Assembly (NCBI RefSeq): GCF_001045555.1
Contig: NZ_LFBU01000001.1
Span: forward strand, 434,001-498,000
Direction: 5' to 3'
DNA length: 64,000 nucleotides
DNA from: Marinobacter subterrani
GTDB lineage: Bacteria; Pseudomonadota; Gammaproteobacteria; Pseudomonadales; Oleiphilaceae
The position numbers and the translations under genes were made by a program. Each line of letters opens with the position of its first letter. The stretch's first letter is position 1. Below the pieces are notes generated by a model, which saw only the letters and a program-made list of their open reading frames with translations, was not told where the DNA came from and made no database searches. This document shows, in pieces, positions 1 to 64,000 of the stretch.

Positions 1-788
1 GCGCACGAAGCATTTCCCGGGATACCCTCGAAGAGCGTGGCTATGTGAAACGGGAAAAGTCCAGCCGGTTCGGCTTTCCCAAGCCCAAGCCAACCCGCCC
101 GGTAATCGCCGATCGAACCGCATCCGTGCCGGGCGAGCAACAGCAGTCAGAGGAAGAATCGTTCGAGGCAGACCCGGATTACGGGATGTCCAGTCACGAG
201 CCTTTCGAGGACGAGCCGGATTCGGGCTGGAGTGCCACCGACGATGCCGATCCGGTGCCGCCGACCGTCACCACGGAAGTGGAAGAAGACACGGCGCGAC
301 GCGAACCACCCCGTCCGAACAATGGTCAGCCTTTGGCGGGAGCCAATCGACCCGAGGCCAGGGAAGTGGTTGTCATCAACGTGCTCGCCCGAAAAGACGA
401 GGATTTCCAGGGAACGGCTCTGAAAAAACTGTTCGAGGCCTGCGGCCTGGAGCATGGTGATATGGACATTTACCACCGCCATGAGCAGTCAGACACCACC
501 AGCCCCGTGCAGTTCAGCGTTGCCAATGCCGTTGAGCCCGGCACCTTCAAGCCGGGTGACATGCCGAGACTGACAACCCCGGGGATCAGCTTCTTCATGA
601 GCATGCCGGGGCCATCCAATGCGCTGCAGGCGTTTGATTTCATGCTGGAAACCGCCCAGTGTGTGGTTCGGAACCTCGGCGGCGAACTGAAGGATGAGCG
701 CCGGAGCGTGATGACTCCGCAGACCATCGAGCACTGCCGCCAGCGGATCCGGGAGTTTGAGCGCAAGCAACGTTCCCAGCGGAGCTGA
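1..788 (+). CDS. zipA: Cell division protein ZipA, C-terminal part (cut by window start)
   Basis: ZipA is an inner-membrane division protein that tethers FtsZ to the membrane at the Z-ring. The reading frame is open to the left edge (first full codon at 3), so the N-terminal membrane anchor lies outside the window. A GTG at 45 could be mistaken for the start but is internal. The visible part has a long acidic, proline-rich linker (about 100 residues), then a roughly 140-residue C-terminal domain beginning near the segment REVVVINVLARKDEDF, which matches the FtsZ-binding ZipA_C fold. Next to ligA, as in many gammaproteobacteria. A hairpin terminator follows the stop. The identity is secure; the N-terminus cannot be described. 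Confidence 0.93.
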   Translation, partial: ARSISRDTLEERGYVKREKSSRFGFPKPKPTRPVIADRTASVPGEQQQSEEESFEADPDYGMSSHEPFEDEPDSGWSATDDADPVPPTVTTEVEEDTARREPPRPNNGQPLAGANRPEAREVVVINVLARKDEDFQGTALKKLFEACGLEHGDMDIYHRHEQSDTTSPVQFSVANAVEPGTFKPGDMPRLTTPGISFFMSMPGPSNALQAFDFMLETAQCVVRNLGGELKDERRSVMTPQTIEHCRQRIREFERKQRSQRS

Positions 789-811
789 ATCCTGGCGGAA
801 AAGACTGAATG

Positions 812-839
812 ATGCCCGGTTCGTTCCGGGCATTTTTTT
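812..839 (+). terminator. Rho-independent terminator after zipA
   Basis: An 8-bp perfect stem (ATGCCCGG / CCGGGCAT, 812-819 and 825-832) with a 6-nt loop is followed by seven T residues. It sits 24 bases past the zipA stop and just before ligA, so ligA probably has its own promoter or relies on read-through. Confidence 0.85.
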
Positions 840-848
840 GACAGATGA

Positions 849-2897
<2,049 letters not shown>

Positions 2898-3034
2898 CGG
2901 AATCTGAGAACTCGCGCAGATCCCCTGCAGATTAAATTGGCTACCATGGCGTTGTTCTGTAACGGTGTGTAAATCGCCCGGTCTTCCCGGCGGGCGTCTC
3001 CACCATAACAACAACGATTTAAACGGATTTTTAC

Positions 3035-5776
3035 ATGGGCGCCGACCGCTACTCCCGCTTTTATCCCGTCTGCCGCTTTGTCATCCTTGGCCTGCTGTTT
3101 TCCGGGCTTGCTGCCTGTAAGACCGAGAAGGACGCCGACCAGCCTACCGTTCTGGGCGTTCCGCCGGAGACTGCCTATCTGGGTGTGGAGTATTCCTACA
3201 ACTTCGGCGCCTACGGCGGGGAGGACATCCTTGATTACTCCCTCACGAACGCCCCTCCCTGGCTGGCCCTTGAAGACATCAGCAACAAGGCGCGGCAGGG
3301 CGTCATCATGCGTGGGGTACCGGGTTTGACGGGGGGTAACCGGGGTGAAGCAGACCTCGGCAAAACCAAAAACATTAACCTGGTAACAACCGATGGGCAG
3401 ATGTCGGGCACCCAGCCGTTTGATATTGACGTCAAATACAACCTGATGTCCCTGGACGCCGAGGCCTTTACCGAAGGTGAAAGCCCGGAGATAACGGCCA
3501 GCAACCGGCAACACTGTGCCTTGCCGGATCTCGAGCCAGCGGGCGAGCACAGTTTTACCGTTAACCTGTATAACGATGATGGGTCTGTCTCCGGCACCAA
3601 GGCGCTGACGCTGCCGACCCGCCGGGTTTATGTGAGGGTGAATCTGGACAAGCCATCGGTAACCCGGGTTGCCGTCGCCTTTGAGCTCCAATCGGATTAC
3701 GATGCGACCCGTTGTGATGCCAATGTCTCGGCTCCGCACCAGAATTGCGATTACAGCCGAGCCAATGCGGGCGATGCGATTCCGGGCAAGGACATTGTCG
3801 GGCTGGGCAGCGCCAGTCCTGCGCCGAAGGATGCCTCCGGAAACACGCTTGGCTACATCGAGTATGAACCGGATGACCGGGGCTTTTTTACCCGTGGCGT
3901 TATCACGCTCGAGCCTGGTATTACCGAGTGCTACCTTCCCCTGGAAGTTGTTGAAGACAGCTTCCCTGAATCTCCCGAAACGCTCAGATTGGCATTGACC
4001 GAAGTCCGTTCCGGCCTGGCCGGTCTCGGCGGTGGTAACGAAGGCGTGGATGTGAACCTCTCGATAGAGGATAACGAGCCCGTGCTGACCATTGAAACGG
4101 TCAAAGGCGGGTCGCGGGACACCCTGAATGTGGGTGACGTGCGGGAGTACGTGGCCAGACTGTCGGGGGAGCGTGACCGGACCATTTACGCCAAACTGAC
4201 CCACACCGAAGACTCCACGGCCCGGCTTGGCAGCGAGTTTGTGATTGAGCGGCGGGAAAACAGCGCCTGGGTGGAAAACGACCAACTGGTGTTCCCGAAC
4301 GGCACGGATGAGATCCGGTTCAGAATCCGCGTCCCTGCGGCGGGCTACTCGAACCCCGCGTTCAGCGACCGGTTCATACTGTTGGGCGTCAATCAGGATT
4401 TCCAGGCAGGGCGGGAGAATTACGCCCGGGGGGAAAGCGAAAACCTGATACGGGTCAGTCTCAATGAACTGACAACACCGCTGGTTCTTAATGCCAGCGC
4501 CCGCTTCGTGCCCACTGACATGGCCCTGGGCCATGAAGGGCGCCTGTTTGTGGCCGGCTATGACAGCCAGGACAATGACAGGGTGCTGGTAAGGATCTTC
4601 GACCAGCGCGGTGGCCTGCTACAGCAGGTGGATGTGTCTGCCGCCGGTGACAGCCTGGTGGCGCCGAGCCCCGTGATCAATGTCGTTCAGCGAAAAGTGA
4701 CCCAGGGCAACGCCAAGGTCGACCGCTTCGAGTTTGTGGTTTCCTACAGTACCGATCAGCCGGTTGCCGGCACGACGGCTCGCGGGGCAGAGGACATGGT
4801 GACGTCGCTCTACTGGTTTGATGCGGCCAGCAACGGTGGCGAGTATGTGCCCACCTGGACCACCCGTACCGGCACCGCAGCAGGCGATAACGTTCGTTGG
4901 GCAGGCATCAATCGGGACACCGGCTATGTCTTGCTGGCGGGTGAAACCAACGGCGTTTTCGCGGGGCAGCAGGGGTCGGGTGGCCGCGACAGTTTTCTCC
5001 AGCGGATCGATACCGAGCTGGACGGCACCAGCCAACGGCCCGTGGAGGCCTGGACTCGTCAGGCCGGTTCCGCAGCCGACGACAATGTTGCCGGGGGCAG
5101 TCTCGAGTCGGTGGCTCCATTGCTGTTCGGCTCCGTCGCCGGCTCGGTGGAAGGTGAGCCGGTTCTCGGAGGTGTTGATGCGTTCTTCTACCAGGCATCC
5201 GGCGCGGATACGGTGCTGGATGTTTCCCAGGTTGGCACTGAAGGCGACGAGGCTATCTCCAACGGGCTGTTTTTTTCCGGCGCCCTGTGGCTGATGGGCA
5301 GCAGTAATGGAACCTACTCGGTTCTGGCACCGAAGGAGGAGGAGCCGGTTCTCGAACGGAATCCGTTAAACAGCACCGCCGGCTTCCTTCTGGGCTATTC
5401 CTCCACAGGCACACCGGTCAGAGCCTTCTCGCTCAACGACAATAACGATCAGGCGACCGAACAGCTTTCGGGTCTTGCCGGGTTTGACGGCGATCTCGTG
5501 GTTGCTGGCTCCACCAACGGCGATTTTGCCGGTACCGGTGTCGTTTCCGGCACAACCCAGGGGATTGTTGCCCGGGTATCCCTGGTTGCGGAAGCAGACA
5601 GCAACAGTGAAGACACCAGCTTTCAGAATAACTGGCGTTACCAACTGAATCAGGCAGACTCGGAAATCTTCGATCTGGCGAACTTCCGGGACGACGAAGT
5701 GGTTGCCCTGGCCCGGGTGGGCAGTAACTGGTCTGTGTTGTTGTTCAGCCCTGAGGGTGTGCTCCTTACTCCCTGA
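3035..5776 (+). CDS. Large outer-membrane lipoprotein with Ig-like, Calx-beta-like and beta-propeller-like regions
   Basis: The N-terminus is a lipoprotein signal: a hydrophobic stretch then the lipobox LAAC with Cys28, followed by Lys at +2, which favours the outer membrane. Residues about 36-130 resemble a bacterial Ig/cadherin-like module (a PPETAYLGVEYSYNF segment). The region to about residue 350 ends in a segment typical of Calx-beta repeats (LSIEDNEPVLTIE). The C-terminal half has repeated strand-rich units such as NRDTGYVLLAGETNG, like SBBP-type beta-propellers. No catalytic motif is visible. A surface adhesion or matrix role is plausible but unproven. The upstream 137 bases are AT-richer and could hold its promoter. 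No operon partner is evident. Confidence 0.7.
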   Translation: MGADRYSRFYPVCRFVILGLLFSGLAACKTEKDADQPTVLGVPPETAYLGVEYSYNFGAYGGEDILDYSLTNAPPWLALEDISNKARQGVIMRGVPGLTGGNRGEADLGKTKNINLVTTDGQMSGTQPFDIDVKYNLMSLDAEAFTEGESPEITASNRQHCALPDLEPAGEHSFTVNLYNDDGSVSGTKALTLPTRRVYVRVNLDKPSVTRVAVAFELQSDYDATRCDANVSAPHQNCDYSRANAGDAIPGKDIVGLGSASPAPKDASGNTLGYIEYEPDDRGFFTRGVITLEPGITECYLPLEVVEDSFPESPETLRLALTEVRSGLAGLGGGNEGVDVNLSIEDNEPVLTIETVKGGSRDTLNVGDVREYVARLSGERDRTIYAKLTHTEDSTARLGSEFVIERRENSAWVENDQLVFPNGTDEIRFRIRVPAAGYSNPAFSDRFILLGVNQDFQAGRENYARGESENLIRVSLNELTTPLVLNASARFVPTDMALGHEGRLFVAGYDSQDNDRVLVRIFDQRGGLLQQVDVSAAGDSLVAPSPVINVVQRKVTQGNAKVDRFEFVVSYSTDQPVAGTTARGAEDMVTSLYWFDAASNGGEYVPTWTTRTGTAAGDNVRWAGINRDTGYVLLAGETNGVFAGQQGSGGRDSFLQRIDTELDGTSQRPVEAWTRQAGSAADDNVAGGSLESVAPLLFGSVAGSVEGEPVLGGVDAFFYQASGADTVLDVSQVGTEGDEAISNGLFFSGALWLMGSSNGTYSVLAPKEEEPVLERNPLNSTAGFLLGYSSTGTPVRAFSLNDNNDQATEQLSGLAGFDGDLVVAGSTNGDFAGTGVVSGTTQGIVARVSLVAEADSNSEDTSFQNNWRYQLNQADSEIFDLANFRDDEVVALARVGSNWSVLLFSPEGVLLTP

Positions 5777-5799
5777 ACTGATTTCGGGGATGGCAGGCG

Positions 5800-6432
5800 C
5801 TAGACGGTTCCTTCGTGCCTGCCGGAGTTGGCGTACAGCCGAAGATAGTCGGTGCTGGTAACCACGCCGGCCGCCTTGCCCTTTGTATCGATGACCAGAG
5901 CGGCATTCAACTGGTGGGCGAGCATCAGCCTCGCCAGTTGATGGGCGTCAGTCTCCGGCGATGCGGTCAGGAACGCAGGAAGCTCGATATGCTGCAGGCT
6001 CTCGCTCATGGCGTTGGCTTCATGGTCGTGAAGCCAACCGAGCAGCCATCGGAGGTCTACCAGGCCAGCCACATTGTCGCTGGACATAATAACCAGATGG
6101 TGTACCTGGTGCTCGTCCATGACCGAGAGTGCCTCGGCGATGGTTGCTGACGCCTGAACCGAATAGAGCGTGGACGACGCAATTCGCGACACCGGAAGAT
6201 AAGGCCGCTCTTCCCGGCGTTCACCTGCAGCGGTTGCGCCGTATTCTTCAAGCGCTCTGTGCCTTCCTGCGTTGGCGGCCAACTGAAACTCGGCGTCGGT
6301 CGCTTCGCTGCGGCCGGTGTTAATGGTCTCGGTCTCTGTCAGCTCCGTAACATCGCCCACGCGACGGGCCCGGAATGCTTCCGGTAGCCGGGTTCCGACC
6401 GGGCGGCCGGGTTCGCTGACAAAAATGGACAT
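5800..6432 (-). CDS. CBS-domain pair protein
   Basis: A 210-residue cytoplasmic protein. Residues from about 85 to the end form two CBS motifs (LPVSRIASSTLYSVQ... then IELPAFLTASPETDA...), each ending in the usual GVVTSTDYL-like strand-turn-helix. CBS pairs bind adenosine nucleotides or other ligands and commonly regulate a partner. The N-terminal 80 residues are low in recognisable structure. The ATG at 6432 is preferred because a clear AGGGAGAA ribosome site lies just upstream; a TTG six codons earlier would put that site inside the gene. Transcribed in the same direction as mnmC, which lies upstream of it, but 70 bases separate them. Confidence 0.75.
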   Translation of the reverse strand: MSIFVSEPGRPVGTRLPEAFRARRVGDVTELTETETINTGRSEATDAEFQLAANAGRHRALEEYGATAAGERREERPYLPVSRIASSTLYSVQASATIAEALSVMDEHQVHHLVIMSSDNVAGLVDLRWLLGWLHDHEANAMSESLQHIELPAFLTASPETDAHQLARLMLAHQLNAALVIDTKGKAAGVVTSTDYLRLYANSGRHEGTV

Positions 6433-6504
6433 CGGGTTTCTCCCTGACAAAACTCGCCTTGGTGATTTATCGGCTGTCAGGCCGGAATCTTCAGTACTGT
6501 TTTA

Positions 6505-8394
6505 TTACGAAACCGCCTGTTCCGCCAGGTACAGGCGTCGGGTTTCCAGGCGCCGCACAAGGTTTGCCGGCAGGCAAACGGGCTGACCGCTCAGCCGATC
6601 CGCGAGGTACTCGGCCAGCAAGGGGGTATAGGTCAAGCCTTTGCTGCCAAGCCCGGTGAGTAGAAACAGGTCCTCAAGCTCACTGTCTTCGCCATCAAAG
6701 ACCGGGCCCGCTACGGGCTGATAATCGTGGGTTGTGCAACGAAAGGCGACCCTGCCCTCAAGGCTGGCGACATCCACACCGTCAGCCTCGGTGTCCTTCA
6801 GAATGGATGGCAGCATCGCCGTGAGCTCCCGGATATTTTCCCGGTGGCTCTCGGTGGTGGGCAATGGGTTGGCATCATTCAGGTCGAAGGTGGCGCCGGT
6901 AACGGCGGTCTGCCCCAGGGCTGGGTTCATGTAACGGTTGCCGCAGATGACGGCCCGGGGATTCTGAATTGCCTCCCTGGGCAGGTGCGTTACCTGGCCC
7001 CGGATGCTTTTAAACCGGAACCTGCCCTTGACCGGAATGAGCCTGGAGCTGAGGTGCCCGGTGCAGAGCACCACGCGGTCAGCAACTATGGTTGTGCCAT
7101 CCGCACCGGAAATGTGCCATTTCCCATTACACGGCAGCAGCCGGTCCACGGTAACGCCGCAAGAGACCGATATCATTGGATGATCGGCCAGTGCCCGGCA
7201 AAGATTCCGGGGCTCGAGCCAGCCACTGCCGGGAAACCAGAGGCCACCGGAGTTCGTGGCGACACCTGAGAGTTCGCTGGCCTGTTCCCGGGTCACGGGA
7301 ATAAGGACGTCTTCTGGATACTGGTTGCGCTGGAGAAACCGCCGTTGGCGGTCTGCTTCCTGGTCGCTCTGGGCGAGCTGGAGCAGGCCGGTCGGGTGCC
7401 AGTATGCGCCGCGCCAGGTATTATAGAACCGCTGGGCGAAGGTCAGGGCCTGCAGCGCCAGTTCGGTCTGATCATTGAACTCGACACCCAGCTTCACATA
7501 CATGGCGCCCTGGGCGTTCCCTGAAGCTTCACTGCCTGGCCCGCTGGCGGAATCCACCAATGTCACCGGGACTCCCCGCTCGGCCAGGTTTCTGGCAAGG
7601 GCACACCCGGCGATTCCGGCTCCGATGATGGCAAGGGAACCCGGGTTATATTCCCTGGCTGGTTCGCTGGCTGGCAAGACGCCCCGAAGCATATGTCGTT
7701 TTCGGCCAAAGCCGGGCGCTTTCTGCACGTCGAACCCGACCTCAATCAGGGCGCGACGAATTCTGCCAACCGAGGTGAACGTCGCCAGAGTTGTGCCCGG
7801 TTTGCTGTGGGCCCGGATCTGCGTGATGGTTTCATTCAGCCACATCCCGGGGTTACAGGCCGGGGCAAACCCGTCCAGAAACCAGGCGTCGGCATGAAAG
7901 TCCAGGGCCTGCCAGGCGTCTGTAATATCGCCAAAATAGAGCGTGAGCCGAACCTGCCCCCCGGCCAGTACCAGCCGATGCACTCCCCGTACCAGAGGTG
8001 GATAGTTCCTGATGAGCTCATCGGCCAGCGGCCGGAGTTCCGGCCATAATGCCAGCGCCCGGGTCAGATCTTCGCGGGCCAGGGGGAAGCGCTCTACCGA
8101 TATAAAATGCAGGGTCGCCGGGGCTGCGGGCCCATGGCTCAACCAGGCCTGCCAGGCGGCCAGAAAATTCAGGCCGGTCCCGAAGCCATTTTCCGCGATG
8201 ACAAAGTGCCCACACTCAGGAACCCGGGAAAACCGGTCCGGCAAACCATTGTGCCGGAGAAACACATGGCGGGTTTCCTCCAGCCCGTTGTCCCGGCTGA
8301 AATAGACATCGCCAAAACGGACAGATTCGGGTACGCCGTCGCGCCACGCCAGTTCCGCAGGTTCAATCCCGGGGGGCAGCAAAGGCGAGTTCAC
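6505..8394 (-). CDS. mnmC: Bifunctional tRNA mnm5s2U34 biosynthesis protein MnmC
   Basis: Completes the mnm5s2U modification at wobble position 34 of several tRNAs. The N-terminal SAM-dependent methyltransferase half (MnmD; GFGTGLNFL motif, then FLDGFAPACNP) methylates nm5U. The C-terminal FAD half (GAGIAGCALARNLAERG dinucleotide fold) removes the carboxymethyl group of cmnm5U. Both halves are complete; length is near the 668 residues of the E. coli enzyme. The start is uncertain: a GTG at 8394 gives an N-terminus like other MnmC proteins and lies just past the cyclophilin stop, while a TTG at 8433 would overlap that gene by 35 bases. Likely co-transcribed with the cyclophilin gene. Confidence 0.93.
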   Translation of the reverse strand: MNSPLLPPGIEPAELAWRDGVPESVRFGDVYFSRDNGLEETRHVFLRHNGLPDRFSRVPECGHFVIAENGFGTGLNFLAAWQAWLSHGPAAPATLHFISVERFPLAREDLTRALALWPELRPLADELIRNYPPLVRGVHRLVLAGGQVRLTLYFGDITDAWQALDFHADAWFLDGFAPACNPGMWLNETITQIRAHSKPGTTLATFTSVGRIRRALIEVGFDVQKAPGFGRKRHMLRGVLPASEPAREYNPGSLAIIGAGIAGCALARNLAERGVPVTLVDSASGPGSEASGNAQGAMYVKLGVEFNDQTELALQALTFAQRFYNTWRGAYWHPTGLLQLAQSDQEADRQRRFLQRNQYPEDVLIPVTREQASELSGVATNSGGLWFPGSGWLEPRNLCRALADHPMISVSCGVTVDRLLPCNGKWHISGADGTTIVADRVVLCTGHLSSRLIPVKGRFRFKSIRGQVTHLPREAIQNPRAVICGNRYMNPALGQTAVTGATFDLNDANPLPTTESHRENIRELTAMLPSILKDTEADGVDVASLEGRVAFRCTTHDYQPVAGPVFDGEDSELEDLFLLTGLGSKGLTYTPLLAEYLADRLSGQPVCLPANLVRRLETRRLYLAEQAVS

Positions 8395-8398
8395 GGCG

Positions 8399-9019
8399 TC
8401 AGTCAGCGGAATCGAGCAAGGTGACTGATTCAATGATCACCGGTTCCACCGGGACATCGGCCATGCCCTGCTTTCGGGTGGTCTGCTTGCGGGCAATGGC
8501 ATCGACCACGCCCATGCCTTCCGTTACCTTGCCGAACACGGCGTAGCCAGGGCCACGGACACCGGCATTCAGGAAGTCGTTATCCGACAGATTGATGAAG
8601 AACTGTGAAGTGGCTGAATCCGGCGCGCTGGTGCGAGCCATGGCGATGGTGCCACGTAGGTTGGGAAGTGTGGGGCGTGCCTCGTTCCGGACCGGGGCGC
8701 GGGTCGGTTTCCGGTCAAGTTCTTTGGTAAATCCGCCCCCCTGGATCATGAAGCCGGGAATGACCCGATGAAAGATCGTGCCATCAAAGAATCCACTTTT
8801 CGCATACTGGAGGAAGTTGGCCACGGTTTCCGGAGCCACGTCCGGGCGGAGCAGCAGTTCAATGGGGCCTTCGCTGGTCACCATCCGGACCCTGGGTAGC
8901 TGATCGTCGGCCTTTGATTCATCGCTCTGGGCCAGGGCATTGCCGGCCGGAACCATCATTGCCAGAAACACGATCAGGACGGGGATCACACTTTTCACAG
9001 GTTTTACCAGGTTTGTCAT
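8399..9019 (-). CDS. Exported cyclophilin-type peptidyl-prolyl isomerase
   Basis: A 206-residue PPIase expected to accelerate proline isomerisation during folding in the periplasm. Residues 1-31 are a Sec signal peptide with a long hydrophobic core ending in GNALA before QSDES. The cyclophilin core follows, with the active-site stretch FHRVIPGFMIQGGGF, then MARTSAPDSATSQFFINL. It corresponds to PpiA-like periplasmic enzymes rather than cytoplasmic PpiB. mnmC follows immediately downstream. A clear ATG at 9019. The family call is firm; the exact PpiA orthology is not. Confidence 0.9.
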   Translation of the reverse strand: MTNLVKPVKSVIPVLIVFLAMMVPAGNALAQSDESKADDQLPRVRMVTSEGPIELLLRPDVAPETVANFLQYAKSGFFDGTIFHRVIPGFMIQGGGFTKELDRKPTRAPVRNEARPTLPNLRGTIAMARTSAPDSATSQFFINLSDNDFLNAGVRGPGYAVFGKVTEGMGVVDAIARKQTTRKQGMADVPVEPVIIESVTLLDSAD

Positions 9020-9239
9020 TTTCAGCCGCTCTCTGAGTTATGGGCAGGAGGATTTCCTGCGACAATTCAACGAATTCTGCTGTCAGGCGCCTGATTTTAT
9101 CAGAAGGTGATTGTAAAACGGGGACTGCATTCACGCACTCTTGATTACGATCGGCTAAGCTTTCCAGTTATCAGAGCGGCCTCATCATACTGGCCGGGCA
9201 GGGTTGTACGGTTTTAACGGGTCAACAAGGAGAATCCGG

Positions 9240-9989
9240 GTGAGAATCCGTCAGGGATTTCAAGAAAAATCACGCCTCGGGCGATTGCTTGTCAATCGCG
9301 GCTATCTGTCCCAGGGACAGGTCGATGAAGGTCTGAAAGTGCAGCAGGAAACCGGTCAGCGCCTCGGTGAGGTGTTTATCCAGGCCGGCTGGATCTCCGA
9401 AAAGGAGCTTTACAGGGTCCTGAAGCACCAGTCCCGATACCGCAACGCGGCGGCGCTGGTGACCATGGTTGCGCTACCCCTGCAGCCCCTGGTTTCCTTT
9501 GCGGCCAGCAACAGTGCAAGCGCCTCGCAGGCGTCTCCGGAAGCCGGTGAGCTGTATCAGAGCGGCAACCTTGCCCCGCTGACGGAAGCGGAGCTGGCGG
9601 AGGTTTCCGGGCAGGGCGATCCGACCCTGCTTGGCCGCATCGGGCTGGTCGGAGCGATGGCTGGCAATCCGATGGGTGAGGGCGGCCAGGCTGAACAATC
9701 CGGGCCCGACGTCATCGAGGGCATCAAGCTGGCGGCGAATATCTTTGTGCCGGTTCTGAACTTCCTGGATTCGGATCTCAGCATTTCCGGTGTCCACTAC
9801 CGGGCGGGGCAGCCACGCTACTCGGTGCGGGAAGACGGCGCCCTGATGCTGGCGTTCCCCGAGCGTATCGAACAGATCCGCATGGACAATATCCGTGTTG
9901 CCGGAAACCAGAGCCCGTCAATGGGCAACGTGAGCATTCACGACATCCGGTTCCATCCGGATTCCCGGATGACCATCTATACCCGATAG
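9240..9989 (+). CDS. Unrecognised protein: GspE/MshE N-domain-like helix bundle joined to a hydrophobic segment and a novel C-terminal region
   Basis: 249 residues. Residues about 8-60 (RLGRLLVNRGYLSQGQVDEG... then RLGEVFIQAGWISEKEL) look like the N-terminal domain of type II secretion and MSHA/type IV pilus assembly ATPases, but no ATPase follows. A hydrophobic stretch (ALVTMVALPLQPLVSFAAS) comes next and ends like a signal cleavage site. The rest contains LTEAELAEVSGQGD, a motif resembling the start of some secreted DUF6160-like proteins, and a strand-rich tail. The GTG at 9240 is chosen because AAGGAGA lies 6 bases upstream; a TTG at 9204 is less likely. Monocistronic, divergent from the cyclophilin gene. 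Function unknown. Confidence 0.6.
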   Translation: MRIRQGFQEKSRLGRLLVNRGYLSQGQVDEGLKVQQETGQRLGEVFIQAGWISEKELYRVLKHQSRYRNAAALVTMVALPLQPLVSFAASNSASASQASPEAGELYQSGNLAPLTEAELAEVSGQGDPTLLGRIGLVGAMAGNPMGEGGQAEQSGPDVIEGIKLAANIFVPVLNFLDSDLSISGVHYRAGQPRYSVREDGALMLAFPERIEQIRMDNIRVAGNQSPSMGNVSIHDIRFHPDSRMTIYTR

Positions 9990-10019
9990 AGCTGGCGGAG
10001 GAATCTGCCGGCGCCGTGT

Positions 10020-10490
10020 TCAGGCGCTGGCAAGTACCGTACGGCTTGACACCGTGGTCTGCTCGCCACGGGCACCATAGAGTTTTGGCTGGCTGGTAGC
10101 ACCACGGAAGATATCGGTCAGGCGGGACAGGCGCTTTTGCAGGTGGCTGATGACCCGGCCATTGGCCTGGTTCAGCGACTGGCAGGCGCGCAGTTTCTGA
10201 TCGGCTTCCTGCCAGAGCTGGTAGAGCTCGGCGAGACCCGCGCTGCGAATGAAGCGGGAAGGTTCGCCGCTCTCGGGGCGGTAACCCATCTGGACAAGGG
10301 TGCGGATTTTCTGCTTGGCCCGCTCGCGGATCGCGCCAAGAAGATCGCCTTTCTCCTTGGTGAGCCCATTAAGTGCCTGGAGGTCGGAGGTAGCGAGGCA
10401 GGCTTTTTCCCTGTCCAGGACATCAGCCAGCGCGTCCAGTTGGCTGAGATCCTGGGACAGAAGGTTCTTCAGATCATCAATTGCGGCCAT
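10020..10490 (-). CDS. flgN: Flagellar export chaperone FlgN
   Basis: A 156-residue, helix-rich cytoplasmic protein that would hold the hook-filament junction proteins FlgK and FlgL until export by the flagellar type III apparatus. The sequence is mostly amphipathic helix with the FlgN-family pattern LDALADVLDREKACLATSDLQ near the N-terminus. It lies 7 bases downstream of flgM in the same operon, the usual flgM-flgN pairing. The family is short and divergent, so the call leans on context as well as sequence. The C-terminal tail is low-complexity and Thr/Ser-rich. Confidence 0.88.
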   Translation of the reverse strand: MAAIDDLKNLLSQDLSQLDALADVLDREKACLATSDLQALNGLTKEKGDLLGAIRERAKQKIRTLVQMGYRPESGEPSRFIRSAGLAELYQLWQEADQKLRACQSLNQANGRVISHLQKRLSRLTDIFRGATSQPKLYGARGEQTTVSSRTVLASA

Positions 10491-10497
10491 GATTTAC

Positions 10498-10824
10498 TCA
10501 CCCGAAAATGCTTTCATCCATCTCAAGCATTTTCTGGGCCAGTTTCTCGGCATCAATCTTGTAGGTTCCGTTTTCCAGAGCGGAACGGATCTGTTCAATC
10601 CGGTCGTCATCCATTTCCGGATAATCGCCGAGTTTCTGCTCAAGCTGTTTGAGATTTTTGGCCTGACTGCTCAGGCTGACGTTTTCCCCCCGGGCTCCCT
10701 GAGCCTGGGTTTTTGCCTGCTGATTGGTCGCCTGCTGGGTGTTCTGGGTGCTGGCGCCCTTGTCGGCCGTGGTTCTCTGGGTGTTGACCTGGCCGGGGCC
10801 AATTCCATTGAAGTCAACTGACAT
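10498..10824 (-). CDS. flgM: Anti-sigma-28 factor FlgM
   Basis: A 108-residue protein expected to bind and inhibit FliA (sigma-28) until the hook-basal body is finished, when it is secreted through the flagellum. The N-terminus begins MSVDFNGIGPGQ and is disordered and Gln/Thr-rich, as in the family. The C-terminal half (IEQIRSALENGTYKIDAEKLAQKM) is the conserved sigma-binding helix. A sigma-28 promoter lies upstream (10884-10910), consistent with the feedback loop in which FliA drives its own inhibitor. flgN follows, 7 bases on. Confidence 0.94.
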   Translation of the reverse strand: MSVDFNGIGPGQVNTQRTTADKGASTQNTQQATNQQAKTQAQGARGENVSLSSQAKNLKQLEQKLGDYPEMDDDRIEQIRSALENGTYKIDAEKLAQKMLEMDESIFG

Positions 10825-10883
10825 ATCGTTACCTGCTTGCCTGGTGCACCACGGGTGTGGCGCTCACTCGAGTTTATATCTGC

Positions 10884-10910
10884 TTAACGGCTGTACCGCA
10901 GAAACCTTTA
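10884..10910 (-). promoter_or_regulatory. Sigma-28 (FliA) promoter for flgM-flgN
   Basis: On the minus strand TAAA (10910-10907) is followed by exactly 15 bases and then GCCGTTAA (10891-10884). The sigma-28 consensus is TAAA-N15-GCCGATAA, so there is one mismatch. It lies 60 bases before the flgM ATG. Confidence 0.75.
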
Positions 10911-11011
10911 GAAACTTTTTTCCTCCAGGGTTAACGTTTTGTTACCCGGAAGCCTATGCCTGCATTTACGGCAAGCTTTTGCCATGTCGGCAAGGCGTTG
11001 CCGAATGCATG

Positions 11012-11713
11012 TCACATCGGGATTTCCACGTGGCCGGGGCCAACAACGTTCCCTTTCACCGTGCGGGAAGACCGGAGATTCTCCACCAGAACCTGCTCCC
11101 CGATGCCCGCGCTTGCCAAGGCCTTGCCCCTGGAACTGACCGAGAATCCGCCACTTCTGGCGGTAATGATAACATGGTCGCCGCGCTCAACCGCAGCCGG
11201 CGCAGAGAGCATGTCGGGCGTGATCAGTGCGCCGGCATTGATGGATCGCCTGACTTCCATGCCCACGGCCTCTTGGGTCTCTGTTATAGCGCCGCGCCTT
11301 GAGGCATTAATCTCAACCGGCTGATGCGTAACGAGATCCGCAGTAATTCGCTCACCGCGAGTCAGTGGCCGGGTTGCTACCAGGGCCGGCCCATGGATTG
11401 AAACAGACGCGGTAACAAACATGCGCCATGGGCGGTTGCCCTCGCAGGACACTTGCAAAGTGGGGCTTGTGCTCTTCCAGGGGTCACCGCTGAACTCGAC
11501 TGTCAGTGGACTTTCGCATTCGGCGAGGGCGACACGGCTGTCGATTGATCCCGACTCATAGGCGACCTTGTAGCCGGCACTGGCCTGTTCTGTGGCAAAC
11601 TCATCCAGAAATTTCAGGGTGGCTTCCCGGATTTGTCCCGCCGTGGTTTGCGCCAGCAATGAGCCGCTCAAGCCAGACATCAGCAGGAGTACGACGAATT
11701 TGGTGATGCGCAT
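11012..11713 (-). CDS. flgA: Flagellar P-ring assembly protein FlgA
   Basis: A 233-residue periplasmic chaperone needed to assemble the FlgI P-ring around the flagellar rod. Residues 1-21 are a Sec signal peptide (LLMSGLSGSLLAQ). A first half of low similarity is followed by an SAF domain (TRPLTRGERITADLV... and VGMEVRRSINAGALITPDML), which is diagnostic for FlgA. It is divergent from cheV, and on the same strand as but separate from flgM, with 187 bases between the two. That gap contains the flgM promoter. Confidence 0.93.
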   Translation of the reverse strand: MRITKFVVLLLMSGLSGSLLAQTTAGQIREATLKFLDEFATEQASAGYKVAYESGSIDSRVALAECESPLTVEFSGDPWKSTSPTLQVSCEGNRPWRMFVTASVSIHGPALVATRPLTRGERITADLVTHQPVEINASRRGAITETQEAVGMEVRRSINAGALITPDMLSAPAAVERGDHVIITARSGGFSVSSRGKALASAGIGEQVLVENLRSSRTVKGNVVGPGHVEIPM

Positions 11714-11768
11714 ATGCAGTTGTTTGTCCTATGCTGTCTATATCCGGGCGGAAAACCACGGACATGCC

Positions 11769-11795
11769 TAAGGATTAAGTACTAGCGGCCGATAC
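11769..11795 (+). promoter_or_regulatory. Sigma-28 (FliA) promoter for cheV
   Basis: TAAG (11769-11772), exactly 15 bases, then GCCGATAC (11788-11795), against the consensus TAAA-N15-GCCGATAA: one mismatch in each element. It lies about 105 bases before the cheV ATG and would place cheV and perhaps cheR in the late flagellar class. Confidence 0.75.
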
Positions 11796-11900
11796 ACTAG
11801 CCGGTCCGCCGAGCAAACGACGGTTTTCCGTTGTTTCGGCCGTTATTCAGCAAGCAGCAAGATATATGCCGGTGTAACATCGGCAAGCCGGGAGAAAAAC

Positions 11901-12830
11901 ATGGCAGGGGTATTGGACAGCGTAAACCAGCGCACGCAGCTGGTAGGGCAGAATCGCCTTGAGCTCCTTCTGTTCCGCTTGAGGGGGCGCCAGATCTATG
12001 GCATCAACGTGTTCAAGGTTAAGGAAGTTCTGCAGTGCCCCAGGCTCTCATCCATTCCCAACAGCCGGAATGTGGTCAGGGGCGTCGCGCACATTCGCGG
12101 TGAAACCATTCCGATTATTGATCTGAGCATGTCGATTGGACTGCCCGGTATACCGCAGGAAGATCTGGCGACCAGTTTTGTCATCATTACCGAGTACAAT
12201 CGCAAAACCCAGGGCTTCCTGGTGACCGCTGTCGACCGGATCATGAACATGAACTGGGAAGACATTCTGCCGCCACCCAAGGGCGCCGGAAGGGATGTGT
12301 ACCTTACCGCTGTCACCAAAATTGATGATAAGCTGGTAGAAATCATTGATGTAGAGAAGGTTCTTGCCGAGGTTTCTCCGCTCGGGGAGAATGTAACCGA
12401 AGCCGTGCTGAGCAAGAGTGCCGACCGGGTTCCAGGCCATCTGCCGGTTCTGGTTGTTGATGATTCTTCAGTGGCCCGCCGGCAGATAGAACGCTGCCTG
12501 ACAGCGATCGGAATGGAAGTCGCCACCAGGAATGATGGCAAGCAGGCCTACGACTATCTCAAGGAAATCACGTCGGACGGTAGCCGGGCGAAAGACCACC
12601 TAAGTCTGATTATCTCCGATGTTGAAATGCCGGAGATGGACGGTTACACCCTGGTGACCAAGGTAAAAGGAGATCCGGCCCTTGCCGATGTGTTTATCAT
12701 GCTGCACACCTCCCTCAGCGGCGTTTTCAACCAGGCCATGGTGAAAAAAGTGGGGGCAGACGATTTCATGGCAAAGTTCAGTCCGGACGAACTGGCAGAG
12801 CGGGTAATGGAAATCATCGACCAGGGATGA
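11901..12830 (+). CDS. cheV: Chemotaxis coupling protein CheV (CheW-receiver fusion)
   Basis: Links chemoreceptors to the CheA kinase and can be phosphorylated to aid adaptation. 309 residues. The N-terminal CheW domain spans about 15-165 (LELLLFRLRGRQIYGINVFK). The C-terminal receiver domain spans about 183-305, with the acidic pair in LVVDDSS, the phospho-acceptor Asp240 in IISDVEMP, and a conserved Lys in VKKVGADDF. The ATG at 11901 follows GGGAGAAA. A sigma-28 promoter is upstream, and cheR follows 37 bases on, so the two are probably one operon. Confidence 0.95.
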   Translation: MAGVLDSVNQRTQLVGQNRLELLLFRLRGRQIYGINVFKVKEVLQCPRLSSIPNSRNVVRGVAHIRGETIPIIDLSMSIGLPGIPQEDLATSFVIITEYNRKTQGFLVTAVDRIMNMNWEDILPPPKGAGRDVYLTAVTKIDDKLVEIIDVEKVLAEVSPLGENVTEAVLSKSADRVPGHLPVLVVDDSSVARRQIERCLTAIGMEVATRNDGKQAYDYLKEITSDGSRAKDHLSLIISDVEMPEMDGYTLVTKVKGDPALADVFIMLHTSLSGVFNQAMVKKVGADDFMAKFSPDELAERVMEIIDQG

Positions 12831-12867
12831 TCCGGCCGTTCAGACATTCATTCAGAACAGAGATCCA

Positions 12868-13695
12868 ATGAAAGCGGATATAACGCCACAGGAATATGAT
12901 GCCTTCAAGTCGTTCCTGCAGGATGCCTGTGGGATTTTGCTGGGCGAAAACAAACAGTACCTGGTGAAAAGCCGGTTGCGCAGAATTCTCGAGGAGAACA
13001 GCCTGAATTCGCTGGGGGAACTCCTTGACCGGCTCCGGCGGCCCGGCCGGGGTGGCTTGCGGGAAGTCGTCATTGACGCCATGACCACCAATGAAACCCT
13101 GTGGTTCCGTGACAACCATCCGTTCCGGATACTCCAGGACAAGCTGCTTCCGGAATTGGCCGAGCGTAAGTCCGGCCAACCGCTTCGCATCTGGTCTGCC
13201 GCCTGTTCCACCGGGCAGGAGCCTTACTCGGTCGCCATGATTGTCGAGGAGTTCCGGCGGCTCCGGCCGGGAAAATTGCGGGATGTAAAAATCACCGCCA
13301 CCGACATTTCCAAAAGTGTGCTTGAGGTTGCCCGCAAGGGCGAATACGAGATGCTAGCCATTGGTCGCGGCCTGTCACCGGAGCGCCAGAAGCAGTTCTT
13401 TACCCCGTCACTGAACGGCGGCTGGCAGATCAAGCCGCAGCTCAAGACCATGGTGGAATTCAAGGAGCTGAATCTGCTGGAGCGATACATGCTGGGCAAA
13501 TTCGATATCGTGATGTGTCGCAACGTCCTGATTTATTTTTCCGCCGAATCGAAAAAAGACATTCTGACCCGAATGCATGCCACCCTGAACCCGGGCGGTT
13601 ATCTGGTTCTCGGTGCCTCTGAATCCCTGAACGGTTTGCCCCACCTTTATGAAATGGTGCAGTGCCACCCGGGCATCATCTACAGAAAAAAATAA
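12868..13695 (+). CDS. cheR: Chemotaxis protein methyltransferase CheR
   Basis: Methylates glutamates of chemoreceptors with S-adenosylmethionine, setting adaptation together with CheB. 275 residues: an all-helical N-terminal domain (YDAFKSFLQDACGILLGENK), then the SAM-binding domain with RIWSAACSTGQEPYSVAM, the TDIS motif, and IVMCRNVLIYF. No tetratricopeptide or pentapeptide-binding tail is seen. In the usual place right after cheV. No cheB is in the window. Confidence 0.95.
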   Translation: MKADITPQEYDAFKSFLQDACGILLGENKQYLVKSRLRRILEENSLNSLGELLDRLRRPGRGGLREVVIDAMTTNETLWFRDNHPFRILQDKLLPELAERKSGQPLRIWSAACSTGQEPYSVAMIVEEFRRLRPGKLRDVKITATDISKSVLEVARKGEYEMLAIGRGLSPERQKQFFTPSLNGGWQIKPQLKTMVEFKELNLLERYMLGKFDIVMCRNVLIYFSAESKKDILTRMHATLNPGGYLVLGASESLNGLPHLYEMVQCHPGIIYRKK

Positions 13696-13732
13696 CGGTG
13701 CACCTGAAACCGCTGTAACAAGAGAGCGACTG

Positions 13733-14350
13733 ATGCTGATTGATATTGCCGCGATGGATCCGAAAGACGCATACCATGTCCTGACCCAGACCGTCATCCC
13801 GCGCCCTGTTGCCTGGGTGTTGAGTGAGAACCCGGAGGGCGACTTCAATCTTGCGCCGTTCTCGTTTTTTACACCGATAACCAGTAACCCGCCTTTACTG
13901 ATGTTTTCGGTGGGCAAGAAGCCGACCGACGGCGCCTTCAAGGATACTCGGGTCAACATTGAAGAACGCAAACAGTTTGTCGTACACATCGCGCACCGGG
14001 AGCTGGCGGCGGCCGTAACCGAGTCGTCCCGGACCCTGGCGCATGGCGATTCCGAACTGAAGAATCTCGATCTTGAGGTGGTGGATTTTGAAGGTTCCCG
14101 GCTGCCGCGACTCAGGGATTGTCATGTCGCCTTTGCCTGCGAGCTTTATGACATCAAGGAAATCGGTGCCGGCCCGCAATCACTGGTCTTTGGCAAGGTT
14201 AACCAGGTCTGGGTGTCCGATGAAGCGGCCCGTTACGACGACAAAAACCGCCTGACTTTTGATGGCGCCGCCATTGACCCACTTGGTCGCCTTGGCGGCA
14301 GCGAGTATGTGACCTTTGGCGAGATCATCAAGATTCCCCGGCCTTCCTGA
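13733..14350 (+). CDS. Flavin reductase-like FMN-binding split-barrel protein
   Basis: 206 residues with the flavin reductase-like fold: an N-terminal TQTVIPRPVAWVLSENPEGD followed by NLAPFSFFTPITSNPPLLMFSVG, the FMN phosphate-binding stretch of this family, and a C-terminal RLGGSEYVTFGEII. Such proteins use or bind FMN; the electron partner here is unknown. The ATG at 13733 is chosen because it lines up with the family N-terminus and avoids the overlap with cheR that a longer frame would need. It lies just upstream of an NhaR-type regulator, on the same strand, but the two are not known to be linked. Confidence 0.82.
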   Translation: MLIDIAAMDPKDAYHVLTQTVIPRPVAWVLSENPEGDFNLAPFSFFTPITSNPPLLMFSVGKKPTDGAFKDTRVNIEERKQFVVHIAHRELAAAVTESSRTLAHGDSELKNLDLEVVDFEGSRLPRLRDCHVAFACELYDIKEIGAGPQSLVFGKVNQVWVSDEAARYDDKNRLTFDGAAIDPLGRLGGSEYVTFGEIIKIPRPS

Positions 14351-14371
14351 TCGCGCGCGCGGAGTGCCAAT

Positions 14372-15280
14372 ATGGAACAGCTGAATCTCAGGCACCTGTA
14401 TTACTTCTGGGTGATCAGCCGCGAGGGTTCCATTGCCCGGGCCAGTGAGGTACTTGAACTGGCTCCACAGACCCTGAGCGGCCAGCTTGCCACCTTTGAA
14501 GCCTCGGTGGGCGGCCGATTGTTCTCACGAGAACGGCGCCAACTGATTCTGACAGACCTGGGGCGGCTGGTTCTTGGTTATGCTGACGATATTTTCGTGC
14601 TAACCGGTGAGCTTTCGGAAACGCTGCGTCTGGCCCCCTCCGATCGCCCGCTTACGCTGCGTGCGGGCATCTCCGCCTCCATTCATAAGCTGATTGCCTA
14701 CCACTTGCTGCAACCTGCCATGGCAGGTGAGCGGCCTGTCCAACTTGAGTGCCAGACGGGGCGTACCGAAGATCTGGTGCTGAGCCTCAAACGCAAAGAG
14801 CTTGATGTTATCCTCACGGACTATATGCCCAAGGTTCAGGATGACGGAAATCTCACCGTGCACCCCCTGGCAGGGTCGAGTATAAGCCTGTTTGCGGCGC
14901 CCGGATTGGCCGGGCAACTGCGAGATAACTTTCCAGAATCGCTCAATGACCAGCCTCTTCTCGCGAATGCCGTCGATGCGCCATATTTCGAGCGCCTTAT
15001 GAAGTGGTTTTCGCTCAACGGCGTTCGAATGAATCTGGTCGCCAGGATTGATGACAGTGCGCTTATCAAAGTCTTCGGAAGCCAGGGCTATGGTGTATTT
15101 GCTGCTCCGACGGCAATTCAGGAAGAAGTCTGCCGACAGTACGAAGTGGAGCGGATTGCCTCAATTGATGAGGTGATGGATGAACTGTTTGCCATTACCC
15201 GAGACCGGCGAATTTCTCACGAAGGGGTAAGGGCGATTTGCCGGACACAACCGGTAGATGCCCGGTTTTTACCCAGATGA
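14372..15280 (+). CDS. nhaR: NhaR-type LysR-family transcriptional regulator
   Basis: 302 residues. The N-terminal winged helix-turn-helix (LNLRHLYYFWVISREGSIARASEVLELAPQ is the family pattern; here residues 4-33) and the substrate-binding domain starting near residue 90 match NhaR, the activator of Na+/H+ antiporter nhaA in enterobacteria. No nhaA is nearby, so its target here is not shown. The ATG at 14372 follows the flavin reductase-like gene by 21 bases. The 3' end overlaps the convergent cupin gene by 86 bases, so one of the two stops may be misread or the overlap is real. Confidence 0.8.
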   Translation: MEQLNLRHLYYFWVISREGSIARASEVLELAPQTLSGQLATFEASVGGRLFSRERRQLILTDLGRLVLGYADDIFVLTGELSETLRLAPSDRPLTLRAGISASIHKLIAYHLLQPAMAGERPVQLECQTGRTEDLVLSLKRKELDVILTDYMPKVQDDGNLTVHPLAGSSISLFAAPGLAGQLRDNFPESLNDQPLLANAVDAPYFERLMKWFSLNGVRMNLVARIDDSALIKVFGSQGYGVFAAPTAIQEEVCRQYEVERIASIDEVMDELFAITRDRRISHEGVRAICRTQPVDARFLPR

Positions 15281-15896
15281 CCGTCTCCTGGTCGACGAAC
15301 GGGTGGTGCTGGCTCAGGTGCGGACTGCGAATCCAGGTGCCCTTGGGGTAGCGCCCATGTTCGTCACAGAACTCGCCGGAAAGTACAAAAATCTCCTCAC
15401 CTCCGAAATGCCGGTGCGGTTGGAAAATCTCGTTGGCCGGCCACTTCACCAGGGCCACATGTTCGTGCTCGAACTCGTGTAATGGCATCACCTCAAGGCC
15501 GCCGATGCCCGGAAGCCAGGGTGTATTGCGGGTATCGATGCGCACCGTTGACCGGTCGCGTTCATCGAACTGGTGCAGTTTGACCAATAGCGTGCAGCCC
15601 TCCTTGCTGAACGGCGCGTGCCCGCTGCCTGGTGGATTACGCAAATAAGTGCCGGTCGGATAATCGCCGGTCTCGTCGGAAAACACGCCGTCCAGAACCA
15701 GGATCTCCTCGCCCATAGGATGCTCGTGTCGCTTGAAGGACGCACCGGGCTCGTATCGGACCACGCTGGTCGCATGGCCGCGCTCAGCGTCCTCACGGGC
15801 CAGGGGTTTTCTCAAAACGCCGCCGGCGGGGCTGGGCATCCATTCCTGCTCGGCGGTGCGAATGGTGACATTTCTGGAAAAGTCCATGTTGAGCAT
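15195..15896 (-). CDS. Double-cupin protein of the ChrR type
   Basis: 233 residues containing two cupin barrels. The first has HEHPMGEEILVLDGVFSDE and the second HRHFGGEEIFVLSGEFCDE, each the HxH...E cupin motif that can hold a metal ion. ChrR in Rhodobacter is an anti-sigma factor with one zinc-binding domain and one cupin; here only the cupin part is duplicated and no anti-sigma N-domain is visible, so that role is not supported. ATG at 15896 follows GAGGTAAGC. Overlaps nhaR at the convergent 3' ends. Function unknown beyond the fold. Confidence 0.75.
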   Translation of the reverse strand: MLNMDFSRNVTIRTAEQEWMPSPAGGVLRKPLAREDAERGHATSVVRYEPGASFKRHEHPMGEEILVLDGVFSDETGDYPTGTYLRNPPGSGHAPFSKEGCTLLVKLHQFDERDRSTVRIDTRNTPWLPGIGGLEVMPLHEFEHEHVALVKWPANEIFQPHRHFGGEEIFVLSGEFCDEHGRYPKGTWIRSPHLSQHHPFVDQETVIWVKTGHLPVVSGKSPLPLREKFAGLG

Positions 15897-15962
15897 TGCT
15901 TACCTCAAAACCACCTGTAATTGACCTGATTGATTACGAGTGGACTCATTCGGTGGATGGTT

Positions 15963-16493
15963 TTATTTGATCAGGGCCTGGATGCTCCTGAACTGTGGGT
16001 GTCTGCAATGGCGCATCCATTCAAACGCCACCATCTCAAGCGTTACAATTCTGGCCCCGCTCTCGCTGAGACGGTCCAGTGCCACATCCCGATCGAACTC
16101 GTTCCGGGATCCGGTCGCATCCGCCACTACCCAGACCTTGTAGCCGGCATCAAGCAGGCTGAGGGCGGTCTGCATCATACAGACGTGGGTCTCGCAACCG
16201 CCGATAACGATGTGCTGTCGGCCCTCGGGCAACTGGTCGATGAGCCCGTCGGGGCAGGCATCGAAATGGTGCTTGGCCAGGATCTGGTCACATAATTCCC
16301 CGACCGCGTCCACTTTGTGGCCCAACTTGTCCGGCAACTGCTCTGTGGCCAGAACCGGCACTTCCATCAGCCCGGCTATCGTGGCAAGCGTAACGCAGCG
16401 GTCGACCACCTCACCGCCGTGGCTTATGGCCGGCATGAGTTTTTCCTGAACATCGATCAGAAGCAGGGTCGATTGCTCGGCTTTCATCAGCAT
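15963..16493 (-). CDS. Isochorismatase-family hydrolase (YcaC-like)
   Basis: 176 residues. The catalytic Asp is in LLLIDVQEKL, a Lys in the LGHKVDAV region, and the nucleophilic Cys in GGCETHVCMMQTALSL, with the preceding cis-peptide region, all typical of cysteine-hydrolase (isochorismatase) fold enzymes. Members hydrolyse amides or carbamates such as nicotinamide or ureidoacrylate; the substrate here cannot be told from the sequence. The gene is alone on the minus strand, 66 bases downstream of the cupin gene's start. Confidence 0.85.
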   Translation of the reverse strand: MLMKAEQSTLLLIDVQEKLMPAISHGGEVVDRCVTLATIAGLMEVPVLATEQLPDKLGHKVDAVGELCDQILAKHHFDACPDGLIDQLPEGRQHIVIGGCETHVCMMQTALSLLDAGYKVWVVADATGSRNEFDRDVALDRLSESGARIVTLEMVAFEWMRHCRHPQFRSIQALIK

Positions 16494-16606
16494 TATTCTT
16501 GTCCTCGTGTGGGTGCCGGTGTGTTAACGATAGCGCTGAATCATAGTATTGGGTAAGCGCAAACCGGTTGAATCCTGAAAATTTTTAACGATTTTTCTCA
16601 GGGTAG

Positions 16607-16635
16607 TTGCCAAGCGCCCCTAAAACCATTAAAGT
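16607..16635 (+). promoter_or_regulatory. Possible sigma-70 promoter of tRNA-Ser
   Basis: TTGCCA (16607-16612), 17 bases, TAAAGT (16630-16635), about 48 bases before the tRNA. The -35 is a good match; the -10 is weak. A GC-rich stretch follows. Confidence 0.4.
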
Positions 16636-16683
16636 TTGCGCCCTCAAATGAGCGACGACATCGCTGATTTGAAACAGTTTATT

Positions 16684-16774
16684 GGAGAGGTGGCCGAGTG
16701 GCTGAAGGCGCACGCCTGGAAAGTGTGTAAACGTTAATAGCGTTTCGAGGGTTCGAATCCCTCCCTCTCCGCCA
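16684..16774 (+). tRNA. tRNA-Ser (GGA)
   Basis: 91 bases including an encoded CCA. The acceptor stem GGAGAGG pairs with CCTCTCC (16764-16770). The anticodon loop CTGGAAA carries GGA at 16718-16720, reading UCC and UCU. A long variable arm follows, as expected for a class II tRNA, and the T-arm GGTTCGAATCC is intact. Confidence 0.96.
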
Positions 16775-16779
16775 ATACA

Positions 16780-16806
16780 AAACCCCAGCAGCGCTGGGGT
16801 TTTTTA
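16780..16806 (+). terminator. Rho-independent terminator after tRNA-Ser
   Basis: Stem AACCCCAGC (16781-16789) pairs with GCTGGGGTT (16793-16801) around a 3-nt loop, followed by a T-run to 16805. Confidence 0.9.
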
Positions 16807-16829
16807 TTGGCCGATTGGCAGGGTAAGAA

Positions 16830-16923
16830 GAACCCTCGCGGGTTCGACCGAAGCCTGCAGCGCAGGCTGAGGAACGTCGGAGCAAAGCGACGACGGCCCC
16901 GAAGGGGTGAGGGCCAAAGGCCC
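16830..16923. repeat. Cascade of five short hairpins behind tRNA-Ser
   Basis: Five back-to-back inverted repeats without a gene: GAACCC/GGGTTC (16830-16845), GCCTGC/GCAGGC (16853-16867), CGTCG/CGACG (16875-16892), CCCC/GGGG (16897-16907) and GGGCC/GGCCC (16911-16923). Loops are 3 to 8 bases. Similar sequences are frequently mis-annotated as small proteins beside tRNA-Ser genes. It may be a REP-like dispersed repeat; no second copy was seen in this window. Confidence 0.6.
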
Positions 16924-16950
16924 GAATAATCCCTCCCAAGCGGGTCCGAC

Positions 16951-17553
16951 CTAGGATTTCCGCCAGACCAACAATCGATTATTAGCCGGCATCTCAAAAT
17001 CCTCTTCAAGCACCAGCCCGGTTTCCTCGCCGAGTGCCTTCAGATCCTCGATATCCCGTATCCCCATATGAGAAGCCTGAGCCCTCAGAGATCGATCAAA
17101 CCGCTCATTACTCTCACTGGTGTGCCGGCCGCCATAGCGGAAAGGTCCATACAGGCTGAAGACTCCATTTGATGGTAGAACTCCGCCGATCCCGAGAAAC
17201 ATCGCCCTCACTTCCTCCCAGACCATAATGTGGGCGGTGTTGGCGGAAAACGCGCCGATGATGGCGGGCAGGTCGAACCAGACTCCGTCCAACACGTTCA
17301 GGGCGATAGGCGGGTTGATATTGGCGAGTCCGGAATCGGCGATCCACGGCCTACAGAGCTGAGCATTCTGGGGATGATCCGTTGGCTGCCACACGAGGTG
17401 GGGCAAACGATCGGCAAAGTGCACCGCATGCTGGCCGGTGCCCGTGCCGATTTCCAGAATGGTGCCCGGCTGTTTGAAAAGCGTCGCCAGTTTTTCCAGA
17501 ATCGGCGCTTTGTTGTTTTCGCAGGCCTGGGAAAACGGCTTGTCTTTGTGCAT
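16951..17553 (-). CDS. DUF938 SAM-dependent methyltransferase-like protein
   Basis: 200 residues. A class I methyltransferase SAM-binding site (ILEIGTGTGQHAVHFA) follows an N-terminal MHKDKPFSQACENNKAPIL, a pattern seen in the DUF938 family. The stretch MVWEEVRAMFLGIGGVLPSNGVFSLYGPF fits strands 4 and 5 of the fold; the family's substrate is unknown. The ATG at 17553 is chosen; a longer frame to 17736 would overlap the acylphosphatase gene and adds residues that match nothing. It lies 89 bases downstream of acyP on the same strand. Confidence 0.78.
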   Translation of the reverse strand: MHKDKPFSQACENNKAPILEKLATLFKQPGTILEIGTGTGQHAVHFADRLPHLVWQPTDHPQNAQLCRPWIADSGLANINPPIALNVLDGVWFDLPAIIGAFSANTAHIMVWEEVRAMFLGIGGVLPSNGVFSLYGPFRYGGRHTSESNERFDRSLRAQASHMGIRDIEDLKALGEETGLVLEEDFEMPANNRLLVWRKS

Positions 17554-17642
17554 GCTCCAACCTATTGATGTGTAGCGGTTCTTGCCGGTATCGCGCCCGA
17601 ACGGTCTGGCCCTGAGTCTGGAACGCGCGGTGGACCGGGAAA

Positions 17643-17918
17643 TCAGCGAATGCCGAAACCGCTGAACTCGCCGGTCGCCGTCTCGAGGATAATGTCGACA
17701 GAGTCCACCCTCGCATTTGGAGGCCCGTCCGCGCACCAGGTCTTCAACTGAGTCAATTGGTCCTCCTGCCCTTCGGCCACCACCTCAACACGGCCATCGG
17801 GCAGGTTGCGAGCGAAACCGGTTAATCCCAGGGCGGAGGCCTTTTGCTCCGTCGAAGCGCGGTAGTAAACCCCTTGTACCCGGCCGGATATAAGCAACTG
17901 CCAGCGTTTGGTATCCAT
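17643..17918 (-). CDS. acyP: Acylphosphatase
   Basis: 91 residues, the usual length. Hydrolyses carboxyl-phosphate bonds of acyl phosphates. Catalytic features: the loop GRVQGVYYRASTEQKA with the phosphate-binding Arg, and the Asn in FARNLPDGRVEVVAEG. One departure: the family loop is GxVQGVxFR and this copy has Tyr in place of Phe. The ATG at 17918 faces the fructosamine-kinase-like gene, 23 bases away, so the two are divergent and must share a very short promoter region. Confidence 0.92.
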   Translation of the reverse strand: MDTKRWQLLISGRVQGVYYRASTEQKASALGLTGFARNLPDGRVEVVAEGQEDQLTQLKTWCADGPPNARVDSVDIILETATGEFSGFGIR

Positions 17919-17941
17919 GATTTGCCCCCGATGGATCTGTC

Positions 17942-18772
17942 ATGCCAAATTTCAATCTACCGGTTCAGGCAGGACAACTTCAAGGAGTGTGGGAACCAAT
18001 GGCCGAGACGCATCTGAAACAGAACACCACGGGCTATGCGGATGCCCTGATTTGCGAAGCGGAGGGCCTGGAGTGCATTGCCAGTGTGCTCAGAGAGGCC
18101 GGTGTGGCTGGCATTGGCGTGCCCGAGGTATACCGGGTAGATGAAACCGAACTGGAAATCACCGCCATCCAGGCGTCACGGGGGTCGGATGAGATCCTGG
18201 AGGTGCTGGGTGACGGGCTGGCCCGACTGCATAGCCTGCCGCAGCAAGCCTATGGTTGGAGCCGGGACAACTACATCGGGCTTTCGCCGCAACCAAACCG
18301 CTGGTGTCAAAGCTGGGGCGAGTTCTTTGTGCGGGACCGGCTTGGTTATCAGGTCTCCCGGGTGCGCGACGCCGCCTGGCGAAGCCGGTTTCAACACGTG
18401 CTGGATGAGCATGGTGGCGAGCTCATGGATTGGCTGGACCGCCACTGCGATCACCCGAGCCTGCTTCATGGCGACCTCTGGAGTGGCAATGTCCTGTTTG
18501 ATACCGAGCGGCCCTGGCTGATTGACCCGGCCATTTATTGCGGTGATCGCGAAGCGGATCTTGCCATGACAGAGTTGTTTGGAGGATTTGGCCTGCAATT
18601 CTACCGGGCCTACGACAGGGTGTATTCACGCACGCCCGGGTATGACCGGAAGCGTGAGGTCTATAACCTCTACCATTACCTGAATCATTACAACCTGTTT
18701 GGTGACGGTTATCTCGGCGGCTGCCGGGCCGGCTTCACCGTGATCGAATCGGTTGCCCGAGGAGAGCGCTAG
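17942..18772 (+). CDS. Fructosamine/ketosamine-3-kinase family protein
   Basis: 276 residues, slightly short for the family. These protein-kinase-like enzymes phosphorylate sugar adducts on amines, beginning glycation repair. The catalytic loop is LLHGDLWSGNVLF, with the presumed catalytic Asp, and the metal-binding segment LIDPAIYCGDREADLAM follows. The N-terminal nucleotide-binding lobe is compact: the ATG at 17942 leaves only about 45 residues before helix C. The divergent acyP and convergent AEC transporter genes suggest it is transcribed alone. The kinase family is secure; the substrate is inferred. Confidence 0.87.
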   Translation: MPNFNLPVQAGQLQGVWEPMAETHLKQNTTGYADALICEAEGLECIASVLREAGVAGIGVPEVYRVDETELEITAIQASRGSDEILEVLGDGLARLHSLPQQAYGWSRDNYIGLSPQPNRWCQSWGEFFVRDRLGYQVSRVRDAAWRSRFQHVLDEHGGELMDWLDRHCDHPSLLHGDLWSGNVLFDTERPWLIDPAIYCGDREADLAMTELFGGFGLQFYRAYDRVYSRTPGYDRKREVYNLYHYLNHYNLFGDGYLGGCRAGFTVIESVARGER

Positions 18773-19716
18773 ATCAGCCCGGCGCCGCGCAGTATGAAAA
18801 CTCCCAGGGTGACAGTGACGCTCGCCAACAGAGTGGTCACCGCGATGATATTGGCAGCCAGCCGGTCGTTCCCGCCAAGCGCCTTGACCATGACAAAACT
18901 GGCGGCGGCTGTGGGGCTGGCAAAGAACAGGAACAGCAGGCCCAGCTCGGGCCCGCGAAAACCAAACAGCCACGCTGCGGCGGTGCACAGTGCCGGCAGT
19001 ACCACCATTTTCATCAGGCTGGAACTGAACGCCGTTTCACTGTCGCTTCGGATGGCGCTCAGCGAGACAGTCGCGCCAATGCAGAGCAGGGCGAGTGGAA
19101 GGGTCAGGGATGCAAAATAGTCCCCACTGGTCATCACCCAGCCGGGAAGCGTGATATCGAGCGCGGCCACGGGAATGGCAATCACTACCGCGAGAATGAG
19201 CGGGTTGCGGACGATGTCATGAAAGATCCTCCGCCAGTCTGTACTTTGGCCAGGCTGGTAGGCCAACAGCACGATGACTGAAAGCGCGTTGTAAGAGATG
19301 ATAACCAGGCCAAGCAGGATGCCGCCTGCTGAGAGCCCGAAATCGCCATACAGGTTGGCGGCGAGGGCCAGACCGACAATGCCACAGTTACCGCGGAAGG
19401 CGCCCTGCACATACACGCCGCGATCCTCCCGGACGACACGCCAGCGAGCCCAGAGCCAGGCTAGCGCGAAACTGGCCAGGGTTGCGCCCAGATAAAACAC
19501 CAGAAGCCCGGGGTTGAAGGCTGTTTCCAGGTCCGCGCGAATGATGCTGAGGAAAACAAGCGTGGGCAAGGTCGCCTTGAAGACCAGTGCCGAGGCGGTG
19601 TTCACGAACGCGCCGTCTATCCAGCCGATTCGGCGCAATCCAAGACCAATGAATACCATGGCAAAGACTGGCAGTGTCGTCTCCATGGTTTGCAAAAACA
19701 GATCAATCAGGGTCAT
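18769..19716 (-). CDS. AEC-family (auxin efflux carrier-like) membrane transporter
   Basis: 315 residues, about ten hydrophobic segments in two inverted halves, beginning TTLPVFAMVFIGLGLRRIGW. The family exports organic acids and related compounds, with bacterial examples transporting malate or malonate; the substrate cannot be told from sequence. Inner membrane. The stop overlaps the end of the convergent kinase gene by 4 bases. The ATG at 19716 gives a normal N-terminus. No regulator is adjacent. Confidence 0.85.
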   Translation of the reverse strand: MTLIDLFLQTMETTLPVFAMVFIGLGLRRIGWIDGAFVNTASALVFKATLPTLVFLSIIRADLETAFNPGLLVFYLGATLASFALAWLWARWRVVREDRGVYVQGAFRGNCGIVGLALAANLYGDFGLSAGGILLGLVIISYNALSVIVLLAYQPGQSTDWRRIFHDIVRNPLILAVVIAIPVAALDITLPGWVMTSGDYFASLTLPLALLCIGATVSLSAIRSDSETAFSSSLMKMVVLPALCTAAAWLFGFRGPELGLLFLFFASPTAAASFVMVKALGGNDRLAANIIAVTTLLASVTVTLGVFILRGAGLI

Positions 19717-19917
19717 GGAGAGTGGCCATGCGGTAGGGGTAAAAGAAGGAAGCGGTGATTATAACTGCTGAGATAGCTAGCGTGCTACCAGAGTGCGGGG
19801 GAATGCCACCAAAGTCCAAGACCAGGCCTCCGGGCTTTAGTTGCAGAAATTACACAATCTTGTGAGTTGCAGGCTGTATAATTAACCCTATAGAAATCCC
19901 GGATATTCAGGAACGTT

Positions 19918-22074
19918 GTGCCTCAGGGACGGGGTTCCGGTCCACAGTTCTTTTTCATGCGGGAGCCGCAGCTTACCTTGAACCCTGACCGCTTTCCCGA
20001 GGTGCCCGACGCGCTTCACTCCCGTCCTGAGTACCCGCTTCCGGATACCTCTCTGCGCATCCAGCCCTGCGGGTGTCTACTGGTACTTGATTCAGCCCTG
20101 TCCCGAATTCTGCAGTGCAGTGCCAACACCGGGCTGTTCCTTAACGCCCCTGCCGAAACCCTGTTGGGTGAGCAACCCGCGCAGGTCCTGGGGAGGAGGC
20201 TTACCGGGAAGTTGCGCAGCGAACTGCGAGCAAACGAACGGCTCAGTGGCCCTCTGTCCCTGCAAAAGGAGATTGACGGGCGCAAAACCCGCCTGCAGGT
20301 CAATGCGTTCCGTTCAGGTACCATCGTTGTGGTCGAGGTTGAACCGATTACGCCTCTTGGTAACCGGCGCCTGATGGGGACGGTCAACCAATGGCTGACC
20401 CGGCTGTCGCGAGCGGAAACGCCGGACTCACTCATGGACACCCTGGTTACCGGCGTCAGGGATATCACCCGCTTTGAGCGGGCCCTGGTGTTTCATTTTG
20501 ATGGTGAGGGCCACGGTGTCTGCCTGGCCGAAAATCTGGCAAAAGGCCTGTCTCCGGTGTTGGGGCAGCGCTTCGCCGCCAGCGATTACCCGGCTGAACA
20601 GCGGGAAAAGTTTGCCGTGCGGGAAGTTCGTAGCATCCCGGACCTGAATGCGGCCCCGGTAACTGTGCTGTCCTGGCAGACGGTCTCCGAAGCGACGGTA
20701 GCCCGGATAGATGCCAGCGGCACGGTGCTTCGGGCACCGTCTCGCCGCCAGCGGAATTTCCTCGACGATTTCAATGCCTGCTCGCTGCTGTCCATTGCCA
20801 TCGTTGGACAGTCTGGCCTGTGGGGCATGGTGACCTGTATTTCCGAGACACCGACACCTCTACCACCCACGCTCCGGGATGCTGCCCGCACGCTGGTAAG
20901 CATGGCGACCCAGCGACTGTTCCTGATCAAGGCGCGGATGGAGTCCCGTTTTCTGCTTCAGGTTCAGGAGTCGAGGGATTGTCTGGTGGAGGATGTGAGG
21001 GCAGGTTTGTCGCCCGCGGGCATGCTGGATAAGTACGGCAAGGACTGGCTGTCTCTTTTCCGGTCCGACGGTCTGGCTTGCGTGAACCGGGGCGAGATCT
21101 CTGCCTATGGTGCAACGCCGCCGCTAAAAAGTATTGCCCGGCTTGCCCGCGGGTTGGCGCATCGGCACGGGCAGGGCGCTTGGGCGAGCTCGCGACTGCG
21201 GCATGCCCCTCTTGCAAAAGGACTGGCACTCAACGGGTGTTGCGGGCTGCTGGCAGTTCCGTTGCCGGGTGACGATGCCCAGGGCTGGTTGATGTTGTTC
21301 CGCCCGGAGCATGACAGAAGCTTCTACTGGGCCGGCCGGCCGGAAGCCGATGCCCTGATCAGCACACCGGCGCCTGGACAGGATTTGCACCGCACCTTTC
21401 GGACCTGGCAGGAGGAAGTCCGGGGCACCGGTGAGCCCTGGAAGCCGGTGGAGTGCCAGGCGGCCGTGGACCTTGGCGAGGATGTTGCGCTGGTGGCGTC
21501 TGCCAGTGAGATAACCCGGCTGAACCAGATGTTGAGAGGCGAGCAGCAGGCTCTGGCAATGGCCAACGACAAGCTCCGGGAAGCGGTCAGCCACGATTCA
21601 CTCACGGGCATCTGGAACCGCTATCGAATCGAGCAGGAACTGGACAAGGAACTGGCCAAGGCGCGCCGGCAGAAGTCGCCATTCTGCGTCCCGCTGTTGG
21701 ATATTGACCACTTCAAACAGGTGAACGACAACCAGGGCCATGAAACGGGTGACGAGCTACTCAGGCACATCGCTTGTGAGGTTACCGGCGTGTTGCGCCA
21801 GGAAGACGCTATCGGCCGGTGGGGTGGGGAAGAGTTCGTGGTTGTCTCCACGGGTGCATCGCGGGTAGATGGATTGATTCTGGCCGAAAGGATTCGCAAG
21901 GCCATTTCAGAGGTGAGCATCAAGCAGTTGCCGGAGGGTGTAACCGCCAGCATTGGTGTTGCCACCTGGAGACCGGAGGACTCACGAAAGGAACTGGTCG
22001 CCAGGGCCGACAAAGCCATGTATGCGGCAAAAACCGGCGGGCGCAACCGGACAGAAACCGACCAGGGCCTCTGA
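19918..22074 (+). CDS. Phytochrome-like PAS-GAF-PHY diguanylate cyclase lacking the chromophore residues
   Basis: 718 residues: PAS_2 (about 40-140), GAF (about 155-310), PHY (about 325-520), a coiled linker and a C-terminal GGDEF domain. The GGEEF active site is at 636-640, with an RxxD inhibitory site at 627-630, so cyclic-di-GMP synthesis and feedback control look intact. In contrast, the light-sensing part is altered: IQPCGC (48-53) replaces IQPHG, no Cys precedes it, SDYPA replaces SDIPA at 222-226, and HRTF (491-494) replaces the PRxSF tongue. Bilin binding is therefore doubtful. Start is a GTG after CAGGAA; an ATG at 19957 is possible. A TATAAT box lies at 19877-19882. Confidence 0.85.
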   Translation: MPQGRGSGPQFFFMREPQLTLNPDRFPEVPDALHSRPEYPLPDTSLRIQPCGCLLVLDSALSRILQCSANTGLFLNAPAETLLGEQPAQVLGRRLTGKLRSELRANERLSGPLSLQKEIDGRKTRLQVNAFRSGTIVVVEVEPITPLGNRRLMGTVNQWLTRLSRAETPDSLMDTLVTGVRDITRFERALVFHFDGEGHGVCLAENLAKGLSPVLGQRFAASDYPAEQREKFAVREVRSIPDLNAAPVTVLSWQTVSEATVARIDASGTVLRAPSRRQRNFLDDFNACSLLSIAIVGQSGLWGMVTCISETPTPLPPTLRDAARTLVSMATQRLFLIKARMESRFLLQVQESRDCLVEDVRAGLSPAGMLDKYGKDWLSLFRSDGLACVNRGEISAYGATPPLKSIARLARGLAHRHGQGAWASSRLRHAPLAKGLALNGCCGLLAVPLPGDDAQGWLMLFRPEHDRSFYWAGRPEADALISTPAPGQDLHRTFRTWQEEVRGTGEPWKPVECQAAVDLGEDVALVASASEITRLNQMLRGEQQALAMANDKLREAVSHDSLTGIWNRYRIEQELDKELAKARRQKSPFCVPLLDIDHFKQVNDNQGHETGDELLRHIACEVTGVLRQEDAIGRWGGEEFVVVSTGASRVDGLILAERIRKAISEVSIKQLPEGVTASIGVATWRPEDSRKELVARADKAMYAAKTGGRNRTETDQGL

Positions 22075-22086
22075 TGAGGCCCTGGT
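22061..22086. other. Perfect hairpin between two convergent genes
   Basis: An 11-bp perfect stem (ACCAGGGCCTC / GAGGCCCTGGT) with a 4-nt loop spans the stop codon of the diguanylate cyclase and lies 7 bases short of the convergent oxidoreductase's end. No T-run follows on either strand, so it may act as a mutual 3'-end structure rather than a classical terminator. Confidence 0.6.
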
Positions 22087-22092
22087 CCAGGT

Positions 22093-24429
22093 TCAGCCTT
22101 TCAACTGATCACCCACCGGCAAGCGCCTGATTCGCTTGCCCGTTGCAGCGTAAATCGCATTGCACAGCGCCGGTGCCACGGGAGGCAGGCCGGGCTCGCC
22201 GACACCACCCATGGCGTCCGTGGGGTTGTCGATCAGGTGCACCCTGACAACCCCGGGTGCGTCCGGCATTCGCGGTATCAGGTAGTTGTTGAAGTTATCC
22301 TGCTGGGCAACGCCATCCTTGAAGGTCACTTCCGATTTCAGCCCGATACCGATGCCCATCACACAGGCGCCCTCGAGTTGTGACCGGATCCGCTCAGGAT
22401 TGGCCTGGGGCCCGCAGTCGAACGCGATGTCGGCGCGGTGGATGGTCAGGTCACCCTTGTCGTCGACTTCCACATCGAAAACAATGGCCGTGTAGGACAC
22501 GAAGCTGTGGTGGAAGGCCAGGCCAAGGCCGCGGCCCTTGCCGGGTTTCTGTCCCCAGCCGGCTTCCTCCGTTGCGCGCTCGATTACCCGGCGCATCCTG
22601 GCCACATCGATCGGGTACAGGTCCGGGTTTTCCCCGTAGTTCCAGCCGTCGCCTACGGACAGGTTCTGTATCTGCCGGCCGGGGCCGAGCAGATCCAGCA
22701 CATAATCCCGGTGGTCCTTGCCGGCCGCTTCCGCCATTTCATGGGCGAAACTCTGGATCGCCCAGGCGTGGGGCAGGTTGTAGACCGAGCGGAACCAGCC
22801 AATGCGAACGTAGGCCGGCGCGGGTGGGTTTTCCAGCCGGATGGCGGGAATGTCGAAGGGCATGGTGTTGAAACCCATACCCTGCTCGAATTCCTGTATG
22901 TGCTCCGGGTCCGGCGCAAACAGCGAGGCGATACTGGGAGACAGTGTCCGATGGCGCCAACTGGTGGCTTTGCCATCGGCATCCAGGCCGGCATCCAGGT
23001 GGTCGACGGAGACCGCATGGAAGTAGGCGTGGTGAATATCGTCTTCCCGTGACCATTGCAGCCGGACCGGACGGCCCTTGACTGCATCGGCGATTATCGC
23101 CGCCTCGGTCACGAAATCAGGCTTCGACTTGCGGCCGAAACCACCACCAAGAAGGGTAACGTGCACCGTTACCTTTTCCTTGTCCAGGCCCAGCCGCCCG
23201 GCAACGCCTTCCCGGGTGGCCCGGGGATTCTGGACCGGGGCCCAGACTTCCGCCTTCCCATCCTTGACTCGAACCGTGGCCACGGGTGGTTCCATCGGTG
23301 CCTGCGCCATGTGGGGCATGTAATAGGTGGCCGATACCCGCTTGGCAGCAGCTTGCAGGGCTGCCTCGACATCGCCGCCGTTCTCCCGGATGACCTTTCC
23401 GGGGGATTGCGCCGCCTTTTCCAGCGACTGCCTGTAGGCCTCGGTGGTATAACCGGCGTTGTCTCCGGCCGGGCCATTATCCCACTCAATTTTCAGGGCC
23501 TTGCGCCCCTCCATGGCGGCCCAGGTGTTGGAGGCCACGACGGCGACCCCGCCAAGCGGGCTGAATCCGGCAGGCTGACTGGCGCCCTCGATCTGCATCA
23601 CTTTCTGCACACCGATGACTTTCAACGCGGCGCTGTCGTCCACGCTTTTCACCTTGGCGCCATAAACGGGAGGGCGGGCAATGACCGCATAGAGCGTGTC
23701 TTCAAAATCAACGTCGGCACCGTAAATCGCCTTGCCGGTAACAATATCTTCGCCATCGATGGCTTTCGGGTAAGCGGATTTCAGCTCACCGTTGATCAGC
23801 CCTGATTCCTTGCCAATGAAACGCAGCTCGCTGTCGGCCTTGAGAACCAGATCATTGCGGCCGGGCACGTCCAGTTCCCTGGCAGCCTTGGCCAGTTCGC
23901 CAAACCCGAGCTCCCGGCCGGAGGCCTCGTGAACCACCTTGTGCACACGGGTTTCCACTTCGTGGACGGGAACACCCCACAGGTTGGCGGCGGCCTGTTC
24001 AAGCATCATCCTGGCTGCAGCTCCGGCACGGCGCATGGGGTCGTACCAGTGGCGCATGCTGCGGGAGCCATCGGTGTTCTGGTTGCCGTACTTTTCCTGG
24101 TTGGCATCGGCCTGCTCGACCTTCACCCGATCCCAGTCCGCACCCAGTTCGTCTGCGCCAACCATGATCAGGCTGGTGCGGATACCCTGGCCCATTTCGG
24201 ACCGGTTGTTGACGATGGTCACCGTGCCATCCGGTGCGATGTGAATGAAGACGTTGGGGTTGTCGACCCAGCCACCGGGCATGGCGCTGGCGCCGAAGCG
24301 GTCTTTCTCACTGGCATCTGCCAGATCCCAGCGGGCGGCCAACACCAGGGCCGACGCACCCGCAAGCCCTTTGAGGAGGCCGCGCCGGCTGACATTGGCG
24401 AGTAACAGAGTGTCGTCTGACCGCCTCAT
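22093..24429 (-). CDS. iorB: Isoquinoline 1-oxidoreductase-like molybdenum hydroxylase, large subunit
   Basis: 778 residues, xanthine oxidase family catalytic subunit with molybdopterin cytosine dinucleotide. The N-terminus has a twin-arginine signal (SRRGLLKG at 14-21), so the complex is likely periplasmic. The two-domain body has MGQGIRTSLIMVG, LGGGFGRKSKPDF and GGVGEPGLPP, typical of cofactor and active-site loops. The ATG at 24429 is preceded by AAGGAGG and forms an ATGA overlap with the stop of the small-subunit gene. A longer frame would run back through that gene. Substrate (aldehyde or N-heterocycle) unknown; the iorB name follows the closest-looking family. Confidence 0.88.
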   Translation of the reverse strand: MRRSDDTLLLANVSRRGLLKGLAGASALVLAARWDLADASEKDRFGASAMPGGWVDNPNVFIHIAPDGTVTIVNNRSEMGQGIRTSLIMVGADELGADWDRVKVEQADANQEKYGNQNTDGSRSMRHWYDPMRRAGAAARMMLEQAAANLWGVPVHEVETRVHKVVHEASGRELGFGELAKAARELDVPGRNDLVLKADSELRFIGKESGLINGELKSAYPKAIDGEDIVTGKAIYGADVDFEDTLYAVIARPPVYGAKVKSVDDSAALKVIGVQKVMQIEGASQPAGFSPLGGVAVVASNTWAAMEGRKALKIEWDNGPAGDNAGYTTEAYRQSLEKAAQSPGKVIRENGGDVEAALQAAAKRVSATYYMPHMAQAPMEPPVATVRVKDGKAEVWAPVQNPRATREGVAGRLGLDKEKVTVHVTLLGGGFGRKSKPDFVTEAAIIADAVKGRPVRLQWSREDDIHHAYFHAVSVDHLDAGLDADGKATSWRHRTLSPSIASLFAPDPEHIQEFEQGMGFNTMPFDIPAIRLENPPAPAYVRIGWFRSVYNLPHAWAIQSFAHEMAEAAGKDHRDYVLDLLGPGRQIQNLSVGDGWNYGENPDLYPIDVARMRRVIERATEEAGWGQKPGKGRGLGLAFHHSFVSYTAIVFDVEVDDKGDLTIHRADIAFDCGPQANPERIRSQLEGACVMGIGIGLKSEVTFKDGVAQQDNFNNYLIPRMPDAPGVVRVHLIDNPTDAMGGVGEPGLPPVAPALCNAIYAATGKRIRRLPVGDQLKG

Positions 24430-24887
24430 GAACTCACCTCCTTGCCTGCTGCCCGCTCTATCGCCGCGAGAATCCGGTTGTAGGTGCCACAACGGCACAG
24501 GTTGCCGGCCATTGCATCAACGATTTCCTGGGTTTTCGGCTCCGGTGTCTGCTTGAGCAGTGAGGTGGCGTTCATGATCTGACCGCCCTGGCAATAGCCA
24601 CACTGGGCCACCCCCAGATCAAGCCAGGCCTGCTGAACCTTGCTGCCGACCGGATCCTCGGCCATGGCTTCAATTGTCTGGATTTCTCCGGCCACCGTGG
24701 AAACGGGTGTCACGCAGGAACGGATGGCGGTGCCTGCCATGTGGACAGTACAGGCGCCACACTGGGCAATGCCGCAGCCGAACTTGGTGCCTTTCATTCC
24801 CAGCACATCGCGGATAACCCACAGCAGGGGCATGGTGTCGGGAACGTCGAGCTCGTGTTGCTCGCCATTGATCGTAAGGGTAACCAT
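24426..24887 (-). CDS. iorA: Isoquinoline 1-oxidoreductase-like [2Fe-2S] small subunit
   Basis: 153 residues, the iron-sulfur subunit that carries electrons from the molybdenum site. The plant-type [2Fe-2S] cluster is in KFGCGIAQCGACTVHM with a further Cys in RSCVTP. The second, C-terminal cluster has AQCGYCQGGQIM and GNLCRCGTYNRI. No FAD subunit gene is adjacent, so electrons may go to a cytochrome, as in other two-subunit members of the family. It overlaps iorB by ATGA and must be translated with it. The ATG at 24887 gives the full family N-terminus VTLTINGEQHEL. Confidence 0.9.
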   Translation of the reverse strand: MVTLTINGEQHELDVPDTMPLLWVIRDVLGMKGTKFGCGIAQCGACTVHMAGTAIRSCVTPVSTVAGEIQTIEAMAEDPVGSKVQQAWLDLGVAQCGYCQGGQIMNATSLLKQTPEPKTQEIVDAMAGNLCRCGTYNRILAAIERAAGKEVSS

Positions 24888-25049
24888 AGCGTCCTCTTGT
24901 CGGTCTGTGTTTCGTTGTCCTTCACTGTAGCCCTACGAACGCAAAAGACAAAAAGAGCAATCTGGATGAAAGGTAATGAAAACCTTTGGCTCCACGCCTC
25001 GGGCGTGGGCTATAGTGGGCGCCGGAAACACCAGAAGAAGAGGATACGG

Positions 25050-25469
25050 ATGGACGCCATTAATCCCACCCCAGACCAGCTTCAAAAGGTCCTTGCGGAT
25101 ACGCCAAAAAACCAGCCAGTGGTCATGCTGAACCTGCTGCGGTTCCGCGAGCGGGCAAATTACACGGAAGACGCACCGGAGCGGTCTGGCCGCGAGGCCT
25201 ACACGCTCTACATGGAAGAGGCGGCCGCCTGTGTGAAATCAGTCGGTGCCGAAGTTATCTGGTCCGGCCGGAGTGTTGGTTCCCTGATCGCGCCTCCGGA
25301 CGAATCCTGGGACCAGGTGCTGCTGGTTCGCTACCCGTCGATCGATGCCTTCATGGCCATGATCGAAAGCCCGGAGTACAAGGGCGTGGTAAAGCACCGC
25401 ACTGCAGCACTTAAGGATTCACGGCTGGTGGCGAACGTCGAGGGCGAAAACCGGGCGGGTTCGGCCTAG
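25050..25469 (+). CDS. DUF1330-like protein
   Basis: 139 residues. The stretch PVVMLNLLRFRERANY, followed by GREAYTLYMEEAA and later VLLVRYPSIDAFMAMIESPEYK, matches the DUF1330/dimeric ferredoxin-like barrel family; the function is unknown. The ATG at 25050 is preferred because AGAGGAT lies just upstream; a longer frame starting at 24741 would be antisense to iorA. Convergent with azlD, overlapping it by 4 bases. No partner gene can be named. Confidence 0.7.
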   Translation: MDAINPTPDQLQKVLADTPKNQPVVMLNLLRFRERANYTEDAPERSGREAYTLYMEEAAACVKSVGAEVIWSGRSVGSLIAPPDESWDQVLLVRYPSIDAFMAMIESPEYKGVVKHRTAALKDSRLVANVEGENRAGSA

Positions 25470-25795
25470 AAACCGGCCTGCTGGATAGCCATGTAGCTGA
25501 GGGTGCCCGCGGCAATGGAGAGCAGGGCATTCCGTCGCCACAGGTGTATAGCCACCACCAGCAAACCGGGCAGCAGGGCATCGAAACCCGCCCAGGCCCC
25601 GGTCCAGTCTGCCGAGCGCTGCAAAAACACTGTGGCCAGCAGTGCCATCACGGCAGCTGGCAGGTACCGCCCGAGATGGCGAACCAGTGGATGATCTGTG
25701 TGGCGCTCAAAGAACAGGAACGGAATTACCCGCGTGGCAAAGGTGGCAACCGCCGCTACCGCAACGAACGCGGCAAGATAACCCGATTCACCCAT
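25466..25795 (-). CDS. azlD: Branched-chain amino acid export subunit AzlD
   Basis: 109 residues with three to four membrane helices, the size and hydrophobicity of AzlD. It is the small partner of AzlC, and the pair exports branched-chain amino acids (AzlCD in Bacillus, BrnFE/YgaZH in others). The gene begins inside the last 8 bases of azlC, so the two are translationally coupled. No Lrp-like regulator gene is next to them. Confidence 0.9.
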   Translation of the reverse strand: MGESGYLAAFVAVAAVATFATRVIPFLFFERHTDHPLVRHLGRYLPAAVMALLATVFLQRSADWTGAWAGFDALLPGLLVVAIHLWRRNALLSIAAGTLSYMAIQQAGF

Positions 25796-26498
25796 GCCTT
25801 CCTTCCTCCTGTAATCCCTGACTGCGCACTTTCCGGTACTCGATAAGCAATACGCCGGTTACCAGGGCAATGGCGCCAATCAATTGATGCGCCGGTGGCA
25901 GTAGCAGCATTGCAATGCCGGCTGCACCGGCTCCCAGCCAGATCGGAAATCCCTCGCCAAGGGCCCGGAGCTGTTCCAGGGTCAGCACGACAAACAGGGC
26001 AACCAGCGCGAATTCAATGCCGGTGCTGTCGAAAGCGACATTGTCGCCGAGCAGGGCCCCCAGGGCGCAGCCGGCCACCCAATAGCATTGATTGAAGCCG
26101 GTGATCCTGAAGTCCACTTCCTGCTCATGCCCCCGGTCTGGCCCCCTGGGGCGACTGGTGAGCAGTGAATAGGTTTCATCGGTCAAGCCGAATATCAGGT
26201 AAAGCTTGCGCCAGCCGGCCCCGCGAAACTGCCCGAGCAGCGACAGACCGTAGAACAGATGGCGGGCATTGAGCACAAACATCGCCACGAACACTTCCAG
26301 CAGCCCCGCGTTCACGGCCAGCAGGCTGACCGCCAGGATCTGGCCGGCTCCGGCATAAATCAGGATTCCCATCAATGGCGCGGCCCACCAGGCATAATCC
26401 AGTTGGGTGGCAAACAGCACGCCAAACGCCATGCCCAGCGGAAGATAGCCGAACAGGATTGGGAGGGTGAGGCGGAAAACGGACTGATTCATTAGCAT
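25788..26498 (-). CDS. azlC: Branched-chain amino acid export subunit AzlC
   Basis: 236 residues, about seven membrane helices. LPLGMAFGVLFATQL near the N-terminus and NARHLFYGLSLL in the middle are characteristic of AzlC. It forms the pore with AzlD for efflux of leucine-type amino acids across the inner membrane. azlD follows with an 8-base overlap. Two ATGs, at 26498 and 26492, are both possible. Divergent from the chemoreceptor gene. Confidence 0.92.
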   Translation of the reverse strand: MLMNQSVFRLTLPILFGYLPLGMAFGVLFATQLDYAWWAAPLMGILIYAGAGQILAVSLLAVNAGLLEVFVAMFVLNARHLFYGLSLLGQFRGAGWRKLYLIFGLTDETYSLLTSRPRGPDRGHEQEVDFRITGFNQCYWVAGCALGALLGDNVAFDSTGIEFALVALFVVLTLEQLRALGEGFPIWLGAGAAGIAMLLLPPAHQLIGAIALVTGVLLIEYRKVRSQGLQEEGRHG

Positions 26499-26660
26499 CC
26501 AAACGGTCTGAAAGCGGCGATCATAGTGAATTTTCCGGTTTTTTTGAAGTGGTTAACGTTTTTGGTGGGGGTGGGTGATGAGTACTTGGCACACCGGCCG
26601 CAATAAAAGTGTCATAAATCCGGCATACCATCCGCGGCATAGCCCGCTGCTGGAGTTGTC

Positions 26661-28280
26661 ATGTTTGCCACGGTAAGAACCCGCATCCTGTTTTTCGCCT
26701 TCCTGTCAGTCGTCGCGCTTGCCGGCCTGGCGGCGCTGTCGTGGAGTATCATTCTGAAGGCGGAGGCGGCCTCGGAAACCCTGGTCCGGAATAACCTTAA
26801 CGAAACCTGGCTTCTGGCGGATCTCGAGCAGGATCACCGGCACCTCCAGGACCTGGCCTACAAGATCAAGGCTCAACTCCTTCTCTGGGATGAAATCGAA
26901 ACCGAATTCAGCCGTCTGGAAACCGCGTTGCCCGAGCATTGGCAAGGCCTGGCGGCGAACCAAGGCTTGAGCAACTGGGTAGAAGAACATCAGGTGGATT
27001 TCGAGCGGGTTAAGGCCCTGCTGGCAAAAATGAAGCAGGGCATTGGTGAAAAAAGTTATTACCGTGTCGGTCAGGTAGTGGATTTCGACCTGTTTCCCGC
27101 CATAGAGCCAATGCTTCAGGCGATTGCTGCGCGCCAGAGCCGGAGCCGTCAATCGGTTTCTGCCGGTGCCGATGAGCTGCTGGCATTTCTGTCGGAGCAG
27201 CAGGGTTTCCTGATAGCCGGCTCGGTCTCTTTCCTGTTGGTTGTAGTGGCTATGACCTTGTGGTTGAGACAGTCCGTGATCCTTCGCCTTCAGGGTATGG
27301 AGCGGGACCTGGTGGCCATGGAGAAAAACGCCGACCTCACCGGCGTGCCCGTTCTCAAAGGACGGGATGAAGTCGCCGGGGTCGCAAAGGCCCTGGGTGG
27401 ACTGGTTTCCCGTTTCGAGCATTTCATCGGCGATATTCGCTCTGCTGCCGGAGGGTTGGATGAACGCTCCGGAGCATTGGATACTGGTGCGGAATCGCTT
27501 CAGGAAGCATCCGAAAAGACCCGGAAGCAGATTCATGACCTCAGCCAGTCGATGGTGGCCATCGCTGACCAGGCGTCTGCCATTGAGCGTGCGACGGAGC
27601 AATCCGCCCAAACCGTGAACACGGCGGTGGCTGCAAACCAGGAAGTCCAGCACCGGCTCACCACCAGCGAAGCGGCGGCGGAGCACACGGTAGAGGTAAT
27701 TTCCCGGGTCTCCGGCTCTATTCATGCCCTGAGCGAGTCGACAGGCAAGATAGAGCAAGTGATCGGCGTGATCGCCGATATCGCGGAGCAGACCAACCTG
27801 CTGGCCCTCAACGCGGCGATTGAGGCGGCTCGGGCCGGCGAGCATGGCCGGGGCTTTGCCGTGGTGGCCGACGAAGTCCGGACGCTCTCCCGGCGCACCT
27901 CGGATTCCACCCGGGACATTTCCCAGTGGGTACAGGATCTGGTCTCCGGGGTCGGCAGCGTCGATGCCTTGCTGGATGAGATGCGCGACGCCGGTACCAA
28001 CAATCAGGACCACCTGGGCGCGCTCAAGGCCCATCTGGCAACCCTCAAAGGCCAGTTCGTCAGTCTTGAGAGCCACAGTGCCGAGATCAGTGCTTCCGTG
28101 GCACTGCAGCGGGATGAGATTGGCCGGGTTGGCCGCCGTTCAGGCGCACTGGATGAGAGCGCCGATTTCCTGATCCGGAGTGTCGAGCACACCCGGACCA
28201 TCAGCGAGGCACTGCGGCAGGAATCGGTGTCTATGCGACAACTGATCGCGCGGTTCAGAACGGCTGAACCCACCGCCTGA
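26661..28280 (+). CDS. Methyl-accepting chemotaxis protein
   Basis: 539-residue inner-membrane chemoreceptor. The first membrane helix spans about 8-31 ([19 protein letters not shown]), followed by a short, helix-rich periplasmic sensing domain, a second helix near 180-200 ([20 protein letters not shown]), a HAMP domain and the cytoplasmic signalling hairpin. The hairpin tip motif [24 protein letters not shown] is intact, so coupling to CheA/CheW should work. No CheR-binding pentapeptide tail is seen. The ligand is unknown. The ATG at 26661 follows TGGAGTTGTC. Upstream TAAA with CGGCATA at 26621 is at best a weak sigma-28 match. Confidence 0.9.
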
Positions 28281-28364
28281 CAGCATTATGGAGGATGGAT
28301 CCGCTCCGTCGGGCTTCTACCTGGTCATCATTATCCCTACTATGGTGGCTCCACAGGAGGTAGC

Positions 28365-28616
28365 ATGACAGAGAGCAGCGAACAACAGTCCCAGCCAGAT
28401 CCCAGAGAGGAGAAGTTCACTGTTGACACGGATTTGCTGACGGAAGACCAGCTTCTGGGCCTGGTTGAAGAGTATTGCACCCGATACCACGGGCTGAATG
28501 ACGCCGAGAACCCCTTCGCGGAACGGAATCTTGTGATGGCTGCAGTTCGCCGGGGCGATCTGGTGGTCTGGTTTGATCCGGTAGAAAATACCGCGGGCCT
28601 GGGTGTGCCGGCTTAG
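28365..28616 (+). CDS. Small acidic protein, possibly YheU/UPF0270-like
   Basis: 83 residues, predicted soluble. After a hydrophilic N-terminal tail of 20 residues, the segment LLTEDQLLGLVEEYCTRYHG and later MAAVRRGDLVVWFDPVEN resemble the small YheU family, which has no known function. The likeness is only partial. The ATG is preceded by CACAGGAGG, a strong ribosome site, and codon use is like the flanking genes, so it is likely a real gene. It lies between the chemoreceptor and gacA, both on the same strand. Confidence 0.55.
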   Translation: MTESSEQQSQPDPREEKFTVDTDLLTEDQLLGLVEEYCTRYHGLNDAENPFAERNLVMAAVRRGDLVVWFDPVENTAGLGVPA

Positions 28617-28716
28617 GCGTCAGGTCTGTCACGGTATTTGGCTTTGCACCTACCCGGGGCCTGAACTAAACGTTACAATCGCGCTGTTTTCCCGAAAGCC
28701 GTGTGCGAGGTGAATT

Positions 28717-29379
28717 TTGATCAGGGTATTGGTTGTTGATGACCATGAGCTGGTGAGATCCGGTATTACCCGGATGCTGGCCGATAACCCGGACATTGAA
28801 GTCATCGGGCAGGCGTCATCCGGAGAAGACGCTATCGATTTCGTGCGCCAGCAGCGCCCGGACATCGTGCTGATGGACATCCGCATGCCCGGCATCGGCG
28901 GTCTTGAGGCAACCCGCCGCATTCTCCGGATCGATGATTCCATTCGCGTGATCGTGGTCACTGCCTGCGCGGATGATCCCTATCCGACACGCGTTATGCA
29001 AAGCGGTGCGACTGCCTACATTACCAAAGGCGCAGACATCAAAGAGATGGTTCGTGCCATCCGGATGGCGCACACGGGGCAGCGTTATATCAGCCCGGAA
29101 ATCGCCCAGAAAATGGCGCTGAAGCAGCTCGGTGGTAATGATCGCGACGAAGACGGTGAGCTGTCGCTGTTCGAGCGGCTTTCCGAGCGGGAAATGCAGA
29201 TCGCCATGATGGTGGTGGATTGCCAGAAGGTGCAGGATATTTCCGACAAGCTGTGCTTGAGCCCGAAGACGGTCAACAGCTACCGCTACCGGATATTCGA
29301 GAAGCTGGAAATCTCCAGTGATGTAGAACTGGCCCTGATGGCAGTGCGGCTCGGGTTGCTTGATGCCGACAAGGTCTGA
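28717..29379 (+). CDS. gacA: Response regulator GacA/UvrY
   Basis: 220 residues. The N-terminal receiver has DDHELVRSGITRML and the phospho-acceptor Asp in VLMDIRMPGIGG; the C-terminal LuxR-type helix-turn-helix is ISDKLCLSPKTVNSYRYRIF. This is the output half of the GacS/GacA system, which controls small RNAs that titrate CsrA/RsmA and hence biofilm and secondary functions. The start is TTG (28717) after GCGAGGTGA, a rare codon also known for Pseudomonas gacA. The ATG of uvrC (29363) falls inside its last codons, the conserved gacA-uvrC arrangement. The sensor GacS is not in the window. Confidence 0.95.
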   Translation: MIRVLVVDDHELVRSGITRMLADNPDIEVIGQASSGEDAIDFVRQQRPDIVLMDIRMPGIGGLEATRRILRIDDSIRVIVVTACADDPYPTRVMQSGATAYITKGADIKEMVRAIRMAHTGQRYISPEIAQKMALKQLGGNDRDEDGELSLFERLSEREMQIAMMVVDCQKVQDISDKLCLSPKTVNSYRYRIFEKLEISSDVELALMAVRLGLLDADKV

Positions 29380-31225
29380 CCCTGAAAGCACAACGATCAG
29401 GGAGTTTGACAGCAAGAGCTTCCTGAAACAGCTTACCGAACGGCCCGGCGTCTACCGAATGTACGATGACGGTAGCTCGGTTCTGTATGTGGGTAAGGCC
29501 CGCAACCTGAAAAAGCGGGTTGGCAGCTACTTCCGCAAGACCGGCCTGGCGCCGAAAACCGAAGCACTGGTCGCGAAAATCGCCTCGATCGAGATAACGA
29601 TTACCGGCAGTGAAACCGAGGCGCTGCTGCTTGAGCAGAACCTTATCAAATCGTTACGGCCGCCCTATAACATCCTGCTCCGTGACGATAAATCCTATCC
29701 CTATATCTACCTGTCGTCCCACAGTGACTACCCCTCGCTGACGTTTCGGCGCGGGCGTACGAAGAAGGGGGGCGGCACCTGGTTCGGGCCGTTTCCCAGC
29801 TCCGGTGCGGTCAAGGAAAGCCTTAACATTCTACAAAAGGTTTTCCGCATAAGATCCTGTAGTGAAAGCTATTTTCGAAACAGAACGCGGCCCTGCCTGC
29901 AATACCAGATTAACCGGTGCACCGCGCCCTGTGTGGGCTTTATCAGTCCGGAGGAATACCAGCAGGATATCCGCCACGCCAGCATGTTTCTGGAGGGCAA
30001 GAACCCTGCGATCATCCATGACCTGATGAACGCCATGGAGGCGGCCTCGAAGAATCTCGAGTTTGAAAAGGCCGCCGCCTACCGGGACCAGATCAACCAT
30101 CTGCGCCACGTGCAGGAACAGCAATCAGTGGATGGCGAAGGCGGCGACGCGGATGTCATCGCCATTGCCCAGGATGCGGGGGTGGTCTGCATCGTGGTGA
30201 TCATCGTGCGTGGCGGCCGCGTGCTGGGCACCAAGGACTACTTTCCCCGGTATTCCATTGAACAGACCGAGGGCGAACTGCTCAGCGCCTTCCTCGGGCA
30301 GTACTATTTCGGCGGCAATACCCGCCGGGAAATTCCCCGGGATGTCCTGGTGCCGGTTGAAGTAGAAGGCCAGGAGTTGCTTGCCCAGGCCCTGACGGAG
30401 TCCGCGAACCGGGAAACGCGGATTCGGGGTAATGTCCGGGGCGAGCGCCGTCGCTGGCTGGAGCTCGCCATGACCAACGCCCGCCAGACCCTGCTTACGC
30501 ACCTTGCCAGCAAAGAGACGGTATACAGGCGCCTGCTGGCCCTGCGGGATCTGCTAGAGCTTGCGGAGACGCCCTCTCGCATGGAGTGTTTTGATATCAG
30601 TCACAGCCATGGGGAAAATACCGTCGCATCCTGCGTGGTTTTCGATGAGAATGGCCCCCTGAAGAGCGATTACCGGCTTTACAACATTGAAGGTGTGACT
30701 GCCGGTGATGACTACGCAGCGATGCGCCAGGTACTCTCGCGCCGCTACAAGCGGATGGTGGCCGGGGAGGGCAAACGCCCGGACCTGGTGTTCATTGACG
30801 GTGGTAAAGGGCAGTTGAACATTGCCCGGGAAGTGTTTGATGAGCTTGAGATTTCCGATATCCCGCTGATCGGCGTCGCCAAGGGCGTGACTCGCCGGGC
30901 AGGGATGGAGCAGCTCATTGATGCCATGACCGGCGATGTGTTCCGGGTGCCGGCGGATTCGCCCGCACTGCACCTGATCCAGCATATCCGGGATGAGTCC
31001 CACCGGTTTGCGATCACCGGGCACCGGGCGCGGCGCGATAAAAAGCGCCGGCAGTCTACACTGGAAGGCATAGAAGGCGTCGGGCCGAAGAAGCGCCGCG
31101 ACCTGATACGTTATTTCGGCGGCATACAGGAAATCCGCAAAGCCGGGGTTGATGAGATGGCCAAGGTGCCGGGCATCAGCAAATCACTGGCAGAAACCAT
31201 CTACGCAGCATTGCACGACGAGTAA
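29363..31225 (+). CDS. uvrC: Excinuclease ABC subunit C (UvrC)
   Basis: 620 residues. Makes both incisions in nucleotide-excision repair. The GIY-YIG nuclease domain is at residues 20-100 (RPGVYRMYDDGSSVLYVGKA), the UvrB-binding UVR motif near 210 (KNLEFEKAAAYRDQI), then the RNase H-like second nuclease (MECFDISHSHGEN, FIDGGKGQLN) and helix-hairpin-helix repeats (IEGVGPKKRRDL) at the C-terminus. The ATG at 29363 overlaps the end of gacA by 17 bases, so the two are translationally linked. pgsA follows 7 bases after the stop. Confidence 0.97.
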   Translation: MPTRSDPESTTIREFDSKSFLKQLTERPGVYRMYDDGSSVLYVGKARNLKKRVGSYFRKTGLAPKTEALVAKIASIEITITGSETEALLLEQNLIKSLRPPYNILLRDDKSYPYIYLSSHSDYPSLTFRRGRTKKGGGTWFGPFPSSGAVKESLNILQKVFRIRSCSESYFRNRTRPCLQYQINRCTAPCVGFISPEEYQQDIRHASMFLEGKNPAIIHDLMNAMEAASKNLEFEKAAAYRDQINHLRHVQEQQSVDGEGGDADVIAIAQDAGVVCIVVIIVRGGRVLGTKDYFPRYSIEQTEGELLSAFLGQYYFGGNTRREIPRDVLVPVEVEGQELLAQALTESANRETRIRGNVRGERRRWLELAMTNARQTLLTHLASKETVYRRLLALRDLLELAETPSRMECFDISHSHGENTVASCVVFDENGPLKSDYRLYNIEGVTAGDDYAAMRQVLSRRYKRMVAGEGKRPDLVFIDGGKGQLNIAREVFDELEISDIPLIGVAKGVTRRAGMEQLIDAMTGDVFRVPADSPALHLIQHIRDESHRFAITGHRARRDKKRRQSTLEGIEGVGPKKRRDLIRYFGGIQEIRKAGVDEMAKVPGISKSLAETIYAALHDE

Positions 31226-31232
31226 GGACAGC

Positions 31233-31799
31233 ATGAACCTACCCAACATCCTCACACTCTCCCGCATCATCATGATCCCGGTGTTCGTGGTGATCTTCTA
31301 CCTGCCGGTGGAGTGGAGTTACCTGGTGAGCGCCGCGCTATTCGGGCTTGCCGCCGCCACCGACTGGCTGGACGGGTACCTGGCCCGGAAACTGGACCAG
31401 AGCACGCCATTTGGTGCCTTCCTCGATCCCGTCGCCGACAAACTGATGGTGGCCGTGGCCCTGGCCGTTCTGATCGAGGAACATTCGGCGATTCTGCTGA
31501 CCATCCCGGCTACCGTGATCATTGGCCGGGAAATTGTGATCTCCGCCCTGCGGGAGTGGATGGCGGAAATTGGCAGCCGCTCGAGCGTGGCGGTGTCCTA
31601 TATCGGCAAGATCAAGACGACGGCGCAGATGGCCGCCATTGTGGGGCTGCTGGCGTTCCCCCCAGGAGTGCTCTGGTCAGATATTGCACTGGTGCTGCTC
31701 TACATTGCCGCCATTCTCACCCTGTGGTCCATGGGGCTCTATCTCAGGGCTGCGTGGGATGATCTTTTTCCGGCCGAGACGAAAGGTCGCACGCCGTAA
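31233..31799 (+). CDS. pgsA: Phosphatidylglycerophosphate synthase PgsA
   Basis: 188-residue inner-membrane enzyme that joins CDP-diacylglycerol and glycerol-3-phosphate to give phosphatidylglycerophosphate, the precursor of phosphatidylglycerol and cardiolipin. The CDP-alcohol phosphotransferase motif is DWLDGYLARKLDQSTPFGAFLDPVADK, with the four Asp residues present. Four to five hydrophobic helices. ATG at 31233, since a longer frame begins within uvrC. It sits 7 bases after uvrC, as in E. coli. The end overlaps the convergent mlaB/PqiC-like lipoprotein gene by 56 bases. Confidence 0.96.
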   Translation: MNLPNILTLSRIIMIPVFVVIFYLPVEWSYLVSAALFGLAAATDWLDGYLARKLDQSTPFGAFLDPVADKLMVAVALAVLIEEHSAILLTIPATVIIGREIVISALREWMAEIGSRSSVAVSYIGKIKTTAQMAAIVGLLAFPPGVLWSDIALVLLYIAAILTLWSMGLYLRAAWDDLFPAETKGRTP

Positions 31800-32385
31800 C
31801 CCAGGCGGTCACCTGGTCTGACAGCCGGTTGCCCGCGACGCCGAATGCCTCAACCACCTGTTCGATGCCGGTGCCGGCGGCCGGCTCCATGATGCTGAAA
31901 CTGTGATTACACAGGCTGGCCCGGGAACGGTTCCGGATGAGCTGCGCGTGCAACTCGATGATTGCCCGGGGCTCGCTCTCAGGATTTTCGGTGTGAAAGG
32001 CGGATAGTTCGCTGATCAGGGTGAGCTCGGCGGGTGCCGCACTGGAATCGGTGATTACGCTGGCAAATCCTGCGCTGTCTCTCAGCCCTTCGACCAGCGC
32101 GTCGCGAACCACAACGGTTGCGGTGTCACGCCAGCGAACGTTCTCGTACGCCCGGAATTCCCAGCGGTTGGGTTTTGCCAGTATTCGGGAACTGTTAAAG
32201 GGCGCCGAGGCGAAAGGCGTATCAACACGCAAGGCTTCCTCGAAACGCTGGTCTGACCGGCGGGCCGGTTCCGACACCGCAATCTCCATTACCCGAGGCG
32301 GCTCGGGGTTCGGAAATACCGTGCAGCCGCCTGTAAGGGCCGTGGTCAGGAGTAGCGCGAACTTTATGATCACCGTTTTCCTCAC
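31744..32385 (-). CDS. PqiC/LptE-like auxiliary lipoprotein of an MCE transporter
   Basis: 213 residues. The signal ends in the lipobox TGGC, so this is a lipoprotein with Thr at +2. The remainder resembles the ABC-type transport auxiliary lipoprotein component (PqiC-like; VMEIAVSEPARRSDQRFE near the start). In PqiABC and related systems this outer-membrane lipoprotein completes the trans-envelope path for lipid. It is the last gene of the four-gene mla-like operon and overlaps the mlaD-like gene by 4 bases. The 3' end overlaps pgsA from the other side. Confidence 0.8.
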   Translation of the reverse strand: MRKTVIIKFALLLTTALTGGCTVFPNPEPPRVMEIAVSEPARRSDQRFEEALRVDTPFASAPFNSSRILAKPNRWEFRAYENVRWRDTATVVVRDALVEGLRDSAGFASVITDSSAAPAELTLISELSAFHTENPESEPRAIIELHAQLIRNRSRASLCNHSFSIMEPAAGTGIEQVVEAFGVAGNRLSDQVTAWVTACDLSSRPEKDHPTQP

Positions 32386-33326
32386 TGTGGCAGCTCCTTC
32401 ATGGTGTCGGTTCCGAACAGGATAGCCGAGGGGTCATTCTCGATACGCTGGCTGAACTGGTTGAGGTTCCGCAGCGTCGCCCTGAGCTCCCGCAGTGCTG
32501 GCGCCAACTCGCCCATGCCTTGCAGGCCCGCGTCGATCGCGCCCTCGTTGGCCCGGCTCAGGCGGTCGATCCGGGCTATGGTGGTATAGATGACGTCCAG
32601 GGCCTTATCCATGGATTCCAGAACCTGGCGCCCATCGGTCTGCAGCAACTCATTGGCGTTGTCAGAGACCCGGGAAACCTTGATGGCCGCTTCCTCGGCC
32701 CTGCGCCCGGCGGCATCAAACTGGTCCAACAGGGAGGCCAACTCATCACGGCGGGCGAGCAGGGCATCGGTCGCCTCGCGGGTGTTCTGTAATATGGCGG
32801 TGAGGTTCCCGATATTATGGGCAGACATCAGCCGGTTGGCCTTGGTAAGCAGCTCATCAGCTTTGAAAAGAAGCTGCTCGCTGTTGGCCAGAATACTGTT
32901 GAACGCCGAGGGCTCTGCCTGAATCACCGGCGGGTTGTCCCGGTCGCCTTCCAGCGTCGGCTGCCCCGGGCTGCCGCCACTGAACTGAATATTCATGCTG
33001 CCGGTAATGTTTGCCAGGACCAGCCCCGCCCTGGTGTTCTCGCGGATCGGTATTGTCTGGTCAACGCGCACCAGTACCCGCACATGGGCAGGGTTGTCCG
33101 GGTCCAGCTTCATCTGCAGAACATCACCAACCTGTACGCCGCTGTACAGCACGGGGTTACCTTCTGACAGGCCGCTGACCGCATGATCAAAGACAATCTC
33201 ATAATACGCCCAATCACGATCTGCCGAGGACTTCGACAGCCACAGGGAAAAGATCAGCGCTGCCGCGAAGGCAACAAGGGTAAACAGGCCAATGATCAGG
33301 TGATGGGCCCTTGGCTCCATGGTCAC
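32382..33326 (-). CDS. mlaD: MlaD/MCE-domain lipid-binding protein
   Basis: 314 residues. One N-terminal membrane helix (LIIGLFTLVAFAAALIFSLWL), then the MCE domain at about 40-120 (DHAVSGLSEGNPVLYSGVQVG), which in MlaD forms a hexameric ring that shuttles phospholipids in the periplasm. A long helical C-terminal tail runs from about 180 on. This length is typical of tailed MCE proteins rather than the 180-residue E. coli MlaD. The gene begins one base from the end of the ATPase gene (33326) and overlaps the lipoprotein gene by 4 bases. Confidence 0.9.
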   Translation of the reverse strand: MTMEPRAHHLIIGLFTLVAFAAALIFSLWLSKSSADRDWAYYEIVFDHAVSGLSEGNPVLYSGVQVGDVLQMKLDPDNPAHVRVLVRVDQTIPIRENTRAGLVLANITGSMNIQFSGGSPGQPTLEGDRDNPPVIQAEPSAFNSILANSEQLLFKADELLTKANRLMSAHNIGNLTAILQNTREATDALLARRDELASLLDQFDAAGRRAEEAAIKVSRVSDNANELLQTDGRQVLESMDKALDVIYTTIARIDRLSRANEGAIDAGLQGMGELAPALRELRATLRNLNQFSQRIENDPSAILFGTDTMKELPQ

Positions 33327-34132
33327 TACTCCTGAATCCGTGTGGGCGACTGGTTCCGGAATGCGTAGCTCGCAGCCCTGCCGCGGGGGCCGTTAAAGTA
33401 ATCCTGGATCCATTCATCGTCCGTGGCGGCGACAGCCTCAAGAGTATCAGCTACAAGCACCCGGCGCTGTGACAGGACTGCAACCCTGTCACAGGTTGAG
33501 TAAAGGGTGTCCAGATCATGGGTCACCAGAAAAACGGTGAGCCCCAGGGCATCCCGGAGGGTAACAATCAGTCGGTCGAAGGCGGCAGCGCCGATGGGGT
33601 CGAGCCCCGCCGTGGGCTCATCCAGAAACAGGATTTCCGGATCCAGAGCCAGAGCCCGCGCCAGGCTGGCCCGCTTGACCATGCCTCCGGACAGTTCCGC
33701 CGGGTATTTGGCGGCGGCCTCCGGCGGCAGCCCGGTCAGAGCCAGCTTCATCCGGGCCAGCTGTTCCGCCTCGGACCTTTTCAGGCCGGCATGTTCGATC
33801 AGGGGCACGGCGATATTCTCCTGAAGGTTCAGGGAAGTGAACAGCGCACCACCCTGAAACAGAACACCAAACCGTTGCTCGACCCTGGAACGATCGCGGG
33901 CCGAGAGTTGAATGAGATCTTCACCAAACACCCGGATATGGCCGGAAGAGGGCGTGTGGAGCCCGACGATACTTCTCAGAAGTACCGTTTTGCCGGTACC
34001 CGAGCCGCCGACCACCCCCAGGATTTCACCCTGGAGCAGATCGAGCTCCAGGTTTTCATGAACCACATGCTCGCCAAACCGGTTGCGCAACTCACGGACT
34101 TCGATAACCGGGGCCACGGCCATACCTACCAC
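33326..34132 (-). CDS. mlaF: MlaF-like ABC transporter ATP-binding protein
   Basis: 268 residues. It carries a Walker A GGSGTGKTVLLRSI, the signature LSGGMVKRASLARAL and Walker B EILFLDEPTAGLDPIG, followed by the switch His in LVTHDLDTL. The ATPase would drive lipid movement by the MlaE permease encoded just upstream, overlapping by 7 bases. ATG at 34132 is in MVGMAVAPVIEVREL; an internal Met four codons on is possible. Everything needed for catalysis is visible. Confidence 0.93.
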   Translation of the reverse strand: MVGMAVAPVIEVRELRNRFGEHVVHENLELDLLQGEILGVVGGSGTGKTVLLRSIVGLHTPSSGHIRVFGEDLIQLSARDRSRVEQRFGVLFQGGALFTSLNLQENIAVPLIEHAGLKRSEAEQLARMKLALTGLPPEAAAKYPAELSGGMVKRASLARALALDPEILFLDEPTAGLDPIGAAAFDRLIVTLRDALGLTVFLVTHDLDTLYSTCDRVAVLSQRRVLVADTLEAVAATDDEWIQDYFNGPRGRAASYAFRNQSPTRIQE

Positions 34133-35331
34133 CCCATTTCCATAAAGAATAGTGCGCCAATGGAATCCAGCAGGATAACCATAAAGATCGACTGCACCAC
34201 GCTTGAGGTTGTGTGTTCGCCAACCGACTGGGCACTGCCGGCTACCTTGAACCCTTCCAGACAGCCGATAACGGCAATCAGGAAGGCAAAGATCGGCGCC
34301 TTGGCCAGACCGACCCAGAAATGCTGCAAGGGAATGCCCTGCTCAACAACCGCCATGAACTGCGTGGTTGAAATATCCAACACCAGGGCACAGACCATGG
34401 CACCGCCCGCCATCCCTGAAATCATACCCACAAAGGTCAGAATCGGCAGACTGATCATCATGGCCATCACTCGTGGCAGAACCAGCAGTTCAATAGGATT
34501 GAGCCCGAGAGTGCGAATGGCGTCCAGCTCCTCATTAACCTTCATGGCCCCGATATGCGCCGTAAACGCGCTGGCGGTGCGCCCGGCCAGAAGGATGGCC
34601 GCAAGCAGAACACCGAACTCCCGCAGGAACGAGAAGGCCACCAGGTTCACGGTATAGATGGTTGCGCCAAAGTTTTCCAGCACTGTGGCTCCGAGAAACG
34701 CAACCACGGCACCCACCAGGAAAGTCAGCAGGGCAACGATCGGCAAGGCATTCAGCCCGGTCTCATGAATCGCCGCTACAAACGGTGTCATTCGCCAGCG
34801 CCAGGGCCGGGGCAGGTTCCAGGCCAGGGTCGCCAGAGTCTGGCCAATAAAGCCGGTGAGAATCCACAGAAGGCGGCAGATGCTTTCCACCTTCTCGCCC
34901 GTTCCCATGACAAAACTGGTAATCAGGGAAGGTGCGGCACGCTCTGGTGCGGGCTGATCTTTCATGGCACGGCAGACGGCTTCAACCAGGGCCGATTTTT
35001 CCTGTGACAGGGCATTCCGCCCTGAGACAGCTTCCAGCAAACGCTCCGGGCCGAGCAGGGCGGCGAGCAATGAGGCACCCGCGGTATCGATGCGGTTGAG
35101 CCCGGACAAATCGATCCTCAGCCCCTGCAGATCGGTCGCAGCCAACCCGGTTTTTAACGATTTGAGCTGGCGGTAGTGGCTCAACAACCAGTCCCCGGTG
35201 ATCCGAACGGTGCCAGCATCGCGCGAGATGGACCCCGGAACAGCCGAAGCTGAGAGTGAATGAGTCTGCTTTTCGGCGATGGAGCTGGGCACGTTGCGTT
35301 CAATCCATGAGTGATTTAACTGGCCAGCCAT
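34126..35331 (-). CDS. mlaE: MlaE-family permease with N-terminal STAS domain
   Basis: About 401 residues (TTG at 35418 would add 29). Residues about 30-110 form a STAS domain with LRIDLSGLNRIDTAGASLLA, the pattern of MlaB. The rest is the MlaE permease with five membrane helices and VNLVAFSFLREFGVLLAAILLAGR. In E. coli MlaB is a separate STAS protein that regulates MlaF; here the two are fused, as in some other MlaE homologues. First gene of the operon mlaE-mlaF-mlaD-lipoprotein. It may move phospholipid between membranes; direction unknown. Confidence 0.9.
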   Translation of the reverse strand: MAGQLNHSWIERNVPSSIAEKQTHSLSASAVPGSISRDAGTVRITGDWLLSHYRQLKSLKTGLAATDLQGLRIDLSGLNRIDTAGASLLAALLGPERLLEAVSGRNALSQEKSALVEAVCRAMKDQPAPERAAPSLITSFVMGTGEKVESICRLLWILTGFIGQTLATLAWNLPRPWRWRMTPFVAAIHETGLNALPIVALLTFLVGAVVAFLGATVLENFGATIYTVNLVAFSFLREFGVLLAAILLAGRTASAFTAHIGAMKVNEELDAIRTLGLNPIELLVLPRVMAMMISLPILTFVGMISGMAGGAMVCALVLDISTTQFMAVVEQGIPLQHFWVGLAKAPIFAFLIAVIGCLEGFKVAGSAQSVGEHTTSSVVQSIFMVILLDSIGALFFMEMGW

Positions 35332-35451
35332 CAGCTTAGAGACTCGGATGGCTCCCTGCCAGTCCCCGATGGAGTGATTCGTCCGGAGATTGAGAGATTG
35401 GCCAAACTTTGTCCACAAAGTCCGTTAAAACAAAAACTTGATAAAAAAGTA

Positions 35452-35479
35452 TTGACGCCCGAACGGTAATCCGTAGAAT
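35452..35479 (+). promoter_or_regulatory. Sigma-70 promoter of the tRNA-Gly/tRNA-Cys operon
   Basis: TTGACG (35452-35457) and TAGAAT (35474-35479) separated by 16 bases, about 39 bases before tRNA-Gly. Good match to both consensus boxes with a slightly short spacer; a GC-rich stretch follows as in stringent tRNA promoters. Confidence 0.65.
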
Positions 35480-35517
35480 ACGCAGCCGTTGACGAGGCAA
35501 TGCTTCGGCAGCAAAGA

Positions 35518-35593
35518 GCGGGAATAGCTCAGTTGGTAGAGCACAACCTTGCCAAGGTTGGGGTCGCGAGTTCGAATCTCGTTTCCCGCTCCA
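35518..35593 (+). tRNA. tRNA-Gly (GCC)
   Basis: 76 bases with encoded CCA. The anticodon GCC is at 35551-35553 and the T-arm GAGTTCGAATCTC is intact. It reads GGC and GGU. The tRNA-Gly followed by tRNA-Cys order near pgsA is conserved from E. coli (glyW-cysT). Confidence 0.97.
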
Positions 35594-35653
35594 ATTTCAA
35601 GTCTCTCAATGCCCACCTGAGAGCACAAAGATCCGATCCCTTCGGTCTTTTCC

Positions 35654-35727
35654 GGCGCGGTGGCAGAGTGGTTATGCAGCGGACTGCAACTCCGTGTACG
35701 CCGGTTCGATTCCGACCCGCGCCTCCA
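35654..35727 (+). tRNA. tRNA-Cys (GCA)
   Basis: 74 bases with encoded CCA. The acceptor stem GGCGCGG pairs with CCGCGCC; the anticodon GCA is at 35686-35688. It follows tRNA-Gly by 60 bases and is probably in the same transcript. No tRNA-Leu follows, unlike E. coli, and a toxin-antitoxin pair lies directly after. Confidence 0.97.
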
Positions 35728-35822
35728 TTATTTTCTCGTTTCTCATTCACTTGAAGATTTCAGGCCAAGGCCGGTGTCTCATTGGCGACATCGATTCACC
35801 GAAGAATAGATCATTCCCATTC

Positions 35823-36245
35823 TCAAGCAAGTCGGGCGTCTATACCAAAGAAAACCGCCGCGTTCACCAACGGTTCATCCTCACTGATAAGTTGAGCCTG
35901 GTGATGTTCTGCGCATGCCAAGTGAAGTGCATCCAACGTTCTCAAGCTTGTCTTCCTTGTGCCAATCCAGTGGCTGGCCCGTTGATAGTGGGCTGTTTCA
36001 ATGGGGCACAGGCTGAAGCGGCCATGGCTAACATCATCATGGAAAGCACTTTCGATCCGGTTCGCCTGGGGTTCACTGAGCTCGCCCATCCGAACCCATC
36101 GGGCCAGCGCGCTTGCCACCTCAACTTTCGTCAGATGACTGATAAGAACCGGCTGGGTTTGCGACTCAAGCAATGCCTGAACACGATCGCTGGCATGTTC
36201 TTGTCTATAGTAGGGGAGAACGGCGCTGGTATCGAAGTACAACAT
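35823..36245 (-). CDS. vapC: PIN-domain toxin, VapC type
   Basis: 140 residues. PIN-fold ribonuclease with acidic catalytic residues: Asp in MLYFDTSAVLPYY, Glu in LTKVEVASALARW, Asp in RTLDALHLACAEHH, and a fourth acidic position near ISEDEPLVNAA. VapC toxins cleave specific tRNA or rRNA sites when freed from the antitoxin. It starts one base after the antitoxin stop (TAATG). Base composition is lower in GC than the surrounding core genes. No target is predicted. Confidence 0.87.
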   Translation of the reverse strand: MLYFDTSAVLPYYRQEHASDRVQALLESQTQPVLISHLTKVEVASALARWVRMGELSEPQANRIESAFHDDVSHGRFSLCPIETAHYQRASHWIGTRKTSLRTLDALHLACAEHHQAQLISEDEPLVNAAVFFGIDARLA

Positions 36246-36481
36246 TAATAGCGCTCTTCATCTCTGAGTTCCCGCACCGCATGGGCAGAGCTTTCCCGGA
36301 CCGGTGGCAGAGATGCCCTGAGTTCCGAACGGTTTGGAAACTGAATCTTTTCGGGCAAGGCTGCGGTCAGGCGTGCGGCAGGTTTACCGTGGCGCAGAAT
36401 TACAACCTCTTCTCCTGCGGCCACAGCGTCCAAAAGATTTGAGAGCTTTTCCCGAGTTTCTCGAACATTGATCGTCTGCAT
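36245..36481 (-). CDS. Phd/YefM-family antitoxin
   Basis: 78 residues. The N-terminus MQTINVRETREKLSNLLDAV followed by VVILRHGKPAARL is the classic prevent-host-death antitoxin fold, which binds its own promoter and wraps the toxin with its C-terminus. ATG at 36481 is set by GGGTGAGAATC just upstream; 8 further codons are possible in frame. Overlaps the PIN toxin by one base. Operator-like repeats lie just upstream (36498-36516). Confidence 0.87.
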   Translation of the reverse strand: MQTINVRETREKLSNLLDAVAAGEEVVILRHGKPAARLTAALPEKIQFPNRSELRASLPPVRESSAHAVRELRDEERY

Positions 36482-36497
36482 GATTCTCACCCTATTC

Positions 36498-36516
36498 GTG
36501 TACACAATGAGTGTAC
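36498..36516. promoter_or_regulatory. Probable operator of the Phd-PIN module
   Basis: Two copies of GTGTAC (36498-36503 and 36511-36516), 13 bases apart start to start, about 17 bases upstream of the antitoxin ATG. The first copy is part of the palindrome GTGTACAC. Such repeats are usual autoregulatory sites of Phd antitoxins. Confidence 0.5.
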
Positions 36517-36669
36517 TCTTGGTAGAAGTTCCATAGCAATCAGGTCCGTTGGAGATTTTTCGGTTTTATCTAACTCACTTGATCAACCGATAATGATTCC
36601 GCATGGCCTGCGTTTCATGGCCACCTTTGTCGTTTTACCCCTGGCTCAGAACTCCTCGCCAACCAGCAA

Positions 36670-38127
36670 TCAAAAAGCGCCAAGAAAGGTCTCGAAATCC
36701 CGCTCGACACATTCCGCATAGTGGTTGGCGATGGCCATGACCAGGGTGGCGAATTCGTCCTCCCGGCCTTCCGTCGATTGACTCAGGCTTTCCTCGAAAA
36801 GGAACGGCTGGTCCGGGTTGAGGTAACGGCTGGCACGTTTGTGTTCAGTGGCCAGAACCTCACCCCAGGTAGCCGCCATCTTGTAGAAGTGTTTCTCTTT
36901 GTCGATTTTATGGGTTTTGAAATCCTTCTTGAACGGCGACCGCTCCCTCACCGAAAAAACCATACCGTCGAGTTCAAGCCAGCCAAGGTGGCTGTCAGGG
37001 TGCTCCGCCATGGCCTCAAATGCCGCCAAATGCCGGATGCCCTCATTCTGATAGACCTTTTGATAGCCTTCCCGCTCTGCATCGGTCATGGCATTGAGCA
37101 ATGAGGGGCCGCGTTGTTGCTTCAGGTCCAGGATTATGTCGTCATCCTGTGATCCTTCTTTGCCTTCGATCAGGATATAGAACCGCTTGTTGGCAAGGGA
37201 GCTGGTGCCAGCGTTCATGCGTCGGGCCGCGTCTTTGACCCGATAGACGCAGCTTTCATCATCCTTCATCCGCTCCTGTCGATAAGTCTCGAATGCCTCA
37301 AGCAGAGCCTTCCGGTCGGTGGGCGACAAGCGTTTGAGCTTCGGGTTGGTGGCGTCCAGTACCCGCTTGCCATTTTTCTGCAGACGGGTCCACTTATCCA
37401 GCATCTGCTTGCGGCCTTTCTTCTTGGCGACCTTTTTCAGGAACTTTTTCAGAGGTTTGCCCGTTGTATCCGCGGTGAAATGAACCTCCTGACCCAGGTC
37501 ATCCTCGTGATAACGGGTCGCTGTTTCGAGGTAGCCTTTTGCAAGTGCTTCCAGCGCCTTGGTACAAGTGGGGCCATCAAAGATGCCATTGCCGCGGGTG
37601 TCGAGCACCAGGCTGACAGCCAGTCGCCACAGGTCGTATTGATAATCAGACACGACGGCGTCATCGAAGTCATCCAGGCCGTAAACCACCTCGCCGTCGT
37701 GGTTGCCAAATGCGCCGAAGTTGTAAACATGGGCATCGCCCTGGATCCAGCTCTGATTCCCGGACCACCCACCGAACAAAGCGAATCGCCAGTCGTTGTA
37801 CATATCCTGCCAGAACAGGTGGCTGGTTCCCCTGAAAAACCGATACGGGGATTCAGACATGGCCTGGAATTTTTTCTTCCGGGCAGCGGTATCAAGCCCC
37901 ACATTATTGTTGGTGATGGCCTGGATAACCTGTTGAGCTCGGTTGTGGAGCGTAAGCTCTTTGATCATAGGGAACTCATACTGAATGAATTTATCAATTA
38001 ATTGAAAACGATAGTTTGCGAGCCTAACACGGACCTGCTGTCCGGGCTCAACCAACCCTGCTTTGTTATTAACCTCCAGGCCAGTCGCGGCTTTCGACCC
38101 AACCAGTTTTCTATCGTCTGGCGTCAC
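36670..38127 (-). CDS. DUF2252 family protein
   Basis: 485 residues. Signature stretches: ESPYRFFRGTSHLFWQD, SWIQGDAHVYNFGAFGNHDGE and VVYGLDDFDDAVVSDYQYDL, all DUF2252. The family has a kinase-like core with a GDAHxxNFG loop, similar to an aminoglycoside-phosphotransferase fold, but the function is not established. Start is a GTG at 38127, so the first residues are uncertain; an ATG at residue 53 is an alternative. It is a monocistronic minus-strand gene, placed between the toxin-antitoxin pair and the formate dehydrogenase operon. Confidence 0.82.
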   Translation of the reverse strand: MTPDDRKLVGSKAATGLEVNNKAGLVEPGQQVRVRLANYRFQLIDKFIQYEFPMIKELTLHNRAQQVIQAITNNNVGLDTAARKKKFQAMSESPYRFFRGTSHLFWQDMYNDWRFALFGGWSGNQSWIQGDAHVYNFGAFGNHDGEVVYGLDDFDDAVVSDYQYDLWRLAVSLVLDTRGNGIFDGPTCTKALEALAKGYLETATRYHEDDLGQEVHFTADTTGKPLKKFLKKVAKKKGRKQMLDKWTRLQKNGKRVLDATNPKLKRLSPTDRKALLEAFETYRQERMKDDESCVYRVKDAARRMNAGTSSLANKRFYILIEGKEGSQDDDIILDLKQQRGPSLLNAMTDAEREGYQKVYQNEGIRHLAAFEAMAEHPDSHLGWLELDGMVFSVRERSPFKKDFKTHKIDKEKHFYKMAATWGEVLATEHKRASRYLNPDQPFLFEESLSQSTEGREDEFATLVMAIANHYAECVERDFETFLGAF

Positions 38128-38213
38128 CTCGGCCGGATATGCTTCAATGATCAGTAACTAGTCAAGTCAGCCGGCAAGGCTGGTTTTGATACCTCGGCGC
38201 CTGGTCAACAACA

Positions 38214-39929
38214 ATGAGCACAGACGATAAGATGGGCAAACGCCGGCGCTCTGCTCTACGTGGCCGTCAACTGGAACCGGCGGTACTGTCGGAGCTGCGG
38301 GACCTGATCGGTGACGAACGTGTCGATTCGTCATTGCGCCACCGCGATCGCCTTATCGAGCACCTGCATGCACTGCAGGACGCAGACGGTTACCTCTCCA
38401 TGCCCCGCCTTCGGGCCCTTGCGGCTTTCATGAACCTGCCCATGGCCGCCATTTATGAAACGGCCACGTTCTACGCCCATTTCGACGTCATTCACGACGA
38501 ACAAACCCCACCGCCGGATATAACTCTGCGGGTGTGTGATTCGCTGTCGTGCCAATTGGCGGGGGCGGAAGCGCTGCATCAAGCGCTGTCTGAAGGGGCT
38601 GATCCCGAAGCCGTGAGAGTGCTGCGTGCGCCCTGCATGGGGCGCTGCGACACGGCGCCAGTGGTGGAAGTCGGCCATCATCACGTTTGCCATGCCAACG
38701 CCGAGAATGTGGGAGCTGCGGTAGAGCAGGGCCAGATTCAACCGGAAGAAATCCAATGGCAAGGCCTGGCGGATTATCGTTCAGCCGGCGGTTATGGACT
38801 GCTGGCCGATTGCCATGAAGGCCGGGTGAGCGTCGAATCGCTGGCGAAGGAACTCGAGCATGCGGGCCTGCGCGGCCTGGGCGGCGCGGGATTTCCAACC
38901 TTCCGAAAATGGCAGGCCGTGCGGGCGGAGCCGGGCCCACGCTACGCGGTGATCAATGCCGACGAGGGCGAGCCGGGCACCTTCAAAGATCGCTATTACC
39001 TGGAACGTGCCCCCCACGTCTTCCTGGAAGGTGCACTGGTTAGCGCCTGGGCGGTTGAGGCGAAGGCCCTCTACATATACTTGCGGGACGAGTATCCCGG
39101 CCTGCACCGTGTGCTGAAGGAGGCCATTGCCGAGCTGGAATCAGCCGAAATCGTTGAACAGGGCTTCGTGATCCTGCGCCGGGGCGCGGGTGCCTATATC
39201 TGTGGCGAGGAATCCGCCCTGATCGAGTCCCTGGAAGGCAAGCCGGGCAAGCCACGACATCGCCCGCCGTTCGTTGCCCAGAAAGGACTGTTTGGCCAGC
39301 CCACCCTGGTTAACAACGTCGAGACCGTTTACTGGATTCCCCGCATCCACGCCCAGGGCGCCGACTGGTTCGCCAGCCAGGGTCGGCATGGTCGCAAGGG
39401 GCTTCGCAGCTTTTCGGTGTCCGGTCGGGTCGCGCGGCCGGGTGTGCATGTCGCACCCGCTGGCATCACCCTCAATGAATTGATCGAGGAATACTGCGGC
39501 GGCATGGCCGAAGGGCATCGCCTGCTGGCTTATCTGCCCGGCGGGGCATCCGGTGGCATACTGCCGGCCAGCAAAGCTGATATTCCCTTGGATTTCGACA
39601 CCCTGCAGGAGCACGGCTGCTTCATCGGCTCTGCTGCCGTGATCGTTCTGTCGGATCAGGACGATTTGCAGGCTGCGGCTGCCAACCTGTTGGGCTTCTT
39701 CGCGGACGAATCCTGCGGCCAGTGCACGCCCTGCCGTGTGGGCACCGAGAAAATGCTCACTTTGCTGGAGCGGGATACCTGGGATGAGCAGACGCTGCAG
39801 CAACTGGCCAAAGTGATGGCGGATGCGTCCATTTGTGGTCTGGGCCAGGCGGCCCCAAATCCGGTGCTGAGCCTGCTGCGCGATTTCCGCAGTGAACTTG
39901 CCAGCCAAAAACTGATTGCCAAAGGGTAG
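38214..39929 (+). CDS. fdsB: NAD-linked formate dehydrogenase beta subunit, NuoE-NuoF fusion
   Basis: 571 residues that pass electrons from the alpha subunit to NAD+. The N-terminal third is a NuoE/FdsG-like [2Fe-2S] thioredoxin-fold domain (VCDSLSCQLAGAEAL, APCMGRCDTAPVVEV). The rest is the NuoF/FdsB part: FMN- and NADH-binding RGLGGAGFPTFRKW and INADEGEPGTFKDRYYLER, then the [4Fe-4S] motif SCGQCTPCRVGTEKML. In Ralstonia-type FdsGBA these are two proteins; here they are one. ATG at 38214. The alpha subunit starts 10 bases after the stop. No fdhD or fdsC/D gene is present beside them. Confidence 0.93.
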   Translation: MSTDDKMGKRRRSALRGRQLEPAVLSELRDLIGDERVDSSLRHRDRLIEHLHALQDADGYLSMPRLRALAAFMNLPMAAIYETATFYAHFDVIHDEQTPPPDITLRVCDSLSCQLAGAEALHQALSEGADPEAVRVLRAPCMGRCDTAPVVEVGHHHVCHANAENVGAAVEQGQIQPEEIQWQGLADYRSAGGYGLLADCHEGRVSVESLAKELEHAGLRGLGGAGFPTFRKWQAVRAEPGPRYAVINADEGEPGTFKDRYYLERAPHVFLEGALVSAWAVEAKALYIYLRDEYPGLHRVLKEAIAELESAEIVEQGFVILRRGAGAYICGEESALIESLEGKPGKPRHRPPFVAQKGLFGQPTLVNNVETVYWIPRIHAQGADWFASQGRHGRKGLRSFSVSGRVARPGVHVAPAGITLNELIEEYCGGMAEGHRLLAYLPGGASGGILPASKADIPLDFDTLQEHGCFIGSAAVIVLSDQDDLQAAAANLLGFFADESCGQCTPCRVGTEKMLTLLERDTWDEQTLQQLAKVMADASICGLGQAAPNPVLSLLRDFRSELASQKLIAKG

Positions 39930-39939
39930 GGAGGCCGCC

Positions 39940-42810
39940 ATGAGCGATTCCAGCACAAGTTTTACCCTGACCCTGGACGACGTGGAAGTGCAGGCCTACC
40001 CCGGCGAAATTCTGTGGCAGGTGGCCAAGCGCGCCGGCGAGACCATCCCGCACCTTTGCTTCAAAGACGCCCCGGGTTACCGCGCGGATGGCAATTGCCG
40101 CGCCTGCATGGTGGAAGTGGAGGGTGAGCGGGTGCTCGCCGCAAGTTGTATCCGCGAGGCAGCGCCCGGCATGGTGGTGCGAAGCGCAGCCTCCGCCCGT
40201 GCCCAGGAAGCCAGAAGAGCGGTGCTGGAATTGCTGCTAGCCGATCAACCTGCGCAAGATAGCAGCCCCGATCGTTCAAGCCACTTATGGGAAACGGCGG
40301 ATCAACTGGCGATTGATGTCGGGGATGTGCGCCAGCGCCTCCCGGCCCGTTCAGAGCGCAACGAGCCAACGGTTCACCATGTTGCGCCACGGTCGGAATC
40401 GCTTGCCCACGCCCGGGGCCATGACGCCACTCACTCTGCCATGAACGTGAATCTGGACGCCTGCATCACCTGCGGGTTGTGCGAGCGCGCCTGCCGCGAA
40501 GTGCAGGGCAACGACGTCATCGGCCTGGCGCATCGCGGTGCCGCTTCCAAAGTGGTGTTTGATTTCGATGATCCCATGGGTGACAGCACCTGCGTTGCCT
40601 GTGGCGAATGCGTGCAGGCATGCCCGACGGGCGCGCTCATGCCCGCCACCCTGATTGATGCCCGGGGCCGCGGAGACTCCGCCACGGCCGACCGAACCGT
40701 GGACTCCGTTTGCCCCTACTGTGGCGTGGGCTGCCAACTGACCTATCACGTCAAGGACGGTCCTGCCGATGCCGAAGGAGCAGCAGGCGAGCATCGAGGG
40801 CGTATTCTCTTTGTAGAAGGCAAAGATGGCCCCTCAAACCAGGGCCGGCTATGCGTGAAAGGCCGTTTTGGCTTCGATTACCCCTCACATCCGGCGCGGC
40901 TCACCCGGCCGCTGATTCGCCGGGAGGGCGTCCCCAAGAGGCTCGACCCGGACTTTGATCCGGCCCATCCGTTAACGCACTTTCGAGAGGCAAGCTGGGA
41001 TGAGGCACTGGATCTTGCAGCAAGCGGATTAACCCAACTTAAAACCCAACACGGACCGGATGCGCTCGCCGGTTTCGGCAGTGCCAAGTGCTCCAACGAA
41101 GAAGCCTGGCTGTTCCAGAAACTGGTGCGCACCGGTTTCGGCTCGAACCACGTTGATCACTGCACGCGGCTTTGCCACGCCAGCTCCGTGGCCGCATTGA
41201 TGGAGTGCCTGGGCTCTGGTGCAGTAACTGCATCCTTCATGCAGGCGCTTGAGGCGGACGTGGTCATCCTCACCGGCTGCAACCCGGCCGTAAACCACCC
41301 GGTGGCCGCCACCTACTTCAAGCAGGCAGCACGCAACGGCACGAAACTGATCATCATCGATCCCCGGGGCCAGGCGCTGGATGCCTATGCCTGGCGGAGC
41401 CTTCGTTTCTCGCCGGGTGGCGACGTGTCACTGTTCAACGCCATGCTCAATGTGATTATCAGCGAAGGACTCTTTGACCAGGCCTACATTGACGCCCACA
41501 CCGAAGGCTTCGAGGCATTGGCGGCCAGCGTTGAGGGCATGACCCCGGAAGTGATGAGCCCGGTCTGCGGCGTGGCGCCCGACACCATTCGTGAAGTGGC
41601 CCGAGCCTACGCGGGTGCGGAGCGCGCGATGATTTTCTGGGGCATGGGCATCTCCCAGCACGTGCACGGCACCGACAACGCCCGCTGCCTGATTTCCCTG
41701 GCCCTGACTTGCGGCCACACCGGCCGGCCCGGCACTGGTCTGCACCCACTGCGGGGGCAGAACAACGTGCAGGGTGCCTCCGATGCCGGCCTGATCCCCA
41801 TGGTACTGCCCGACTACCAACCGGTCGGGGATGCCCAGTTGCGCGCCGCCTTCGAAGAGCTCTGGAACACCGAATTGGACCCGAAGCCGGGGCTCACCGT
41901 GGTGGAGATTATGGATGCCATCAGGGCGGGCACGATCAAAGGCATGTACATCCTCGGCGAAAACCCCGCGATGTCCGATCCGGATCTGACCCACGCCCGG
42001 GCCGCGCTCGCTGCCCTGGAGCACCTGGTGGTACAGGATCTGTTCGTCACAGAGACTGCCCAGTTTGCCGACGTTATCCTGCCTGCCGCCGCCTGGTCGG
42101 AAAAGTCAGGCACCGTCACCAACACCAACCGCCAAGTGCAAATGGGCCGTGCTGCACTGTCGCCTCCGGGAGAGGCAAAGCCCGACTGGTGGGTTATCCA
42201 GGAAGTTGCCCGGCGCTTCGGGCTGGGTTGGAACTATGCCGGCCCCGAGCAAGTGTTTGAAGAAATGAAGCAGGGCATGCACTCACTGGATCATATCTCC
42301 TGGTCTCGCCTGGAGCGCGAGGGGTCCGTCACCTATCCATGCCCTGCAGATGACGCCCCGGGACAGGACGTTGTCTTCTCCGATGCCTTCCCGCGCGCAG
42401 GAGGCCGTGCCAGATTCTCACCGGCCAGCCCACTGCCACCGGATGAGCCGGTGGATGATGCCTATCCCATCGTGCTAACAACCGGGCGATTGCTTGAGCA
42501 CTGGCATACCGGCGCCATGACCCGTCGCAGCCGAGTGCTGGACGAGCGGGAGCCGGAAGCTGCAGCCTATCTGGCACCAGCGGAGCTGGATCGTATGGGC
42601 GTAGCACCGGGTAATAACATTCAAATTGCCACCCGGCGCGGCACCATCACCCTGACGGCACGGGCCGATCAGACCATGCCAGAGGGCATGGTGTTCGTAC
42701 CCTTCGCCTTTGTGGAGGCGGCAGCGAACGTGCTGACTAATCCGGCACTGGATCCCTTCGGGAAGATTCCGGAGTTCAAGTACGCAGCTTGCCGGCTCAG
42801 CCCGGCGTAG
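39940..42810 (+). CDS. fdsA: NAD-linked formate dehydrogenase alpha subunit (molybdenum or tungsten bis-MGD)
   Basis: 956 residues. Oxidises formate to CO2 at a bis-molybdopterin guanine dinucleotide site. Domains in order: plant-type [2Fe-2S] (CFKDAPGYRADGNCRACMVE), a two-cluster ferredoxin part (CITCGLCERACREV and CVACGECVQACP), then the molybdopterin [4Fe-4S] loop CPYCGVGCQL and the catalytic region DHCTRLCHASSV. The active-site residue in the latter is Cys encoded by TGC, so this is not a selenoprotein. Soluble, cytoplasmic. ATG at 39940 follows AGGGAGG. Accessory sulfurtransferase fdhD is not in the window. Confidence 0.94.
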   Translation: MSDSSTSFTLTLDDVEVQAYPGEILWQVAKRAGETIPHLCFKDAPGYRADGNCRACMVEVEGERVLAASCIREAAPGMVVRSAASARAQEARRAVLELLLADQPAQDSSPDRSSHLWETADQLAIDVGDVRQRLPARSERNEPTVHHVAPRSESLAHARGHDATHSAMNVNLDACITCGLCERACREVQGNDVIGLAHRGAASKVVFDFDDPMGDSTCVACGECVQACPTGALMPATLIDARGRGDSATADRTVDSVCPYCGVGCQLTYHVKDGPADAEGAAGEHRGRILFVEGKDGPSNQGRLCVKGRFGFDYPSHPARLTRPLIRREGVPKRLDPDFDPAHPLTHFREASWDEALDLAASGLTQLKTQHGPDALAGFGSAKCSNEEAWLFQKLVRTGFGSNHVDHCTRLCHASSVAALMECLGSGAVTASFMQALEADVVILTGCNPAVNHPVAATYFKQAARNGTKLIIIDPRGQALDAYAWRSLRFSPGGDVSLFNAMLNVIISEGLFDQAYIDAHTEGFEALAASVEGMTPEVMSPVCGVAPDTIREVARAYAGAERAMIFWGMGISQHVHGTDNARCLISLALTCGHTGRPGTGLHPLRGQNNVQGASDAGLIPMVLPDYQPVGDAQLRAAFEELWNTELDPKPGLTVVEIMDAIRAGTIKGMYILGENPAMSDPDLTHARAALAALEHLVVQDLFVTETAQFADVILPAAAWSEKSGTVTNTNRQVQMGRAALSPPGEAKPDWWVIQEVARRFGLGWNYAGPEQVFEEMKQGMHSLDHISWSRLEREGSVTYPCPADDAPGQDVVFSDAFPRAGGRARFSPASPLPPDEPVDDAYPIVLTTGRLLEHWHTGAMTRRSRVLDEREPEAAAYLAPAELDRMGVAPGNNIQIATRRGTITLTARADQTMPEGMVFVPFAFVEAAANVLTNPALDPFGKIPEFKYAACRLSPA

Positions 42811-43216
42811 CCCCTCACTTATTCGATTTCTCAGGAACATAAAGTACCAAGGTGTTTGCACGAGGCAGACCGGAACCGGTAAGCGCCGATGGGGCTATCT
42901 GCAACTGAAAAAGGCCGTGTCTGATATCAGCTCGATATCGAAGGAGCAGGGTGCCTGGCTGGGCAGGTCACTGGCAAGGGAACCTATGCCCTGTGTGATG
43001 GGGAGGTTCTAAAATGATATTTTTAAGGCCACTCAACTGCCACAAAGGAAGAGCTTCCGGAATCAGTTGATGTTTTAACGCCACGTTCGGTGGTAAATAT
43101 CTTCAGGAGTGGATTCGGGCCAGGTTTTCATCCGAGTGCGCTTACCTTGATAACCGATTCCACAATTCAGGAGCGATTTGAGTTGATGCCTATATCCCGT
43201 GGTGGAATAGATATTC
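42811..43216. other. 406-base gap with no convincing gene
   Basis: Lower in GC than the flanks. One short frame at about 42863-43012 reads as basic, low-complexity peptide but has no ribosome site or family likeness. No repeat, tRNA or terminator is seen. It may hold the promoter of the methyltransferase-HNH gene; its composition fits imported DNA. Confidence 0.5.
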
Positions 43217-44896
43217 GTGATTGATGTATACAGCCAGAAGGCTAAAGCTTTTTACGACCAGTACCAGTCGCTAACCTTCGAACAGGTTCATCAAGACTGG
43301 CTCTCCTTGCTTGGCGATAAATCAGGTCTTGCTCTAGATGTCGGCGCTGGCAGCGGCCGGGATTCCAGCGCTCTTGCCGCGCGGGGTTGGGATGTTGTCG
43401 CGGTGGAGCCCGCATCTGGCTTGCGAGAGCTGGGGCAGAACGCCACTCGCAATCAAAGCATTCACTGGCTAGACGATCAATTGCCTGATCTGGGCAAGAT
43501 CCGGAAGCTGAGCTATCGCTTCGATCTGATTCTTGTTTCCGCTGTCTGGATGCATATCCCGCCATCCGATCGTGAGCGTGCCTTTCGAATTTTGACTGAG
43601 CTTCTGGCACCCGGTGGAATGCTGGTGATTACACTTCGTCATGGGCCGGGTGATGGCGAACGGCTTTTTTACGATGTCGGTAGGGAAGAGCTGGAGGGTT
43701 TTGCCAAACGCCGGGCACTGATCCCGCTTCCGTTGCCGGCCGGGCGCAATAAGGATGAGCTCCAGAGAGACGAAGTTTCCTGGGAGACTCTGGCTTTTCG
43801 TTTGGCGGACGATGGCACAGGCGCATTGCCGACAGTCCGCCACATCATCGTTAATGATAATAAGTCTTCGACTTACAAATTGGGTTTGCTGCGAACTCTC
43901 GTCCGGATCGCAGACGGTGCGCCCGGCCTGGCGCTTAAACGCACTGATGACTGGGTCGAGATTCCGCTTGGTGCAGTCGGGCTGTTCTGGATTATGCTTT
44001 ATCACCCTCTGGTTCTCCGTCACCAGTTGAGACAGGCGCCAGGTAGCCGTGGCTATGGCTTTGCCACGGACGATTTCTTCAAGCTGAATAGTTTCACGCC
44101 TCTGGATTTCAGAGTGGGTATGTCGCTGTCGGACGACGTTGCTCCGGTGGTCCTGCGCGCTATCCGGGATGCTTGCTCGACCATTCTCAAGAACCCCGCA
44201 CATTTCACGACCTGGCCTGGTAGTAACCGTCCGATCTTCGAGGGCTGTTCGGCCAGGATGATCATCAAGAAGGCACCCGTGCGTTTGGACAAAGCAACGC
44301 TTTCCCGGTTCGGCACCTTCCGCGTTCCTTCATTTCTCTGGGATGCATTCAGTCGCTATGCGTGCTGGATTGAGCCTGCGATTGTTAATGAATGGATTGA
44401 TTTGATGGGTAGCTGGGATCTGCGTTACCGCATGGATGACTATCATCGTGGTTTACAGTGGGTGGAAGGTCGGCGCGATACGTCAGCTGTCCGGCAAATG
44501 ATTAACCAGCAGCTCGAGACTGGTAGGGTCGAGTGCGTATGGACAGCACAGAACCTCAAAGCGAAGCGGTTTGACGTCGACCACTGTTTTCCATGGTCAC
44601 GATGGAACAACAACGATCTTTGGAATCTGATGCCAGCGACTCATACGGCGAATGCCTCTAAGTCCGAAAAGTTACCCGCAGACTTGCTGCTCAAGCAGGC
44701 GCACCCTCGAGTAGTGAACTGGTGGGAGCAAGCCATCGTGGGCACGTCTCGTGAGGAGCAGTTCTTCTCAGAGGCTGAGGCCTCGCTACCATTGCTAGGG
44801 CAGGAGCGAACCGTGGAAGGCGTTTTTGAGGGGATGCTTCAGCAGCGATTGAGGCTGAAAACCAATCTTCAGCTGGCAGAGTGGTTGGGCGTGTAA
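43217..44896 (+). CDS. Class I SAM methyltransferase fused to an HNH nuclease domain
   Basis: 559 residues. N-terminal methyltransferase: SAM loop ALDVGAGSGRDSSALAARGW (39-58), then DLILVSAVWMHIPP and LAPGGMLVITLRHGP. It lacks the (N/D)PPY or PCQ motifs of DNA methyltransferases and looks like UbiE/Methyltransf_11 enzymes. A middle region (about 210-440) includes KSSTYKLGLLRTLVRIADG, a pattern recalled from other HNH proteins of defence loci. The HNH domain is at 452-487: Asp455-His456, Asn470 and Asn479, ending NASKSEKLP. Start is GTG at 43217 with no strong ribosome site. A single-gene defence or toxin role is inferred. Composition is lower in GC than neighbours. Confidence 0.75.
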   Translation: MIDVYSQKAKAFYDQYQSLTFEQVHQDWLSLLGDKSGLALDVGAGSGRDSSALAARGWDVVAVEPASGLRELGQNATRNQSIHWLDDQLPDLGKIRKLSYRFDLILVSAVWMHIPPSDRERAFRILTELLAPGGMLVITLRHGPGDGERLFYDVGREELEGFAKRRALIPLPLPAGRNKDELQRDEVSWETLAFRLADDGTGALPTVRHIIVNDNKSSTYKLGLLRTLVRIADGAPGLALKRTDDWVEIPLGAVGLFWIMLYHPLVLRHQLRQAPGSRGYGFATDDFFKLNSFTPLDFRVGMSLSDDVAPVVLRAIRDACSTILKNPAHFTTWPGSNRPIFEGCSARMIIKKAPVRLDKATLSRFGTFRVPSFLWDAFSRYACWIEPAIVNEWIDLMGSWDLRYRMDDYHRGLQWVEGRRDTSAVRQMINQQLETGRVECVWTAQNLKAKRFDVDHCFPWSRWNNNDLWNLMPATHTANASKSEKLPADLLLKQAHPRVVNWWEQAIVGTSREEQFFSEAEASLPLLGQERTVEGVFEGMLQQRLRLKTNLQLAEWLGV

Positions 44897-44953
44897 ATGA
44901 GATGGGCGAAATCGGGCTTTTCGGGCTTTAAGGTAAAAATGAAAGGAAACATT

Positions 44954-45580
44954 ATGCTTAAACGGCAGGCAGCACTCGTTCTCTCCCTTTGCTCAATGTT
45001 CTTATCGGCAACCACCATGGCGACAGAAGAAGCGGAATACACAGTACTCCTGAAGGAGGAGAACCTGGAAGTGCGTCTTTACGAGCCGCATATTGTTGCA
45101 GAGACGGTCGTCGATACGGAATTTGAAGACGCGGGCAGTGAAGCGTTTGGTCGTTTGTTTAAATACATTTCCGGCAATAACCAAGCCCAGCAGGAAATCG
45201 CCATGACTGCGCCCGTTGGTCAGGTGGCTGAGAGCCAGAAAATCGACATGACGGCACCGGTGGGGCAGACGCAGGTCGACGGGAAATGGGCGGTCAGTTT
45301 TATGATGCCGGGATCATTTACGATGCAGACCACTCCGAAACCCAGGGACGAGAGGATCACCATACGCCAGGTGCCCGAGCAGACGATGGCGGCCATCGAG
45401 TACTCCGGGTTTTGGAGCAAATCGAGCTATCAAAAGAACAAGTCGAAGTTGGAGGAATGGATCAACAAAAAGGGATTCATTATTCAGGGCAAGCCAGTCT
45501 GGGCGCGATATAACCCACCGTTCATGCCCTGGTTTTTAAGGCGAAATGAAATTTTGATCCCAATAAACAATTTGCAGTGA
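44954..45580 (+). CDS. Exported SOUL-family haem-binding-like protein
   Basis: 208 residues. Residues 1-23 form a Sec signal peptide (LVLSLCSMFLSATTMA). The mature part starts EYTVLLKEENLEVRLYEPHIVAET and continues with the SOUL repeats KIDMTAPVGQ and IAMTAPVGQ, the paired MTAPV motif of the family. SOUL/HBP proteins bind haem or related hydrophobic ligands; the bacterial role is unknown. The ATG at 44954 follows AAAGGAAAC; a longer frame begins one base after the previous stop. 57 bases follow the methyltransferase-HNH gene, same strand. Confidence 0.88.
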   Translation: MLKRQAALVLSLCSMFLSATTMATEEAEYTVLLKEENLEVRLYEPHIVAETVVDTEFEDAGSEAFGRLFKYISGNNQAQQEIAMTAPVGQVAESQKIDMTAPVGQTQVDGKWAVSFMMPGSFTMQTTPKPRDERITIRQVPEQTMAAIEYSGFWSKSSYQKNKSKLEEWINKKGFIIQGKPVWARYNPPFMPWFLRRNEILIPINNLQ

Positions 45581-45635
45581 TAGCGCGTATCAGTCTACTC
45601 ACCCAGGCATCACGATCATCATAGGAAGTTTAATC

Positions 45636-45692
45636 ATGCAAAACGTGCGCGTCGCCATTGATGCGGTAAATCGCGGTTTAGATTCTTTTTAG
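45636..45692 (+). pseudogene. Short coding remnant of 18 codons
   Basis: ATG at 45636 after TAGGAAG, encoding MQNVRVAIDAVNRGLDSF before TAG. The first residues look like the start of a longer protein that has been truncated. It may equally be a chance frame. No family can be named. Confidence 0.3.
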
Positions 45693-45773
45693 GAATGTTC
45701 GCGGAAAGGGGCAGAGCCCCGGCGCGAGCTGAGAGCTTCCGCCCGAGCCCGGGGAATAGTTGCCGGGTTACTT

Positions 45774-46031
45774 CTATTTTTCAGGCGCGGATTCGTACTC
45801 TCGAATCATGCCAGAAAGCTGGTCTTTCAGATTCAGGCGCTGTTTCTTGAGATCTTCCAGATGCTCGTCAGAGGTGTTCTCTGCACCACCTTCGAAATGG
45901 TGAACTGCATGATCCAGCTCATGGTACTCTTCAAACAATTTCGCGAAATGATTGTTGGTGGTTTTCAGTTGATGAATGGCTTCTTTTGAGTCTGGGAATT
46001 CATGAATCAGATCGTGTTTTTCCAGTGACAT
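45774..46031 (-). CDS. YdcH/DUF465 family small protein
   Basis: 85 residues, highly charged and helical. The pattern HDLIHEFPDSKEAIHQLKTTNNHFAKLFEEYHELDHAVHH is split here: HDLIHEFPDSKEAIHQL and HFAKLFEEYHELDHAVHH are typical of DUF465. Length is close to the usual 70-80. Function unknown; members are widespread in proteobacteria. ATG at 46031. Divergent from the next small gene with 70 bases between, which must hold both promoters. Confidence 0.87.
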   Translation of the reverse strand: MSLEKHDLIHEFPDSKEAIHQLKTTNNHFAKLFEEYHELDHAVHHFEGGAENTSDEHLEDLKKQRLNLKDQLSGMIREYESAPEK

Positions 46032-46101
46032 AAAGACAATCCCTTTGATTGCGGTGTGTGTTTAAATTTGCACCGTCAACGGCAAACAGTACGGCAAGGC
46101 G

Positions 46102-46338
46102 ATGACCAGTGACAAGCCGCCAGGCGTAGGCATTTTCGCTCATGATTGGCCTGATTTTTTAACCCAGAAAAATGTGCTGGGCGGTCAGGCCTGGTACTAC
46201 CAGCAGATTTTCCGGCTGGCAGATGACCAAGAGGCTGATCCGGATCTGGGCATCCTCAAGGCCGTCGGGGCATACGTGAAGGATGAACTGAGCCGGGCCC
46301 GGAGGGTGAAGAAGGCCCGCCGTCAGCCAGTGGTATAG
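46102..46338 (+). CDS. Unrecognised small protein
   Basis: 78 residues, with a Trp- and Tyr-rich first half (FAHDWPDFLTQKNVLGGQAWYYQQIF) split from a helical middle, and a basic tail RRVKKARRQPVV. No family recognised. ATG at 46102 has no strong ribosome site (GGCAAGGCG is the nearest). The end overlaps the convergent HipA gene by 16 bases. It might be the remnant of a longer gene or a real short protein linked to the TA module; codon use is near the average for the region. Confidence 0.4.
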   Translation: MTSDKPPGVGIFAHDWPDFLTQKNVLGGQAWYYQQIFRLADDQEADPDLGILKAVGAYVKDELSRARRVKKARRQPVV

Positions 46339-47651
46339 ATTTTAAAATCCTGGTGAAGTTTCCCCCAATGCTCTTTCAGCCCTCTTTTGTGAGTCTCATC
46401 CATCGGCAGTGTATCTAATGCTTCCGGCCATAGCTCCCGTGCTTTGCTGAGCGTGTCGTCCAAATGCGGCTTGATCGCCCGCCATGGAACGCCTGACTTT
46501 TCCGCCCACCGCTGAAAGTGCGCCATGGTGACGGCATACCACTCCTTTGTTTTGCCGAGATTGAGCGCGTACTGGGTTTCTCCCTCGATATAAACATTGG
46601 TAGTCACAATATCGTAGGCGGGGGACAGTCGCGGTGTGACCTTGTCGGGGTATAGCAAGCTCCAGTTCTTCAGGTGCGCATCGCCATTTGCCAGGATAAT
46701 ATTAACCAACAAACGCCTGGCAAACTGTTGGGCGTCGGCCAGCCCATCGCCAGAAAAATCATAGATGACCTTGCCGATAGCCTCATAGTTCGCGGATGTG
46801 TATTTTTCGTGGGGGTACTTCACCAAAATTTGGGCGAAGTCTTCCATGTGAATGCGCTGATTGCCCTCGCGGTCGAAGCGCTTGATGGCGAAGGCTTGCT
46901 TCTCATCGGGTAGGTTGATTTGCGGCAGATTATCGAGCTTGTCCAGCTCAACAAGACGGATCTCGGGAATATCAACACCCGCGAGCCCCGCCAGTGACAT
47001 GGCGGTGTATTCGTTCAGCGGTACAAATTTGTGCTTGGTGGAGGGCGTTTTGATGATCCAGTCACCCAGCACATTGTCTTGCGACAAATTGTAACGCCCA
47101 TCGCTTTCCTTCATGGAAAATTTCATTTGCACGCCAGCGAGGGAAAACCGGTCTTTTCCTTTGTTACGAAGAGCCTCTGTATCGAATTTGACCGCTTTGA
47201 CTTTCCCGTGAGTGTTTAGCACGTTGTCGAGTAAATAGGCGGGAACCTCCTGAGGGTCCATGGGGGTGGCTTCGATAGCCCCCGGCAAATCTTTTCCGAG
47301 ATACGAGAGTATCTGAAATTCATTATCGACATGCACCTTCAGGACTTGCGCTGTGAGTTCACGTAGGGCGCCTTCTGGGAGCAGATTAGACAGCACAGGA
47401 TGCAGCCGTTGATTTCGTGCCCACGGTTCCGACATTAGCCTGGCTGCATTCGGAAACGTGGGGTGGGTAATTAAACTGAAGGTTGGGCGTGAGGGATTAT
47501 TTCTGAAGGTATCCGCAATGCTCAATACATTGCGACCATTCTGAAAGCCCGCGAGGTAGCCTACCAGAACGCCATGAATGGTGAGCTGCAATACATTGAC
47601 TTCATCGTTGGCGTTTGGGCTCACTCGTTTTCTCCCAGCAATCCTTGCCAT
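46323..47651 (-). CDS. hipA: HipA-family Ser/Thr kinase toxin
   Basis: 442 residues. The N-terminal HipA_N region (LTIHGVLVGYLAGF...) precedes the kinase domain. Ligand-binding STKHKFVPLNEYTAM, catalytic loop NGDAHLKNWSLLY with Asp324, and LSPAYDIV as the metal-binding motif are intact. HipA toxins phosphorylate glutamyl-tRNA synthetase (E. coli) or other targets and cause growth arrest. It overlaps hipB by 31 bases; a start inside at a later Met is possible. Composition is lower in GC than core genes. Operator repeats are upstream of hipB. Confidence 0.9.
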   Translation of the reverse strand: MARIAGRKRVSPNANDEVNVLQLTIHGVLVGYLAGFQNGRNVLSIADTFRNNPSRPTFSLITHPTFPNAARLMSEPWARNQRLHPVLSNLLPEGALRELTAQVLKVHVDNEFQILSYLGKDLPGAIEATPMDPQEVPAYLLDNVLNTHGKVKAVKFDTEALRNKGKDRFSLAGVQMKFSMKESDGRYNLSQDNVLGDWIIKTPSTKHKFVPLNEYTAMSLAGLAGVDIPEIRLVELDKLDNLPQINLPDEKQAFAIKRFDREGNQRIHMEDFAQILVKYPHEKYTSANYEAIGKVIYDFSGDGLADAQQFARRLLVNIILANGDAHLKNWSLLYPDKVTPRLSPAYDIVTTNVYIEGETQYALNLGKTKEWYAVTMAHFQRWAEKSGVPWRAIKPHLDDTLSKARELWPEALDTLPMDETHKRGLKEHWGKLHQDFKIYTTG

Positions 47652-47944
47652 GGATCATCGGCTAGTGATTCACTTTTTTTCCTGGTGGATTGATCTGGCC
47701 CGCCAGGTGTCGTTGAATCTTCCGCGAGTACAGCCAACACGGCGCTCAGCTTTTCCTGCGGAATAAGCAGCAATTCGCTTTTAAGTCCTTTGGCTACCAG
47801 CTCAAGAGTACCGAGCCTCGGATTGCCTTTGGATTCCAGCCGCTGATATTGCTGGCGGGACATTCCCACGCGCAGCATCATGTCGTGTTGCTTTAGCGCC
47901 AGGGCTTTACGGCGAGTTTTTATCTGTTCGAGTAGTGAATTCAT
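47621..47944 (-). CDS. hipB: HipB-like helix-turn-helix antitoxin
   Basis: 107 residues. The Cro/C1-type HTH at about 10-65 includes KQHDMMLRVGMSRQQYQRLES. The C-terminal tail is Ser/Thr-rich (TPGGPDQSTRKKSESLADD). HipB neutralises HipA and represses the operon. It precedes hipA and overlaps it by 31 bases. Three repeats of GTTGCTATT lie immediately upstream, the likely operator. Confidence 0.87.
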   Translation of the reverse strand: MNSLLEQIKTRRKALALKQHDMMLRVGMSRQQYQRLESKGNPRLGTLELVAKGLKSELLLIPQEKLSAVLAVLAEDSTTPGGPDQSTRKKSESLADDPWQGLLGENE

Positions 47945-47958
47945 GATGAAGCTTATAG

Positions 47959-48026
47959 GTTGCTATTAGTCCATATGAAACACATTAGTTGCTATTTAGA
48001 GTTTTTGCAATACATATGTTGCTATT
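47959..48026. promoter_or_regulatory. Three-copy operator of hipBA
   Basis: GTTGCTATT occurs perfectly three times, at 47959-47967, 47988-47996 and 48018-48026. Spacing is 29 and 30 bases, about three helical turns, so HipB dimers could bind the same face. On the coding strand the repeat is AATAGCAAC. It differs from the E. coli hip operator TATCC-N8-GGATA. The nearest copy is 15 bases from the hipB ATG. Confidence 0.75.
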
Positions 48027-48068
48027 CGGCTTGCAGCCCAAACGGGGCCGGCTTTAGCGGATGGTTGC

Positions 48069-48887
48069 CTACCTCAATAGGATTCTCTGGATCGACCGGG
48101 GAATAAACCGGGTGATAAAGTCGGCAGCATAGGTCTGGGGTGTAACCAGATATCGAGGCTTGGGACGTCCTGCTTCTGCAGCCCTGACAATCTTTTTCGC
48201 GACGTCCGACGCACTGGCTGTAAAGGGCTTGATTCTGGCGCCTGGCGCGAGCGCTGCTTCCATGGCTTTGTACTTTTCCCGGTGCACGGCGCTTGCCCGG
48301 CCAAGCACCGGCTGCAAAGCGGCCAGGGCATGTTCTCTGAACCGGGTCACCACGGGGCCCGGGAGCACCAGCGAGACACTTTCCAGGCTTGTGCTGCCCT
48401 GCTCATCAAACCAGAAGCTTTCATGGGCCGTGTTCATCGCGGATTTGGCGGCACAGTAGGCGCCTTTCATTTTCTGGGGCGCGATGGATAGAACGGAGCT
48501 AACCGCGATCACCCGCATGGGTATGCCGTGTTGTTCGCAGAGTCTCAGGCAGACGGCAGCCAGTTTGATGGGGCCGAAAACGTGGGTGCTGAACTGCTTT
48601 TGCCACATGGATTCGGAGAGATCACGAAGCGCTCCAAATTGCCCGTAACCGGAGTTGTTGACCAGAATAACCCGCTCGGCTGCCGCAATTTCTGCCTCCA
48701 GCGTGCCCGCAAGCCCTTCAATCTGCTCAAAGGATTCAAGATCCAGCCCCAGCTCCAGATCTGCGGACTCGACGCCGGTTGGCTGTCGGGACAGGGCGAT
48801 CACCCTGTAGCCTTTCCGGGCAAAGAGGGCGCAGGCTTCACGGCCAATGCCGGCGCTGGCACCGGTTACAAGGGCGAGTTTGGTCAT
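48069..48887 (-). CDS. Short-chain dehydrogenase/reductase
   Basis: 272 residues. NAD(P)-binding TGASAGIGREACAL at the N-terminus; NNSGYGQFG as the NNAG-type motif; catalytic Ser in AVSSVLSIAPQ and YCAAK (Tyr, Lys) follow. The substrate is unknown. ATG at 48887 forms an ATGA overlap with the CIA30 gene; a longer frame adds 5 residues. C-terminal extension of about 40 residues is present (PRYLVTPQTYAADFITRF), common in SDRs acting on fatty or membrane compounds. Confidence 0.88.
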   Translation of the reverse strand: MTKLALVTGASAGIGREACALFARKGYRVIALSRQPTGVESADLELGLDLESFEQIEGLAGTLEAEIAAAERVILVNNSGYGQFGALRDLSESMWQKQFSTHVFGPIKLAAVCLRLCEQHGIPMRVIAVSSVLSIAPQKMKGAYCAAKSAMNTAHESFWFDEQGSTSLESVSLVLPGPVVTRFREHALAALQPVLGRASAVHREKYKAMEAALAPGARIKPFTASASDVAKKIVRAAEAGRPKPRYLVTPQTYAADFITRFIPRSIQRILLR

Positions 48888-49420
48888 CGGGTCAACCTCC
48901 AATCCTGCATCTTCAACTGAAATTCACCAGCCTGTCGCCCGGACACGAAAAGGCTGACTGAAGCCAGGTGTTCAAGATCCAATGGTTCCGCATCGGTCAC
49001 TGTCTTGCCGCGCCAGGTTGGTATGAACCCACTGAAGGGAAGACGGATGCGGCTCCACCCTTCCGTATCCGGTGTGAATGCATGCTGGTAAACAATGCTT
49101 CGCCGGTTGGTGCTGTTGCGAAGCCCAATCTTGTAGGTTTTTCCGTCGCCTCGGGCAAGAAGCTCGATGCCTGAGTATGGAGCTGCATCGAAAGGCTTCG
49201 GCAGGTCAGCTTTCACAGACGAAAAACCGCCGCCGTTGTCCAGCCGCACAGTCCCGTGAAAGATCCCAACGCCACCTTCAGCGCGTTCAACGGTGCCGTC
49301 AGACTGCCCGCCCATCACGCGGTCACCGAGGGGCTGCCAGGTTAACTGGCTTGCCTCTGTATGGAACGAGACAAGTAGAGGATGTTGCGTGGAGTTTCCG
49401 GAAATATCCTGCTTTTCCAT
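48884..49420 (-). CDS. CIA30 family protein
   Basis: 178 residues. WQPLGDRVMGGQSDGTVER and GGGFSSVKADLP are diagnostic of the CIA30 (complex I intermediate-associated protein 30) fold, a galactose-binding-like beta sandwich. In bacteria the role is unclear, and genes of this family often accompany oxidoreductases, as here with the SDR, coupled by ATGA. No signal peptide. Confidence 0.85.
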   Translation of the reverse strand: MEKQDISGNSTQHPLLVSFHTEASQLTWQPLGDRVMGGQSDGTVERAEGGVGIFHGTVRLDNGGGFSSVKADLPKPFDAAPYSGIELLARGDGKTYKIGLRNSTNRRSIVYQHAFTPDTEGWSRIRLPFSGFIPTWRGKTVTDAEPLDLEHLASVSLFVSGRQAGEFQLKMQDWRLTR

Positions 49421-49651
49421 TGAGTTACCTTCGATAATTCAAAATTTATTAAGTTTCGTTTGCCGCCACAACAATTATCCACAACAGGGTCCCCGGCAGA
49501 CGTTTGTATAACGGGATCAAAGGTTCTAGCATGATTAAAAAGTAGTCAAAAATGAAGTCTAGGGATCCAAGCATTTTGATCGGCGTTTGCTTGCGCTAAG
49601 CGCAAAGGTTCTCGATGGCCTGAGTACCGTAAATACTCGAATGGAGGCGAC

Positions 49652-50638
49652 ATGCAAGCCAATTCCTCATGGCCGGATGCGCGTCCGGCGCTGAAACAGT
49701 TCCGAATCCCCAGCCTTGGCAAGGCGATTTGGCAGCTTATCAATACCCTTGTTCCTTACGCCGGCTTGTGGTACGTGATGATCCTCTCTATCCGGCATGA
49801 TGTTTCCTATTTGTGGACACTGGCACTCTCGGTGGTGGCAGCCGCGTTTTTGGTCCGCCTTTTCATTCTGTTCCACGATTGTGTCCATGGTTCGTTCCTG
49901 CCATCAACGCGTGCCAACACCTGGGTAGGGCGGCTGTTGGGCGTCCTCGTGTTTACGCCCTTCGATGACTGGCGCCTCAGCCATCTTCGTCACCATGTCA
50001 GCTACGCCAATCTCGATACCCGGGGCTTTGGCGATATCTGGACGCTCACCCTACGCGAATACAATCAGTCGCCGAGACTTAAGCGTTGGATTTACAGGCT
50101 CTACCGTAATCCGGTGGTGCTCCTGGGCTTTGGCGCCATTTTCAATTTCCTGCTCAGCAACAGACTGCCGAGCAAGAAAGTTCAGCGCAAAGAGCGAAAG
50201 AGCGTCCTATTCACGAATCTTGCTATCGTTGGTGTATTCCTGATCGCCGCCCAAACGATCGGTTGGCAGACTTATTTATTGATTCAGCTACCTGTGTTGT
50301 GGTTGGCGGGTATGGGCGGTATCTGGCTGTTCTACGTTCAGCACCAGTTCGAAGGCGGTTACTGGGCCCGAAAAGGGGAATGGGATGCGTTGCGGGCCGC
50401 CATGGAAGGCAGTTCCTTCTATAAATTGCCGACAATTTTGCGCTGGTTTTCGGCGAACATCGGGTATCACCATATCCATCATCTCAATGCCCGGATCCCG
50501 AATTATCGTTTGCCCGAGTGTTACAACGAGGTTCCCGCTGTGCGCGCCAGAGAGCCTTTGACCTTGCGGCAGAGCCTGCACAGCTTCCGGCTCAAACTCT
50601 GGGACGAAAGCCAGGAAAGGATGGTCGCCTTCCCCTAG
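49652..50638 (+). CDS. Membrane fatty acid desaturase
   Basis: 328 residues with four or more membrane segments and three histidine clusters: HDCVH (75-79), HLRHH (111-115) and HHIHH (273-277). These ligate the di-iron site of acyl-lipid desaturases. The position of the double bond introduced cannot be told. ATG at 49652 follows GGAGGCGAC. It is upstream of a DUF2141 gene on the same strand, 35 bases apart. No regulatory site is seen in the 231-base upstream gap apart from an AT-rich run. Confidence 0.9.
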   Translation: MQANSSWPDARPALKQFRIPSLGKAIWQLINTLVPYAGLWYVMILSIRHDVSYLWTLALSVVAAAFLVRLFILFHDCVHGSFLPSTRANTWVGRLLGVLVFTPFDDWRLSHLRHHVSYANLDTRGFGDIWTLTLREYNQSPRLKRWIYRLYRNPVVLLGFGAIFNFLLSNRLPSKKVQRKERKSVLFTNLAIVGVFLIAAQTIGWQTYLLIQLPVLWLAGMGGIWLFYVQHQFEGGYWARKGEWDALRAAMEGSSFYKLPTILRWFSANIGYHHIHHLNARIPNYRLPECYNEVPAVRAREPLTLRQSLHSFRLKLWDESQERMVAFP

Positions 50639-50673
50639 CGAAAGTGGAGACCCCAGCCAGGGAGATTAGAGCT

Positions 50674-51198
50674 ATGAAGATACTGATGAGAAAGCCAAAT
50701 AAGCGGGGATCCGAATTGACCTCCACCGACATGCCAGCTCTGATTCGGTACTCCATGAGGGTCAGGTATGTAGCATTGGGATCCGCGCTGGCGTTTACGA
50801 ATCTTCCCGCCCTCGCCGAACCCTCATGTCCAGGAATCCATGTAGACATTCAGAATATCGAAAACAGCACCGGGACTGTAGCTTGCGCACTTTTCGAATC
50901 GCCAGAGGGCTTCCCTGCGGAGTTTCTGCATTCCGCGACCCATATCATGATGATGAAAATTCGAGATACGAAGGCACGTTGTAGCTTCCTCGATATTTCT
51001 CCGGGAACCTATGCGCTGGCCGTCATCCATGATGAGAATATGGATGGCAAGCTCAACACGAACTTTCTGGGGGTTCCCACGGAAGGTTTTGGTTTTTCAA
51101 GCGGTGCAGAGGCTGGGATGAGTGCGCCTTCATTCGAGGCCGCCAGATTTTCGTACGATGGGGGAAATCTGGACCTGGCTATTAGATTGAGTTATTGA
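50674..51198 (+). CDS. DUF2141-like exported protein
   Basis: 174 residues. The N-terminal stretch is long before the hydrophobic segment (VRYVALGSALAFTNLPALAE, about 29-48), so it may be a signal peptide with a delayed start or one from an internal Met. The mature part has HVDIQNIENSTGTVACALFES and GTYALAVIHDENMDGKLN, matching DUF2141. Function unknown; such proteins often sit near desaturase or carotenoid genes. ATG at 50674 follows GGGAGATTAG. 35 bases downstream of the desaturase. Confidence 0.75.
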   Translation: MKILMRKPNKRGSELTSTDMPALIRYSMRVRYVALGSALAFTNLPALAEPSCPGIHVDIQNIENSTGTVACALFESPEGFPAEFLHSATHIMMMKIRDTKARCSFLDISPGTYALAVIHDENMDGKLNTNFLGVPTEGFGFSSGAEAGMSAPSFEAARFSYDGGNLDLAIRLSY

Positions 51199-51355
51199 GG
51201 GCCTCTATTGCATTACTCAAGATGGAATTACCGGACGGTTACGCAATATCTCACTGGCGATCCTTGCTCGGCGAGTTCTACTCCGAGGAGAGCGCTAGCC
51301 TCGTCTATTAAATACTGAAGGCGCCTAGTGTTTGCTCCAAGAGTGGTGAGGCGGT

Positions 51356-51385
51356 ATGAATGGTATCCAGATTAACGCTTTATGA
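51356..51385 (+). CDS. Possible 9-codon leader peptide before jetD
   Basis: ATG AAT GGT ATC CAG ATT AAC GCT TTA TGA overlaps the jetD ATG by 4 bases (ATGA). GTGAGG lies upstream. If translated it would be coupled to jetD. It may be a coincidence. Confidence 0.3.
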   Translation: MNGIQINAL

Positions 51386-52221
51386 GTTATTTTGCTTCCC
51401 AGCCCTTACGCAACTCCAAGAATAACCGTGGTACGCCCTTGAACGATTACCTTGAGAAAATCCTCCGTGGCCAGCCCATCAACTATGAAGCCTTCCTCAA
51501 GAAGCTTCCTGAGCCGTTTCGCCAGCGCCATCGGGAACTGTTTGCCACGGAAAAAGTCCAGGCCAACCGGTGGCTGGTTACCGTTCAGGATGAAACCGCT
51601 TTCGCGGAGCTGCAGAATGTTGCAGAGGCTCCCGTCAGCCGGATAGATGCCGCCAAGAAAGGTGACTCCCATCGCCATGGTACCGAGGTCAGTTTTCTTC
51701 TGGTTTACCATCGGAGGCTGGAATCCAGTCGGCCGGATGTGGTGGTCATCGAGAGCGATTGTGTGGATATCGGTTTTCAGCGCGCACGTTCCGTGCTGAT
51801 CGTAGAGAACGAGCGTAACTTCTACCAATACCCAAAGATGCTGCACTTTGCCGGTGAGGCGCTGGGCAAGCGTTTTCATCTTGCGGACTGTGATGTGGTA
51901 TTAGGCGGTGGCAACCGGGTTACCCGGCGCGCGATTCTCGACTGGTTGCAGGGCTATGAAGAAGTATTCTGCGCATTCGATTATGATGCGGGTGGTCTGC
52001 AAATGTTCTCGACGATCGCAGCCTCTCTTGGTGATAAAGCCACGTTTGTCCAGCCGCCCGACTGGCAACCATGGCTGGCGTGGTTCCGCCATATACCGGA
52101 CACCACCGAGCGGTTCACAAGGGCGATATCGTTGGCAGAGGGGCTTGGTTTTGTGCCCCTGGCAGAGGCCTTCCGGGCCACCGGCAAATTCATGGAGCAG
52201 GAGATGATTCTGGATGAGTGA
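51382..52221 (+). CDS. jetD: Wadjet JetD/MksG-like toprim subunit
   Basis: 279 residues, short against the roughly 400 of type I JetD. The toprim-like part has the acidic residues expected of the nuclease: IVENERNF with Glu142, and CAFDYDAGGLQM with Asp200 and Asp202. The N-terminal part (about 1-100) is reduced. In Wadjet systems JetD cleaves plasmid DNA once the JetABC SMC motor has extruded it, so the operon probably restricts circular DNA; MksG plays a similar part in MksBEFG. First gene of the operon; jetC begins inside its last 8 bases (ATGAGTGA). Confidence 0.82.
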   Translation: MSYFASQPLRNSKNNRGTPLNDYLEKILRGQPINYEAFLKKLPEPFRQRHRELFATEKVQANRWLVTVQDETAFAELQNVAEAPVSRIDAAKKGDSHRHGTEVSFLLVYHRRLESSRPDVVVIESDCVDIGFQRARSVLIVENERNFYQYPKMLHFAGEALGKRFHLADCDVVLGGGNRVTRRAILDWLQGYEEVFCAFDYDAGGLQMFSTIAASLGDKATFVQPPDWQPWLAWFRHIPDTTERFTRAISLAEGLGFVPLAEAFRATGKFMEQEMILDE

Positions 52222-55153
52222 CTCCCAGGGGAGCGCAAGCAATTTTACCTTTGGCATCCGCCGTCTGGTGCTGGTGGATTCCGCCGGCTTCTGTTACGTG
52301 GAAATTCCGGTGGACAACCATGGCCTGATCCTGGGCCCGGGCAATCTGGGCAAGTCCAGTCTTTTAAACAGCCTGCGCCTGTTCCTGCTGCCGGAAAACA
52401 ACTTCAAGAACAGCCGCAAGAAATTCGCCTTCCGCAATGCCAGCGCTGGTAGCTTTTACTCCAACGAGGAAAGCTACCAGCATTACTTTCCCAGCCAATT
52501 CAGCTTCCTGATCATGGAAGCGGAAAACCCGGCCGGCGTGCATTGCCAGATTTTGTACCGGGACAGCGCCAGTCAGCTCAGCTATGGCCGTGCTTTCGTG
52601 CCGGTGGGCTACGACCAGCTGCGGCCCCTGTTCTGGAATGGGGATGATGAAGACGGCATTGGCCAGGCGGTGCCGGAGCTGTCGTTCAGCCGTCTGTCCG
52701 AGGCCCTTAAAAAGTTCTCCAAAGACACCCGTCTGGTGAATGATCCGGCGAAACTCAAACAGATGCTGTACAGCAGCGAGCTGATGAACGCCGATGCCGT
52801 GCGTTATTCGGTGCTGCCTTTGGGTGAATCCGACGAGCGCCGGGTGCAGTCTCTGCGCACGTTGATCCTGCTGTTGTTTGAAATGAAGGCGGACGATCAG
52901 GCCATGTCCAACGCGGTGGCCAGCATCATCGAGGCAGACAAGAAGTTTGCCGACGATGCCTTCGATTTTAATATCGATGAGTTTCTCAACCGGCACGATC
53001 AACTGAAGCAACAGCAAATCCAACTGAACCAGATTGAAAAAGAGCGTTCACGGTTCGAGAAGCTGCAAAAGGATTATCAGGCCTACCAAACCCTGCTTCG
53101 CAGCCAGCACGAGTTTGCCGCTTTCAGGGATGGCGTCACCCACGCCTTGCAGGACATTGGCGTCAGGCGTAAAGCCGCAGTGGAGGCGTTCAATGAACAG
53201 AACGACACTCTGCGCCACGTGCTGCAGGCCCTGAAAAAGCTGGAGCAGGACGCCAGCGGCCTGAAGGGCGAGATCCGTTCCGCAGACCGGCGCATCAAGC
53301 AGGCCGAGCAGAACCAGAAAGATGGCGATCTGCTGGTGTCCCAGTACGGGGAGATGACCCTTCAGGAAATCGGGGACATCCAGAAAGAGGAACTTGATAG
53401 CAAGAAAGGGCACCTGGCCGCCCTCAAAAGTGCCGCCCAGGCGGAAATCCGGCTGGAGCAGATCCAGAAAAAGAAGCAGGAACTGGAGCGCAAACTGGCA
53501 TCCCTGAAGGACAGGGAGAGCAAGCAACATTGGCAGTTGCAGAACCAGTTGGATGAAGCCACCGCTGCACCGCTGAGGGCCGTGGACCCCAGATTGGTGA
53601 TGGCCAGCCCGGGCCAGGATCTGGACGCCGACAGCAAGGCGGCCATCGAAGCGTTCGCCCGGCTGTTTGTGCCCACGGACAAAGGCTTTGACTGGTTCGA
53701 TGCTGAATACCCGGTCCAACCGGCCCGGCAGACGGATTTTGCAGAGCAGCGCCGGCATTTGGAAGGGGAGGTTCATGGCCTGGAAAAGGAGCGGGCGGAG
53801 CTGGCAGACACTGCCAACCAGGAACATGACCGACCACGGTTGATCGAGCGCACGGAAAAAGAGATTCGCGCCATCGAAAAGGATCTGGATACCCTGAGCC
53901 GTTACCCGGCCGCGGCCACCACCCTGCGGGACGCTACTGAGGAGAAGCAGGCGGCGGAGGAACAGCTGGCCAAGCTGGAAGAACAGGCCCGGCTGGAGCA
54001 GGAAAAGCAGGATGCGGTTCAGCAGAAGGCCGCCAAAGCCAGGGCAGAAAAAGAGCGTATCGAGGAGCGCGAACGGGAACTGGCGGGCCTGAGCCGAAGC
54101 GTTGGGACCGTCGAGCATCGCTTCCCGCACCTGAAAGCGGTGGAAGCCGAGCAGCCGCTGGCGATTGAGCAGGTGTCTGTTGCCGCGTTCGACGACCTGC
54201 AAACCCAGCTGGACGACCTGGAAGAGCGTCGGCGCAGTATTCTCGATCACCTTCGACAGTTCGTTTATCTGGGCATTCATGACGATGCCGAAGGTGAGCT
54301 GCAGAAAGACAGCCCGGCGTCATCCGTTATCCGCGAAACGTTCAAAAGCCTGTCGGATCTGTTTGCCGGCATGGCCGAGCGCTGGAATGTGCTGGAGCAG
54401 CAAGTCGGCATCCACAATGAAACCGTCGCGAGCTACCGGCAGGCCCTGAAATCCAACCATGAACACATTGCCCGCTTTGAAGCGCAGCTTAACCGGGAAC
54501 TCGACGGCGTGCGCATCAACGACCTGGTGGAAATCCGCGTGGATATCCACACCGATCCGAAATTCCGCAATCTGGTGGAAGAAGCCAACAACATCGATCC
54601 GTATGGCAATCAGCTGCAGTCAGACGCGTTCTATGACCGTTTACGGGTGTTCGTGGCGGACTTTTTCGGGGAGGGCGGTAGCAAGCGACTGACCATGGAC
54701 AAGGTGATCACCGGTATTTCCTACCGAACCCGAAAGGAAAACGCCGCAAACCTGGACAAGAAAGGCCAGTCCACGTCCACCACGGCACTGATCAATCTTG
54801 AACTGGTGTACCGGCTGCTGAAACGGGTGTTGTATCCCGGCGTGCAGCTGTCGTTCCCCATGGTGCTGGACGAGCTGGCCAGTGTGGACATCAGCCAGAT
54901 GCCTTCGCTGCTGGAGCGGCTGCGCAAGCAGGGTTTCAACCTGTTCTCCGCCGCCACCCACAGCGCCAGTGCGGAAGTGATCTACCTGATTGGCAGGCAC
55001 CTGGAAGTGGGGCAGATGCGCACGGCAAAGCCCTACAGCCCGCAGCGCACGCTGGTGTTCTGGGGCGGGGCCGAGGGTTTTACCAACGGCGAATCCCTGA
55101 GCCACTGGGCCGACCAGACCCAGAACAGCCTGCTGGAGCCGGCGGATGAGTAA
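52214..55153 (+). CDS. jetC: Wadjet JetC/MksB-like SMC ATPase
   Basis: 979 residues, SMC-like. Walker A is GPGNLGKSS (41-49). Long coiled-coil runs fill about 240-480 and 515-690, flanking a hinge-like region. The C-terminal head has TSTTALINLELVY and the Walker B FPMVLDELASVD, with Asp886 and Glu887. This is the motor that loops DNA; with JetA and JetB it forms the ring, and JetD cuts. Overlaps of 8 bases with jetD and with jetA. It is the largest gene in the operon, with GC like the core genome. Confidence 0.87.
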   Translation: MSDSQGSASNFTFGIRRLVLVDSAGFCYVEIPVDNHGLILGPGNLGKSSLLNSLRLFLLPENNFKNSRKKFAFRNASAGSFYSNEESYQHYFPSQFSFLIMEAENPAGVHCQILYRDSASQLSYGRAFVPVGYDQLRPLFWNGDDEDGIGQAVPELSFSRLSEALKKFSKDTRLVNDPAKLKQMLYSSELMNADAVRYSVLPLGESDERRVQSLRTLILLLFEMKADDQAMSNAVASIIEADKKFADDAFDFNIDEFLNRHDQLKQQQIQLNQIEKERSRFEKLQKDYQAYQTLLRSQHEFAAFRDGVTHALQDIGVRRKAAVEAFNEQNDTLRHVLQALKKLEQDASGLKGEIRSADRRIKQAEQNQKDGDLLVSQYGEMTLQEIGDIQKEELDSKKGHLAALKSAAQAEIRLEQIQKKKQELERKLASLKDRESKQHWQLQNQLDEATAAPLRAVDPRLVMASPGQDLDADSKAAIEAFARLFVPTDKGFDWFDAEYPVQPARQTDFAEQRRHLEGEVHGLEKERAELADTANQEHDRPRLIERTEKEIRAIEKDLDTLSRYPAAATTLRDATEEKQAAEEQLAKLEEQARLEQEKQDAVQQKAAKARAEKERIEERERELAGLSRSVGTVEHRFPHLKAVEAEQPLAIEQVSVAAFDDLQTQLDDLEERRRSILDHLRQFVYLGIHDDAEGELQKDSPASSVIRETFKSLSDLFAGMAERWNVLEQQVGIHNETVASYRQALKSNHEHIARFEAQLNRELDGVRINDLVEIRVDIHTDPKFRNLVEEANNIDPYGNQLQSDAFYDRLRVFVADFFGEGGSKRLTMDKVITGISYRTRKENAANLDKKGQSTSTTALINLELVYRLLKRVLYPGVQLSFPMVLDELASVDISQMPSLLERLRKQGFNLFSAATHSASAEVIYLIGRHLEVGQMRTAKPYSPQRTLVFWGGAEGFTNGESLSHWADQTQNSLLEPADE

Positions 55154-56591
55154 ACGCTTCAGCACCCTGGACACCACCCGGCTGCTGTTCGAGCACCCGA
55201 AGATTCTGTTCCGGATGATTGAGCGGATGGACCGGAACGAAGCCCGGTATATTCGCGAAAGCGATCTGGTGGCCGAGGTGATGGACTATACCCGCACCCT
55301 TGGCAATGCCGACCGGGACCGGGTGCGGTTGGCGCTGAACACCGACAATCTGTTCCGCAGCGGGCTGGTGATCGACATCATCAAGGCCGAAGGCGAGCGG
55401 CGCCTGGTGTTCCAGGATGCCCTGATCAACCTGATGCGCGCTTGCAACGCCTCGCTGTACCAGGAACTGACCGATGCCCGCCTGCGTGGCCACCTGGTCA
55501 CCCTGCGGGATGTTCGCAACCGGCTGGAGACCAGCAGCTTCAGTGAGGCGGATCCCGATTACACCGAACTGCGGGACGACCTGAACGAACGGGTCAGCCA
55601 GCTGATTGGCCTGCTGCGGCAGAATGTGCTGCGCATGCAGACCATCAGTGCCCAGCTTGCGGATCTGTCCGGCGACGCCAGCCGGGCGCCGGAGAAATAC
55701 CTGGAGTTCCGCCAGAACCTGTTCGAGCAGATCGTTACCCTGTACGAGCGCCACATCAAACCGACCCTGGTGTTTCTGAACCCGGACACACGACTGCCCG
55801 ATGGCAGCAACCTGTTCGAGACCCTGGAAGCCATCGTCCGGCTGCTGGAAACCCACGACGACCAAAACCTGGCGGACCAGTTGTTCCGGTCCTCCATCAG
55901 CCTGAATGCCCTGTATAAACCGATTTCAGCGGTGGCCCAGGAGGTGGAGCACTTCCTGCGCAAGACCCGGCAGGGCATGGTCCAGTACAACGCCATGGAG
56001 CATTTTTACGGCAAGCTGCAGGAGCTCAAGAGCGAAACCGAGACCCTCAGCCTGAAACGTAAATGGCTGGAGGGCGGGGACTTTGCTCGCAGCACCGGCT
56101 TCCTTGTCGGACTGCGGGCCCAGCAGCGTCCTAAACACTACGCCTTCGGGAACTCATCCAGCTACTATCAGTTGCTGTTCAGCGAACTGGCGCTGCGCCT
56201 GAACGATCTTCGCCGCAAAGCCGAGGTGCCCGTTCTGCAGCAGGTCGATGGCAGCGGTCGCCATACCCGGATTGATGTCCAGCGTATCAACCAGCTCTAT
56301 CAATGGCTGGAAACCCTGGAGCTTCGGCCCACTTCCGATCTGGTGCGGGAGCTGCACGGCCGCCTGGACGGCTTTATTCCCGGCTATCGCTTCCCGGACC
56401 TGTTGGCAGCTCTGAACCGGCTGGTAAACTCGCCGCCGGCGGGCCTGCAGGTAGTCACCACCAACCGTTTCCGAATTCTGGACCAGTCATCGGACAGCGA
56501 GCAATTTGTCTACCGCAAACGCCGTCTGGAAAATCTGGAACCTACTGAAAGCAACGCCCCGGTCAATCAAGAAGAGCAACAGCATGCCTGA
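55146..56591 (+). CDS. jetA: Wadjet JetA/MksF-like kleisin subunit
   Basis: 481 residues, helix-rich, no enzyme motif. The start RFSTLDTTRLLFEHPKILFRMIERMD matches the kleisin-like winged-helix N-terminus of MksF/JetA proteins; a long helical middle region and a conserved C-terminal part follow. The kleisin bridges the two SMC heads of JetC and binds JetB. ATG at 55146 lies inside the jetC stop (ATGAGTAA, 8 bases). It was assigned by position and pattern; a database search would show whether it matches MksF or JetA type. Confidence 0.78.
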   Translation: MSKRFSTLDTTRLLFEHPKILFRMIERMDRNEARYIRESDLVAEVMDYTRTLGNADRDRVRLALNTDNLFRSGLVIDIIKAEGERRLVFQDALINLMRACNASLYQELTDARLRGHLVTLRDVRNRLETSSFSEADPDYTELRDDLNERVSQLIGLLRQNVLRMQTISAQLADLSGDASRAPEKYLEFRQNLFEQIVTLYERHIKPTLVFLNPDTRLPDGSNLFETLEAIVRLLETHDDQNLADQLFRSSISLNALYKPISAVAQEVEHFLRKTRQGMVQYNAMEHFYGKLQELKSETETLSLKRKWLEGGDFARSTGFLVGLRAQQRPKHYAFGNSSSYYQLLFSELALRLNDLRRKAEVPVLQQVDGSGRHTRIDVQRINQLYQWLETLELRPTSDLVRELHGRLDGFIPGYRFPDLLAALNRLVNSPPAGLQVVTTNRFRILDQSSDSEQFVYRKRRLENLEPTESNAPVNQEEQQHA

Positions 56592-57210
56592 ATTCTCTGA
56601 CGCGATGGATACCACCGAATCCGCCGATCATTCACAAACTTCGAGCAGCTTCGAGCAGATCCTGCCGGCACACAGCGCCGCGACTTATCGGGAATTCCAG
56701 GCCGGCCGGGTGATTGTGCGTGATGTCTGGGACAGCAACCGCTCAGAGTTGCGAGCCAACCCGCTCTACAACCTGCTGTACAACCATCTGTCCCATTTCC
56801 GGACCTTCTACGAACATCTGGGCAGCGAGCTGGTGTTTAACGAAACCGGCGCGTTTTTCTTTCTCAAGGAAAGCAGTGACGACGAGAACGAGGAACACGA
56901 CGAGAACGCGTTCCGGGTGCAGGTGATACTTCTGTTGATCGGGCGCTATTTTGCCCGCAGCGGTCGCGACTTGGAATACCTTGGGCGCCCGGATGCCGGG
57001 CTGAACGAGCAAGACCTGTCGGCATTGGAGAGCGATGAGGAATATCAGGAGATTCTCAGGGCGGCCCGCTTTGAAAAAGGGGTCCCGGAAGCCCTGGACT
57101 ACCTGGATAAACGCCATCTCCTGTTCCGTGCTGGCGCCGGTCGCTGCTTCCTGAGTTCCGCCGGTCTCTATTTTCTGCAGGAGCTGGTGCGGGAGTATGA
57201 GCAGGGATAG
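56584..57210 (+). CDS. jetB: Wadjet JetB/MksE-like subunit
   Basis: 208 residues. The sequence LPAHSAATYREFQAGRVIV, LYNHLSHFRTFYEHLGSELVFN, and a winged-helix-like middle (EALDYLDKRHLLFR) fit MksE/JetB, the KITE-type partner that binds the kleisin. The N-terminal 25 residues are acidic and disordered. ATG at 56584 overlaps jetA by 8 bases (ATGCCTGA), the same overlap as at the other two junctions. Last gene of the operon; converges with the patatin gene 12 bases on. Confidence 0.78.
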   Translation: MPEFSDAMDTTESADHSQTSSSFEQILPAHSAATYREFQAGRVIVRDVWDSNRSELRANPLYNLLYNHLSHFRTFYEHLGSELVFNETGAFFFLKESSDDENEEHDENAFRVQVILLLIGRYFARSGRDLEYLGRPDAGLNEQDLSALESDEEYQEILRAARFEKGVPEALDYLDKRHLLFRAGAGRCFLSSAGLYFLQELVREYEQG

Positions 57211-57222
57211 TGGCGCACTGCT

Positions 57223-58695
57223 TTACTGGGCCGTTGTGTCCTTGTCCTCCTTTTCAAGATCCGCCTCCAGGCGCTGAATGCATCGATCAAAGGCCCGGCT
57301 GATGCGGGTCTGGTCCTTGATCATAGCCAGCCTTGGCCAGGTGGCCTGTTCCCCCAGGTTAATGAACATCTCCAGATCCTCCGGGCTGGGGTTTGAAAGT
57401 ACCTTGAGGTAGAGCGAGGGTTTTGCCGGGAAATGGATGTTGATATCCCCGAGGTACTCCTGGCTGGTCATGGCGTTGGCCTGCTCGATAAGCGGCCGGA
57501 TGATGCCAGGGTGTGGGCTCTGGCGAGTCAGTTTCAGCGCCGTGGCAAGCTGGCCGTGTGCCAGGGACACCGCCGCCCGTTTCGCCCAGGATGTCAGGCC
57601 ACTTTGATCATGATTGCTGATGAACGGCACCACATGGGGATTGGCCTGGCTCACAATGGTTTTGTTCACGTTGTGAAGACGGGCCATTCTCATGAGTGGC
57701 AGGTCGCCATGCACGCTGCCATCTATCCAGCTCTCGGTGGGCATGTAGGGCACGCTGCTGCCGCTGTCGCCATCTGAATCCCGGGCCCGAAGTGTCACTG
57801 GCGGAAAAATACCCGGAACCGCACAGGAGGCCATCACCGCCGAGTCCACCAGCACAGCAGGTGAGGACAGCCAGTTAAGCAGCCTTGGCTTTTGCTGGGT
57901 TCGGGTGGGGGAGACCGAGATATTCAGCGTACGGCCACTGTGTTCGTAAGCCTCTCTGAAGCTGGCGCTGCCGAGATTGTATCGAATGTGTTTCTGCAGT
58001 TGTTGCGGATCCATGGCGTGACCTGCGCGCAGGGCTTCAGTCACACCCAGCCAGCGGAAAGCATTCACGTGGATACGCTCAGGGTATTCAAAGAAGTTGG
58101 CCAGTTCCTGATCATCCCGGGTGCAGATAGCGCCCGCCACAATGGCTCCCATGCTGGAACCGGCCATCACGTCCGGTAGCAGGCCCTGGCGCCAGAGTGC
58201 CCGGGTTACTCCGATGTGGTAAATGCCGAAAGCCGCGCCGCCACTGAGCATCAGGGCTGGCCGTCCGTAGACTCTCTCGGCATCCCGGAACAGTTTCAGT
58301 TTGCGGGCGGTGGTGACGTCCGGAATGGGGTGGTCGCAGATGAACGCCATGGAGATCTCGACCGCATCCAGAAATTCCCCCACCAGACGATTGGTGCCGC
58401 TGCGTGCAACTGCATAGAGATCCGGGTTGGACAGTTCGCCAAGGTGGCGGTAGAGGCTTTCCTGCAGCACCCGGATAAGGCGGCGGGTATCGCCATCCTG
58501 GCGGCACTGCTCCATCAGACTCATATGCTGGCGCATAAGGCTTTCGTGCAGCATCCCGGTTTCTTCCTGCTCGCGCCAGGCAAGCAAGCCGTCCAGTTCG
58601 TCCAGTGCTGCGGCTGCGGCACACCATTGCCCGTAGTCTTCGGCCTGGTCCAGTTGCTGCTGCAATTGTCGGCGGGTTTTCGATGTGTGCTTCAT
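57223..58695 (-). CDS. Patatin-like phospholipase with DUF3336-type N-domain
   Basis: 490 residues. N-terminal about 1-135 is a DUF3336-like helical domain. The patatin domain has the oxyanion loop SGGAAFG (151-157), the nucleophile in GSSMG (Ser181) and the Asp dyad in DGSVHGDLPL (Asp325). Lipid acyl hydrolase, probably cytoplasmic or membrane-associated; the N-domain resembles that of the yeast Tgl/SDP1 lipases. No lipase partner or secretion signal. ATG at 58695. It faces the riboswitch-dadA unit, so promoters of both lie in 58696-58806. Confidence 0.88.
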   Translation of the reverse strand: MKHTSKTRRQLQQQLDQAEDYGQWCAAAAALDELDGLLAWREQEETGMLHESLMRQHMSLMEQCRQDGDTRRLIRVLQESLYRHLGELSNPDLYAVARSGTNRLVGEFLDAVEISMAFICDHPIPDVTTARKLKLFRDAERVYGRPALMLSGGAAFGIYHIGVTRALWRQGLLPDVMAGSSMGAIVAGAICTRDDQELANFFEYPERIHVNAFRWLGVTEALRAGHAMDPQQLQKHIRYNLGSASFREAYEHSGRTLNISVSPTRTQQKPRLLNWLSSPAVLVDSAVMASCAVPGIFPPVTLRARDSDGDSGSSVPYMPTESWIDGSVHGDLPLMRMARLHNVNKTIVSQANPHVVPFISNHDQSGLTSWAKRAAVSLAHGQLATALKLTRQSPHPGIIRPLIEQANAMTSQEYLGDINIHFPAKPSLYLKVLSNPSPEDLEMFINLGEQATWPRLAMIKDQTRISRAFDRCIQRLEADLEKEDKDTTAQ

Positions 58696-58806
58696 GCCTT
58701 TACCTTAACCGATCCAGCCGTGCCTGTGCAGCGGCCGGTTCCATGCCTCGGGGTTATTTGCTATGTTTAATCACATTGATTTGCACCCAGTGCGAATCAG
58801 ACATGT

Positions 58807-59007
58807 CTGCGGGAGAGACTGAATCGCACAAGTATGCGGTCAGCGCCGAAGGAGCAACTGCCCCGGAAACTCTCAGGCAAAAGGACCGCTGACATGAATA
58901 CTTTCCGAAGAGTTGTCGACAATCGCGTCAGTCGGCACACCGAAGGAGCAAGCGGCCGGTTTCGCTGAAACCGCCCGTGAATCTCTCAGGTCCCGTGACG
59001 GAAGGGG
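58807..59007 (+). promoter_or_regulatory. Tandem glycine riboswitch
   Basis: Two glycine (gcvT-class) aptamers in series. Aptamer 1 (58807-58895) has GGGAGAGAC, GCCGAAGGAGCAA and AACTCTCAGGC. Aptamer 2 (58897-59007) has ACCGAAGGAGCAA and AATCTCTCAGGT, with P1 ACTTTCCG/CGGAAGGG. The spacing is the short linker usual for the cooperative tandem form. It sits 55 bases before the ATG of a DadA-like gene, so this gene should respond to glycine. No clear terminator hairpin follows, so control may be at translation. Confidence 0.92.
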
Positions 59008-59061
59008 TGCTTTCTGCCAATTCGAGCAGAGAGGAAACCCTGGGCGCTCACGGAGACTCGA

Positions 59062-60282
59062 ATGAAGCGAATCGCAGTCATTGGCGGTGGTATCACCGGT
59101 ATTACCACAGCCTACACCCTTGCCAAGCGCGGGCTTGACGTTACGGTTTACGAGAAACACCGTTACGCGGCGATGGAAACCTCCTTCGCCAACGGCGGGC
59201 AGCTCTCCGCCTCTAACGCGGAGGTCTGGAACAACTGGCAAACCGTCATGAAGGGCATCAAGTGGATGTCCCGCCGGGATGCGCCACTGTTGGTCAACCC
59301 GAAGCCTTCCTGGCACAAGCTGAGCTGGTTCGCCGAGTTCATTGCTGCTATTCCCCAGTACGAGAAAAACACCACGGAAACTGCCCGTCTGGCGATCGCT
59401 GCCCGCGATCACCTGTTTGCCTGGGCGCAGGAAGAGGGCATTGATTTCGATCTCAAGAAGCAGGGCATTCTGCACATCTATCGGGATAAAGCCGGCTTTG
59501 ACCACGCGGCCAAAGTGTCACGCCTACTAGCCGCGGGTGGCCTGGAGCGCCGTTCGGTTACTCCGGAGGAAATGAAATCCATCGAGCCGACCCTGGCCGG
59601 CACCTATTACGGTGGCTTTTTCACCGAGAGTGATTCCACCGGCGATATCCACAAATTCACCAACGGCCTGGCCGACGCCATCCAGCGCCTGGGCGTTAAA
59701 ACCTGCTATGGCCACACGGTGACCGAACTGAGCGCCGATGAGCGTAACGCCTGGGTTACCGTTCACGATGGCACCGAGCAATCCCGGGATACCTTCGATG
59801 GCGTGGTGATCTGTGCCGGCGTTGGTAGTCGCGGACTCGCCAAAAAACTGGGTGACCGGGTGAATATCTATCCGGTGAAGGGCTATTCCATCACCGTGGA
59901 ACTGGACGACGAAGCGTCACAAAAGGCCGCGCCAACAGTCAGCCTGCTGGATGATGCCACCAAGATTGTAACCAGCCGCCTTGGTGATGGTCGTTTCCGG
60001 GTTGCCGGTACCGCCGAGTTCAGCGGTTACAACCGCGATATCAAGGATGACCGGATCCGCCCGCTGACCCGCTGGGTGGAGCAATGCTTCCCGGGAGTCT
60101 GTACCCGCAAGGTGGTTCCCTGGGCCGGATTGCGGCCGATGTTGCCGAATATGATGCCGAGGGTCGGGCCGGGGCGCCTGCCAACCGTGTTCTACAACAC
60201 CGGTCACGGGCATCTTGGCTGGACGCTCTCGGCAATTACCGCCGAACTGGTTGCTGAAAGCGTTACCGGGGATAACCGGTAA
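59062..60282 (+). CDS. dadA: DadA-like FAD-dependent amino-acid oxidoreductase under a glycine riboswitch
   Basis: 406 residues. FAD-binding IAVIGGGITGITTAYTLAKRG, then SFANGGQLSASNAEVWNNW, and the C-terminal FYNTGHGHLGWTLSAITA are typical of D-amino acid dehydrogenase and glycine oxidase-type DAO enzymes. The symbol follows the closest-looking family. The riboswitch suggests the true substrate may include glycine or a glycine-related amine. Located 55 bases after the riboswitch; ATG with a GGAGACT site. Convergent with the FGGY kinase gene, overlapping by 20 bases. No alanine racemase gene follows. Confidence 0.86.
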   Translation: MKRIAVIGGGITGITTAYTLAKRGLDVTVYEKHRYAAMETSFANGGQLSASNAEVWNNWQTVMKGIKWMSRRDAPLLVNPKPSWHKLSWFAEFIAAIPQYEKNTTETARLAIAARDHLFAWAQEEGIDFDLKKQGILHIYRDKAGFDHAAKVSRLLAAGGLERRSVTPEEMKSIEPTLAGTYYGGFFTESDSTGDIHKFTNGLADAIQRLGVKTCYGHTVTELSADERNAWVTVHDGTEQSRDTFDGVVICAGVGSRGLAKKLGDRVNIYPVKGYSITVELDDEASQKAAPTVSLLDDATKIVTSRLGDGRFRVAGTAEFSGYNRDIKDDRIRPLTRWVEQCFPGVCTRKVVPWAGLRPMLPNMMPRVGPGRLPTVFYNTGHGHLGWTLSAITAELVAESVTGDNR

Positions 60283-61822
60283 TCTCCCGGATTTTCCGGT
60301 ACAGAGGTTGAAGCTGGGGGTACATCTTCAGGTAAACCTCGGAGTAGAGCTGCTGGTAAAGCGCCCGGGTTTCTTCGTTGGGATGGAAAACGTCGCCAAC
60401 CCGGGTCATGTTTGCCACGGCAGAGTCGAAATCCGGATGCAGGCCCAGCCCCACAGCCGCGTCTATGGCGGCACCGAGCCCGGAGGTCTCATAAGTGTGA
60501 GGCTTTTCGGCCGGTAATCCGAACACATCGGCGGTTAACTGCATGGCCGCATCACTCTGGGAGCCACCGCCAGCCACTCGCAATTTCGTGATCTTCACGC
60601 CGCTTCGCTTTTCGATTTTTTCTTTTCCCTCCCGCAGCGCGTAGGCAAGACCTTCCAGGATTGCGCGGTAAATGTGGGAGCGGGTGTGAACGTCCCCGAA
60701 CCCGATGATCGAGCCTTTGGCTTCCGGCCCCGGCTGGCGAACACCCGGTGACCAATAGGGTTGCAACATCAGGCCCATCGAGCCCGGCGGAACGGCCTTG
60801 ACCAGTTCATCGAACAGCGCTTCTGGTTCAATGCCCCGTTGTTCGGCAATTTTCCGCTCGCGCAGGCCGAATTCCCGCTTGAACCAGCTCACCATCCAGA
60901 AACCCCGGTAGATCATCACTTCCGTGGAATAGTGGCGGGGCAGCGCCGAGGGGTAGGGCGGCATCAGCCGGATCGGCTCCACGTATCTTTGGCTGGTGGT
61001 ATTGATGGTGGCGGTGGTGCCATAGCTCAGGCAGCCGATCTCTGGCGTCAGCCCGCCGGAGCCGAGAATTTCGCAGGCTTTATCGGAGGCGGCGGCGATT
61101 ACCGGCAGGCTTTTGGCAAGGCCCAGGTGCCGGCAGGCTTCGTCGGTCAGATGCCCGAGTGTTTGGCCGGGCGGCACCAACTCCGGAAGCATCGAACGCT
61201 TGACCGGCATAGTCTGCCATTTGAAGTCCCTGGCGCCGGCCCAGCGGTGTTTCCTGTAGTCAAAGGGCAGATACCCCACCTGGCTGCCGGTGGAATCCTT
61301 GAACTCGCCTGTCAGCCGATAATTAAGATAGCCGGAAAGCAACAGGAAATGCCGGGTTCTGGCCCAGATCTCCGGTTGATTCTGGGCAATCCAGTTGGCC
61401 TGGGTTTTCTCGCGAAAGCGGTTAATCGTGTCCTCGAGACGGGCCAGCTTGAACAGCCATCCCCAGGGGCCTTTGACCGGGCCCTCAACCTTTGCATGGC
61501 GCTGGTCCAGCCAGATAATGGCTGGCCGCAGGGCTTGACCGTTTTCATCCAGGTTGATGACGGTGCCACGCTGGGTGGTGACCGTGACACCGGCAACCTG
61601 GTCCGGGCTTGCGGTGGTGGAGTCCCAGAGCAGTTTGCAGGCTTTACCGAGCTGCGCCCAGAAGTAGTCCGGGTGCTGTTCGGCCCAGCCAGGTTCTGTC
61701 GAAAAATAGGGCTCAATTTCCTGCTTGCCCTTGCCCACCAGATTGCCCCGGGCATCGAAAAGCAGGGCCCTGACACTCTGGGTGCCGTTGTCGATCGCCA
61801 GGATCAGTGGCTCAGCAGGCAT
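60263..61822 (-). CDS. FGGY-family carbohydrate kinase
   Basis: 519 residues. N-terminal phosphate loop LAIDNGTQSVRALLFD, then LSYGTTATINTT and a C-terminal GGGSQSDAAMQLTADVFG form the FGGY kinase fold. The starting motif differs from typical glycerol kinase (ALDQGTTSSR), so it is more like a ribulo- or xylulokinase-type member. The substrate is not known; next to a GlpD-like dehydrogenase gene it may act on glycerol or a glycerol-related sugar. Overlaps glpD by 11 bases, so the two are coupled. Confidence 0.85.
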   Translation of the reverse strand: MPAEPLILAIDNGTQSVRALLFDARGNLVGKGKQEIEPYFSTEPGWAEQHPDYFWAQLGKACKLLWDSTTASPDQVAGVTVTTQRGTVINLDENGQALRPAIIWLDQRHAKVEGPVKGPWGWLFKLARLEDTINRFREKTQANWIAQNQPEIWARTRHFLLLSGYLNYRLTGEFKDSTGSQVGYLPFDYRKHRWAGARDFKWQTMPVKRSMLPELVPPGQTLGHLTDEACRHLGLAKSLPVIAAASDKACEILGSGGLTPEIGCLSYGTTATINTTSQRYVEPIRLMPPYPSALPRHYSTEVMIYRGFWMVSWFKREFGLRERKIAEQRGIEPEALFDELVKAVPPGSMGLMLQPYWSPGVRQPGPEAKGSIIGFGDVHTRSHIYRAILEGLAYALREGKEKIEKRSGVKITKLRVAGGGSQSDAAMQLTADVFGLPAEKPHTYETSGLGAAIDAAVGLGLHPDFDSAVANMTRVGDVFHPNEETRALYQQLYSEVYLKMYPQLQPLYRKIREITGYPR

Positions 61823-63440
61823 TGACGGCCTCCCCGGGCGTCAGCGAATAGGCGTTCTGGTAAATCCCGAGGTAGCGGGCCTCTTCCTGTTCCCAGTGTT
61901 GGTCATCCCAGCCGAGCAGTGACTGGCAGCGCTCGCGGATCTCCGGTAACAGGGCCCTGGCACCCTCAGGCAGCACGAGCCCCAACCGGGTTCTTCGCAA
62001 TAACAGGTCGTCCAGGTGCATTACGTCTTCTTTCTGGCAGGCCCAGCAGAGTTCTGCCCAGAGCCAATCATTAGCACTGCCTGGTGTGACCGGCTCCATG
62101 GGCCCGCATGCAATCAGCCGTTCCAGCTCAGGCCCGTAGAATCCCTGCAGTCTTCGCCAGGTCTGGTGACCTACCGCCATCGGTCTTGTCAGGGCGCTTG
62201 TTGGCTTGAACACGGGCTCGGATTCGGCTCGGAGAACCTCCCTGGCATGCTCGCCAAGGCCCTGTATGAGGGCTTCCCGGGCGATCACCCGGAAGGTGGT
62301 GAGCTTGCCGCCGGCAACGCTGATCAGGCCCTGATTAACACGCAATTCATGCTCCCGGTTCTCTTTCGACGGTGCCTTGCCTGTGCCGTCGGTAACCACC
62401 GGGCGCACGCCTGCCCAGGTGGAGAGTATGTCGCCCCGGCAGATGGGGCTGCCGGGAAACAGTCGTGAGGCGATCTCAAGCAGGTAGGCGGTTTCCGCCT
62501 CAGAAATCACCGGCTCTTTGTCCAGGCTGCCTTCGTGATCAAGGTCGGTTGTGCCAAGAACGGTGGTTCCCAGCCACGGAAAGGCGAAAACCGGGCGACG
62601 ATCCTGCGGATGAAACAGCGAGACCGAACAGGAAACCGGCAGGCGGGACCAGGGCAGCACCAGATGGCTGCCGCGCAGGGGCCGGATTTTCATGGTGTTG
62701 GAGGACTCGTCGCCGGATTGCAGCCGATCGGCCCAGGCGCCGGTGGCATTGATCACCAGCGGCGCCGAGATCTCGATGGGCGTGCCGTTTTCCTCCGGCT
62801 GAACCCGCAAGCCGGAAACCTGGCCGGCGGTGCGCGTTAACTCCAGGGCCCGGGTGTAGTTCAGGCACAGGGCGCCGTCCCGCCGGGCCTCGGCAATCAG
62901 GCGCAGAACCAGCCGTGAGTCGTCGGTTACCGCATCGGTGAAGCCACTGGCACCCGCGAGTTTCTCTCCGGTCAGGCCCGGCACCCAGAGCATGGAATCG
63001 CTCGGGGTCAGATAGTGCCTGCTGCGGTTGCGTGCGATGGCATCGTAAACCCGGAGCAGGGCCTGGAACAGCCGGGGCCCCGGAAACTGCCCTTTGAAGT
63101 GGGGCATGATAAAACGCAGCGGGTCCACCAGGCCCGGGGCTTCGGCCATCAGCCGCTCCCGCTCGCGCACGGCGTCCCGGGCAAGCCCGTAATGCCCGCT
63201 GCCGAGATAGCGCAGGCCACCGTGGACCATTTTGGAGGAACGGCTCGAAGTGCCCCAGGAAAAGTCTTTTTGCTCAATCAGCAGGGTGCGCAGGCCACTG
63301 CCGGCAGCTTCCCGGGCCACGCCGGCGCCGGTGATGCCACCACCGACCACCACCACATCAAATTTGTCGCTGCCTGTGCGCAACGCATCAAGCGCTTCCG
63401 CCCGGGTCATGCTAGGTCTCCCCTTCAGCCTGTCGCTCAT
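61812..63440 (-). CDS. GlpD-like FAD-dependent glycerol-3-phosphate dehydrogenase
   Basis: 542 residues. FAD-binding VVVVGGGITGAGVAREAAGSG, then KDFSWGTSSRSSKMVHGGLRYL, the substrate and FAD loop of GlpD. C-terminal part resembles the DUF/alpha-helical cap of aerobic GlpD (about 400 on). Membrane-associated; feeds electrons from glycerol-3-phosphate to quinones, giving DHAP. ATG at 63440 overlaps the upstream gene by 4 bases (ATGA). The operon is FAD oxidase, glpD-like, FGGY. A second canonical glpD elsewhere cannot be excluded. Confidence 0.88.
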   Translation of the reverse strand: MSDRLKGRPSMTRAEALDALRTGSDKFDVVVVGGGITGAGVAREAAGSGLRTLLIEQKDFSWGTSSRSSKMVHGGLRYLGSGHYGLARDAVRERERLMAEAPGLVDPLRFIMPHFKGQFPGPRLFQALLRVYDAIARNRSRHYLTPSDSMLWVPGLTGEKLAGASGFTDAVTDDSRLVLRLIAEARRDGALCLNYTRALELTRTAGQVSGLRVQPEENGTPIEISAPLVINATGAWADRLQSGDESSNTMKIRPLRGSHLVLPWSRLPVSCSVSLFHPQDRRPVFAFPWLGTTVLGTTDLDHEGSLDKEPVISEAETAYLLEIASRLFPGSPICRGDILSTWAGVRPVVTDGTGKAPSKENREHELRVNQGLISVAGGKLTTFRVIAREALIQGLGEHAREVLRAESEPVFKPTSALTRPMAVGHQTWRRLQGFYGPELERLIACGPMEPVTPGSANDWLWAELCWACQKEDVMHLDDLLLRRTRLGLVLPEGARALLPEIRERCQSLLGWDDQHWEQEEARYLGIYQNAYSLTPGEAVNAC

Positions 63441-64000
63441 TTCACCAGGGTTTCCGGGTTCAGGATGGCGTCCGGGTCAAAGGTGCTACACAGCGAGCGG
63501 ATAGCCAGCATGCCCAGTTCCCCTTTTTCCACGGGCAGGAAGGGAGCATGATCCTTGCCAACACCATGTTGATGACTGATGGTGCCCCGGTTGGCGACAA
63601 TCAGTTCAGAGGTGCTGGTCTTGAGCTTTTGCCAGCGCGCCAGGGTTTCTTCGTAGCGGTTGCCTACCCGGAACACGTAGGTAGTGTAGATGCTGCAGCC
63701 CTGGCTGTAGAAGTGCGACAGATGGGTGAACACGTGGGTCTTTTCCTGCCGGTCTGCCAGGCCGTCCCGGAGGTTGGTTTCGATAAGCCCCAACAGGTTA
63801 TCGACATTGTCCCAGTCGGTTGCGGTTTCCAGCGTATCGACGGCATAGCCCATCTGCCAGAGGGCCTCCCGGAAGTAGGGCATGGTGAACCGCTTTGCCG
63901 CCCACTTGTCACCAAGCCGGGTACCGGTATAAACCCCCTTGTGAGCCTTGCAGGTGCGCCGCGCTTCCTGCAGGGCGTTCTGGCATTGCTGCCGGCTTCC
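63437..64000 (-). CDS. FAD-binding oxidase of the alkyl-DHAP synthase type, C-terminal part (cut by window end)
   Basis: The frame stays open to the right edge, so the N-terminal FAD (FAD_binding_4) domain is outside; an ATG at 63883 is internal. About 187 residues are visible, with GDKWAAKRFTMPYFREAL, METATDW-type spacing (LETATDWDNV) and HQHGVGKDHAPFLPVEKGE, typical of the FAD oxidase C-domain found in alkyl-DHAP synthase and D-lactate dehydrogenase-like enzymes. The product in the operon might be an ether-lipid or glycerol-related oxidase; not shown. Overlaps glpD by ATGA. Confidence 0.78.
   Translation of the reverse strand, partial: GSRQQCQNALQEARRTCKAHKGVYTGTRLGDKWAAKRFTMPYFREALWQMGYAVDTLETATDWDNVDNLLGLIETNLRDGLADRQEKTHVFTHLSHFYSQGCSIYTTYVFRVGNRYEETLARWQKLKTSTSELIVANRGTISHQHGVGKDHAPFLPVEKGELGMLAIRSLCSTFDPDAILNPETLVK

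Follow-up and report, generated by a model that had tools for sequence, protein, structure and literature searches.

The window analysed here, a 64,000-nucleotide stretch of Marinobacter subterrani DNA, raises the question of what a protein might do that carries, in one chain, a SAM-dependent methyltransferase (MTase) without the motif of DNA methylases and an HNH nuclease domain. The gene (43217..44896, forward strand, like all its parts below; 559 aa, GTG start) encodes an MTase domain, a middle region and a C-terminal HNH domain, and its GC content (0.550) is below that of the window (0.585).

Domains and conservation of the MTase-HNH protein

An initial annotation, made from the sequence alone, had proposed a single-gene fusion, and both the open reading frame and the Pfam matches bear this out: Methyltransf_23, Methyltransf_11, Methyltransf_25 and Methyltransf_12 match residues 33-140 (E 2.6e-11 to 1.5e-10) and HNH_4 (PF13395) matches residues 444-487 (E 2e-8). 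The MTase domain (residues 1-195, 43217..43801) has the features of a class I SAM-dependent enzyme: a Rossmann fold resembling UbiG, TehB, ChlM and CmoM, a GxGxG-type loop, and an acidic residue, E64, after strand 2. The SAM-binding motif I (GAGxGRD) is present at residues 39-58 (43331..43390), as the annotation had it, and in an alignment of 56 sequences, including the window protein, G43, A44, G47, R48 and D49 are invariant and G45 is kept in at least 90%.

In restriction-modification (R-M) enzymes, DNA MTases carry a DPPY-type or PC catalytic motif. Neither occurs at the motif IV position (residues 108-113, 43538..43555) in the 56-sequence alignment, where the window protein reads SAVWMH, with V110 invariant and S108, A109, W111, M112 and H113 each present in at least 90% of the sequences. 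This excludes a standard DNA methylase by motif, upholds the annotation's view that the MTase is not DNA-type, and sets the protein apart from type II and IIG R-M enzymes. A fold search with the full-length model agreed, in that all matches listed were MTases and the neighbours of this domain were small-molecule, tRNA and peptide MTases, CmoM and METTL6 among them.

The HNH domain has a beta-beta-alpha metal core (residues 440-482, 44534..44662) with the DH...N...N arrangement of the Cas9-like HNH_4 family. Its catalytic pair, Asp455-His456 (44579..44584), is invariant in the alignment, together with N470, N479 and K482, and the variation at HNH residues that the annotation had named as evidence against its proposal was not seen. 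Between the two domains lies a mostly helical middle region (residues 196-415, 43802..44461), whose tentative resemblance to a sulfur-binding domain is discussed below. All three parts are under purifying selection in Marinobacter: summed dN/dS, over pairs with dS of 0.05-1.5 among 15 sequences, is 0.136 for the MTase (41 pairs), 0.072 for the middle region (38 pairs) and 0.067 for the HNH part (30 pairs), values low enough to indicate that no part is decaying.

A protein search scored 7996 candidates, 2520 of them at E<=1e-3, and 116 of the 120 matches listed contain both MTase and HNH_4 Pfam domains, a co-occurrence in one chain far beyond chance. We recovered 41 distinct loci from named genomes. 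The fusions are found in Proteobacteria and, solely as metagenome-assembled genomes (MAGs), in Nitrospirota, Acidobacteriota and Actinomycetes; L002, a copy with 93% identity that is assigned to a Rhodopirellula MAG, probably comes from a Marinobacter contig binned in error. Across 371 genomes of the order, 20 match the window protein at E<=1e-40, 13 of them over its full length. Family members among the matches listed are publicly named 'methyltransferase domain-containing protein' or 'HNH endonuclease', no PADLOC model covers the whole length of the window protein, and we found no published description of the fusion in a literature search whose coverage lacked preprints and most subscription papers. 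The family is apparently both widespread and undescribed.

Several known proteins share one part of this architecture. The HNH_4 family and fold are common to the Cas9 HNH domain, but no RuvC or guide-RNA-binding Pfam family matched the window protein. Also related are HNH-only proteins of about 370 aa, many of them cyanobacterial and some encoded in Dnd loci, for which no MTase domain is listed; the HNH halves are homologous (hhalign probability 98.9), whereas the N-terminal parts are not alignable (<1%). The annotation had seen in the middle region a likeness to HNH proteins of defence loci, which profile comparison failed to confirm: the middle region matched the N-terminal part of the HNH-only family with a probability of 0.5%, leaving the HNH half as the only matching portion. 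The best PADLOC match of the MTase part is mad2 of the MADS system (PDLC04134, E 3.7e-14, aa 15-171), though over only 156 of 492 profile positions. In MADS, an MTase of the mad2 type is accompanied by further mad genes, and none of the latter matched among the 10 window proteins scanned.

Genomic company and coupling to SauUSI-type genes

The window copy is flanked by a formate-dehydrogenase-like gene on one side (39916-42810, upstream, which by its sequence reads as the alpha subunit) and by SOUL and SDR genes on the other. Among 124 Marinobacter genomes, 32 contain full-length copies, one of which has an internal stop (G078), and other genomes hold pieces. The same site carries an SbcC-like ATPase, a SauUSI-type gene and MTase-HNH in one strain (L003), an MTase-SauUSI fusion in another (L072), a Dnd island that includes an HNH-only relative in a third (L078), and Dnd genes with a truncated MTase-HNH in a further case (L132/L133). 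This swapping of defence contents across strains identifies the site as a defence hotspot exchanging cargo. Together with the patchy presence, it also answers a concern of the annotation, that orthologues might sit in a constant housekeeping locus; they do not.

In many Marinobacter loci the gene directly upstream is a SauUSI-type restriction gene, with PLD, ResIII and DUF3427 domains and a PADLOC match to mREase_IV (E 1.2e-225). We identified 24 such genes (main piece at >=83% identity) in the 124 genomes, and an MTase or its remnant lies 11-20 nt behind 22 of them: 16 full-length MTase-HNH genes, one with a broken HNH, three MTase-only genes, and two remnants. In the other two genomes (G005 and G116), a contig end cuts the SauUSI gene and there is no MTase match anywhere in the genome. 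At all five junctions read (L003, L005, L009, L073 and L091), the MTase ATG overlaps the SauUSI stop codon as ATGA. Half of the 32 full-length copies (16) are not directly behind a SauUSI-type gene, and the window copy is one such case. Its own genome (G000) has a SauUSI-type gene at C1:1143112-1146240 (89% identity) with only an MTase-HNH stump behind it (L091, C1:1133001-1152000), consisting of approximately the first 48 residues and then a frame that ends like the gene's last codons, as though a large internal segment had been deleted. Since this SauUSI gene, some 664 kb from the window copy, keeps only a stump of its own, the window copy is an intact orphan.

The MTase-HNH protein resembles the SauUSI-type type IV enzyme in being its operon partner, in having a related MTase that is fused to it in other strains, and in its defence company; it differs in its nuclease, which is HNH, and Pfam finds no PLD, SF2 helicase or DUF3427 domain in the window chain, so that it is not itself a SauUSI family member. 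Single-chain MTase-SauUSI fusions were read at L072 (1282 aa) and L077 (1279 aa), and frames of 1184-1310 aa consistent with such fusions occur in 25 of the 124 genomes, with an MTase match seen inside in 8 of them. In the tree, the SauUSI-fused MTase forms a deep separate lineage, and a branch length of 4.6 from the HNH-fused MTases leaves a recent common origin of the two unsupported. Full-length MTase-HNH (32) and the fusion (25) never coincide in the 124 genomes (hypergeometric P 2e-4, ignoring kinship), an exclusion that we set aside as evidence because the P value is not controlled for phylogeny.

Outside Marinobacter the company of the gene is likewise rich in defence functions, as the annotation had suggested. 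At E<=1e-15, 71 PADLOC families matched in 130 neighbour ORFs from 24 loci (up to 3 ORFs of at least 130 aa per side), whereas a control set of 120 ORFs, drawn from 15 stretches in other members of the same class, gave 2; these counts are of families rather than proteins, and several PADLOC models overlap. The neighbour set leaves out the Marinobacter loci, L038 (a near-copy of L028), and one 1682-aa ORF (L022:7272-12317), so that 130 of 131 ORFs were used; five of 20 control stretches shorter than 11 kb were dropped, and the remainder mostly begin near contig starts. The matched families include pAgo, Lamassu, AbiEi, PbeA and type IV REase. Neighbours seen directly include an Argonaute (L017), a SauUSI-type gene (L024), HNH_2 genes (L022, L029, L062, L023), a Cap4 nuclease (L041), an annotated McrC (L063), an ABC-3C domain protein (L030) and a NERD-helicase (L034). 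We also observed, near the MTase-HNH gene of L027, a radical SAM protein of 876 aa next to a protein of 1235 aa that has no Pfam match (13057-19376 for the two, reverse strand).

The MTase as a recurring module and the phosphorothioate question

The MTase also occurs on its own. Three MTase-only Marinobacter forms (L073, L075 and L076) nest separately inside the MTase-HNH tree, from which it follows that the HNH part was probably lost several times, leaving an open MTase. Stand-alone relatives have Dnd or Ssp genes as neighbours in six loci. The company is Ssp-like in Sphingopyxis, Sphingomonas and Agrobacterium, a label that rests on a cysteine desulfurase, DUF4007, an ATPase and a PAPS reductase, which we take to correspond to the make-up of SspABCD, and it is Dnd in two Rhizobium plasmids and G045.

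In a plasmid collection, a small protein whose 2-3 hydrophobic segments predict a membrane location adjoins or is fused to the MTase in all 8 records that hold it (5 species; five records opened, the others judged by coordinates); two such proteins, when scanned, had no Pfam match. Membrane protein and MTase pairs or fusions are found at L126 (5549-6579), L129 (5522-6594), L134 (6597-7594), L067 (6560-7579), L127 (5581-6582), L070 (2336-3519) and L135 (4992-6169); their surroundings are Ssp-like or Dnd genes or, in E. coli, prophages. The pair also occurs in Escherichia phage phi458, and of 5426 E. coli genomes, 29 contain a phi458-type pair at >=99% identity; at the single E. coli locus opened, its neighbours are an integrase and a member of the PAPS-reductase family with a distant likeness to DndC (E 8.9e-6). 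There are counter-cases, with stand-alone relatives in Azospirillum, Burkholderia, Streptomyces (GNAT-fused) and Paraburkholderia that have no Dnd, Ssp or membrane-protein company. A GNAT acetyltransferase adjoins the MTase or forms one chain with it in Streptomyces, Burkholderia and Azospirillum (L125 5947-7077, L069 6971-8246, L062 9283-11752). Taken together, the SauUSI coupling, the SauUSI fusion and the membrane-protein pairing make the MTase look like a module common to several effectors.

The stand-alone MTases and HNH-only relatives in Dnd and Ssp loci, along with a weak fold match, provide a lead toward phosphorothioate (PT) DNA. In a fold search with the C-terminal model, the sulfur-binding domain (SBD) of SprMcrA and ScoMcrA was the sole non-HNH fold among the 50 matches listed, and a weak one. 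At the level of sequence, hhalign gave a probability of 0.5% for the middle region against the N-terminal part of the SBD proteins, and 0.2% for the N-terminal part of the HNH-only proteins against the SBD. An SBD HMM built from 120 SBD-HNH proteins (Pfam family PF26340 is listed for them) was run against 233 proteins, and its weak matches fell on the HNH domain, none on the middle region; these placed the SBD motif YPFWRL on FPWSRW of the HNH domain and are thus chance matches. A Pfam scan of 34 HNH-only proteins matched no SBD family, but neither it nor the Pfam scan of the window protein carries weight here, since the Pfam set used lacks PF26340. Homology of the middle region to the SBD is therefore unsupported by sequence, and the resemblance, which comes from a predicted structure, may tentatively be regarded as structural only. 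SBD-HNH and SBD-SRA-HNH enzymes (SprMcrA, ScoMcrA, EcoWI) are alike in placing a C-terminal HNH behind another domain, but theirs is HNH_2 where the window protein has the Cas9-like HNH_4, and the window protein adds the N-terminal MTase and shows no sequence match in its middle region.

In Marinobacter, DndC is above the cut-off in 6 of 124 genomes, with an overlap with full-length MTase-HNH of 0 (expected 1.5, P 0.16), and DUF4007 is in 4 of 124, with one overlap in G019, which has a full-length copy (P 0.21 for DndC and DUF4007 together); mutual exclusion of MTase-HNH and phosphorothioation systems is thus unsupported. The G061 copy, located roughly 11 kb from DndC, lacks any match to residues 344-471, the stretch containing D455-H456. 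Among the Dnd islands themselves, a TIGR04096 putative methyltransferase, an HNH-only relative and a HIT-type protein are clustered at L078 (6418-10546), L132 (15317-17905) and L133 (75-1555). Another island, at L074 (2876-16575), contains a ZorD-like gene (E 2.5e-188, part scanned), an MTase, a PT-DNA restriction HNH and Dnd genes.

A putative defence nuclease and its alternatives

The MTase-HNH protein probably works as a defence nuclease. In the fuller reading that we prefer, to which we give a probability of about one half, it would be a single-chain nuclease against mobile elements (phages or plasmids), allied by its company to type IV restriction. The middle region would bring DNA to the C-terminal Cas9-like HNH domain, which would cut the invading DNA, and the MTase would be a SAM-dependent module, distinct from an R-M-type DNA-base methylase, that gates or licenses the effector; its substrate is probably a modified nucleotide or nucleic acid, the annotation's candidates having been RNA, a small molecule or a protein. 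This reading builds on the observed fusion, the conservation of and selection on its parts, the operon with SauUSI and the defence-rich neighbourhood. We infer DNA cutting and gating because the MTase, which lacks the character of a DNA methylase, is the component that turns up again with three sorts of partner. Related MTase modules accompany other effectors, namely the SauUSI-type helicase-PLD nuclease (as the next gene or within one chain) and the small membrane protein beside phosphorothioation systems.

A broader version of this proposal is speculative, with odds well short of even. The MTase may be a general immunity gate or sensor that plugs into at least three effectors: the HNH nuclease, within a single chain; SauUSI, either fused or coupled through ATGA; and, beside phosphorothioation systems, the small membrane protein, either fused or encoded by an overlapping gene. 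It would act on or report modified nucleic acid such as PT DNA, perhaps adding a methyl group to the sulfur or to a base modified by the phage, and the timing of the effector's firing would then be set by SAM chemistry instead of base pairing or base reading.

The alternatives differ mainly in what the MTase is for. Only slightly less plausible than the general gate is a type IV enzyme whose middle region reads PT DNA and whose MTase is an accessory. The SprMcrA/ScoMcrA-like fold match, the relatives of both halves in Dnd loci and the G061 copy near DndC, with no match to the stretch that holds the HNH catalytic pair, are what one might expect of it, but the sequence profile tests were negative, the absence of full-length copies from the six DndC genomes is not significant, and G019 combines DUF4007 with a full-length copy. 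A single-chain R-M system, in which the MTase marks self DNA by unusual chemistry and the HNH domain cuts unmarked DNA, seems somewhat less likely again. Type IIG enzymes do unite MTase and nuclease in one chain, and the MTase or its remnant beside 22 of 24 SauUSI genes would fit a protective role. The missing DPPY or PC motif and the nearest folds argue against it, as do the loss of the HNH part from open MTases (L073, L075, L076) and the two genomes, G000 and G111, in which the MTase is a stump while SauUSI stays open, although the window gene provides G000 with a copy in trans and the G111 assembly is just 82% complete.

We consider it doubtful that the MTase is itself the effector, acting on RNA, a nucleotide or a small molecule, with the middle region and HNH serving only to bind or sense DNA. 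The three Marinobacter loci in which HNH is gone, the MTase-only pairs, and the tRNA MTases CmoM and METTL6 among the fold matches point that way, but the HNH and middle parts are more constrained than the MTase and the catalytic residues are kept. Least probable is an ordinary housekeeping enzyme or homing-type gene: some copies do have metabolic surroundings in which recognised defence genes are scarce or absent (L066, and L065 save for a dGTPase and a NERD-type gene), yet the patchy distribution, the cargo-swapping site and the PADLOC-rich company all speak against it.

If the gated-nuclease reading is correct, a non-DNA MTase linked through fusion and operon to two unrelated nucleases and, in relatives, to a membrane protein beside phosphorothioation systems would represent a new trigger principle in bacterial immunity; the protein itself would be a restriction-like defence nuclease with an unusual MTase module. 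The coupling also raises the question of why the SauUSI-type enzymes of Marinobacter travel with an MTase, given that the type IV model requires none.

Two further modules share the hotspot in the window. The annotation had placed the MTase-HNH gene between them, wrongly, as both are downstream: a HipA/HipB-type toxin-antitoxin pair (46323-47944, reverse strand) and a Wadjet-like four-gene SMC cluster (51382-57210, forward strand). The cluster consists of a JetD_C-like gene (Pfam E 1.8e-4, narrowly below the cut-off), an SMC-like gene of 979 aa (PADLOC JetC1, E 2.4e-7), a 481-aa gene without a clear family match, and a 234-aa gene, and homologues of some of its parts occupy the same site in L003, L007 and L018.
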